Shown here piece by piece: positions 1 through 38,563 of a stretch of DNA of 38,563 nucleotides. The number at the start of each line of letters is the position of its first letter. Positions within the stretch are counted from its first letter, which is position 1. The DNA lies in the NCBI GenBank assembly GCA_026394555.1, contig JAPKXZ010000023.1:1-38563 (forward strand). The letters run 5' to 3'. The stretch is from Methanothrix sp. (lineage in GTDB: Archaea > Halobacteriota > Methanosarcinia > Methanotrichales > Methanotrichaceae). The position numbers were made by a program, and so were the translations under genes. Under the pieces are notes generated by a model. The model saw only the letters and a list, made by a program, of their open reading frames with translations. It was not told where the DNA came from and searched no databases.

Positions 1-26
1 AAAACCTAATATTAATCTAAAGCAAA

Positions 27-57
27 CCCTGGGCCAATGCATATTCATTGCCCGGGG
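27..57 (+). terminator. Imperfect hairpin upstream of TFE
   Basis: Bases 27-39 pair with 46-57 around a 6-base loop, giving a 12-pair stem with one G-T pair and one bulged C. It lies 55 bases before the TFE start. It could end transcription of a gene left of the window or sit in the TFE leader; the sequence does not decide. No clear T-run follows it. Confidence 0.4.
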
Positions 58-111
58 TGATATATGAAGCAAATCGAGTATTAGTTAGCTTATATTCCAG
101 GTAGTGATTCA

Positions 112-609
112 TTGACGGTCATAGAAGAGTCTATTCATAGAGCATATCTAAACAAGCTTGTAGGGGAAGACGGTTTACGCATTGTGGAATGCATACCAGG
201 CGAAGAGATCACGGATGAGAAGCTGGCAGAGCTTACCGGCATCAGCCTAAATACCGTAAGACGCACCCTTTACCTGCTTTACGAACACAGGCTGGCCATA
301 TATCGACGCAAGCGCGATCCTGATTCCGGCTGGCTCACCTATTTGTGGCAATTGTGTCCCGAGAATTTTGAAAAGGCACTGGAATCAGAAGCTAAAAGGC
401 TGCTGCGCAAATTGGACGAAAGGCTGGCCTATGAGAAGGAGAACATTTTTTATGCCTGCACCGATGGATGTGCCCGGTTCATCTTTGACGAGGCAAGCGA
501 GGCCAATTTCCTCTGTCCCTTCTGTCAGGGAAGCCTGGAGTTTATGGAGAATGCCAAAGTGGTGGAGACCATAGAAAAGCAGATGACGGAATTAAAGGCT
601 TGCTTATAG
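112..609 (+). CDS. tfe: Transcription factor E, alpha subunit (TFE)
   Basis: This is the archaeal homologue of TFIIE-alpha, which helps RNA polymerase with TBP and TFB open promoter DNA. The 165-residue protein has the family's usual length and order: an N-terminal winged helix (about residues 5-85, with the recognition-helix stretch LTGISLNTVRRTLYLL), a charged coiled linker (85-110) and a C-terminal zinc ribbon with Cys116, Cys120, Cys135 and Cys138. The start is TTG at 112; the preceding GTG at 104 runs into a stop, and AGGTAGTGA just upstream resembles a ribosome binding site. Its last 6 bases overlap the end of the convergent winged-helix gene on the minus strand. Identification is strong. 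Confidence 0.93.
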   Translation: MTVIEESIHRAYLNKLVGEDGLRIVECIPGEEITDEKLAELTGISLNTVRRTLYLLYEHRLAIYRRKRDPDSGWLTYLWQLCPENFEKALESEAKRLLRKLDERLAYEKENIFYACTDGCARFIFDEASEANFLCPFCQGSLEFMENAKVVETIEKQMTELKACL

Positions 610-1005
610 GTTCTCCAGGTTGTTGTCAAGGACTGCCGTCCACCACCAACGAGCCATGTCCATCAGATCGCGGCTGAACATCCCGGAGAGCCGGTACTCG
701 CCGCTTTTGTTTGTGATCAGGCCGGCCCCAAGTAACTTGTTTCTCATGGCGTAAAAGGCAGATCGACTAACATTTAGCACTACGAGAAGCTGCTCCCACT
801 CTTCCGTCTTTAATGGATCGCCGCTCTTCTGGCGTTCCTCCACCATTACCAGGAATTTCCCCCCACGCTGTGCCGTTGTTTCCTCCTGAAAGAGACGAAG
901 CATTAGCTCATGATACGGATCACGTGAGCGACTTATTGCGTACTCCGATTTAGAGCGGACCTTGATCGTAGTAGCGGTCCGGGGAGCCTTCTTGACATTG
1001 GTCAT
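604..1005 (-). CDS. Small winged-helix DNA-binding protein
   Basis: This 133-residue protein is not a named family to me. Residues about 55-115 look like a helix-turn-helix/winged helix: LKTEEWEQLLVVLNVS, then SAFYAMRNKLLGAGLI, followed by a short wing. The N-terminus is basic (many Lys/Arg in the first 30 residues), as expected for nucleic-acid contact. Its ATG overlaps the stop of the upstream gene at 1002-1307 as ATGA, so the two are translationally coupled. Its 3' end overlaps the end of tfe by 6 bases in convergent orientation. It is likely a regulator, but its target is unknown. Confidence 0.7.
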   Translation of the reverse strand: MTNVKKAPRTATTIKVRSKSEYAISRSRDPYHELMLRLFQEETTAQRGGKFLVMVEERQKSGDPLKTEEWEQLLVVLNVSRSAFYAMRNKLLGAGLITNKSGEYRLSGMFSRDLMDMARWWWTAVLDNNLENL

Positions 1006-1307
1006 AAGGTAGCCAGTACTGCTCTGGCTATATCTGCATATTCATCCCTTAAAACATAGCTCATAGGCGCACGATAAGACTTTTTATTGACATGCAATAT
1101 TCCCAGACGTGAACAAATGTAGCCGATCATGGAGGCTACCACCTTCTTGGAAACATCAATTCTCATGCATACGCTTTCATGAATAGAGTCTACTGTGAAC
1201 TCCCGAGCCTCGACTATGGACTCAAGAACAACTCGCCTCAGACCATCTGTGTCCAGATTGAGGAACCTAATCATTCGGCCTAATATCTCGGACCGCTGTG
1301 GTTTCAT
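1002..1307 (-). CDS. DUF2551-like small protein
   Basis: This 101-residue protein resembles the DUF2551 family of methanogens: a helical N-terminus (MIRFLNLDTDGLRRVVLE) followed by a helix-turn-helix-like stretch (FTVDSIHESV, then DVSKKVVASMIGYICSRLGIL) and a short beta C-terminus. The function is not established; the fold suggests a winged-helix DNA-binding role. A strong purine-rich ribosome binding site (GGGAGGGG) lies 5 bases before the ATG at 1307. It is the first gene of a two-gene unit with the winged-helix gene at 604-1005. The family assignment is from memory of conserved patterns, so confidence is moderate. Confidence 0.65.
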   Translation of the reverse strand: MKPQRSEILGRMIRFLNLDTDGLRRVVLESIVEAREFTVDSIHESVCMRIDVSKKVVASMIGYICSRLGILHVNKKSYRAPMSYVLRDEYADIARAVLATL

Positions 1308-1350
1308 CGTACCCCTCCCAAACTACCCCCTAGACATTAAGCAATACTTT

Positions 1351-1379
1351 AGTAATATGTATAATATATACTTTACTAT
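1351..1379. promoter_or_regulatory. AT-rich dyad between divergent genes
   Basis: The 13-base palindrome GTATAATATATAC (1359-1371) sits in an AT-rich stretch between the DUF2551-like gene (minus) and the TPR gene (plus), about 50 bases upstream of the former. It may hold a TATA box and/or an operator for the winged-helix genes. No experimental support can be read from sequence. Confidence 0.35.
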
Positions 1380-1460
1380 ATGAGCCAATACTTGAATATG
1401 GTTTCAACCGAAACCCCAATTGCACCGCCATGAGTTTAAGCCGGCCGCCGCATAGTGCCG

Positions 1461-2213
1461 ATGATAAAGAGCAAGCGGATCGGAATTAATATGCAAGAAG
1501 ATGAAAATGCAAAGGCTGAGATCCTCTATGCCCAGGGAAACTATGAGGAGGCAGTATCGGCCTGGGAGAAGGCCGAGGAAGTTTTGCCGCACAGCTTCGC
1601 GAAATGTTACAAAAAAGGCATAGCTTTACGAAAGCTCTGCAGGTACGATGAGGCAGCGGCGGCCCTGGAAAAGGCTCTCTTGCTCGAACCTAAGAATGCC
1701 GATGCTTGGAGGGCTCATGCCCTGGTCTGCAGCCAGATGGACTGGAATACACAGGCTGTAGCGTCCTCTGAAAAGGCACTGGCCCTCGATCCATACAATG
1801 CCAGAACCTGGATAATAAGAGGTTTTGCCCTGCACCAGCAGGGGCAATACGAGAAGGCGGTGGAAAGCTATGCACGGGCCATCGAGTGCAATCCACTCGG
1901 AGCGGACGGCAGAAGGGCCTGGAATAACCGGGGCGCGGCTTTAGACAACCTGGCTAGACACGAGGAGGCAATCGAGAGCTATGAAGAGGCGTTATTGATC
2001 GATCCCTTCGATATCTATGCCTGGAACAACAAAGGCGTGGCCTTAGGAGTTTTAGCCAGGCACGAGGAGGCGATAAGCTGCTTTTTAAAGGCCATAAAGA
2101 TCGAGCCGGAATATGCAACTGCCTGGAAGAACCTAGGTGTAGCCTACCAGTCACTACATCGCGATAATGAGGCAGAAGAGGCCTTTATCCGAGGAAGGGA
2201 ATTGGGACTCTGA
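1461..2213 (+). CDS. TPR-repeat protein
   Basis: About 250 residues built almost entirely of roughly seven tetratricopeptide repeats, with the usual W/A-G-Y-A-P spacing visible in units such as AWNNKGVALGVLARHEEAI and AWKNLGVAYQSLHRDNEAE. There is no signal peptide or membrane segment, so it should be a cytoplasmic protein-protein interaction scaffold. The partner cannot be inferred. The start is uncertain: GTG 1455, ATG 1461 and ATG 1491 are all in frame and none has a strong ribosome binding site; repeats begin just after 1491. It ends 5 bases before the convergent NTPase gene. Confidence 0.85.
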   Translation: MIKSKRIGINMQEDENAKAEILYAQGNYEEAVSAWEKAEEVLPHSFAKCYKKGIALRKLCRYDEAAAALEKALLLEPKNADAWRAHALVCSQMDWNTQAVASSEKALALDPYNARTWIIRGFALHQQGQYEKAVESYARAIECNPLGADGRRAWNNRGAALDNLARHEEAIESYEEALLIDPFDIYAWNNKGVALGVLARHEEAISCFLKAIKIEPEYATAWKNLGVAYQSLHRDNEAEEAFIRGRELGL

Positions 2214-2218
2214 TTGAT

Positions 2219-2734
2219 CTATTTCTTGCCGGATAGAGCTTTAGCAATCTCATCGACGAGAGCCGCACGGTTCTCCCGGGTTACGGTTATCACCTGAAAT
2301 GTGCTGCGAATCTTCTTAGCCAGACGGTGATTGGACCACTCGTGCAGCACCACCAGCATGGGCCTTGATGAGGCTATGGCCATTTCTACAGCGGAGACGA
2401 ACCTGTGGCTGGTCAGCTCCATCGGACCCACCTCGTCTACCACAATCAGCTCGCATTTCAGGGCGTTTTCTATGGCCTTTGCACCGAGGCCATCCAGGTC
2501 TTCCGGATGGACGCGATACTTTCCCAATTGGGGACCGCTGCCCGTCTCATCGGCCAGCATGCCCACGGCCCCCGAGGCCAGGTCGAGCAGCTCAAAGCCG
2601 ATGCGCCGATCTTTGTAATGCTTATCTCGTGCCAGCACCCCCCCCACGCGCATGCCTGTGGCTGCGGCCACTTTCGCGACCAATGTGGATTTGCCGACGC
2701 CAGGGGTCCCGGTGACTGCTATCCTAAATACCAT
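2219..2734 (-). CDS. THEP1-type nucleoside-triphosphatase
   Basis: The 171-residue protein matches the archaeal THEP1/KaiC-like NTPase family, which hydrolyses NTPs to NDPs in vitro; its cellular role is poorly known. Walker A is GTPGVGKST (residues 9-17) and Walker B with the family signature is VVDEVGPMEL (about 98-107). Length is typical (170-180). The ATG at 2734 lies inside the end of the upstream TOPRIM gene (11-base overlap) and has GGGAG before it, so it is the last gene of the three-gene unit DUF167 - TOPRIM - NTPase. Confidence 0.88.
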   Translation of the reverse strand: MVFRIAVTGTPGVGKSTLVAKVAAATGMRVGGVLARDKHYKDRRIGFELLDLASGAVGMLADETGSGPQLGKYRVHPEDLDGLGAKAIENALKCELIVVDEVGPMELTSHRFVSAVEMAIASSRPMLVVLHEWSNHRLAKKIRSTFQVITVTRENRAALVDEIAKALSGKK

Positions 2735-3155
2735 ATTGCTCCCTCATCCTTTCCGCGTAGCGGCTCAGGCTCTCTACGTCTTTTATCTCTTTCTTGACCA
2801 GCTTTTTAAGGCGGCTTCGGATCTCTTTGTCCGGTTTCGAACCCACGGAGATAAGGTGGCACTCGATGGTCCTGCACATCTCATCGCCTTTGCCATCCCA
2901 GTCGGTGAGAAGTATGATCTCTCTGTAGCTTCGGGCGACGTCCTCAGCCAGGTCCAGAGCCCTGCGACGCGAGGCCATGATCACGGGTCCAGGAAGGCCC
3001 AAAGCGCGCAAGGCCTGCAGATCGCGCCTTCCTTCCACAATTACGGCTGCACCATGGTAGGAAGCCTCGAGAAGGGAAGCAATCAGCTCCTCCAGGGCCT
3101 CCAGATCATAAGTCCCCTTGGCACGGCCCTCCTGCTCAACTCTACCCCAAGTCAT
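2724..3155 (-). CDS. TOPRIM-domain protein (UPF0292-like)
   Basis: A small stand-alone TOPRIM protein, as in the archaeal UPF0292 family. The catalytic TOPRIM features are visible: the Glu motif VIVEGRRD and the DxD motif LLTDWDGKG, followed by a basic C-terminal helix region. TOPRIM domains occur in primases, topoisomerases and maturase-type (M5) nucleases; the substrate of this short family is not known to me. The start could be ATG 3155 or the TTG at 3170, which directly abuts the upstream stop; neither has a convincing ribosome binding site. It overlaps the downstream NTPase gene. Confidence 0.82.
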   Translation of the reverse strand: MTWGRVEQEGRAKGTYDLEALEELIASLLEASYHGAAVIVEGRRDLQALRALGLPGPVIMASRRRALDLAEDVARSYREIILLTDWDGKGDEMCRTIECHLISVGSKPDKEIRSRLKKLVKKEIKDVESLSRYAERMREQYGI

Positions 3156-3170
3156 ATCTTTCCCGCGCAA

Positions 3171-3485
3171 TTATCTCATCTTCTCTGTTAATGCCAAGAC
3201 GGCCTCATCCTTTGTCATGCCTTTTACCAAAAGAAGCTTTCTGGCTCTCCGCTGACCGCTCAAGACCACAACCATGAGCTCGGAAATTCCCAGCGTTCCG
3301 GCCAGCTCCTCTGTCAGTTGCCGGTTAGCCCGTCCTCGCGACGGTTCCTCCGTCAGATGGGCTTCCAACGACCGCCTCCAGGGATTGAAGCCAGAGGGCA
3401 CAGCCAGCCGGGAGGAGCCGGGCACCACCTCAAAGCTGATGGTGCAGCCCTGAGGATGAGATTTAACCGCCTCGCAAATGTCCAT
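3171..3485 (-). CDS. DUF167 / YggU-family protein
   Basis: A 104-residue DUF167 (UPF0235) protein. The diagnostic pattern is present: a beta strand rich in Val/Pro (ISFEVVPGSSR), the segment VHL/AHLTEEPSRGRANRQL where the family has the conserved 'P..GkAN..l', and VLSGQRRARKLLLV where it has 'G..sr.K.v.i'. The family is small, widespread and of unknown function. It is the first gene of a minus-strand unit and is divergent from purH, sharing a 109-base promoter region with it. Confidence 0.85.
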   Translation of the reverse strand: MDICEAVKSHPQGCTISFEVVPGSSRLAVPSGFNPWRRSLEAHLTEEPSRGRANRQLTEELAGTLGISELMVVVLSGQRRARKLLLVKGMTKDEAVLALTEKMR

Positions 3486-3594
3486 TATTCAGAAAAGAGG
3501 CATTCTGGGGCCTTAAAGCTTATCTCGGGCCTACGACAAATAGCGTTTCGGCAAAAGATTAAAATAGCGCCCGCGATGAAAGGAGAGAGGTTCG

Positions 3595-4947
3595 ATGAAG
3601 GTCAAAAAAGTCGTCGTCCTGGCAGATCAGGCTCAGGTGGCAAGATCCATTCTTCCCGGCTTGGAACAGCTTGGCCTGCAAATATGCGACCAGCTCCCTG
3701 GCGGGAGCAGTGGAACGGATTGCCTTTTAATATGCGACATGGGATATGTTACCACCCCCAGAGGAGCGCTCCTCATTCGCCAGGCATTGGTTGATGGATG
3801 TCCTGTTTTATTAGACAACGCCCAATTGTCATCGATTTTAGAAGAGATCAAGCAGACGGGCGGCCTTTCTTTAGAGACCAGAAATAACCTGGAGGCATAT
3901 GCCCTCTTCCGGTGTCTGCAAAGCGACTCGCGAAGACTCTTTGCCCTTCAGGCCGGCACGAAGGCCATGCCCCGTTATGCGGCAGCAGCCTATGAGAAGG
4001 TGCAGGATCTTCGTTATGGAGAGAACTGGCACCAGAAGGCGGCACTCTACAGCAAAGAGAATGGTCTGGGCCTGCATACAACCAGGAAGCTGAATGGACG
4101 GGAGATGTCCTATAACAACATGGTCGATGCGGAAACGGTGCTTGAGATGCTCATCGACCTATCGGAGTACGATGGCATCCCTGCGGAAAAGCCACTATCC
4201 GTCATTGTGAAGCATGCCAATCCCTGTGGCGTGGCCTATGGCGAAAGTCTGGCTGAAGCCTACCGTCTCTCTTTCGCGACCGATCCCAAATCCGCCTTTG
4301 GAGGCGTCATCGGCTTTTCCCGACCGGTGGATTTGGAAACGGCCCGCGCCATCGGCGACAGCTTCGTAGAGGTGCTGTTAGCTCCTGGCTATGAGCCAGA
4401 GGCCCAAAAGCTGCTCATGGATAAGAAGCCCAACCGCAGAATATTAGATATTGGTGATCTGCTGGCCAGAAAGGATGAACTTTATCAGGGATTCTATCAA
4501 AGAAGCATCTTCGGGGGCATGATGCTCCAGGATTATGATACAGGCGATCTTAAGGATTGGAAGGTAGTAACCAAAAGGGCGCCCACAAACGAGGAAAGCA
4601 AAGCCCTTCGATTTGCCTGGAAGGTCTCCAAGTACGTCAAGTCCAATGCCCTGGTTTATGCCTCGGAGTGCCAGACCATAGGCATAGGATCGGGCCAGGT
4701 GAGCCGGGTGGATTCAGCACGCTTTGGTGCGGAAAAGGCAGAGGAGCACGGCCTTTCCACCCGAGGAACGGTCGCTGCCACGGATTCATTCTTCCCCTTC
4801 CGAGACGGGCTGGATCAAACCTTCCAGGCCGGAGCTGTTGCAGTAATTCATCCCGGCGGGTCCATACGAGATGCCGAGGTGATTGATGCCGCCAATGAGC
4901 ACGATATGGCCATGGTCTTCACAGGCATGCGCCATTTCCGGCACTAA
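3595..4947 (+). CDS. purH: AICAR transformylase (PurH) with degenerate N-terminal domain
   Basis: This 450-residue protein carries a full AICAR transformylase domain (about 130-450), which formylates AICAR to FAICAR in purine synthesis. Seen: the LRYGEN.HQ.AA motif (with Trp where Pro is usual), LNGREMSYNNMVDAE, the catalytic KHANPCGVA near residue 205, SFFPFRDGLD, and the terminal TGMRHFRH. The IMP cyclohydrolase half, normally about 200 residues, is only about 125 long and lacks the family's S-x-TGGT and KTLHP.IHGG motifs; only its tail (GGLSLETRNNLEAYA) is clear. IMP ring closure is therefore probably done by another enzyme, such as archaeal PurO. The start at ATG 3595 has AGGAGAG upstream. 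Confidence 0.93.
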   Translation: MKVKKVVVLADQAQVARSILPGLEQLGLQICDQLPGGSSGTDCLLICDMGYVTTPRGALLIRQALVDGCPVLLDNAQLSSILEEIKQTGGLSLETRNNLEAYALFRCLQSDSRRLFALQAGTKAMPRYAAAAYEKVQDLRYGENWHQKAALYSKENGLGLHTTRKLNGREMSYNNMVDAETVLEMLIDLSEYDGIPAEKPLSVIVKHANPCGVAYGESLAEAYRLSFATDPKSAFGGVIGFSRPVDLETARAIGDSFVEVLLAPGYEPEAQKLLMDKKPNRRILDIGDLLARKDELYQGFYQRSIFGGMMLQDYDTGDLKDWKVVTKRAPTNEESKALRFAWKVSKYVKSNALVYASECQTIGIGSGQVSRVDSARFGAEKAEEHGLSTRGTVAATDSFFPFRDGLDQTFQAGAVAVIHPGGSIRDAEVIDAANEHDMAMVFTGMRHFRH

Positions 4948-4985
4948 CTTATAACTGGAAAACCATTGTAATCTGAGGTTAGCCA

Positions 4986-6497
4986 ATGATAATCGCGAAG
5001 AGCCCTAAATATTCCTGCATAAAATTTTCAACCATTAAAGGCAACAAAAAGGCCATCTTCGCGCTCCTCGCTCTTGCACTTTTCATTTACGTACCATTTG
5101 ATCCCGTCTCAGCAAGCGTTATCCAGGCGGGATCCGATATCCAGACGGCCATAAACTCGGCCAAAGCGGGAGACACGATAGTAGTAGGTCCGGGAGACGT
5201 AAGTCGCTTCGAGGTGGACCGGCCGTTAACCATTGAGGGACAGGGCGGCCCCATTCTCTCGGCGGCTTTGCAGAAACCGGCTATAATAGTGTCCAGCGAT
5301 GGCGTCACAATCTCTGGATTTCGCATAAAAGGCGTAGGCAAGGACAGCACTGCCAAATTTAATTACTACATGCAAAATCCCGCTGCTGCGGCAGGAGGAA
5401 GCTTCGATGAGCCCAATTCTGCAGTCGTTGTGAGGGGCGACGGCATATCTATAAAAAATTGCAGCATCTTTGGAGCGCAGGTGGCAATTTCTGCGGAGAA
5501 TGTGCGGGACCTGGTCTTGCAGAATACGACCATGGATGGCTGCGATACGGGGGCCTCTATCCTGCAAAGTACCGAGGTTAAAGTTACTGCCTGCCGCATT
5601 ACCAACTGCAAAAAATACGGGCTTGATATTGAAAGGTCTAGGGATGTGATGCTGGACAATAACCGCATTGTTAACAACACCAACGCCGGCATACTCCTTA
5701 AAGAGACGAACGACTGCATTATTCAGGATAATATCCTCTCCACGAACACCTTTGGGCTCTCCCTTTGGAATGCTTCGTATAACCAGGTAAGAAGAAACCG
5801 GGCCGATCATAATTACTACGGAATCCTGGTGACGACTTCGTCTAACTACAACAACATAACTGATAATTTGGCAGAGGATAACAGCAGAAGCGAGATTGTG
5901 ACAGGATTTGGTATCGGCATCAGCCTGCAAGAGAACAGCAGCTACAACCTGCTGATCCGAAACACCGCCAAGGGCAACTTCAACGGCCTGGAGATCTCAA
6001 AGGGCTGCAAGTTCAATGCCGTCTACGACAACAACGCCTCGGACAATAAACACGGCATAAGGCTCAATGAGAACCGGAATAACCTCATCTTCGGCAACAA
6101 CTTCATGAGAAACAACATCAATGCCTATGAGAATACCAGCCTTAATATCTGGAATACAACTTTCGGCAACTACTACAATGATTATACGGGCAAAGACGAG
6201 AATAATGACGGCATAGGCGATCAGCCCTATTCTCTTCCTGGGCCCGAGTCGCGTTCCTTTGACTTCTTGCCCCTTATCCGTCCTTACCGTGAAGCAGGAT
6301 TGAACAGCACATCGATCAGAGATGAGGTTAAGAAATATGCCGTGTTCGGACCGGCTGATGATGAGTATCCTACCATTAGCAAGCAAAAAGGCGTGATGGT
6401 GATATCTCGCAAAGCATCAAGCTTGCCGCCCAAATGGACGGACTCCCGGGCCTTTGATGCCAGCGCTCCGCCGTTTCAAAAAGAGAATGATTTCTGA
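4986..6497 (+). CDS. Exported right-handed beta-helix (NosD/CASH-type) protein
   Basis: A 503-residue exported protein. Residues about 24-44 form a hydrophobic signal/anchor (AIFALLALALFIYVPF). From about 45 the protein shows the CASH/NosD start (IQTAINSAKAGDTIVVGPG), followed by many Asn-rich parallel beta-helix coils such as NNTNAGILLKETNDCIIQDN and YNNITDNLAEDN. This architecture is common in Methanothrix/Methanosarcina surface proteins and in carbohydrate-binding or degrading proteins; no catalytic site can be identified. GAGGT lies before the ATG. Its stop overlaps the trm1 start (TGATG), so the two are cotranscribed although no functional link is evident. Confidence 0.85.
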   Translation: MIIAKSPKYSCIKFSTIKGNKKAIFALLALALFIYVPFDPVSASVIQAGSDIQTAINSAKAGDTIVVGPGDVSRFEVDRPLTIEGQGGPILSAALQKPAIIVSSDGVTISGFRIKGVGKDSTAKFNYYMQNPAAAAGGSFDEPNSAVVVRGDGISIKNCSIFGAQVAISAENVRDLVLQNTTMDGCDTGASILQSTEVKVTACRITNCKKYGLDIERSRDVMLDNNRIVNNTNAGILLKETNDCIIQDNILSTNTFGLSLWNASYNQVRRNRADHNYYGILVTTSSNYNNITDNLAEDNSRSEIVTGFGIGISLQENSSYNLLIRNTAKGNFNGLEISKGCKFNAVYDNNASDNKHGIRLNENRNNLIFGNNFMRNNINAYENTSLNIWNTTFGNYYNDYTGKDENNDGIGDQPYSLPGPESRSFDFLPLIRPYREAGLNSTSIRDEVKKYAVFGPADDEYPTISKQKGVMVISRKASSLPPKWTDSRAFDASAPPFQKENDF

Positions 6498-7552
6498 TGA
6501 ATCTCACAACTGAGGGCGCCATCACCTTTGAGACGGAGGGTGCTTTCTACAATCCCAAGATGCTTCTCAACCGGGATATCGGCGTAGCCATGGCCAGTAG
6601 CCTGGGCCTCTCCGACTATCTGGACGCACTATCTGCCAGCGGCATTCGCGGGCTAAGAGTGGCTAAGGAAGCCGGTGTAGAAAAAGTGACCTTAAACGAC
6701 GTCAGCCCCCAGGCTTGCCGGCTCATGGAAAAAAACCTGAGTCGAAACGGTCTGGCCGGCACGGTAACCTGCTGCGATGCCAATGTTCTATTGCACCAGC
6801 AGCACTTCCAGGCAGTGGACCTGGACCCCTTCGGATCACCCTCTTCCTATCTTTCCGCAGCCAGCCGGTCCGCTCGTTCTTATCTATTTATCACCGCCAC
6901 GGACACCGCCCCCCTCTGCGGTGCCCATCTCATGAGCGGTATCAGAAAGTACATGGCAGTTCCCCTACGTACAGACTATCACCGAGAGATGGGGGCCAGA
7001 ATTCTGCTCGGCCTAGCGGCGCGCGAGCTGGCCCGCCTCGATAAAGCCATGCAACCCATACTCACCCACGTTACCGATCACTATGTGAGAACTTACCTGC
7101 GTGTGATCAAGGGAGCAAAGGCAGCCGACCGATGTCTGGAAAAACTGGGCTATGTCGAGCACTGCCGTAGCTGCGGCAGCTTTGTTCTCCTGGAAAAGCA
7201 CAAGCCCCAGGGAGTGTGCGGTCATTGCTTAGGCAAGACGACTTTGGCCGGCCCTCTGTGGCTGGGCGAGATACAGGAAGCGCAGGTAATCGAGAAGGCC
7301 TCTACTTGGGAGGGGCTGAGCCGCCGGGCAAAAAAACTCCTCGACACATGTGCGAGCGAAGTAGAGGTGCCCATGTACTATGATCATCATAGCATCTGCG
7401 AGAGGCTGCACATCACCCCCGGCAAGATAGATGATGCCATAGAGCGGCTGCTCGAGGGCGGACATCGGGCTTCCCGCACCCATTTTTGTGGACTAGGCAT
7501 CAAGACCGATGCCGGCATGACACAGGTCGAGGCGGCCATAAGACCGATTTAA
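6497..7552 (+). CDS. trm1: tRNA (guanine(26)-N2)-dimethyltransferase
   Basis: Trm1 makes N2,N2-dimethylguanosine at tRNA position 26 with SAM. The N-terminus (TTEGAITFETEGAFYNPKM) and the motif VDLDPFGSPSSYL (residues about 107-119), containing the DPFG catalytic signature, are diagnostic. A Cys pair HCRSCGSF (about 222) and VCGHCLG (about 241) form the C-terminal zinc-binding region. At 351 residues it is slightly shorter than many archaeal homologues (370-390) but appears complete. It starts at the ATG that overlaps the preceding beta-helix gene's stop by one base. Confidence 0.94.
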   Translation: MNLTTEGAITFETEGAFYNPKMLLNRDIGVAMASSLGLSDYLDALSASGIRGLRVAKEAGVEKVTLNDVSPQACRLMEKNLSRNGLAGTVTCCDANVLLHQQHFQAVDLDPFGSPSSYLSAASRSARSYLFITATDTAPLCGAHLMSGIRKYMAVPLRTDYHREMGARILLGLAARELARLDKAMQPILTHVTDHYVRTYLRVIKGAKAADRCLEKLGYVEHCRSCGSFVLLEKHKPQGVCGHCLGKTTLAGPLWLGEIQEAQVIEKASTWEGLSRRAKKLLDTCASEVEVPMYYDHHSICERLHITPGKIDDAIERLLEGGHRASRTHFCGLGIKTDAGMTQVEAAIRPI

Positions 7553-7631
7553 TTTCTTGATAATTTATAAAAAGTTTGATCTGTTTTCCAACCTAAAACT
7601 TAATAAAGGAGAAGAGACCTAATAGTGATAG

Positions 7632-7655
7632 CTGCATTATGATAGGATAATGCAG
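7632..7655 (+). terminator. Perfect 9-bp hairpin after trm1
   Basis: CTGCATTAT (7632-7640) and ATAATGCAG (7647-7655) are exact inverted repeats around the loop GATAGG. It lies 80 bases after the trm1 stop. A terminator or a leader structure is possible; no T-run follows. A second exact inverted pair, GGCACGAG (7664-7671) and CTCGTGCC (7713-7720), follows it. Confidence 0.45.
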
Positions 7656-7761
7656 GAATTCGCGGCACGAGGTGACGTTTATTACCCCCTTCATTGCTAC
7701 TCCCTTTCGCATCTCGTGCCATCCCTTGTTATATTTTAGCAGGTTCTAAAACGCCGCTCTC

Positions 7762-7916
7762 ATCCTACTTGTCTTATTTGGCGGGCTCCGACCTGCGGCT
7801 GGTGATATATTTCCTCTTGGGCGGAACGCTGACAGCTCTCACAGCCTGACTTCGCCAGCCAAGGGCGGGGCATGCTCTCCGCCTTCATCACTACTCTACC
7901 CGGCACAAAACCGTAA
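7762..7916 (+). pseudogene. Possible frameshifted remnant of a small membrane protein
   Basis: The 390-base gap between trm1 and npdG has no intact gene. In one frame 7789-7846 reads DLRLVIYFLLGGTLTALTA and stops (TGA 7847); shifting one base, 7848-7913 reads DFASQGRGMLSAFITTLPG and stops. Joined, they resemble the N-terminal half of small GlpM/DUF3147-like membrane proteins (YFLLGGT, then a GRG turn and a second hydrophobic stretch). The rest of the gene is absent. Similarity is by eye only, so confidence is low. Confidence 0.3.
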
Positions 7917-7942
7917 AATAATAGTTTGGTTAAGACAAATCC

Positions 7943-8605
7943 ATGAAAATTGCGCTCGTTGGCGGAACCGGCGATATCGGCACGGGATTTGCCGTGCGCT
8001 GGGGGCAAAAGCATGAGATCATCATCGGCTCACGAAATGTTGATAAAGCCAGGGAGAGCGCAGCCGCTGTATTGCAACTCTTGGAAGGCGTAGGTAATGT
8101 GCAGGGCACGGACAACGCCAGTGCCGTTGCTGGGGCTGATGTGGTCGTGCTGTGCGTGCCCTATGAGCATCTGGCTTCTGTTACAACCGGTCTGTTAGAC
8201 TCCTACAAGAGCCAGCTCGTCATCTCACCCGTGGTGCCCATGATTTACAACGGCAAGTTTTTTCAGTACCAACCCCCCGCCGAGGGAAGCGCAGCCCTGC
8301 AGGCAAGGATGCTGCTACCAAAAGGCGTTAGAGTGGTCTCTGCCTTTCATACCATATGCGCCGCAGCTTTGCAAGATATTAAGAGGGTGATGAAGGCGGA
8401 TATTTTTATCTGTGGCGATGATGCAGAGGCGATAAAGATCACTGTAGAGCTTGCCGGTGAGATAAAGAGCCTGCGACCACTGAACGCGGGTCCTTTGGCC
8501 GTCTCCTCCATGGTAGAGAGCTTGACGCCCTTTCTGCTAAATGTAGCCCGCAAGAACAAGATCAAAGATGCGGGAATTACAGTCGTTTCCGAGCGAAAAA
8601 TTTAA
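7943..8605 (+). CDS. npdG: F420H2:NADP+ oxidoreductase (NADPH-dependent F420 reductase)
   Basis: This enzyme passes hydride between reduced F420 and NADP+, supplying NADPH for biosynthesis in methanogens. The 220-residue length is typical. The dinucleotide-binding site is IALVGGTGDIGTG (residues 3-15), followed by the NADP phosphate-site stretch IIIGSRNVDKA, VVVLCVPYEH, and the VVSAFHTICAAAL segment seen in the Fno family. No ribosome binding site is visible, and an AT-rich TATA-like stretch (GTAAAATAATAG, about 7912-7923) lies about 25 bases before the ATG, suggesting a leaderless transcript. Its end overlaps the convergent TraB-family gene by 4 bases. Confidence 0.93.
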   Translation: MKIALVGGTGDIGTGFAVRWGQKHEIIIGSRNVDKARESAAAVLQLLEGVGNVQGTDNASAVAGADVVVLCVPYEHLASVTTGLLDSYKSQLVISPVVPMIYNGKFFQYQPPAEGSAALQARMLLPKGVRVVSAFHTICAAALQDIKRVMKADIFICGDDAEAIKITVELAGEIKSLRPLNAGPLAVSSMVESLTPFLLNVARKNKIKDAGITVVSERKI

Positions 8606-9888
8606 AAAATTAAAGAATAGCCATTTTTTATCATCTCCCAGATCATATCTGCAGAAAGGTTCAGTCCCAGCCAATGCCAGATGAGATAGACGCCAACGAA
8701 CATGCCGAGCATGGCACCCACGTTTGAAAGTGCCGCCACTAAGATGACCTTGAAGAGGCGGTTTTGCATCATCTGACTAAAGTTGTCTGCAGCAGCCAGC
8801 GTTTTCAGGTCGGACACAGTCGGCTTGAGCTTCCAGGCCTCCACCATTCCGGCAAACCAGCCCGCGGCCACAAAGGGATTGAGGGTCGTCATCCAGGCTA
8901 CCATGAGCGCCGTCAGGGCGGAGAGTGGATGGCCTCTGGCCAGGACCACCCCTAAAGCCGACAGCCCTCCGGTTACTACGAACCAGATGACACAGGCCTG
9001 AAGAATGATCTCGCTGGACTTTGCCGTGATCAGCACCAGACCAATGGTGACCAGGATAAGCAGGCTCACCACTACCCCAAATATCTTGACAAAGGTGATC
9101 TTTTTGCCGGGCTTCTCATTCAAGCCATCCAGGGCAGGAATATTCTCGGGATGTTCGAGATGCTTGAGAATGCCCTCTCTGTGGCCCGCCCCCACCACGG
9201 CCAGCACCCGGCCCTGCTTGGAGAGCAAGTGCAGATTACGAGCCAGGTAGGCGTCGCGCTCATCCACCAGCACGTTCGCCGCCCCGGGAGAGATCTTCCT
9301 AAACTCCGATATCATCTGGGAGACAATATCGGCCTGAGTGATGCTGTCGATATCAATTTCTTCTTCATCGCCCCAGCCAAGAGCCGCAGGTATCAGGGAT
9401 CCGACAAGCCTGATCTTATCAATAAATCCCATAGCCGACCAGAAGCGCTGAATGGTAATGCCAATGTCCCTATCGACCAGTGCCACCCGCGCGCCCGCGA
9501 TCTTAGCAGCTTCTATGGCCGCCAGCATCTCCGAGCCGGGTTTGACTCCCAGCTCCTCGCCGATCTTTCTCTGAATATAGGCTAAAAACAACTGCACCAG
9601 GAAGAAGAAGAGTTTTCCGCCACTTAAAAGCTCACTGATCTTGATCTCCTTCTCTACCTCCTGGCCGATAAGAGCCCGATAGCGAGCAGGACACAGCTCT
9701 ACAGCCACGATATCGGGGCACGTCTCCTCTATTTTGCTGATTACTTCCTGGACGCTTTTTTCTGAGACATGGGCCGTTCCTACTATTATGATCTCATGGG
9801 ACTCGCTGCCTGCGGGCATCTCCCCCGGCTCCACCAGCCGGCAAGAAGAAGCGTCGGCTTCTTTCATCGTTTCCGTCGTATTCTCCAA
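8602..9888 (-). CDS. TraB/PrgY-family membrane protein
   Basis: A 428-residue TraB-family protein. The soluble domain has the conserved GTAHVS (residues 37-42), AVELCPARY, and GAGHREGI motifs that define the TraB/TIKI-like fold. The C-terminal third (about 275-428) carries several hydrophobic membrane segments. Bacterial PrgY/TraB acts on peptide pheromones; the archaeal function is unknown, though a metal-dependent peptidase-like activity has been proposed for the fold. The start is TTG 9888, chosen because GAGGTAATCA precedes it at proper spacing; ATG 9867 is the alternative. It follows the site-2 protease gene by 12 bases in the same direction. Confidence 0.9.
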   Translation of the reverse strand: MENTTETMKEADASSCRLVEPGEMPAGSESHEIIIVGTAHVSEKSVQEVISKIEETCPDIVAVELCPARYRALIGQEVEKEIKISELLSGGKLFFFLVQLFLAYIQRKIGEELGVKPGSEMLAAIEAAKIAGARVALVDRDIGITIQRFWSAMGFIDKIRLVGSLIPAALGWGDEEEIDIDSITQADIVSQMISEFRKISPGAANVLVDERDAYLARNLHLLSKQGRVLAVVGAGHREGILKHLEHPENIPALDGLNEKPGKKITFVKIFGVVVSLLILVTIGLVLITAKSSEIILQACVIWFVVTGGLSALGVVLARGHPLSALTALMVAWMTTLNPFVAAGWFAGMVEAWKLKPTVSDLKTLAAADNFSQMMQNRLFKVILVAALSNVGAMLGMFVGVYLIWHWLGLNLSADMIWEMIKNGYSLIF

Positions 9889-9900
9889 ATTGATTACCTC

Positions 9901-11001
9901 TCACTGCACGAGCTCAATGGCCCTGACCAGGTCCTCCCTGGAGACGATGCCCACCAATCGGCCCTCATCGATCACAGGCAGTCGGCGAATTTGCATTTCA
10001 TTCATCATCTTCATGGCAGTCGATGCCTCCTCCTCAGGGCCGATCAGATATAACTTTCTTGCCATCACCTGATCTACGCGAGTATGGGCCCTCTCCGCTT
10101 CTGGAACCCTCTGTAGATCGGTCAAGGTGATAATTCCCACCAGGGCTTCATCGGACATTACCGGATAGCCTCTATGTTTTTCCCGGAACATCAGCTCTTT
10201 TAGCTCTTCAAGCGTCATTTCCAAAGCGATGCTGTGAACCTTTGCGGACATTATGTCTCGCACCGATATTCCCTCCAGGCTGACGCTTATTTTCGTAGCC
10301 TTCTCCTCTTCAGATGCACCCACATAAACGAAGAATGCCACAAAAAGGAGCATGAAATTTAAGGTGGACAGGCCCAGCAGAAACATGAGAGTCGCGAAGA
10401 CCTTTCCGATATCCGCAGCTAGCCGGGTAGCTTTTACATAAGGCATGCGGGTGGCAAACCAGGCCCGCAAGAGGCGGCCTCCATCCATGGGAAAAGCGGG
10501 GAGGAGATTGAAGGCCATGAGGATGATATTCATGATGCCTAAAGTCCAGAGCATGATGGCCAGAGCATTGCCCGCACCACCAAAAGCAGCAGCCGGTCCG
10601 GCCAAGTAAACCGAGATCAATCCCAGCACGCCGCTCACAGCCGGTCCGGCAAAGGCCATCTGCAGCTCCAGGCGGGGATTTCTGGGGATCTCCTCCATGG
10701 AAGCCACTCCGCCAAAGAAGTAGAGAGTTATGCTCTTTATGCCAATGCCGTTCTTGTGGGCGATATATGAATGCCCCAGCTCATGCAGGGCCACGCAGGC
10801 GAAGAGCACTACGGCAAAGAGCAGAGAATAGATCAGTCGCAGCTGTGCCGGCTCAATGCCGCCGAAACCATAAGTCTTTCCGTAGACGGTCTGGCTGAAA
10901 GAGGCAAAAGCCCAGGCAACATAGAGGATGACCAACAGAAATGTCCAGTGTAGCCGCACTGGTATGTCCATGATCTTTCCAAGCTCCAGAGAAGAGTTCA
11001 T
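9901..11001 (-). CDS. Site-2 protease family (M50) metalloprotease with CBS domains
   Basis: An intramembrane zinc metalloprotease. Zinc-binding HELGH is at residues 73-77 and the third ligand region FPMDGGRLLRA at about 170-180, each in a hydrophobic segment; about six membrane segments span 1-230. Two CBS domains follow (about 245-366), with the conserved ends GYPVMSDEALVGIITLTDL and RRLPVIDEGRLVGIVSREDL, suggesting control by an adenine nucleotide. Such proteins cut transmembrane substrates such as anti-sigma factors in bacteria; the archaeal substrate is unknown. Co-directional neighbours are TraB downstream and, after a 114-base gap, the aldolase operon upstream. No ribosome binding site precedes the ATG. 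Confidence 0.92.
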   Translation of the reverse strand: MNSSLELGKIMDIPVRLHWTFLLVILYVAWAFASFSQTVYGKTYGFGGIEPAQLRLIYSLLFAVVLFACVALHELGHSYIAHKNGIGIKSITLYFFGGVASMEEIPRNPRLELQMAFAGPAVSGVLGLISVYLAGPAAAFGGAGNALAIMLWTLGIMNIILMAFNLLPAFPMDGGRLLRAWFATRMPYVKATRLAADIGKVFATLMFLLGLSTLNFMLLFVAFFVYVGASEEEKATKISVSLEGISVRDIMSAKVHSIALEMTLEELKELMFREKHRGYPVMSDEALVGIITLTDLQRVPEAERAHTRVDQVMARKLYLIGPEEEASTAMKMMNEMQIRRLPVIDEGRLVGIVSREDLVRAIELVQ

Positions 11002-11054
11002 AGGAGGTATTTAACCGCAGGCATTAATAGATCTTTGGACAACTAATTTTAAGA

Positions 11055-11112
11055 GAGCGGGTAGGAGAGTGGGGGGTTCAGTGTGGATTTCAAAAACTAG
11101 GATTACCCGCTC
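11055..11112 (-). terminator. Inverted repeat between aldolase and site-2 protease genes
   Basis: GAGCGGGTA (11055-11063) and TACCCGCTC (11104-11112) are exact 9-base inverted repeats 40 bases apart. They begin 4 bases after the aldolase stop on the minus strand, a place expected for a terminator or 3' end structure. The long loop makes this uncertain. Confidence 0.35.
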
Positions 11113-11115
11113 AAG

Positions 11116-11703
11116 TTATTGAAGTGACGGTAAAGATATAAATTTATCCCTTGAATAGGCTTTTACAAGATACCTTACTTGAGCGCTATGCTCGGCCATA
11201 CAGGCTGCAGTATAAGCATCAGAGAGACTATTGCCGGCGGCAAATACGCCATGGCCGCGAGCAATACATGCCTTATGAGTTTGCAGGGCAGAAGATGCAG
11301 CCATGGCCAGCTCATTTGTGCCGATTTGGCCCTCAACAATGGGCATTGTTCCTAAAAAGACCATGCCCTCGCTATCCAGCGGCTCTACTGTCTTTCGCTC
11401 CAATAGAGATAGAGCCACTGCATAAGGAGAATGGGTGTGAATGATGGCCATGTTTATGGTGCTCTGGTAGATGGCCCGGTGAACACAGGTCTCGCTGCTG
11501 GCAATCTTGTCCTGATCGCAGGGACAGCTTAAATCAACCTCCACCACCAATTCTTCCTCCAGCTCGTCGAGCATGCTGCCGGTGCAGGTTATAAAGATCC
11601 GACCTTCCCCGAGCAGGCTGATATTTCCGAACCGGGAGCTGGTAAGCCCGGAAAATACCAATTTCTTGCCGAACCGGGCGATCTCCTGCCAGGCTAAAGA
11701 CAT
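11116..11703 (-). CDS. Class II aldolase (fuculose-1-phosphate aldolase family)
   Basis: A 195-residue zinc-dependent class II aldolase/adducin-family protein. Visible active-site residues are Glu71 (ETCVH), the zinc ligands His89 and His91 (HTHSPYAVALS) and His151 (ARGHGVFA), in the order of L-fuculose-1-phosphate aldolase. The start is ATG 11703, just 7 bases after the subtilase stop and preceded by GGAGAAGGAG; a longer open frame to 11781 runs inside the subtilase gene and is rejected. Archaeal relatives make or use lactaldehyde and DHAP; the exact substrate is not predictable. It is the last gene of the exported-protein unit and its only clear cytoplasmic member. Confidence 0.85.
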   Translation of the reverse strand: MSLAWQEIARFGKKLVFSGLTSSRFGNISLLGEGRIFITCTGSMLDELEEELVVEVDLSCPCDQDKIASSETCVHRAIYQSTINMAIIHTHSPYAVALSLLERKTVEPLDSEGMVFLGTMPIVEGQIGTNELAMAASSALQTHKACIARGHGVFAAGNSLSDAYTAACMAEHSAQVRYLVKAYSRDKFISLPSLQ

Positions 11704-11710
11704 ACCAGCT

Positions 11711-13600
11711 TTACTCCTTCTCCAATAGACGGAAAGGGACCACCTTATCGTCCACCTCCCCGAATTTTCCCAGCAAGTCAACCTTTACCTGGTAGTCGCC
11801 AGGAGTCCAAAAGCTCGTCTCCCAGCGGGCAGAGAAGATGCCGTTGCCGTCGAAGTCATCCATGGGTATCTCCATATTTCGGTCCGGCCCTATGATGTTG
11901 GCGTTTATGACCCTGATATCGCCTAAAGCCTGCGCCTCGATCATGACCGGCTCGCCTACTGAAGCCTCCTTCCGGTTAAGCTTAATCTCCTCGAGAACAG
12001 GGGGCGACAGCCCCGACCGAGTCGCACTAATGCTTTGCAGGGCACCGGTCAGATTGAGGGCCCCATAGCCATAAACATTATCCGACCCGGACGGGCCCAG
12101 ATCGTCCGCCGTCTTGAGCAGCACCCTCTTTACATCAGCCGGGGCAAGATCAGGCTTTGCTTCCAGCAACAGCGCCACTGCCCCGGAGACTTGAGGAACG
12201 GCCATAGATGTGCCGCTTAATGCGCTCTTGCCGCTCTTCGATCCAGCCAGGGCGGAGACTACATCCACACCCAGCGTGACCAGATCGGGCTTGGTGTCGC
12301 CTTTGGCCGTCGGCCCGCGCGAGGATAGTTCGAAGATAGTGCCAGAGCGGTCCACAGCGCCCACGGTTATCACGTTCTCGGCATCGCCGGGAATGACAAT
12401 GGATGAAGCGGCAGGACCGGAGTTTCCTGCTGCCACACACATAACCAGCCCCTTTTCCACCATTTTGTTACAGGCTTCATCCAGGAGAGACGTGCCGTCT
12501 GAAGGGCTCTCGCCACCCACGGAAAAGGATACGACCCTAATTCCGTAACGCTCTTTATTCTCCAGGCACCAGTCCAGTGCATTGAGGGCATCAGATAGAT
12601 AGCATGCACCATCTCGGTCCATGACCTTTATCACTACCAGCTTTGCCCCCGGCGCCACGCCCGTGCCCGCCTCTCCGGCGACTAGGCTGGCACAATGGGT
12701 GCCGTGTCCGTTGTCATCGTAGGAATCAGTTTGGTTGTTCACGAAATCCTTGAAGGCCACAATTTTGCCTGCCAGGGTCTTGTGATCACGATCCGCACCA
12801 GTGTCAATGAGGGCCACAGTCACGCCCTCCCCCGTGTAGCCTTTATTCATCCGGGAGTCATCAATATTCCAGGGATCATGGCGTGAAGTGGAGAGAGAAG
12901 ACAGAACGCTAGCCTCGTCGGGCAGCGCCAAAACCTTCAGCTTCTGGTCCTTGTAGATGCCCCTAACACCATTGGTCCGGGCAATCTTCTCCAGCTTGTC
13001 GCTGGATACCGTCAAGGCGCTCCCTGGCAAGATATGGAAGCGATCCGCGGATGTAGCGAGATTGCTCAGATTGCCGTCATGAAGGACTATCACCCTCAGC
13101 TCCTTCCCTCCTTGCTTTTCCAAACTGTCCTCGATTCCATTGCTGTTGAGATCATTGGGGTCGCGAATGGTAAGGGTTGCTGATTCATCCTTTGCCGCAT
13201 TGCCGGATTTATCAATGGCCACAATTGTGACCTTGTAGGCCCCGGGCGGCAGGTTGGAGCCACAGTATCCTGTGTATCTGCCATCCTGATCCAGATCCAG
13301 CATGAGGTTCATGCGACTACCGATATCGGCATAGACCATCTCTATGCTGCCGGCATCATGGACAAAAGCGTTGATCTCGCTTCGAGGAGCGCCGGTCTTC
13401 AGCGCCGAGGGATTTACACTCACTCCATAAATGACCGGAGGCATACCGTCATCCGCATTTGGCTTGAAGTAGCTGTCATATTCCTTTTCAAACCAGATGC
13501 TGGCCTTGTTGTTATCGAGCGCATTTTGCATGGGGAAAGCAGCCGCACTGCTAAGCAGACCAGCCAATAAAATAAAATAGGCAAATGAGCTGGAGTTCAC
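11711..13600 (-). CDS. Exported subtilisin-like serine protease (S8)
   Basis: A 629-residue secreted subtilase. A signal peptide covers about residues 1-22. The catalytic triad is Asp266 (VALIDTGAD), His299 (DDNGHGTHCASLVAG) and Ser465 (SGTSMAVPQVSGA), with the oxyanion Asn393 in AAGNSGP. Ig-like domains flank the protease: residues about 55-146 and 535-627; a propeptide-like region lies between. The start is GTG 13600, with GGAG 7 bases upstream; both lie in a small inverted repeat. It follows a tandem-rhodanese gene by 12 bases and precedes the aldolase by 7, so all three are one transcript. It probably processes surface proteins; the substrate is unknown. Confidence 0.92.
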   Translation of the reverse strand: MNSSSFAYFILLAGLLSSAAAFPMQNALDNNKASIWFEKEYDSYFKPNADDGMPPVIYGVSVNPSALKTGAPRSEINAFVHDAGSIEMVYADIGSRMNLMLDLDQDGRYTGYCGSNLPPGAYKVTIVAIDKSGNAAKDESATLTIRDPNDLNSNGIEDSLEKQGGKELRVIVLHDGNLSNLATSADRFHILPGSALTVSSDKLEKIARTNGVRGIYKDQKLKVLALPDEASVLSSLSTSRHDPWNIDDSRMNKGYTGEGVTVALIDTGADRDHKTLAGKIVAFKDFVNNQTDSYDDNGHGTHCASLVAGEAGTGVAPGAKLVVIKVMDRDGACYLSDALNALDWCLENKERYGIRVVSFSVGGESPSDGTSLLDEACNKMVEKGLVMCVAAGNSGPAASSIVIPGDAENVITVGAVDRSGTIFELSSRGPTAKGDTKPDLVTLGVDVVSALAGSKSGKSALSGTSMAVPQVSGAVALLLEAKPDLAPADVKRVLLKTADDLGPSGSDNVYGYGALNLTGALQSISATRSGLSPPVLEEIKLNRKEASVGEPVMIEAQALGDIRVINANIIGPDRNMEIPMDDFDGNGIFSARWETSFWTPGDYQVKVDLLGKFGEVDDKVVPFRLLEKE

Positions 13601-13612
13601 ACTTAGCTCCAG
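13590..13612 (-). promoter_or_regulatory. Hairpin covering subtilase ribosome binding site and start
   Basis: In the mRNA sense, CTGGAG (13612-13607) and CTCCAG (13595-13590) can pair, putting the GGAG ribosome binding site in the stem and the GTG start codon in the 11-base loop. This could dampen translation of the protease relative to the upstream genes. The stem is only 6 pairs, so chance is possible. Confidence 0.35.
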
Positions 13613-15190
13613 TTATTCATTTCCTAGATTCTTATATTTACTGGTGCCGACAACCTCAATTTGCATGGCATCCGGGAAGGTCTTTGTGATCTCCCCTAAG
13701 GTGGCTACAATATCGACGGTGTAGACGCCGGTTGCCACATTAGCATTCCAAATGCCGGCAAACTCGTCTCCGTCAGATTTGATGCGTTTCATTACAACCC
13801 GGGAGACAGTATCACCCGATGGGCTCAATACCTGAGCCGATACAGTGAAACCTTTTTCCGCCGCGCTTTTTTGTGCCTGAGATGTGGAGCCGATCTTCAC
13901 CACGCCACCGGTACTACTTAGGTCGGCATATCCTTGCGGCGAGCCAAATCCACAGGTAGCGCATCCTTTGATGGTCAGAATAGTTTCGTTGCCGCTCTGG
14001 TTAACGTTTTTTGGCAGGCTGGCAGAGCTTATGTTCTTCCCTTCGAAGAGCGCCGTTATCTGAACAACATCACCTATCTTGACTGGATTGGGCCTGGCAT
14101 AAGCCTTCTGCAAGGCAATGTCCAATTTAGGCGAATTGGCCTGCCAATCCTGCCAGGAGTAAATTCTGGCATCATAGTCCAGTAGATTCAGGGCGAGCCA
14201 GATCATGGAAGCCTTGACGCCGGTATTGGTGTAGACTACAACGGGCTTATTTTTATCCAGATACGAGAATAGATCACTCAGCTCTTCTTTACCCTTGATC
14301 CTTTTGCCGTCCAGGACTCGATCATAAGGAATATTTACGCTTCCTGGTATCGATCCGGCTTTATATTCCTGGGCCGTTCTGGCATCTATGATCTGGGGCG
14401 TGCCGCTATGCACGAACTCATAAGTGGCCAGAAGATCGGACTTTATGGAAGGAGTATAGGTCTGAGAAGATAAAGACGCAGGATGTGTTACCGTGGGCCG
14501 CAGAGCTGCCACCCAGTCGTCGATGCCTCCGTCCAGCAGTTTGACATTCTTATGGCCCAGATACAACATTATCCAGTAAACATAAGTTGCAGCCGATGGC
14601 CCTCCGCCGCAAGGCTGGCATTCACCGTAAATGAGGACCGCATCATCCTCTGATATGCCTGCCTCTCCCAAAACCGCCGCCATCTCGGACACGGGCTTAA
14701 GAACGCCACCCGGACCAAGAAATTTGGTATAAGGGATGCTTATAGCTCCGGGAATAAGCTCGGTGGGATCTGGGCTGATATCAAGAATTATACCTGAACC
14801 ATTGGCGCTCTCCAGGGGCACCAGAACAGAGGCAAAGCCATCGCTTCTCTTTGCATTTATGTGGCTGCTGGGCAAAGCGCTGGAGACATTGCTGTCTGTT
14901 GGGCTTTGTGCCCCTGTTACTGATGCTAATGCCTTGATTTTCTCTGCTTGTAATGAAGGATTGTTCTCCCGGTTATACCGGGGATTGACCAGACCACCTG
15001 TGCTGGACATCACCTCTGTTGTTGCATTCTCTTTGCCCAGGAACACCGCCCACTCGTTATTCAGCACGTCCTGTTGAGTGGAAGACGATCCGCCTTTGCA
15101 GAGGGAGCATTCTCCATTGACGCTGGATACAGCACCTGCAAATATCGCCATCATTAGCAGGATGCACATGGCAATTCTTGATATCTTCAT
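13613..15190 (-). CDS. Exported tandem-rhodanese protein with C-terminal Ig-like domain
   Basis: A 525-residue exported protein with a signal peptide (residues 1-26) and two rhodanese folds (about 115-235 and 245-350). The N-domain loop reads GECQPCGGG (Cys191, Cys194). The C-domain loop, where thiosulfate sulfurtransferases carry the catalytic Cys, is VVVYTNTGVKAS with no Cys. Other Cys pairs are CSLC (28-31), just after the signal cleavage site, and GCATCGFG (410-413). An Ig-like domain ends the protein. The start is ATG 15190 (MKISRIAMC); a longer frame to 15298 overlaps the upstream gene and looks spurious. The cysteine pairs suggest thiol or persulfide chemistry outside the membrane; the reaction is inference. 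Confidence 0.83.
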   Translation of the reverse strand: MKISRIAMCILLMMAIFAGAVSSVNGECSLCKGGSSSTQQDVLNNEWAVFLGKENATTEVMSSTGGLVNPRYNRENNPSLQAEKIKALASVTGAQSPTDSNVSSALPSSHINAKRSDGFASVLVPLESANGSGIILDISPDPTELIPGAISIPYTKFLGPGGVLKPVSEMAAVLGEAGISEDDAVLIYGECQPCGGGPSAATYVYWIMLYLGHKNVKLLDGGIDDWVAALRPTVTHPASLSSQTYTPSIKSDLLATYEFVHSGTPQIIDARTAQEYKAGSIPGSVNIPYDRVLDGKRIKGKEELSDLFSYLDKNKPVVVYTNTGVKASMIWLALNLLDYDARIYSWQDWQANSPKLDIALQKAYARPNPVKIGDVVQITALFEGKNISSASLPKNVNQSGNETILTIKGCATCGFGSPQGYADLSSTGGVVKIGSTSQAQKSAAEKGFTVSAQVLSPSGDTVSRVVMKRIKSDGDEFAGIWNANVATGVYTVDIVATLGEITKTFPDAMQIEVVGTSKYKNLGNE

Positions 15191-15212
15191 GGCCTTTGCC
15201 CTCGAATACGAT

Positions 15213-16346
15213 TCAAGCCGTCGCATTAGTCGCATCTGCCTTGCCAGTCGCCGCCTGGTTGTACAGATAATTCTCATAGGAGTACAGCCGGGCATCATAT
15301 CCCTGGAGAGTCAGGGCAAACCAGACCACAGATCCCTTCAAGCCGGTATTGGTGTAGACTACCACAGGCTGTTTCTTGTCAAGGAAGGCAAAGACTCGGG
15401 CAAGCTTGGTTTCATCCCTGATTTTGCTATTGATGATAACATTGTCGTAGGGAATGTTGATTGCACCGGGAATGGAGTTTGCGCCGAACTCCTGCATGGT
15501 TCTTGCATCCACGATCTGGGCCGAGCCGCTTTTGACATAGTCATAATCGGCTGAAAAATTCCTATTGATTTGTGGGGTGTAGGTCTTGGCAGGCAAGAAT
15601 GCCGTCTTCGTGGCCGTCGGCTTTCCGGCTAGAGCCCAATCCGTGACCCTTCCATCCAATACCCTGACATTCTCCTGGCCCAGGGACCTCATGATCCAGT
15701 AGACAAAGGTCGCGGGCGCGGGTCCTCCTCCACATGGCATGCATTCGCCGTAGATGACCACCGGGTCGCCCCGGGAAATTCCGGCATCTCCCAACATCTT
15801 TGCCAGCTCGGCCTCTGATCGCACATTTGTGCCATTGAGAAAATTCGTATAAGGAATGGCAATAGATCCCGTGATGTGTTCTGTGGCGTTCTCGCTGATG
15901 TCCAGCAATACCTGGGAGCCAGTGACCTCGTCAATAGGAACGAGCAATCCCTTGGCATTTGCGCTGCGCACAATGGATGTGTTCTCCTCCGCGATTTTGC
16001 GCGGCTCGATCTTCTTTGCCAGGCTTTTTGTGGTGTTGTTCACCGGGACATTTTCCTGCAGCGAATTGCTCTCTTCGCTAGCACTGGTTTTATTGAAGCC
16101 GGCGAGGGGCTGTTTCCAGATTCCCACCCGGTTCTTCTGAGCCGTGCTCAGGCCCGGCATGACTTCCGTCTTTTGCGCATCGATGTTGCCTATCTGGTCC
16201 AGCGCTTTTTCGCCAGACCAGCCTGAATCGCCCTTGCAAGCATCGCAATAGGCTTCTCCCCCGTGGGCTGCATTTGCCAGCATCAATAGCGTCAAGATGC
16301 CCACACCCACTAAACAGGATCCCAAACATGATTTGAATGTAGTCAT
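15213..16346 (-). CDS. Exported tandem-rhodanese protein (paralogue)
   Basis: A 377-residue paralogue of the downstream gene at 13613-15190, 22 bases away. It has a signal peptide (1-29), then CDAC (34-37) near the mature N-terminus, and two rhodanese folds (about 130-245 and 250-360). The first active-site loop is GECMPCGGG (Cys202, Cys205); the second is VVVYTNTGLKGS without cysteine. The pair is alike in the stretches ARVEQ-free core, such as SIPGAINIPYD versus SIPGSVNIPYD. It lacks the C-terminal Ig-like domain of its paralogue. GGGGAG precedes the ATG at 16346, and an AT-rich stretch in the 45-base gap upstream could be an internal promoter. This is a tandem duplication with divergence. 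Confidence 0.83.
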   Translation of the reverse strand: MTTFKSCLGSCLVGVGILTLLMLANAAHGGEAYCDACKGDSGWSGEKALDQIGNIDAQKTEVMPGLSTAQKNRVGIWKQPLAGFNKTSASEESNSLQENVPVNNTTKSLAKKIEPRKIAEENTSIVRSANAKGLLVPIDEVTGSQVLLDISENATEHITGSIAIPYTNFLNGTNVRSEAELAKMLGDAGISRGDPVVIYGECMPCGGGPAPATFVYWIMRSLGQENVRVLDGRVTDWALAGKPTATKTAFLPAKTYTPQINRNFSADYDYVKSGSAQIVDARTMQEFGANSIPGAINIPYDNVIINSKIRDETKLARVFAFLDKKQPVVVYTNTGLKGSVVWFALTLQGYDARLYSYENYLYNQAATGKADATNATA

Positions 16347-16391
16347 TGTCTCCCCTTTTTAATACACCTAATATAAATCATAAAATATAAG

Positions 16392-17909
16392 TTATGAAGA
16401 GGTAAAGCCGCGTCTTGCGGTAACCTCGACCTCGCCCAAAGTCTCTTGCAACTCATATCCTCGCGCATCTTTTGCAGAGAGGACAATATCGTAACTTCCC
16501 GGTTCCAGCAAAGCCGTAGAGAAGTCTCCCTGATAGAAATCTCCGGACAAAACCAGCCGACAGTAGCCTTGCGCTTCCAATCCATTCTGATAAGCGCGAG
16601 CGGTTACCTGCAGGAGATCGTACTTGGACTTCAGCTTTGCCTTAATGGCGACGGAGTCACCCACTCTTGCTTTGGCAGGAGTCAGCTCCTTGGCGAGGAT
16701 GGAAATCTGCTTGACCTGAACGCCCATAATGGGATACTGGTCTTTTCCAGTCTCGCTTATCCTGTAAGGCACATCCCCAAAGCCGTCCTTGCCTGGGGCC
16801 TTTTGCCCGGGTCCTTGCATCGCATCCTGCCCCTGGTAGTCGCTCCAGAGGTTTCCGCCCTGGGGAAATTTTGCGTTCCAGCGGTTTATTCCTCGATCGT
16901 CGGCTTGAATGAAATTGTCAGCTATGCGGTTGCCGTAGATTTCATTTTGGCTCGACTCCAGGAATATTCCCGTCCGGCTGTCGGAGATATTGTTATAAAT
17001 GATGGTATTGCCATCCGAGCGGCTCTGTATCTGTAATCCATAGCGTCCGTTGCCTCGTATCACGTTTCCGCTAATGGTGTTTTGACCCGAATCTTCCATG
17101 AGGGTCAGTCCGGCAACCTTGTTATCCTCCATGGTGTTGTTGATGACGAGATTATCCGTGCAGTTGATGCGCAGATCCAGACCGGAGTTGGTATTCCTGG
17201 ACAGATCGTTCTTTTCGATCCGGTTTTCAGAGCAATCGGTGAACATGTAAAGGCCGTACATATTTCCATGCAGCACGTTTCCTCTAATGGTATTATTGCG
17301 GCAGGAAGGAAAGAGATTGATGCCGTAAGCGCCATTGCCGTAGGCCACATTGTTCGTGATGAGGTTGTCGTTGGAGTTGGATAGGTATATTCCATACCAG
17401 CCCTCTCCCACTATGCCGTTAAAGCTGGCATTGTTTCCTGTGATGGTATTCCCATCGGAAAAGATGAGAGCAATGCCGGGCTGAGTACAGTAGATTACGG
17501 TGTTGTTGGAGACAATACAGCCCGACACACTGTTGAGCTTTATTCCATAAAAACCGTCTCTGACCGTAAAGCCGCTTATGGAAACGCCGTTCGCATCTAT
17601 GTTTACACAGGCGTCTCTATTTCCGGCCCGGATTACCGCACCATTGCCCACCAGATCCAGGCTCTTTTCTATGGTTATTTTATCGTAGACTCCCCTAGCT
17701 ACCTGCAGGGTATCGCCGGGGGAGGCAGCATCTATAGCAGCTTGCAGATTCGAGCTTACCGGTATCGTAGCACCGTTCGCGAAGGAAGAGATCAGCAAGG
17801 CAGCTGACAAGATGCAAAAAGCTATCGTTCTCAAGCAACCCACCGACGCCTGAACGGTTGTGAGGTTAATAAAGCTTACGTAGCGGATTTTCCCATGCAG
17901 ATCACTCAT
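16392..17909 (-). CDS. Exported right-handed beta-helix (NosD/CASH-type) protein with Ig-like tail
   Basis: A 505-residue exported protein. The hydrophobic signal lies at about residues 28-46 (TIAFCILSAALLISSFANG) after an unusually long N-terminal stretch, so translation may start later than ATG 17909. Residues 50-400 are a CASH/NosD beta-helix: LQAAIDAASPGDTLQVARG, then Asn-rich coils like NNVAYGNGAYGINLFPSC. An Ig-like domain occupies about 400-500 (ARVGDSVAIKAKLK ... EPGSYDIVLSAKDARGY). It is the first gene of the exported-protein unit and 45 bases upstream of the first rhodanese gene. It is related to the plus-strand beta-helix protein at 4986-6497 in fold. A binding or structural surface role is likely. 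Confidence 0.83.
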   Translation of the reverse strand: MSDLHGKIRYVSFINLTTVQASVGCLRTIAFCILSAALLISSFANGATIPVSSNLQAAIDAASPGDTLQVARGVYDKITIEKSLDLVGNGAVIRAGNRDACVNIDANGVSISGFTVRDGFYGIKLNSVSGCIVSNNTVIYCTQPGIALIFSDGNTITGNNASFNGIVGEGWYGIYLSNSNDNLITNNVAYGNGAYGINLFPSCRNNTIRGNVLHGNMYGLYMFTDCSENRIEKNDLSRNTNSGLDLRINCTDNLVINNTMEDNKVAGLTLMEDSGQNTISGNVIRGNGRYGLQIQSRSDGNTIIYNNISDSRTGIFLESSQNEIYGNRIADNFIQADDRGINRWNAKFPQGGNLWSDYQGQDAMQGPGQKAPGKDGFGDVPYRISETGKDQYPIMGVQVKQISILAKELTPAKARVGDSVAIKAKLKSKYDLLQVTARAYQNGLEAQGYCRLVLSGDFYQGDFSTALLEPGSYDIVLSAKDARGYELQETLGEVEVTARRGFTSS

Positions 17910-18204
17910 CGACTCTCAAGGCGAGGACATGAGCGACCTGGGGAGGGCCTGGTGCCCTACAACACACCAGCGACGATGTGATTTGGGCTGAGGCGAGGAA
18001 GGCGGCTTTCGCGCTAAGCCTGCGCGGGTACGCGGGAATCGACATCGTGCTAGGGTTGTGGCCAGGGCAATGGATATGAATGCTAGGCCAACCATGTTCC
18101 TCATCGGTATTCCCAGGGTGACGCGGTAAGAGATAAGGAAGATGATCATGGGGGCGAGATTTGGAGGAATGCAGGCGGAAGTGCATATGGAAGGAGGAGT
18201 ATAA
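17910..18204. other. Gap without a convincing gene
   Basis: About 300 bases between the beta-helix gene and the next plus-strand gene. A minus-strand frame 17916-18149 begins with a hydrophobic stretch (MIIFLISYRVTLGIPM) but becomes low-complexity and basic; a plus-strand frame holds a coding-like stretch VIWAEARKAAFALSLRGYAG. Neither is recognised or has intact ends. It may hold remnants plus the promoters of the flanking genes. Confidence 0.4.
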
Positions 18205-18282
18205 ATTCCAGAAGAAAGACATTATTTAACGCCATGGTTTCGCACAAATGAGCGCAAAGAGGCAATCAAATCTCTCCATAAA

Positions 18283-18837
18283 ATGCATCAGTTTATTTTG
18301 GAGGTCCAGGAAGATGATTACAATTGGAAATGGGTAATAATAGCACTTCATAATTCGACCCAAGCATTTATGGTTCTGGCTTTGCAGGGTACTTCGCCAT
18401 TGAATGTTATTAAAGATCCCCAAAAGTCATTTGATGCAATACAAAATGGTACAGATTATCCAGAAGATAAATTGCTAAATTTTTTGAGTTTATACCGAGA
18501 CATTAAATCTCAAGAAAAGATGAAAAAGAGCATTGATAGCCGGAATTATTCAGGTTCAAATGAAATGGACGATGCAATCAGAACACTAAATGAGCTTCGG
18601 AATAAATTTATTCATTTCATACCATGCGGATGGAGCATAGAGTTAATTATGCTCCCCAGGATATGCAAGCAAGTCTTGTCCGTTATAGAGTTCTTAATCT
18701 TGGAATCAGGGAACATCAGATTTTACGACAATGATAATATTGAAAAAGAACAATTATCAGATTTGGTTGAAAGAATCGCAACCGAACTTGATAAGGTAGA
18801 ACGCAAGTATGCAATAAGTTATGGCCCATACTCTTAG
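18283..18837 (+). CDS. Hypothetical protein, possibly starting upstream at a non-standard codon
   Basis: I do not recognise this 184-residue protein. It is helical, without a signal or membrane segment; features include WVIIALHNSTQAFMVLALQG and RTLNELRNKFIHFIPCGW. The latter pattern (R-N-x-F-I-H) recalls HEPN-type helices, so a HEPN-like fold is conceivable. The sequence is clearly more AT-rich than its neighbours. Upstream of ATG 18283 the same frame stays open back to 18205 with coding-like sequence (EERHYLTPWFRTNERKEAIK) and no ATG, GTG or TTG. A strong AAGGAGGAG lies at 18191-18199, 5 bases before an ATT at 18205, which may be the true start. Confidence 0.6.
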   Translation: MHQFILEVQEDDYNWKWVIIALHNSTQAFMVLALQGTSPLNVIKDPQKSFDAIQNGTDYPEDKLLNFLSLYRDIKSQEKMKKSIDSRNYSGSNEMDDAIRTLNELRNKFIHFIPCGWSIELIMLPRICKQVLSVIEFLILESGNIRFYDNDNIEKEQLSDLVERIATELDKVERKYAISYGPYS

Positions 18838-18989
18838 CAGTTAGCGGACAAAAATCGATATGCAAATACCATCGACTATGTCGCAGCGAAGATGATCGGT
18901 AATTAGGTCTTGGCGGAGGATATCCACAGGGTACTTATTCCAAAAGAGACAAAAAAATCCCTATGCAATGCAAGAGACCCCTGGCTGCT

Positions 18990-19307
18990 ATGAAGACAAC
19001 GAAATCCCATCCCAGGCCCGCTCTGGAGGATCTAAAGCAGTTGCTTCGCGATAACCTGACGGACTTGCAGAGGGAATATCGCGTCGGTTCCCTTTGGCTC
19101 TTCGGATCCTACGTCCGGGGCGAGCAGCACATGCATAGCGATCTTGATATTTTAGTGGAGTGCGAGGAAGTGCCCACCCTTCCCAAGTTCATCTCCCTTG
19201 AGCGAAAGCTACGCGAGGTTACCGGCATCAATGTTGATCTTGTATCAATTCGCGCATTAGAAGGCGATATTGGAGAGCGCATTCTTCGGGAGAAGGTAGC
19301 ACTGTGA
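18990..19307 (+). CDS. MNT-type minimal nucleotidyltransferase
   Basis: A small nucleotidyltransferase-fold protein of the MntA type, the partner of HEPN proteins in toxin-antitoxin pairs, where it neutralises the HEPN RNase, in studied cases by AMPylation. The active site is visible: WLFGSYVRGEQHMHSDLDILVE, that is GSxxRG followed by DLD as metal ligands. The C-terminus NVDLVSIRALEGDIGERILRE is typical. The start is ATG 18990 or 18963; neither has a ribosome binding site. Its stop overlaps the GTG start of the truncated HEPN gene by 4 bases, so the original operon order is kept. Confidence 0.85.
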   Translation: MKTTKSHPRPALEDLKQLLRDNLTDLQREYRVGSLWLFGSYVRGEQHMHSDLDILVECEEVPTLPKFISLERKLREVTGINVDLVSIRALEGDIGERILREKVAL

Positions 19308-19441
19308 AGCCCGAGCGAAGGCACATCGACTTTTTACAGGATATCATGGATAACCTGGAGAAGGCAGAGAGCTTCGTGGAGAGAATGGACTTTGAGGATT
19401 TTCTGGCTGATGAAAAGATCGAAGCCATTCTCATCCACTAG
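19304..19441 (+). pseudogene. Truncated HEPN (DUF86) gene
   Basis: GTG 19304 opens a 45-residue frame that reads like the beginning of a DUF86/HEPN protein: RRHIDFLQDIMDNLEKAESF, then MDFEDFLADEKIEAIL, where intact members continue as 'a-v-i-R-n-L-e-i-i-G-E-A' to an R-x4-H RNase motif around residue 75-100. Here TAG at 19439 ends it after the first third, and the following 30 bases do not resume the family pattern. The catalytic motif is thus missing, so the toxin half of the MNT/HEPN pair is broken. Confidence 0.65.
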
Positions 19442-19470
19442 GGATCAAATGGGAAAAAGAGGTTTGAGCC

Positions 19471-19842
19471 CTACTCCACATCCCCCTCTTCCACCGCCTC
19501 GCGTGGCGCGAGCAAGAGCTCATTGAAGAGCAGGATCTCAATCACCTGGGCTACATAGCGCCTCTGCTGATACCTCTGGATATCCTGGGTCATCATCAGC
19601 TCCGCCTCCACCTGTACCCGGATCAGGCAGAGCCTCATGTCCCTTTGGTCCTCCTCCTGGATGCAGAGGTTGAAGATATCCTTGAGCAGCCAGGGCAGCC
19701 TCATCGGATTTCTTAGAGCCCTGGCCACGAGCAGGATATAACTCTTAATCTGATTGGGCTCCTTGATCTCATCCACTCCGGAAAGAAGCAACAGATCTTG
19801 GGCGGAGAAATTCTCGCCGTTTACCGTTATGGTGTTATTCAA
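19471..19842 (-). CDS. Hypothetical protein coupled to cobY
   Basis: A 123-residue soluble, mostly helical protein that I do not recognise. It is rich in Leu and Arg, with a stretch SYILLVARALRNPMRLPWLLKD and an acidic C-terminus. The start is TTG 19842, supported by a perfect AAGGTGAT 5 bases upstream and by the TTGA overlap with the cobY stop. Translational coupling puts it in the cobZ-cobS-cobY unit, which may mean a role linked to cobalamin, but this is context only. Confidence 0.65.
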   Translation of the reverse strand: MNNTITVNGENFSAQDLLLLSGVDEIKEPNQIKSYILLVARALRNPMRLPWLLKDIFNLCIQEEDQRDMRLCLIRVQVEAELMMTQDIQRYQQRRYVAQVIEILLFNELLLAPREAVEEGDVE

Positions 19843-20426
19843 AGGAAATCACCTTGTATTATCTTCTCACAGAGCATGAGGTCCCCCGCCACATTTACAT
19901 TCACCGCCAGCTCAATTCTCTCCAATATCAGGTGAAAGTCCTCCTGCTCTTTTTCTATATCGACTCCATCCAGCACATTTATGCCTGCCGGAACGATGAG
20001 CCGGCCATGGTAGTTGAAGAGGGAATCGGGCCTTCTGCCCAGACGGCTGTGCAGATCGAGGGGAGTATGCGTGGAGAGCGCCGGCTCAGGCCGCCCCTCA
20101 TAAACCTCGATGATCTCATCGATCAGATCCGAAGTGACCAAGGGCAGGTCGGCCATGATGATCATAATTGGGTCTGTAACCTCTGCTTTCTTCACGGCCT
20201 CAATCATGTCCGCCACATAGCCATAGCCACCCGTCTCCATCACACAAAGCCCCCTCTCTGTAGCCCATTTTTGGGTGCGGGGCACATTGTCCGTGGTGGC
20301 CACATAGATACGGTCTACACTGCTGTCCTCCAAAGCCAGAGCCACATAGTCGATGAGCGGCCGGCCAAAGAGGGTCACCAGCGGCTTTTCCCCCATATTC
20401 AGCCGCGAGCCGCGGCCCCCCGCCAT
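19839..20426 (-). CDS. cobY: Adenosylcobinamide-phosphate guanylyltransferase (archaeal CobY)
   Basis: CobY transfers GMP from GTP to adenosylcobinamide phosphate to give AdoCbi-GDP in the nucleotide-loop assembly of cobalamin; it is the archaeal non-homologous substitute for CobU. The 195-residue protein begins with the nucleotidyltransferase signature MAGGRGSRLNMGEKPL and has DLPLVTSDLIDEI as its metal-site region. The start ATG 20426 overlaps the cobS stop as TGATG; a GTG at 20429 is the alternative. It lies between cobS and an unknown coupled gene. Confidence 0.9.
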   Translation of the reverse strand: MAGGRGSRLNMGEKPLVTLFGRPLIDYVALALEDSSVDRIYVATTDNVPRTQKWATERGLCVMETGGYGYVADMIEAVKKAEVTDPIMIIMADLPLVTSDLIDEIIEVYEGRPEPALSTHTPLDLHSRLGRRPDSLFNYHGRLIVPAGINVLDGVDIEKEQEDFHLILERIELAVNVNVAGDLMLCEKIIQGDFL

Positions 20427-21190
20427 CACCAGAGCATCCAGGGAAGAACACCACCTAAAGTCAGAGCCACCGCCAGAGCCACCACTCTTGCCACCTCATT
20501 GGTTGCACCTATCCCGTCCCCTGTGGCCCCTCCAAAGTTCCTCTTGGCCACAAGAACCATGTAAAGGGCGGCCACCTGAGCCGCGAACAATGCGGCCAGG
20601 CCCAGGGGACCCAACGCCGCCGCGCACAAGAGCGCGGATATGACCAGGCCCAGGAGAAACTGCCGCGATCCCGTTCGCTCAATCATGATCTGGCCAAAGC
20701 CCTTCTGCAGGGAAGTGGAGAAGGCGGCAAAGCAGATCATGGCCTCTTTGGCGGAGACTTCCGCGACCAGCAGAGCCAGGGGCAGAAGAGTGCGGGGTAT
20801 GTCGGATACAGTCGCGAAGGCGGAAAGCAAGATTATGGCCATAAAAACTGCGCCACCGGTTCCCAGGGAGACATCCTTCATGGCAGCGACTTTTTTCTCA
20901 CGAGTGCCGTGGGCAATCACTCCATCCCCGAAGTCGGCCAGCCCGTCGATATGATTTATGCCGCAGAGCTTATAGAACGCAACTATCACCACAATGGCCA
21001 CCAGATTGGCGGGGAGCGCCTGTCCCGCCGTATAGGCCACGACGCCCAAAATCGCACCCAAGGCCAGGCCCACCAGAGGAAATACGTAAACATGCCTCAT
21101 CAGGGCCTCGATGCCCTCCATGGAGATACCTACCGGTATGGTGGACAGCCAGCCAAATCCGGAACGGAGAGCAAAGAGCAGCTCCTTCAA
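20426..21190 (-). CDS. cobS: Adenosylcobinamide-GDP ribazoletransferase (cobalamin synthase)
   Basis: CobS joins AdoCbi-GDP and alpha-ribazole (phosphate) in the membrane to form cobalamin (phosphate). The 254-residue protein is highly hydrophobic, with about six to seven membrane segments, and shows the family patterns FGWLSTIPVG at the N-terminus, HIDGLADFGDGVIAHGTREKKVAAMKD in the acidic loop (residues about 80-105) and KRNFGGATGDGIGATNE near the C-terminus. The start is TTG 21190, overlapping the cobZ stop as TTGA, with GGGAG six bases upstream. Confidence 0.93.
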   Translation of the reverse strand: MKELLFALRSGFGWLSTIPVGISMEGIEALMRHVYVFPLVGLALGAILGVVAYTAGQALPANLVAIVVIVAFYKLCGINHIDGLADFGDGVIAHGTREKKVAAMKDVSLGTGGAVFMAIILLSAFATVSDIPRTLLPLALLVAEVSAKEAMICFAAFSTSLQKGFGQIMIERTGSRQFLLGLVISALLCAAALGPLGLAALFAAQVAALYMVLVAKRNFGGATGDGIGATNEVARVVALAVALTLGGVLPWMLW

Positions 21191-21666
21191 TGCAAACTCC
21201 CTTCGGACAGAGCCGCCCGGGTATACATATTGGCGGACACCCCCCCGATGAGCCCGGCCACTACATCATCCATGAAGGGGCCCAGGCGAGAGAGGATGCC
21301 AGGCTTGGCCTTGTCGTAGCGAACGTAATCGAAAAGCCCTTTGTAGCCGCCCACATACTTGGCAATGGCAAGACCCAAGACTTCATCCGCGATAAGGCAG
21401 GTCAGATCGTTCTCATAGTCGGCAGGCCGAAGGTTGGGAAGGTTGCATCTCTCTCCCTCCGACTCCAGCAGGACACCGGCATAAATAAGAAGCGCCAGAT
21501 TGGGATCTGATAAAGCGAGAGCCATCTCCTGCAAAAACACAGCCTCTGCCTTCTCGCGCGTCTCCACTCCCGGATGGGGAAAGTAAAGCTGCATTGCCGC
21601 GGATACGATCTCATCTTCGTGTATTCCCATGCTCTTCAACACATCTCTGATATCTCTCATGGTCAT
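21187..21666 (-). CDS. cobZ: Alpha-ribazole phosphatase CobZ (PgpA-like)
   Basis: A 159-residue protein resembling archaeal CobZ, which removes the 5' phosphate from alpha-ribazole phosphate or cobalamin phosphate and replaces bacterial CobC. The C-terminal part fits the PgpA-type phosphatase pattern: ADEVLGLAIAKYVG, FDYVRYDKAKPGIL and FMDDVVAGLIGG. The N-terminal 70 residues are an extra helical region, as in the Methanosarcina enzyme. It is the first gene of the cobZ-cobS-cobY unit and is divergent from the PII-like gene at 21763. Confidence 0.82.
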   Translation of the reverse strand: MTMRDIRDVLKSMGIHEDEIVSAAMQLYFPHPGVETREKAEAVFLQEMALALSDPNLALLIYAGVLLESEGERCNLPNLRPADYENDLTCLIADEVLGLAIAKYVGGYKGLFDYVRYDKAKPGILSRLGPFMDDVVAGLIGGVSANMYTRAALSEGSLH

Positions 21667-21720
21667 GGTAAGACCTGCTTAGCCGGGGTAGGATAAAAAA
21701 ATATCTGGTTAAACCGCGAA

Positions 21721-21757
21721 GTTATTTAAGGTCTGATTGTCCGATATATATAGGGGA
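21721..21757 (+). promoter_or_regulatory. Promoter of the PII-like gene
   Basis: GTTATTTAAG at 21721-21730 resembles an archaeal TATA box; transcription starting about 25 bases on would fall near 21748, just before AGGGGAAT (21752-21759), a ribosome binding site for ATG 21763. The overlapping GATATATATAGG stretch is too close to the start to be the main TATA element. Confidence 0.45.
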
Positions 21758-21762
21758 ATTCT

Positions 21763-22089
21763 ATGAAGACGATGGTCAAGATTTTCGTGGATCACGAGCA
21801 TCTGGTTCGAGTCATAAATACCTTAACGGAGCTGGGCATCACCGGATTTTACCTCGTGGAGTATCAAGGAATGGCACCGAAAACATGGAAGACCTTCCAG
21901 CTAAGCGAGAACCTTGATATGGCCTTGAAAGCGATCCGGGACCACTCTGAGCCGGGAGTCATGGTTAACACCGTCGTCGGCTCCGATAAGTGCGAAAAGA
22001 TCATAAAGCAGCTCGAGGAAGCTTTAAAAGGGATAAGGTACACGATCATTGGGCACAAAGTTACATCTATAAAGGTGAAAGGGGACTGA
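21763..22089 (+). CDS. PII-like protein (Nit_Regul_Hom-type)
   Basis: A 108-residue ferredoxin-like-fold protein resembling the archaeal family of distant PII homologues (Nit_Regul_Hom). It begins like PII (VKIFVDHEHLVRVINTLTELGITGFYLVEYQG) and ends with RYTIIGHKVTSIKV, but it lacks the PII signatures for the T-loop and the B-loop GRxGDGKIF segment, so it is not a GlnK/GlnB orthologue. It could bind a small ligand or metal in the manner of PII/CutA proteins. It is 7 bases from the NifU-like gene and probably cotranscribed. Confidence 0.72.
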   Translation: MKTMVKIFVDHEHLVRVINTLTELGITGFYLVEYQGMAPKTWKTFQLSENLDMALKAIRDHSEPGVMVNTVVGSDKCEKIIKQLEEALKGIRYTIIGHKVTSIKVKGD

Positions 22090-22096
22090 AATATTC

Positions 22097-22324
22097 ATGG
22101 AAAACCTCAAGGATGACGTCGAGCTCGCTCTGGAAAAGATCCGGGAAGGCCTTCGCGTAGATGGTGGAGATGTCGAGCTCGTCGATATAGTGGATGGAAT
22201 TGTCAAGGTAAAGCTGCAAGGGCACTGCGCAGGCTGTCCCTTCTCGCAGATGACGCTTAAAAATTTCATCGAGAAAGAACTCATGAAGAATGTTACGGGC
22301 GTAAAAGGCGTGATTTCCGCCTGA
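22097..22324 (+). CDS. NifU C-terminal-domain Fe-S scaffold protein
   Basis: A 75-residue stand-alone NifU C-terminal domain (Nfu type). The Cys pair is GHCAGCPFSQMT (residues about 42-53), the CxxC-P-x-S motif that holds a bridging 4Fe-4S cluster between two subunits; RVDGGDVELVDIVDG is the typical N-terminal half. It acts in Fe-S cluster assembly or transfer. Although NifU-related proteins serve nitrogenase in bacteria, this gene is 13 kb from the nif operon and is likely general. It follows the PII-like gene by 7 bases. Confidence 0.9.
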   Translation: MENLKDDVELALEKIREGLRVDGGDVELVDIVDGIVKVKLQGHCAGCPFSQMTLKNFIEKELMKNVTGVKGVISA

Positions 22325-22388
22325 GGATGGCGCTCAATTTTAGTCGCGCAAATTGATCAATCATTCAAATTACTAAGGAGTCAGGTTT

Positions 22389-22613
22389 ATGTTCCCAACT
22401 AAAAAAGTTCAGAGTCTGGTAGGCAGTAAGATTCAGGTGGAAATGAAGGGCTCACCTCGCTATGTCTTGGAAGGAGTTCTTAATAGTGTAGATGAATACT
22501 TGAACCTTCACCTTCAGGAGACAGTGGAGCTGATCGGCGGCGAGAAGACTCGCTCTTTAGGATCGGTTATCCTGCGTGGCAACAACATTATTCTCATAAG
22601 TCCAATTGAATGA
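22389..22613 (+). CDS. Archaeal LSm (Sm-like) RNA-binding protein
   Basis: A 74-residue LSm protein, which forms a heptameric ring that binds U-rich RNA. The Sm1 motif is seen in LVGSKIQVEMKGSPRYVLEGVL ... DEYLNLHL and Sm2 in SVILRGNNIILISP, with RG(N)N as the RNA-binding signature. AAGGAG lies 8 bases before ATG 22389. It is followed by the Cys-cluster winged-helix gene after 21 bases, suggesting one transcript. Confidence 0.9.
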   Translation: MFPTKKVQSLVGSKIQVEMKGSPRYVLEGVLNSVDEYLNLHLQETVELIGGEKTRSLGSVILRGNNIILISPIE

Positions 22614-22634
22614 AGATGACTAGAGAGGTCGGAA

Positions 22635-23000
22635 ATGTCTGCTGAGGAGGCGCTGGAGTATATAAAGTCGCGTCCAGAAGGAGCCTTGCAGAGTGATCTA
22701 TGGAAGGTTTTGAAGATCGATTCTCGAAAATGCTCCCGTATCGTGGCCAAGCTCCTCAAAGATAATCTCATCACCAGAGAGGTGGAGTCGGCAGAAGGCA
22801 TCAGAACCTATCGACTCAGTTGCACCATAAAGCCTCGAGGCAGGCGTTTCGATCCACTGCTGGCTCTTGATGCTTTCGAGCCCTGCGCGGGCTGCATCGA
22901 GGAGTGCATTCCTGAGCATTGCGCCAAGCTCAGTGAGTGGATATTCTCTATCGTGATGGGTGTTGAGGGCGAAGTGGCTGTAGAGAAGGTCAGATCGTAG
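22635..23000 (+). CDS. Winged-helix protein with C-terminal cysteine cluster
   Basis: A 121-residue protein. Residues about 5-62 form a winged helix (LQSDLWKVLKIDSRKCSRIVAKLL, then a wing with GIRTYRL), similar to MarR/Lrp-type HTH domains. The C-terminal part has CAGCIEECIPEHC, that is Cys84-x2-Cys87-x3-Cys91-x4-Cys96, a spacing suited to a metal or Fe-S site. It could be a redox- or metal-sensing regulator; the target is unknown. The neighbours (LSm, NifU-like scaffold) fit an RNA or Fe-S theme without proving it. Confidence 0.72.
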   Translation: MSAEEALEYIKSRPEGALQSDLWKVLKIDSRKCSRIVAKLLKDNLITREVESAEGIRTYRLSCTIKPRGRRFDPLLALDAFEPCAGCIEECIPEHCAKLSEWIFSIVMGVEGEVAVEKVRS

Positions 23001-23009
23001 AAAAATAGC

Positions 23010-23025
23010 AAGAGCGCAGGCTCTT
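23010..23025. terminator. Hairpin between convergent genes
   Basis: AAGAGC (23010-23015) and GCTCTT (23020-23025) pair around the loop GCAG, followed on the plus strand by a T-rich run (TGTTATCTTATTTT). It sits in the 43-base gap between the convergent winged-helix and GXGXG genes, so it likely ends transcription from one or both sides. Confidence 0.55.
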
Positions 23026-23043
23026 TGTTATCTTATTTTATAA

Positions 23044-23931
23044 TCACAAGCACATTTTGCGGTACATCATAGCATGTAGCGTTGGAATTTTCAGGGCCTT
23101 GGCGAGAGCTGCCAGCTCGTGGGAGCTAGGCATTTGCGCGCGAGCCGGAGGCACGCTCTTTCCTTCTTTGGCATAAACTGCCCCGCCTCTCATGCGAGCG
23201 CAGGTGAAGCTTCCTGCATCACCCTCCACCAAGATCTCGCCGCCTCGCATCTCCACGCCCGTGAAGTCACCGGCTCTGCCCCTTACCACAATTCTGCCTC
23301 CCCGCATGAGCACCCCCGTGTTGGGGCCGGCATCGCCCAAAACCTCCATTCGTCCGGCATGCATGAGTATGCCGGTACTCATTCCCGCATCGCCTTGCAG
23401 GAGGACGGTTTTATCCGTGGGATTTCTAGCTCCCAGGGTATCCCTTAAAATGCCGTCGCAGATGGTCAGGCCATTTTTATCGGCAGTGTTCGGCTCCAGG
23501 ACGGGCAGGCTTTTTTCCAGCGTTTCTGTGACCGAGACGAACTTTCTGTAGCCATTGAGATCACTGTGGACCTGCACAACGTTTCCCATAGGTGATTTTA
23601 TCTCACCGGAGACGTAGATGGCACCGCGTAGCATGGAGATTCCCATGTGGCTGCCCACATTGCCATCCACGATAATCTTGCCCGTCCCCTCAATGGGCCC
23701 GCCCTTCCCCCCCAGCCGCAGCAGATCTACCCCCAGACTTGAGCCCAGGCGGCTGCCCGCGTCCCCCAAGATCTCGACCGTTTCACCCCGGCGTAGGGCC
23801 TGCACCATTTCGCGAAAGCTGATGCCGCTTACGGTTTGATCCATGTCGAGTCTTCTGCCCTGATGCTGCCAGTAAAAATCAAAGGTAAAGTCGCAAAGAC
23901 ATCTCTCGCCCGACGCCTGAATTTGCAGCAT
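23044..23931 (-). CDS. GXGXG-repeat protein (FmdC/FwdC and GltS-alpha-like)
   Basis: A protein of up to 295 residues made of the GXGXG beta-helix found in formylmethanofuran dehydrogenase subunit C and in the alpha domain of glutamate synthase. Repeats are clear: VEILGDAGSRLGSS, IIVDGNVGSHMGIS, MEVLGDAGPNTGVLMRGG, IVVRGRAGDFTGVEMRGG, ILVEGDAGSFTCARMRGG. No other fmd/fwd subunits are nearby, so it may not belong to that enzyme; it could be a stand-alone paralogue. ATG 23931 has a perfect GGTGAT 5 bases upstream and is preferred, although the first 29 residues look unlike the domain and ATG 23844 is possible. It follows the DUF373 gene by 20 bases. Confidence 0.78.
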   Translation of the reverse strand: MLQIQASGERCLCDFTFDFYWQHQGRRLDMDQTVSGISFREMVQALRRGETVEILGDAGSRLGSSLGVDLLRLGGKGGPIEGTGKIIVDGNVGSHMGISMLRGAIYVSGEIKSPMGNVVQVHSDLNGYRKFVSVTETLEKSLPVLEPNTADKNGLTICDGILRDTLGARNPTDKTVLLQGDAGMSTGILMHAGRMEVLGDAGPNTGVLMRGGRIVVRGRAGDFTGVEMRGGEILVEGDAGSFTCARMRGGAVYAKEGKSVPPARAQMPSSHELAALAKALKIPTLHAMMYRKMCL

Positions 23932-23951
23932 TGCCCATCACCATTTGTCGA

Positions 23952-25055
23952 TTACTTGGCAGGCTGCTCTGGCCCTTCTCCAGCTATACGCTTGGAGACA
24001 TTGACCCCTACCACGGTTATGAGGATGGCAACTATCGCCGATATGGCCAGATACTGCACCGATTCCACCATACCGATGCCGAACTTCAGGTCGGCATTAC
24101 TGGCCAGGATGAAGCCGGTTGCAGACCAGATGATAAGACCCGTTGCCAACAAGAAAAAGAGATAGGAGATGGTGCGAGCATCTCTTATGCCCTCCAGATA
24201 CATGTCCATGATCTTGCCCAGATCCACACACAGAGCCGCAACAACATACCACCAGATGCTCTGGTTAAGATAGATCATTACCAGAATGAAGAATCCGGGT
24301 GATATGGGTTCATGGTAGTACTGCCAGGAATAGGCGAATCCTCTCACCGTGGCAATGATCACCAGCATGGCCGCCAAAATGTAAGTTATGAATGCGATCT
24401 TGCCCGCATAAAGGGATTTTCTTAACGTCTGCTTGGCTTCTTCCATGGAGTCGTCCAGCCCTAGACCCCTAAATAAAAGATAAAGGCCCACCGCTCCGGT
24501 GATGGCCACCACAGCGCCGTTGGGGTAGCCCAGGAGGCTGAAGATGGCAAACATGAGCAGAGCTAAAGCGGGTGGAACGAAGAAGGTGTGGCTGATCTTG
24601 GGATCGTTAAAGACCTGCTTTAGAAGATAGTAAGTGCTCTCCAGATTGGGACTTTGTTTGATAAGAACCCGGCGTACCCCGTTCACCTTGACGCGAGAAT
24701 GGATAATAGGCAGTATGGCCTCGTCCTCGGCTCCATCTGAGACTACGATTACTCCGTCGGGATGCAGGCTCTCCAGTAACATTTCCAACTGCGCGGCAAG
24801 CTTGCTGTCGGAGACCAGTCCTACTTTCAGGTCGCCGGCCAGGGAAGCGATTTCCACGGATTTACCGGAGAGGGCCAGCTCATCCAGGACCTTTATGCCT
24901 CCGAAGATGGTATTGACATCCGAATCCTCCGGGTCGGCCATGCCCAGCTTGAGAGCGGCATCGATATTGGCCTGCCTGCCCACAACCGGACTTATGACTC
25001 CGCCCTTGCGGCCCAAATCATTGTCGCGGTCAATACAGAGCACCAGGACATCCAT
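23952..25055 (-). CDS. DUF373-family membrane protein
   Basis: A 367-residue archaeal DUF373 protein. The soluble N-terminal domain (1-150) has the family opening DVLVLCIDRDNDLGRKGG and the acidic segment VVSDGAEDEAILPII. Roughly six to seven membrane segments follow (about 165-365), including FFVPPALALLMFAIFSLL and the terminal AISAIVAILITVVGVNV. Function is unknown; the family is widespread in archaea, which suggests a housekeeping role. It is divergent from the secreted protein at 25135 and precedes the GXGXG gene on the same strand. Confidence 0.88.
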   Translation of the reverse strand: MDVLVLCIDRDNDLGRKGGVISPVVGRQANIDAALKLGMADPEDSDVNTIFGGIKVLDELALSGKSVEIASLAGDLKVGLVSDSKLAAQLEMLLESLHPDGVIVVSDGAEDEAILPIIHSRVKVNGVRRVLIKQSPNLESTYYLLKQVFNDPKISHTFFVPPALALLMFAIFSLLGYPNGAVVAITGAVGLYLLFRGLGLDDSMEEAKQTLRKSLYAGKIAFITYILAAMLVIIATVRGFAYSWQYYHEPISPGFFILVMIYLNQSIWWYVVAALCVDLGKIMDMYLEGIRDARTISYLFFLLATGLIIWSATGFILASNADLKFGIGMVESVQYLAISAIVAILITVVGVNVSKRIAGEGPEQPAK

Positions 25056-25134
25056 AGTTTACTATTTGAAAAGATTGTACTTAAAGGATTCTGTGGTGAT
25101 AAGATATTTATCTAATCAAGGGTGAGCACATGCT

Positions 25135-25617
25135 ATGCAGATGCCCGTTCGAAGACACACGATCCTCTCTCTAGCAGTTTTGTTGATGCTCTCCATCTCC
25201 TTTACGGATGCGTTTTCATTTGACATGCCTACCACACAAAAATATGTAAATGTATATAATAACCAGATCGATAATGTTCCTGCTGTCATCAAGAGCATGC
25301 TTGGCAGCGAGAAGATCAACATGATCATAACCAGAGAAGATGGTAGCGTATTTCGCGTGGGGATGGATATAGTGAGCGCAAGGATCGAGAGAACCGTTGA
25401 GGGGGGCATTAGCGATCCTACTATCATAGTAACCACCACACAAAGCGCCTTAAACGAGGTTGGAAAATCGAAGGATCGAATAGCCGCTTTTAAGACACAG
25501 ACGGATGCCGGCCAGATTCGCTTCGAGGGGAAAAGCTGGTTGGCAGATGCCAAGATAAAGGCCGTTCTCTCCAGCACCAGCTTTCTTCAATTCGGCTATG
25601 ATCTCTTCTTCGGCTAA
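25135..25617 (+). CDS. Exported small protein of unknown function
   Basis: A 160-residue protein with an N-terminal signal peptide (TILSLAVLLMLSISFTDAFS, residues 9-28). The mature part is an alpha/beta domain: NMIITREDGSVFRVGMDIV, then DPTIIVTTTQSAL and DAGQIRFEGKSWLADAKIK. The last pattern recalls the SCP2-type lipid-binding fold (glycine-rich strand, then 'G.i...G'), but this is by eye and weak. The start ATG 25135 has GGTGAG about 8 bases upstream. It is followed by a strong hairpin. Confidence 0.68.
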   Translation: MQMPVRRHTILSLAVLLMLSISFTDAFSFDMPTTQKYVNVYNNQIDNVPAVIKSMLGSEKINMIITREDGSVFRVGMDIVSARIERTVEGGISDPTIIVTTTQSALNEVGKSKDRIAAFKTQTDAGQIRFEGKSWLADAKIKAVLSSTSFLQFGYDLFFG

Positions 25618-25650
25618 CGATCAAGTCGATATTTTCTAGAGGTACGATCC

Positions 25651-25674
25651 ATCCCCGCCCAAAAGGACGGGGAT
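25651..25674. repeat. GC-rich hairpin like an IS200/IS605 right end
   Basis: ATCCCCGCCC (25651-25660) and GGACGGGGAT (25665-25674) pair around AAAA with one mismatch. Read on the minus strand it is ATCCCCGTCC-TTTT-GGGCGGGGAT followed by GGATCG, closely resembling the right-end hairpin downstream of many archaeal tnpB genes (the 3' end of TnpB omega RNA). No tnpA or tnpB is present here. It may be a leftover or minimal element, or simply a terminator for the gene ending at 25617. Confidence 0.5.
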
Positions 25675-25731
25675 TTCTCTATCCCTGTACCCAACAAGTT
25701 AAAGTCTTCAACACTCCATATTTTATTTGCA

Positions 25732-26856
25732 ATGTATGATCTGATCGTAGCGGGTGCGGGGCCGGCCGGATCAACCGCAGCCCGAGCAGCAGCCCTGCGG
25801 GGACTGGATACTCTGATCCTGGAAAAGGAGACTTTTCCCAGGTACAAACCCTGCGGCGGCGCTCTCTCCAGCAAAGCTGCCTCGCTGCTGGACTTTCCCC
25901 TTCCCGGCGATATTTGCGAGAGGACCATAACCGGAGCGCGTGTCCATTTTTGCGATAGAGTATTGGAGAAGCACAAGGGCTACAACCTCACCACCTTAAT
26001 AAACCGAAGTCTTTTCGATTATCTTCTCTTGCAGAAGGCAAAAGAGGCCGGGTCCGGCATAAAAACGCAAAAGGTCGTGGACTTCCAAGAAAAGGACGGA
26101 CATGTGTCTGTGAAAACGAATGCCGGGATTTATCAATGCAAGTTTCTGGTGATCGCCTCCGGATGCCAGGATGGGCTGAAAAACAGGATATTAGGCCCGA
26201 ACAGGAAAGAGAGCATGGGGGTATGCCTGGTGGCCGAGATCGAGGAAGACGATGGGAAGATCGAAGAGCGGCTGGCTGGCACTCTGGACATTCACTTTGG
26301 GGTGGCAGAAGGCGGCTACGGATGGATCTTTCCGCACCGGGGGTACTATTCGGTGGGCATAGGCGGCCTGTCATCTCGCCTGCGCAGTCCTCGCCAGGCC
26401 ATGCTGCAGTTCCTGAAGAAAAACGGCTTTTCGGAAAGGCAGAGGCTGCACGGCCACCTTATACCGCAAGGCGGCAACAAGACCAAGGCCGCCCTGGGAA
26501 GAGTGCTCCTGGCTGGAGATGCCGCCGGATTTGTGGATGCTTTCACGGGTGAGGGCATCTGCTATGCGCTCGCCTCCGGCAAGATAGCCGGCCAGGTGAT
26601 AGGAGAAGTGCCCGGCCTCGAAGTGGCGAAGGCTTACCAGGAGAGATGCAAAAAGGAATTCGGCGAGGAGCTGAGGTATGCCTTATTCTTCTCAAAAATG
26701 ATGTACAGCTATCCGGAAATATTCCTGCGCATCCTGGCCTGCCAAGAGGAGGTTTTGGACCGGTATATCGAGATTGCCGCGGCCAAAATATCTTACAAGG
26801 ATTTTATGTGCTGGATGCTGCCCCGCCTTCCCTTAAGCCTGCTTCGCACCCTTTGA
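25732..26856 (+). CDS. Geranylgeranyl reductase-family flavoprotein
   Basis: A 374-residue FAD-dependent reductase of the geranylgeranyl reductase family, which in archaea saturates isoprenoid chains of membrane lipids. Seen: the FAD-binding GAGPAGSTAARAAA (residues 8-21), LILEKETFPRYKPCGGALS where the family has the conserved P-x-K-x-C-G-G, the GGYGWIFPH segment with the family's YGWIFP, and GDAAGFVDAFTGEGICYA as the second FAD motif. Whether it acts on archaeal phospholipids, menaquinone-like methanophenazine or another isoprenoid cannot be told. There is no obvious ribosome binding site; it ends 15 bases before the convergent glnK. Confidence 0.9.
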   Translation: MYDLIVAGAGPAGSTAARAAALRGLDTLILEKETFPRYKPCGGALSSKAASLLDFPLPGDICERTITGARVHFCDRVLEKHKGYNLTTLINRSLFDYLLLQKAKEAGSGIKTQKVVDFQEKDGHVSVKTNAGIYQCKFLVIASGCQDGLKNRILGPNRKESMGVCLVAEIEEDDGKIEERLAGTLDIHFGVAEGGYGWIFPHRGYYSVGIGGLSSRLRSPRQAMLQFLKKNGFSERQRLHGHLIPQGGNKTKAALGRVLLAGDAAGFVDAFTGEGICYALASGKIAGQVIGEVPGLEVAKAYQERCKKEFGEELRYALFFSKMMYSYPEIFLRILACQEEVLDRYIEIAAAKISYKDFMCWMLPRLPLSLLRTL

Positions 26857-26871
26857 TTTTAAAAAATGTTT

Positions 26872-27222
<351 letters not shown>

Positions 27223-27232
27223 CTAAGCATAT

Positions 27233-28441
27233 TCAAGCGTAAGCCTTCTCGCCGTGTTGGGAGATATCAAGGCCAACGTATTCCTCTTCCTCTGTGACCC
27301 GCAGACCCATGACGCGGTCAACTATCTTTGCCAGGATGAGCGTCATCACGAAGGCATAGGTCACAGACGCTCCGGCGGCCATTATCTGCACCGCGAACTG
27401 ATGATAGTTGCCGTAGATCAGGCCGGTGTAGCTGTTGACTGAGGCGGTGGCGAATATGCCCGTTGCGATCGCGCCCCACAGTCCGCCCATGCCGTGCACC
27501 GCCCAGGCATCGCAGCTCTCATCCAGGCCGCGACCGACGCGAAAGAGCAGGGCCATGTAGCAGATCACGCCGGAGACGGCGCCAATGATCAGGGCTCCCG
27601 TCACATCAACGTAGCCTGCGGCCGGGGTTATGGCCACCAGACCGGCTATGCCGCCGCTCACCATTCCTAAGGCACTTGGCTTTCCTTTCAGCCAGCTGGC
27701 GGCAAGCCAGGTAAGCGCTCCCGCAGCCGCAGAGGTGTTGGTGACCAGCAGGGCTGAGGCGGCGAGGCCGTTGGCGGCCAGGGCGGAGCCGGCGTTGAAG
27801 CCGAACCAGCCGAACCAGAGCAGGCCCGCTCCGATCATGGCCATGGGAATGTTATGCGGCTCCATGACGTAGGCTCCGTAGCCCATCCTCTTGCCTATAA
27901 CCAGGGCTATGGCCAGAGCGGAGAAGCCGGAGCTGATGTGCACCACCGTTCCCCCGGCAAAGTCGAGAGCCCCCATCTGGGCCATCCAGCCACCCGCCCA
28001 AACCCAGTGAGCCAGCGGATCATAGACCAGAGTGGTCCAGAGGAGAGCCAGCACGATGAAGGAGCTGAGCTTGACCCTTTCCGCCACGGCGGAGGTGAGG
28101 ATGGCTAATGTAACAGCCGCGAAGACCAGCTGGAAGGCCACGTAGACGAGATGCGGAATGTTGGTGGCCAGGGGGGCCTCACCCAGTCCCACGCCGTTTA
28201 ATGCAAAGTAGTTCAGGCCGCCGATGATTCCCGATATATCCGAGCCGAAGGATAGGCTGTAGCCGAACAGCACCCACTGTACGCTGGCTATTGCGAAAGC
28301 CAAGAAGGACAGGCCTATCATCGAGACGACGGTCTTGCTTCGCACCAGGCCGCCATAGAACAAACCGACGCCCGGCGTCATGAGCATGACCATGGCTGTT
28401 GACACCAAAACCCATGCTGTGTCTCCACTGTTAATTTCCAA
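27233..28441 (-). CDS. amtB: Ammonium transporter
   Basis: A 402-residue Amt/Rh-family channel that passes ammonium into the cell. There are 11 hydrophobic segments and the conserved features: FYGGLVRSK at the N-terminus, the first pore histidine in [13 protein letters not shown], and the second in [15 protein letters not shown]. The cytoplasmic C-terminus ends with [24 protein letters not shown], the conserved tail that transmits GlnK binding. The start is TTG 28441, supported by GGGTGATG four bases upstream. An AT-rich stretch AAATTAAATA about 40 bases upstream is a plausible TATA box. It is cotranscribed with glnK. Confidence 0.96.
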
Positions 28442-28477
28442 CTACATCACCCTTAAACAATTGTAAAGTCAAACCTA

Positions 28478-28489
28478 TTTAATTTTTGT
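28478..28489 (-). promoter_or_regulatory. Likely amtB TATA box
   Basis: On the minus strand the stretch AAAATTAAATAG precedes the amtB TTG by about 40 bases, giving a transcription start shortly before the GGTGAT ribosome binding site. No GGAA-N6-TTCC operator, as used by NrpR in other methanogens, is visible by eye in the 150 bases upstream. Confidence 0.4.
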
Positions 28490-28609
28490 ATCAACTTCAA
28501 GACCAGTGCAGAGAAATCCGTTAGCACATCGCTAGAAGAGCCCCTCTCGTGGACTTTAAAAAGGTATTTAATATAAATTAGGAATTGCTATGATGAAATC
28601 ATATTCATT

Positions 28610-29007
28610 CATAACCGGAAAAGGTCAGCACTTTAAACCGTCTCGCATCCAGCTCCTTTGTCCGAAAGCGCCTTCAACATCGCATTTCAGGTTGAGATAC
28701 CAATCCCGCGGCAAGGGTGATGGTGGGCAGATTCGCGACCGTGCCTGTGACGGTGCACTGTGCCGAAGATGTTCGTTGACGGAGGCGGCTAGTCGCTACG
28801 TCATCATCACTTGCTTCTTGCGTCCGTACTTAAGCCCCAGCTAAGGACCTCCTCTGCGCCTACGTGCTGGGCAATCTCTCCCCGTTCCAGAAGGCAGGCC
28901 TGATCTCCCATGCAGGCCACATCTCTCAGGTCATGGGTGACGATGATGCAGGGAACAGCGCAGGCGCGAATTGTATCACTCAATTTGCTCCAGCTTGCAG
29001 TCTTCTC
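28610..29007 (-). pseudogene. Decayed molybdate-type ABC transporter ATPase (ModC-like)
   Basis: Directly after the nifN stop, and in the same frame, 29007-28810 reads as the C-terminal part of an ABC ATPase: LSDTIRACAVPCIIVTHDLR carries the H-loop VTHD, followed by CLLERGEIAQHVGAEEVL. It stops at 28809-28807. Further on, pieces in shifting frames (TVTGTVANLPTITLAAGLVS, then ALSDKGAGCETV) resemble the TOBE domains that follow in ModC. The Walker A, signature and Walker B regions are missing. This is the tail of a gene whose front was deleted. The ModC assignment rests on TOBE-like pieces and on the nif context. Confidence 0.6.
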
Positions 29008-30321
29008 TCATGCCGATCCTCTCTCTCTGCCTTCAAGCAGGGCGTTGGCCATTTCCTCCACCAAATACATCGAGCCCTCGTATCCCAGGAGCAACTGGTG
29101 GGAGGCTCCATAGCGATCATGATTGGGCAATCCCACCCGGAGGAGCGGTATCTTCTCTTTTCTGGCAATCCCTCTTCCAGTGAAGGGGCCCACCATCAGC
29201 TCGATATCCCGGCTCGATGCTTCCTCTGCGATCTGTGAGAAATCGGCCCCCATCATAACCTTGGATCCAGGTGCAAGCTCTTTTGCTTTTTCAGCAAATG
29301 CGGGATTAGCGGCACCCGAGGCCACGATCTGCGGCCTCATGCCCAGCTCCGTCATGATGCGGGTTATGCCCAAAACCATCTCCGTGTCTCCGTAGACGGC
29401 GGTCTTAACATCAGCTAGAATCTTATGAGCATCGACCATGGTATCCAGCAATCGGCCCCTCTCCTGTTCATAGCTCTCGGGCATGGAAATCCCGGTCAGC
29501 TCCTCCAGATTTGCAGCCAGACGATCGGTGAATTCCTGGCCCAGGGGTAGGGGTAGAGCAATATGGGGAACTTCGAACTCTCTTTCCAGATAGTCTCCTG
29601 CTCCAGGCTCTTGCACCCACCCGCCTATGGTCAGTGTCGCTTTGGAGTTGGCCGTATCCCGGATGTCATCAAGAGGCGTTCCCCCCGCTGGGATGAGAGG
29701 CGGGTCCTGGCAGAGCGGTGCATCTAAGGTCTCGGATATGTCCGGCATCAGGATATACCCCAGGCCCCAGTCATCCAGGAGCCGCCGCAGGTAACGAACA
29801 TCCGCCGGTGAAATTATCGCTCCCACCAGTACGTTGATCCGTCCGCTTTGCTTTGATTTCCTGGCCATGGTCTGAACCAGGCCTTTCAGAGCGACTCGAT
29901 ATCCTACTTCATGAGACGCGGCGTAGCTGGGCGTCGAGACGGAGATGATGGTCACATCTTTGGCCAGGGGCTCCTCCGCCTGGAACTCGCGCACGATTTG
30001 GGGAACATCATCTCCGATGGTCTCAGCCAGGCAAGTGGTAGCGATGCCTATCACCTTGGGGTGGTAGCCATTTATAACATTCTTCAGCCCCTGCTTGAGG
30101 TTGGCGGCCCCACCGTAGACCGCGCCCTTCTCGCTCAGAGCTGAGGAGGCGATGTCCACCGGCTCGCGGAAGTGATGCGCAAGGTAGAGTCGCATGTAGG
30201 TGCTACATCCTTGAGAGCCGTGGAAGAGTGGCATACAGCCCTCGATTCCCCGGAAGACCAGTACGCTGCCCATGGGCATGCACATGGAGCAGGGGTTAAC
30301 TGTGGCAAGGCTCTTGGACAT
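29008..30321 (-). CDS. nifN: Nitrogenase cofactor-assembly protein NifN
   Basis: NifN is the beta-like subunit of the NifEN scaffold, on which the NifB product is converted to FeMo-cofactor. The 437-residue protein resembles NifK but is distinct: NPCSMCMPMGSVLVFRGI and HGSQGCSTYMRLYLAHHFREP at the N-terminus, TTCLAETIGDDVP in the middle, and the natural end LLEGRERGSA. The start is ATG 30321, with GGGAGTGA 6 bases upstream; the GTG at 30330 lies in that ribosome binding site. Its 5' end overlaps nifE by 26 bases. No nifX or nifB follows. Confidence 0.93.
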   Translation of the reverse strand: MSKSLATVNPCSMCMPMGSVLVFRGIEGCMPLFHGSQGCSTYMRLYLAHHFREPVDIASSALSEKGAVYGGAANLKQGLKNVINGYHPKVIGIATTCLAETIGDDVPQIVREFQAEEPLAKDVTIISVSTPSYAASHEVGYRVALKGLVQTMARKSKQSGRINVLVGAIISPADVRYLRRLLDDWGLGYILMPDISETLDAPLCQDPPLIPAGGTPLDDIRDTANSKATLTIGGWVQEPGAGDYLEREFEVPHIALPLPLGQEFTDRLAANLEELTGISMPESYEQERGRLLDTMVDAHKILADVKTAVYGDTEMVLGITRIMTELGMRPQIVASGAANPAFAEKAKELAPGSKVMMGADFSQIAEEASSRDIELMVGPFTGRGIARKEKIPLLRVGLPNHDRYGASHQLLLGYEGSMYLVEEMANALLEGRERGSA

Positions 30322-31705
30322 AATTTTCACTCCCGGTAGTAATGCTTAGTTGCGATGCGCTGCCTATCCGGCTGGTCCTTTTAACGGGAAGCTGCCAAAC
30401 CGGACTGTTGATGGTGATGCTGACCTCCCGTGCGAAATTGACCATTCCAACGTAACCTTCGAAGTTCATGGTCCGATCGTGATTGAAGTCACAGAAAGCG
30501 ATTCCCATTTTATAGGCCAGAAAACGCTCTTTCACGCCCGCCACCAATAGGTCCGCTTTCTGCTTGAATAGAAGCTCCTTCAGCTCCAGGGGATTGGCAT
30601 CGTCGATGATCACTGTGCCGTCCTTTACGATACATGCGATCTTCTGATAGTCGTCTCTATCACCAGTCTGCGTTCCTATTATCACCACCTCCATTCCCAT
30701 CTCCTGGAAAGCCCGCACTAGAGAGACGGCCTTGGCTGCACCGCCCATGTAAATGGCAGCCTTCTTTCCGGCAACTTTCGCCCGATAAGCTTCGATCTGG
30801 GGCATCACCTGCGCCGTTTCACGAAGGATTAGCTCTTCTGCCTTCCGCTTTCGTTCTGGCGAGGCGAAAAACTCCGCAACAGTACTTAGAGCGTTTGACA
30901 TGTCCTGCAGGCCGAAGAAGCTTATTCGTCGATATGGAATGCCATATTTTTCTTCCATCTTCTTGGCAAGATAGGTCATGGAGCCGCTGCACTGCACCAG
31001 ATTAAGCTGGGCTGTATGAGCCCTTTGAATCTCGGCCACGCGAGCGTCGCCGGTGAGCGCAGCTACCACCTCGATTCCCATCTCCTGGAAGAAGGGCTTA
31101 ACGAACCAGAGGTCGCCCGCCACATTATATTCACCCAGCAGGTTGATGGAAGGGTGGCGTGGTGCATAATTCCGGGTTCCAATCAGCTCATTTAGAGCGT
31201 TGCAGGCTGCTTTGTAGCCCTCGTTCTTGTTTCCTCGAAATCCCTCCGACTTTACGGGCAGGATGGGAATGCAAAGCTCCTCGCTCGCCCTTCGGCAGAT
31301 AGACTGCAAATCATCTCCGATGATGCCCACAATGCAGGTGGAATAGACAAAGATGGCCGGCGGATGATACCTGTCCGCCAGCTCCCGCAGGTCTTCCGCC
31401 AGCTTCTTCTCGCCACCAAAGACCACATCCAGTTCCTTCATGTCTGTAGAGAAGCTATTGCGGTAGAGATCTGGGCCGGAGGAGGTACTGCCCCGGATGT
31501 CCCAGGTGTAGCTGGCGCACCCTATGGGCCCATGCACCAGATGCAGAGCATCGGTGATGGGATTGAGCACCACTCTGGCTCCGGAGTAGACGCAGGCTCT
31601 CTGGCTCACGGCACCGGCCAGGCTCTCATTATTGCAGGCCAGGGGCAGGCCGTCGCCTTTCTGCTGGATGTGCCCCTCTCTGCCTTCGAAGATCTTGACA
31701 ATCAT
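30296..31705 (-). CDS. nifE: Nitrogenase cofactor-assembly protein NifE
   Basis: NifE is the alpha-like subunit of the NifEN scaffold. The 469-residue protein has the NifD-like cysteines in RACVYSGARVVLNPITDALHLVHGPIGCASYTWDIRG and VYSTCIVGIIGDD, and LVQCSGSMTYLAKKMEEKYGIPY where NifD holds the FeMo-cofactor cysteine, as usual for NifE. It starts at ATG 31705, two bases after the nifK stop, and overlaps nifN at its end, consistent with a fixed NifE:NifN ratio. Confidence 0.94.
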   Translation of the reverse strand: MIVKIFEGREGHIQQKGDGLPLACNNESLAGAVSQRACVYSGARVVLNPITDALHLVHGPIGCASYTWDIRGSTSSGPDLYRNSFSTDMKELDVVFGGEKKLAEDLRELADRYHPPAIFVYSTCIVGIIGDDLQSICRRASEELCIPILPVKSEGFRGNKNEGYKAACNALNELIGTRNYAPRHPSINLLGEYNVAGDLWFVKPFFQEMGIEVVAALTGDARVAEIQRAHTAQLNLVQCSGSMTYLAKKMEEKYGIPYRRISFFGLQDMSNALSTVAEFFASPERKRKAEELILRETAQVMPQIEAYRAKVAGKKAAIYMGGAAKAVSLVRAFQEMGMEVVIIGTQTGDRDDYQKIACIVKDGTVIIDDANPLELKELLFKQKADLLVAGVKERFLAYKMGIAFCDFNHDRTMNFEGYVGMVNFAREVSITINSPVWQLPVKRTSRIGSASQLSITTGSENYVQEPCHS

Positions 31706-31707
31706 TT

Positions 31708-33066
31708 TCAGAGCACCATCTCAAAATGCGTATCATCAGCGTCCCGATCTCGCCTTTCCAGGAAGGTGTTGCCGATCATCTCCACCAGTCGAGCCGCTCC
31801 CGCATAACCGATGACCGGGAAGTAGTGCAAATTGGCGCGATCGGTGATGGGGAATCCCACCCGCACCAGAGGGATGTCCTCTGCCCTTGCGATCAACTTG
31901 CCGAAGCTGTTGCCGATGAGCATATCTACGGGATGGTTCTTGATCTTCTGGTGTAAGAGGAAGGTGTCTCCGATAATGGCCTCACAGCTAGGGGCAACAT
32001 TATGCACCTCTTCTGCGAATTTTTTGTCAGGCGTGCCGGTCAAAGCAAAGACAGGGTCCATACCCATCTCCACAGCCAGACTGACCAGACCGATGACTGT
32101 GTCCGGATCTCCGAAGACGGCCAGGCTCTTGCCATGGAAGTGGGGATGAGCATCGGTCATCATGTCCACCAGCCGGCCCCGTTCGTACTCGATATCCTGT
32201 GGAATTGGGACGCCCATGAGGCTGGAGACGTTCATCACAAAGGCATCGGTATTGCGGATGCCTATGGGCATGGGACCGATGACCGCGGGTATGCAAAACT
32301 TGCCTTTCAAGATCACAGCTCCCGCGGCACCGGCCGTTCTTCCCAGGGCAATGGTGGCCCGGGAGTTGCCGGCATCAATCAGATCCGGGATCGTCGTTCC
32401 GCCCGGCGGATACAGGCCACCTGACTCTGGCGAGAGGGGCGCATCGAAGACATCGGTGGTATCGGGGAATACGATATGTGGAACGCCCATGACCGCCAGA
32501 ATTCTCTTGATCTCACGGATATCTCCCGGGTCCACGAAGCCGGGAATGATGTTCAATTTGCCGTTGGGTTTGCTCTTGCGGGCAAAGCTCTGGGCGATGG
32601 CTTTCACGGCATTGTCATATCCGGTGATGTGCGAACCTACGTAGCTGGGAGTATTGGCTATGACCACGCGCACATGGGAATCGAAGAACACCTCTCCCTT
32701 GATCTCCTCCATGAAACTGTGCACATCGTCGCCTATGGTCTCAGAGGAGCATGTGGTGTTGATGGCCAACACATCGGGGTGGTAGACGTTGATGACGTTG
32801 TCCACGGCCTCCTTGAGGTTGTTTCTGCCGCCGAAGACCACGGAGTCCTCGGTGAAGGAGGAGGTTGCCGCCAGCGTGGGCTCACGGTAGTGGCGGGCCA
32901 GCATCATGCGCAGGTATGATGAGCAGCCCTGCGAACCGTGAGTTATGGGCATGCAGTTATGGATGCCTTTATAGGCCAGGATGGCTCCGATGGGCTGACA
33001 GATCTTGGCAGGGTTTATGACCAGCGTCTCGCGCTCTACCATCTGTTTAGGTGTATAGTCAAGCAT
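31708..33066 (-). CDS. nifK: Nitrogenase MoFe protein beta subunit
   Basis: NifK pairs with NifD in dinitrogenase and shares the P-cluster at the subunit interface. Cluster ligands are seen in LVINPAKICQPIGAILAYKGIHNCMPITHGSQGCSSYLR and NTTCSSETIGDDVH. At 452 residues it lacks the N-terminal extension of proteobacterial NifK (about 520), as in clostridial and methanogen enzymes. Its ATG overlaps the nifD end by 8 bases, so synthesis of the two subunits is coupled. Confidence 0.96.
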   Translation of the reverse strand: MLDYTPKQMVERETLVINPAKICQPIGAILAYKGIHNCMPITHGSQGCSSYLRMMLARHYREPTLAATSSFTEDSVVFGGRNNLKEAVDNVINVYHPDVLAINTTCSSETIGDDVHSFMEEIKGEVFFDSHVRVVIANTPSYVGSHITGYDNAVKAIAQSFARKSKPNGKLNIIPGFVDPGDIREIKRILAVMGVPHIVFPDTTDVFDAPLSPESGGLYPPGGTTIPDLIDAGNSRATIALGRTAGAAGAVILKGKFCIPAVIGPMPIGIRNTDAFVMNVSSLMGVPIPQDIEYERGRLVDMMTDAHPHFHGKSLAVFGDPDTVIGLVSLAVEMGMDPVFALTGTPDKKFAEEVHNVAPSCEAIIGDTFLLHQKIKNHPVDMLIGNSFGKLIARAEDIPLVRVGFPITDRANLHYFPVIGYAGAARLVEMIGNTFLERRDRDADDTHFEMVL

Positions 33067-34711
33067 TGATATTCTGCCTCCAGGGCGGAGTTATGAATTT
33101 CCAGGTGGGGCTGTGTACAGACATGTCGATGTCTTTGGCGAACTGCACAAAGCCGTCAAAGCCGGTGTAGGGGCCACTGTAGTCGTAGGAGTGCATCTGC
33201 CTGGAGGGAACATGCATCTTCTGGAAGACGTATTTGTCTTTGATTCCGGAACAGAAGAGATCTATTCCCAGATCCTTCACCAAGCGTTCGCACTCATGAT
33301 GGCTGTAGTCATCGATCATGACCTGGCCGTCTTTCATATGAGGGAGCAGGCCCTCGTAATCCATTAGCCTCGGAATTTTTTCCTTCTTCTTCTGGATGGC
33401 GGCATCAATGTAGGGTGAAACCACGTTGGGATCGCGTTTGTAATGTATATCGGCCAAGACCTTGGACTGCCCGGTATGAACGATGCTTGACAGGACCTGC
33501 CTGCCCTCGTAGTCGTCCCTGTGGGCGAACTCGTAGCCTGCTACGACCACGTCCATGCCCAGGGTCTCGAACATATTCTTGACATGGTGAGCACGTGAAC
33601 CTCCCACCAGGATCATTACCCTCTTTCCAGCCAACCTCTTTTTGTACATATCAATGATCGGCTGGACGCGAACCATCTCCTCAGCGATTACAGCCTCGGT
33701 CTTTTTGGTCAAATCGGGGTTGTCGAAGAAGGCAGCCATATCCCGCAAGGTCTTGATAGTGTCTTCCACACCCAGGTAGTTGACCTTCAGCCAGGGTATG
33801 CCGTATTTCTCCTCCATCATGCGGTTGGTGTAGTTGATGGAGCGGTGGCAGAGCAGGATGTTCAGCTTGGCCCGGTGGGCTTTGGCGATATCGTGGAAGG
33901 AGGCGTCGCCTGTGAAGGGGCTGACGATGCGGTAGCCGATCCTCTCCAGCAGATCCTTGACCACCCAGTAGTCTCCACCGATGTTGTACTCGCCGAAGAC
34001 GTTGACGTCGAAGGGTCCGGGGTCCTCCAGCTCCTCCGTGCCCACCAGGTGCTCCATCAGGGCATTGGAGGCGATGTGGTGGCCCGCCGATTGGGAAACG
34101 CCGCGGTAGCCCTCGCAGCGCACGGGGATGACTTTGATCCTCAGATCCGCCTCGGCTTTGCGGCAGACGGATTCGATGTCGTCGCCGATGAGGCCGATGG
34201 GGCAGGTGCAGAAGACCGAGATGCACTCGGGCTTGAAGATGGCATAGGCTTCCCGAATGGCTGAAGCCAGCTTCTTCTCCGCCCCAAAGACGATATCCGT
34301 TTCCTTGACGTCCGTACTCAGGCAGTAGCCAGCGAAGCAATCCCGGCCTTCTTCCGCCCTCATGAGGTTGCGGCGGCTGCCCCAGGTGAAATAGGCACAG
34401 CCGATGGGGCCGTGAGTGATATGCAGGATATCCTTGATGGGGCCGAAGACCACACCCTTGGAGCCAGCGTAGGCGCAGCCTCGGTTGGTGAGGATGCCGG
34501 GAATAGTGCGGTTGTTGGCCTCAATCTTCTGCTCGACCTCGCAGGCATCTTTGACGATCACATGATTCCTGCGCACATCGCCCGTCCTTTTGGGAAGGCT
34601 TTGCAGCATCTCCTCTACAACTTGCTTGCTGCGGGCAATGGTTACCGGTTCCCGTGAGATCTCACCCGCTATTTCGACTTCATTCTCTACCGTTTTTTCG
34701 ACTCCGCTCAT
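33059..34711 (-). CDS. nifD: Nitrogenase MoFe protein alpha subunit
   Basis: NifD holds the FeMo-cofactor. P-cluster Cys residues lie in RGCAYAGSKGVVFGPIKD, THGPIGCAYFTWGSRRN and FCTCPIGLIGDD; the cofactor Cys is in LLCHRSINYTNRMMEE and the His ligand in MHSYDYSGPYTGFDGF. The second-sphere residues corresponding to Val70, Arg96, Gln191 and His195 (SQSAGHHIASN) are kept, which supports the Mo type. At 550 residues it is longer than Azotobacter NifD (492), with an insertion around residues 400-470 like that in clostridial and other methanogen enzymes. Its ATG overlaps the nifI2 stop as ATGA. Confidence 0.96.
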   Translation of the reverse strand: MSGVEKTVENEVEIAGEISREPVTIARSKQVVEEMLQSLPKRTGDVRRNHVIVKDACEVEQKIEANNRTIPGILTNRGCAYAGSKGVVFGPIKDILHITHGPIGCAYFTWGSRRNLMRAEEGRDCFAGYCLSTDVKETDIVFGAEKKLASAIREAYAIFKPECISVFCTCPIGLIGDDIESVCRKAEADLRIKVIPVRCEGYRGVSQSAGHHIASNALMEHLVGTEELEDPGPFDVNVFGEYNIGGDYWVVKDLLERIGYRIVSPFTGDASFHDIAKAHRAKLNILLCHRSINYTNRMMEEKYGIPWLKVNYLGVEDTIKTLRDMAAFFDNPDLTKKTEAVIAEEMVRVQPIIDMYKKRLAGKRVMILVGGSRAHHVKNMFETLGMDVVVAGYEFAHRDDYEGRQVLSSIVHTGQSKVLADIHYKRDPNVVSPYIDAAIQKKKEKIPRLMDYEGLLPHMKDGQVMIDDYSHHECERLVKDLGIDLFCSGIKDKYVFQKMHVPSRQMHSYDYSGPYTGFDGFVQFAKDIDMSVHSPTWKFITPPWRQNINA

Positions 34712-35064
34712 GATATGGCCACGCTCCCTCTCTCGCCGGTTCTTATGCGGATGGACTCATCCACGGGACAGACGAAGATCCTGCCATCTCCAAAATTGCC
34801 GGTGCGGTTGACTTTGGTGATAACGGCCACTACCGCCGGAACGAATTCTTCTTCCACCATAATCGAGATCATTCTCTTGGGGATGTACTTCATGCTCTTT
34901 TGATCCGCCTGCACGAGCGGGGATGGATGCGGGATTTGCAGGCCGCGCTGTTTTCCCCGGCCGCTGACCTTGTAGACGGTGATGGAGGGAATGCCGATGA
35001 CGTCCAGAGCGTCTTTGGTGCTCTCCATCTTGTTCATCTGGATGATGGCCAGGACTTCTTTCAT
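34708..35064 (-). CDS. nifI2: Nitrogenase-regulating PII protein NifI2
   Basis: In methanogens NifI1 and NifI2 form a hetero-oligomer that binds dinitrogenase and blocks it when 2-oxoglutarate falls (ammonia switch-off). This 118-residue protein has the PII core but a longer T-loop (residues about 38-60, RGLQIPHPSPLVQADQKS), which identifies NifI2, and [24 protein letters not shown] at the B/C loops. It lies two bases after nifI1 and overlaps nifD, the standard nifH-I1-I2-D order. Confidence 0.95.
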   Translation of the reverse strand: MKEVLAIIQMNKMESTKDALDVIGIPSITVYKVSGRGKQRGLQIPHPSPLVQADQKSMKYIPKRMISIMVEEEFVPAVVAVITKVNRTGNFGDGRIFVCPVDESIRIRTGERGSVAIS

Positions 35065-35066
35065 TT

Positions 35067-36199
<1,133 letters not shown>

Positions 36200-36210
36200 T
36201 CACCTAAATT

Positions 36211-36231
36211 ATTTAATATTTAATATTTAAT
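36211..36231 (-). promoter_or_regulatory. Triple ATTTAAT repeat in the nifH leader/promoter
   Basis: Three perfect tandem copies of ATTTAAT lie 15-35 bases upstream of the nifH ATG. In the minus sense they offer TATA-like cores (TTAAATAT). Being so near the ribosome binding site, they may be the TATA region of a very short leader or an operator. I see no GGAA-N6-TTCC (NrpR-type) site by eye in 36197-36570. Confidence 0.45.
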
Positions 36232-36271
36232 TCTGGGGAGCGCTGCACCGGCTCCGCCGCCATGCTGGGAG

Positions 36272-36291
36272 GTTGGGGAGAGGCCCCCAAC
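36272..36291 (-). promoter_or_regulatory. Hairpin upstream of nifH
   Basis: GTTGGGG (36272-36278) and CCCCAAC (36285-36291) pair exactly around a 6-base loop. It is about 80 bases upstream of nifH. If transcription begins further upstream it would form in the leader; otherwise it may be a binding site. The rest of the 374-base gap 36197-36570 holds no convincing gene; TATTTTATATAG near 36485-36495 may serve the plus-strand gene at 36571. Confidence 0.35.
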
Positions 36292-36570
36292 TTTGAGGAA
36301 TAAGCTCTTGAAAGGAGTGCTTCGTGTCTGCAAGGTCTTGGCCTCACCTCCAAGATAGCGGTGGGGGCGGGGATATAAGGAATTATTTGAGAAGATGGCG
36401 GAGGATATCGGAATTGTGCAGAGGGATTGTGAAAAGGTGTGAGGTGAACTTAACAATGCCGGAGCCTATGACAATATTGGAGATCATTTTATATAGTTCG
36501 TATTCAGAAGCCATAGTGAAGAATCAAGTCTGGAAAGGGTATAGGTAGATTTGAGAGTAATATAATTGTA

Positions 36571-37557
36571 GTGAATCTGTTTGAAGATATGGTCAGACAC
36601 CCCATTCGCCCCATGAAGCTTCGTGGTGTAACGAAGCCAAAGAAAATCCCAATATCAGAGCTTAAACCTGGAAAAGAAGTGATTTTTGAAGTACCTGATG
36701 CAGTAGTAGCCTATTTTGATATTTTAGGTTTTTCAGATAAGAAGAATGATGAAGAGATAGAAGCATGTCTTGCAGATTTCTCTGGAGCTCTAATTTTATC
36801 CGCAAGACAAAATCCAAATATTAGATTTAATATATTTAGTGATTGTGCATTTATATCGGCACCAATAAAGGATGCAGCAAATTTGCTTTCAGCCATTCGT
36901 TTCGCATTTTTGGGTTGGATTGCTGATGGAATCTTAGTCCGAGGAGGAATATCTATTGGTTCGTATAAGGAGATAAGGACCGCTGCGCAAGACATGTCAT
37001 CGACAAATGTTGTTAGTAGTCTCTTCTCAGGATCGGGTGTTACCAAAGCTGTTAGGCTGGAAAAAGGACCTGCAGCACTTTTATTTACAGATGATATATG
37101 TAAAGAATTTTATAGTTCACACTATGATGAACCAATTTTTTTCTTGGACGATCATATGATTATTGGATGGTCTGATGAAAGACAACCCCTTTATCAATTT
37201 GCAGCGTTATCACTAATAAGGTTATTAAAGCTTCTAGCTATAAAGGATGAAAAATATCGCTCAATAAAAGAAAAGTTGCTGAATAATCTTAGATATTCGA
37301 ATACCGTCATAGGAGACCGTCTTTTTTTATTATCTTTATCCCTACCAATCCTCTCTTTGCCTGTCATAACATCAGATGTTAGAGGTGACGCTCTCAGCCT
37401 TCTAAGAATAGAACCTGATTACTTTGAATATTGCTGCAAAAATCTCGCGGAATCATGCGATGCCTGGTTGAATAAAGTTGAGAATAAAATGTTATTGGCT
37501 CTGGCGGACATGGATTCTAGTATTCCTCAATCTTTAAATTTTACGTTATGTGGGTGA
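36571..37557 (+). CDS. Orphan protein with class III nucleotide-cyclase-like domain
   Basis: A 328-residue soluble protein. Residues about 44-185 resemble class III nucleotidyl cyclases: VVAYFDILGFSDKK (Asp50), RFNIFSDCAFIS (Asp91, the second metal Asp), ILVRGGISIGS (124-131) and SGVTKAVRLEKGPAAL. Similar 'DILGF ... SD ... RGGI' proteins include the cyclases of Pycsar-type phage defence, but many are uncharacterised. The C-terminal 140 residues are helical and unrecognised. The gene is much more AT-rich than the nif genes, suggesting transfer. The start is GTG 36571 or ATG 36589. No effector gene follows, so a complete defence operon is not seen. Confidence 0.62.
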   Translation: MNLFEDMVRHPIRPMKLRGVTKPKKIPISELKPGKEVIFEVPDAVVAYFDILGFSDKKNDEEIEACLADFSGALILSARQNPNIRFNIFSDCAFISAPIKDAANLLSAIRFAFLGWIADGILVRGGISIGSYKEIRTAAQDMSSTNVVSSLFSGSGVTKAVRLEKGPAALLFTDDICKEFYSSHYDEPIFFLDDHMIIGWSDERQPLYQFAALSLIRLLKLLAIKDEKYRSIKEKLLNNLRYSNTVIGDRLFLLSLSLPILSLPVITSDVRGDALSLLRIEPDYFEYCCKNLAESCDAWLNKVENKMLLALADMDSSIPQSLNFTLCG

Positions 37558-37800
37558 ATCTTTTTAAGGAATATATGGTTGCGCAGCATGCATTTATCAT
37601 CAGTTAAAAAATTTAGCAATTTAGGATTAGTAGTATGCGCTTGCTAATGAAACAGATTACCACCGCGTTATCTTTCGCATCAGAGACGAATACCCAATTA
37701 GATCTGTGTCCCCAGTTTCTATGGCGGGTGGTCTTAACCGATGACTAATGGAGCAGCATGAATGGCAGATTATGCAGTTTCGCCTTCCGTCCGATCCTTG
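37558..37800. other. Gap with a possible toxin-gene fragment
   Basis: No intact gene. The frame 37634-37744 contains TDYHRVIFRIRDEYPI, which resembles the core strand of RelE/ParE-type toxins, but it is only 36 codons without a start. It may be a remnant; evidence is weak. Confidence 0.25.
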
Positions 37801-38110
37801 TCAACTCCGCGGGCCTCGATCGAGAACGCGGGTCCTCGCTCCCGGAATCGGGTGGACCTTCTGCCGTTCGCACTCTGGCCCCCAAGGCCGCACGCCCACG
37901 CAGGCTCGCGCGCCCATGCGGGAGCCGCACGAGCGTCCGCCCTGACAACAGCACCGCAAGCCCGGACGGCCCGGCCCCACCGACGAGACGGCCACGAGCG
38001 CGACCGGAAGTCGGGCAAGGCAGCCACAGTCGATGGGCTGCCGGGCGCTGCTGCCCACAGACCACAAGGAATGCAAAGCTGGAGACTGCCTCGAATCTCT
38101 TTGCGTGTCC
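37801..38110. repeat. GC-rich non-coding block 1
   Basis: A block of strikingly high GC between AT-rich sequences. Frames are open on both strands, but the products are Arg/Ala/Pro-rich, mutually overlapping and resemble no family, so I call none. It contains repeat copy A (37937-37972). It is followed at about 38098-38138 by a run of TTTGTG/CCTTCGTG words. Confidence 0.5.
37937..37972 (+). repeat. Direct repeat copy A
   Basis: Thirty-six bases starting CCGCCCTGACAACAGC match 38300-38335 at 33 positions. The copies are in the same orientation and 363 bases apart, each inside a GC-rich block. Confidence 0.8.
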
Positions 38111-38219
38111 TTTGTGCCTTCGTGCCTTTGTGGTGAAATCGTTAGTTGTCAGGTTATAATTATCAGCTAATAGTAATAGCGAAATGCCGGCGTAACCAAA
38201 ATCCAGCGCCCGAAAAGCT

Positions 38220-38445
38220 GTTTACTCCGGCCCGGTTCTTCCTGGCTCTCAGGCCCAACCGGCCTCCTGTGCCCACGAGCGCTTGCCAAGCAATCCAGCC
38301 CGCCCTGACAACAGCGCAGCAAGCCCAGACGGCCCCGCAGGCAGCAGGCCCACATGCGGGCACGCGCGCTTCCCGCTCGGGCGCGAGGCATGCCATGTGC
38401 CTGCCCGGCGGGCCTGCTGCCGGCTCTTCAAAACCCTGGCAATCT
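38220..38445. repeat. GC-rich non-coding block 2
   Basis: A second GC-rich block, with repeat copy B (38300-38335). As in block 1, open frames exist on several strands, but they are low-complexity and unconvincing. The last 120 bases of the window return to AT-rich sequence and show nothing I can name. Confidence 0.5.
38300..38335 (+). repeat. Direct repeat copy B
   Basis: Matches copy A (37937-37972) at 33 of 36 bases: identical for the first 16, then for GCAAGCCC and GACGGCCC. Confidence 0.8.
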
Positions 38446-38563
38446 ACTGGCCACCCAAACCTAGCGCCTTTATAAACTGAGCAAATTCAATTGCTTATCG
38501 AAATGGTTGGAAGTAATCGGAAAAAATGCCATACTGAATCAGAAAAATATGCAACTACAGGCT

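Follow-up and report, generated by a model that had tools for sequence, protein, structure and literature searches.

What chemistry can a pair of exported tandem rhodanese proteins perform when the C-terminal domain has lost its catalytic cysteine and a CxxC pair stands in the N-terminal domain? The question is raised by a 38,563-nt stretch of Methanothrix sp. DNA (GCA_026394555.1, contig JAPKXZ010000023.1, forward-strand positions 1 to 38,563; the whole stretch is hereafter the window), in which a first-pass annotation had picked out two adjacent genes for such proteins. Both are open reading frames on the minus strand, encoding RhoA (377 aa; 15213..16346) and RhoB (525 aa; 13613..15190), the latter with a C-terminal Ig-like beta domain in its model; for RhoB the ATG at 15190 is the likely start over the longer ORF start at 15298, because a signal peptide begins directly after that ATG. 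Pfam places two Rhodanese stretches above the cut-off in each protein (2.9e-23 and 3.9e-18), with PF00581 scores of 82.7 and 66.2 bits against a curated cut-off of 22.2, and the two rhodanese folds originally proposed for each protein are also what Foldseek and the AlphaFold models return (pLDDT above 90 across most of both rhodanese domains of RhoA). The signal-like N-termini of both proteins predict export, again as first read, and the coordinates form a tight same-strand series that bears out the placement of the tandem genes inside an operon.

The cysteines, numbered here on the full-length proteins, fall into three kinds of motif, all encoded on the minus strand. In the N-terminal domains, C202/C205 of RhoA lie in GECMPCGGG (15732..15743), placed by sequence and profile alignment, and C191/C194 of RhoB in GECQPCGGG (14609..14620), placed by conservation and loop position, while the C-terminal-domain loops of RhoA and RhoB read YTNTGLKG and YTNTGVKA without cysteine. 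A tail pair follows each signal peptide (C34/C37, CDAC, 16236..16247 in RhoA; C28/C31, CSLC, 15098..15109 in RhoB), and RhoB adds C410/C413 (GCATCGF, 13952..13963) in a flexible C-terminal insert. The CDAC segment has low model confidence and is probably disordered, and the CATC segment is modelled as disordered. These extra pairs are present as the first-pass annotation described them, but the RhoA tail is not a fixed feature: it reads CxxC at loci organised like the window (type I) and Cx6C at a second kind of locus (type II), and some type II RhoB copies lack the tail pair. The loop cysteines are kept family-wide. Both are invariant in an alignment of 45 RhoB-type proteins, at least 90% of which also keep the CATC pair, and the arrangement noticed in the window, an N-domain CxxC with no C-domain cysteine, recurs in 107 of 133 aligned tandem relatives; the remainder have both (4, all ANME-1), the C-domain cysteine alone by the CxxC rule used (14), or neither (8). 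Given these frequencies, the alignments indicate that the cysteine pattern is not due to chance. Selenocysteine was considered for matches running through TGA, TAG or TAA but is unlikely, as the stops are of mixed type and several fall at the ends of alignments, which suggests that the alignments ran on beyond the genes.

Where the CxxC sits was decided by profile-profile alignment and structural models. Against canonical C-domains, the second cysteine of the N-domain pair aligns to the canonical catalytic cysteine and GECxP appears as an insertion, so that the first cysteine lies in a five-residue insert directly preceding the catalytic position. Three comparisons, none involving manual choice, placed the second cysteine on the catalytic one: the Methanothrix and the ANME-1 N-domain were each aligned with canonical C-domains, and the Methanothrix N-domain also with ANME-1 C-domains. 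Aligning the Methanothrix C-domain with canonical C-domains put a threonine opposite the catalytic cysteine. In both AlphaFold models the strand ends at the tyrosine preceding GEC and the helix starts past GGGP (in mature-protein numbering, strand E168-171 and helix H182-193 in RhoA, strand E159-162 and helix H173-184 in RhoB), with loop confidence falling to about 78 pLDDT; by alignment and by these boundaries, the pair lies within the active-site loop. Neither outcome that the first-pass annotation had named as refuting it, a CxxC outside this loop or a lack of conservation in homologues, is therefore seen. The nearest structures found by Foldseek are thiosulfate and mercaptopyruvate sulfurtransferases, and the best matches are all rhodaneses, with no thioredoxin fold around the CxxC.

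The family is present throughout the Methanotrichaceae searched. A profile of four family members found homologues in 50 of 50 genomes and 11 of 11 genera. Close relatives sought across 84,980 species turned up at 49 loci, almost all of them carrying the name Methanothrix, Methanosaeta or Methanotrichaceae; a match in a Candidatus Methanosuratincola MAG (L063) is a probable misbinning, since its contig is 4.2 kb long and shows Methanothrix-like synteny. Among 394 genomes of the phylum, closer relatives were confined to two families (f8 and f9), the other matches scoring as canonical sulfurtransferases do (1e-20 to 1e-31). We assign f9 to ANME-1 because the McrA beside one of its family genes matches PDB 3sqg, which we take to be the ANME-1 enzyme, over its full length (1289 bits; next match 659). 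Within the class of f9, 7 of 58 genomes have matches at 1e-25, one of which scores like ordinary sulfurtransferases, and this patchy occurrence makes horizontal transfer possible.

The ANME-1 relatives keep both the N-domain CxxC and the classical C-domain cysteine, and from this it appears that the catalytic centre shifted from one domain to the other. An f8 relative (L138), read by eye, has both sites too. A quick tree, made with the loop columns left out, a root fixed by the outgroup rather than inferred and several moderate supports, joins ANME-1 (support 100) with Methanotrichaceae (88) and sets them apart from haloarchaeal sulfurtransferases (94), and five changes of cysteine state suffice on it. 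The simplest reading is that a canonical C-domain cysteine came first, that an N-domain CxxC was then gained, and that the C-domain cysteine was probably lost in Methanotrichaceae; paralogues linked to arsenic genes would have lost all loop cysteines as a further step. This would be a clear case of a catalytic site shifting between homologous domains, with an apparent intermediate surviving in ANME-1. Other cysteine arrangements were met along the way. A second ANME-1 paralogue type (L142, L155-L158) has the N-domain loop YCSSATGTQC, with one cysteine immediately after the tyrosine and another 8 residues on, plus a C-domain cysteine, and a separate paralogue in a sheath-forming genus (G046; L163:3341) keeps its C-domain cysteine (YCGTG). 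G000:C28:1163-2173 (L009), C56:7115-8131 (L010) and C2 L011:7873-8931 encode exported proteins of tandem rhodanese type that have no loop cysteine at all; they adjoin ArsR and ACR3 or ArsM genes and are pseudo-rhodaneses in arsenic operons.

Two kinds of locus carry these genes. Type I, found family-wide, comprises NosD, one to three rhodaneses, a subtilase, an aldolase, an M50 protease and TraB. In the window, where all are on the minus strand and assigned by domain searches and synteny, the operon opens with a NosD-like parallel beta-helix protein (16392..17909; Pfam NosD/Beta_helix), whose gene directly precedes a rhodanese in nearly all type I loci, and continues past RhoA and RhoB with an exported subtilase (11711..13600; Pfam Peptidase_S8, 3.8e-58), a class II aldolase (11116..11703, start set from homologues; Pfam Aldolase_II), an M50 (site-2) protease with CBS domains (9901..11001) and a TraB family membrane protein (8602..9888). 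Gaps are 45 bp between the NosD-like gene and RhoA, 22 bp between RhoA and RhoB, and 12 bp between RhoB and the subtilase, and the beta-helix and subtilase neighbours to which the first-pass annotation had drawn attention co-occur with the rhodaneses across type I loci. By our own count, CBM96 and thioredoxin-CcdA genes stand divergently upstream in about 22 type I loci, the usual arrangement for this operon. Type II loci comprise ArsR, an ArsP_1 permease, CBM96, thioredoxin-CcdA, a DGC protein and the rhodanese pair, some lacking parts. By eye, the window also holds a possible HEPN/MNT-type pair upstream of the operon (18283-19307) and a Nif-like cluster of ordinary nitrogen-fixation look, with a NifH-like gene, four NifDKEN-like genes and an AmtB-like gene (27233-36196). 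At another locus (L111:7377-12650), a solo GECMPCGGG rhodanese is followed by secreted proteins with QSN-type repeats that by eye resemble curlin repeats and that had no Pfam match.

The linked thioredoxin-CcdA importer, a Thioredoxin_3 and DsbD_TM fusion by Pfam, is the strongest clue to role. Apart from fragmented matches in a few assemblies, it is present in 50 of 50 genomes in one to three copies. Among the matches listed, 42 of 67 importers have a listed rhodanese relative no more than 6 kb away, in 36 of the 50 genomes, which is a lower bound because contigs are short; a rough estimate for random placement is about 2.5%. The link recurs in both locus types. In the window's own genome, the CBM96/thioredoxin-CcdA half of the type I locus is on a separate contig (C10; L168), out of sight of the first-pass annotation, and the type II pair on contig C28 is accompanied by a CcdA minus the thioredoxin part. 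Some type II loci have no importer, and the link is not universal, since no CcdA was recognised in the neighbourhood of the ANME-1 relatives.

A cysteine at the catalytic position of the N-domain, an extra cysteine three residues before it, loss of the C-domain cysteine and a linked importer are what is observed. The reading we prefer, at a probability of roughly 0.47, is that RhoA and RhoB together act as a dithiol/persulfide relay outside the cytoplasm, built on a rhodanese scaffold and kept reduced by thioredoxin-CcdA. The importer, whose direction of electron flow we infer from the CcdA family, would carry cytoplasmic electrons outward and reduce the loop CxxC; the loop cysteine would attack an envelope protein or a small molecule at its disulfide, persulfide or polysulfide, the partner cysteine would resolve the intermediate, and the N-terminal tail pairs and the RhoB C-terminal insert pair may shuttle between importer, active site and client. 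A persulfide on the second loop cysteine is entirely possible, judging from its place exactly at the canonical catalytic position. The first-pass annotation had favoured disulfide, persulfide or metal chemistry over classical sulfur transfer, and this stands in part: the relocated CxxC and the family-wide loss of the C-domain cysteine speak for it, whereas the contrast with classical sulfur transfer is less secure, and sequence cannot separate the three chemistries. More tentative, and to us somewhat doubtful, is the proposal of a rhodanese-fold dithiol oxidoreductase, in which a sulfurtransferase scaffold, its catalytic cysteine shifted to the other domain and a resolving cysteine added, would have turned to CxxC thiol-disulfide/persulfide exchange. 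It would be fed by thioredoxin-CcdA and act on disulfides of the envelope or the sheath in Methanotrichaceae. Methanothrix is a major methanogen living on acetate, and to our knowledge little is known of the thiol-disulfide chemistry of its envelope. The gene set suggests a previously unstudied thiol-handling system of the archaeal cell envelope, which is a candidate for controlling thiols outside the cytoplasm and may also provide an accessory factor to a disulfide-linked sheath.

The alternative that survives best, unlikely as we judge it, is a sulfane-sulfur carrier in which ordinary rhodanese persulfide chemistry has shifted to the N-domain. Polysulfide or thiosulfate would pass sulfur to the loop cysteine, and the partner cysteine with thioredoxin-CcdA would release it as sulfide, for sulfur supply or polysulfide clearance, working like SoxY reduced by SoxV/SoxW. 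The second cysteine at the canonical position and the sulfurtransferases heading the structural matches fit such a carrier, as does the report, seen as a reference title in PMC10451225, that SoxV, a CcdA orthologue, reduces the periplasmic thioredoxin SoxW in thiosulfate oxidation. Against it, the canonical C-domain cysteine is gone, the type I operon has no sulfur-metabolism genes, and the type II ArsR carries a CxC box rather than the widely separated pair of SoxR/SqrR. Sulfane-sulfur sensing by this regulator is itself unlikely, its box being CVC where SoxR/SqrR have two distant cysteines.

A further reading, which we consider improbable, is handling of soft metals or metalloids (As(III), Se, Te, Cu), with the CxxC pairs binding or reducing the metalloid extracellularly. 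The CVC box of the type II ArsR is the motif that forms the As(III) site in classical ArsR. ArsR and ArsP_1 genes precede the type II pairs, often together with a gene for a DGC protein, the paralogues without loop cysteines adjoin ACR3 or ArsM, and type II RhoB weakly resembles ExtH, a protein of selenite/tellurite operons, at 1.1e-5, short of the cut-off. The type I operon, however, which is the window's form and is spread family-wide, has no metalloid genes, and it is precisely the paralogues nearest arsenic exporters that have lost every rhodanese-loop cysteine.

A role for the pair as cofactor of the disulfide-linked proteinaceous sheath, forming, isomerising or reducing inter-subunit disulfides, is more improbable still. 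Sheath hoops of Methanosaeta and Methanospirillum are described as disulfide-joined, with unidentified accessory factors proposed (PMC6242892; for M. hungatei, PMC10593813). In genome G046, a family member with a YGECRPCGG loop lies 36 bp past two sheath-protein genes (L101:5522-9678). We infer that this genome is M. thermoacetophila from its sheath operon and the published locus order, with which it agrees (Mthe_1069, mspA; Mthe_1070, major sheath protein; Mthe_1071, rhodanese; PMC10470525). Because a rhodanese relative comes straight after the genes for the major sheath protein in M. thermoacetophila, a disulfide-linked sheath protein is a possible client of the relay. A general sheath link, the most attractive idea at first, was nevertheless rejected: MspA could be detected in just 2 of the 50 genomes and a rhodanese follows in one of these, the second (G043) having a transposase-like ORF and no rhodanese ORF at its sheath locus, and the window operon has no sheath gene. 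Solo rhodaneses at L114, L053, L054 and L064 share no sheath context, and Pfam assigned the sheath-like neighbours to no known family. Least probable, and in our view very unlikely, is a non-catalytic role in binding or structure, in which the conserved cysteines would only form disulfides. For it one may cite the scaffold's use without catalysis in the cysteine-less paralogues and the disordered segments holding the tail and C-terminal motifs. Against it, few residues are as well conserved as the loop cysteines, which stand exactly at the enzyme active site.

The fold and the partner genes of the relay are of known kinds, and in the open-licence literature searched we found no description of a CxxC active site relocated in this way within an archaeal operon that runs through a whole family. 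The best structural and sequence matches, TST, MST and SseA (for example PDB 3hwi, 1uar, 5wqj), have the tandem rhodanese fold in common with RhoA and RhoB, which differ in having a threonine for the C-domain catalytic cysteine (YTNTG in both), an N-domain CxxC, export and flexible CxxC tails; on NCBIfam PRK11493.1 they score 56.6 and 69.3 bits against a cut-off of 250. E. coli YnjE (2wlr), a further Foldseek match, is likewise a multi-rhodanese protein and is exported, but it has more domains, its cysteines are in the canonical arrangement and the operons are not alike. ExtH (NF040901) of Geobacter selenite/tellurite operons is also a rhodanese-like protein in an electron-transfer gene cluster, although there are no cytochromes here, type II RhoB reaches only 24.6 bits against the equivalog cut-off of 200, and the profile is absent among the NCBIfam matches of RhoA and RhoB. 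SoxV/SoxW with SoxY pair a CcdA-type importer with an extracytoplasmic cysteine sulfur protein, a functional analogy in which the folds are unrelated and for which no Sox genes are present here. TsoB (NF045694), a rhodanese/DsbD fusion-like selenoprotein, differs in that neither fusion nor selenocysteine was seen here (18.3 bits against a cut-off of 805), yet it too couples a rhodanese to a DsbD-type importer, which in Methanotrichaceae is a separate, neighbouring gene.
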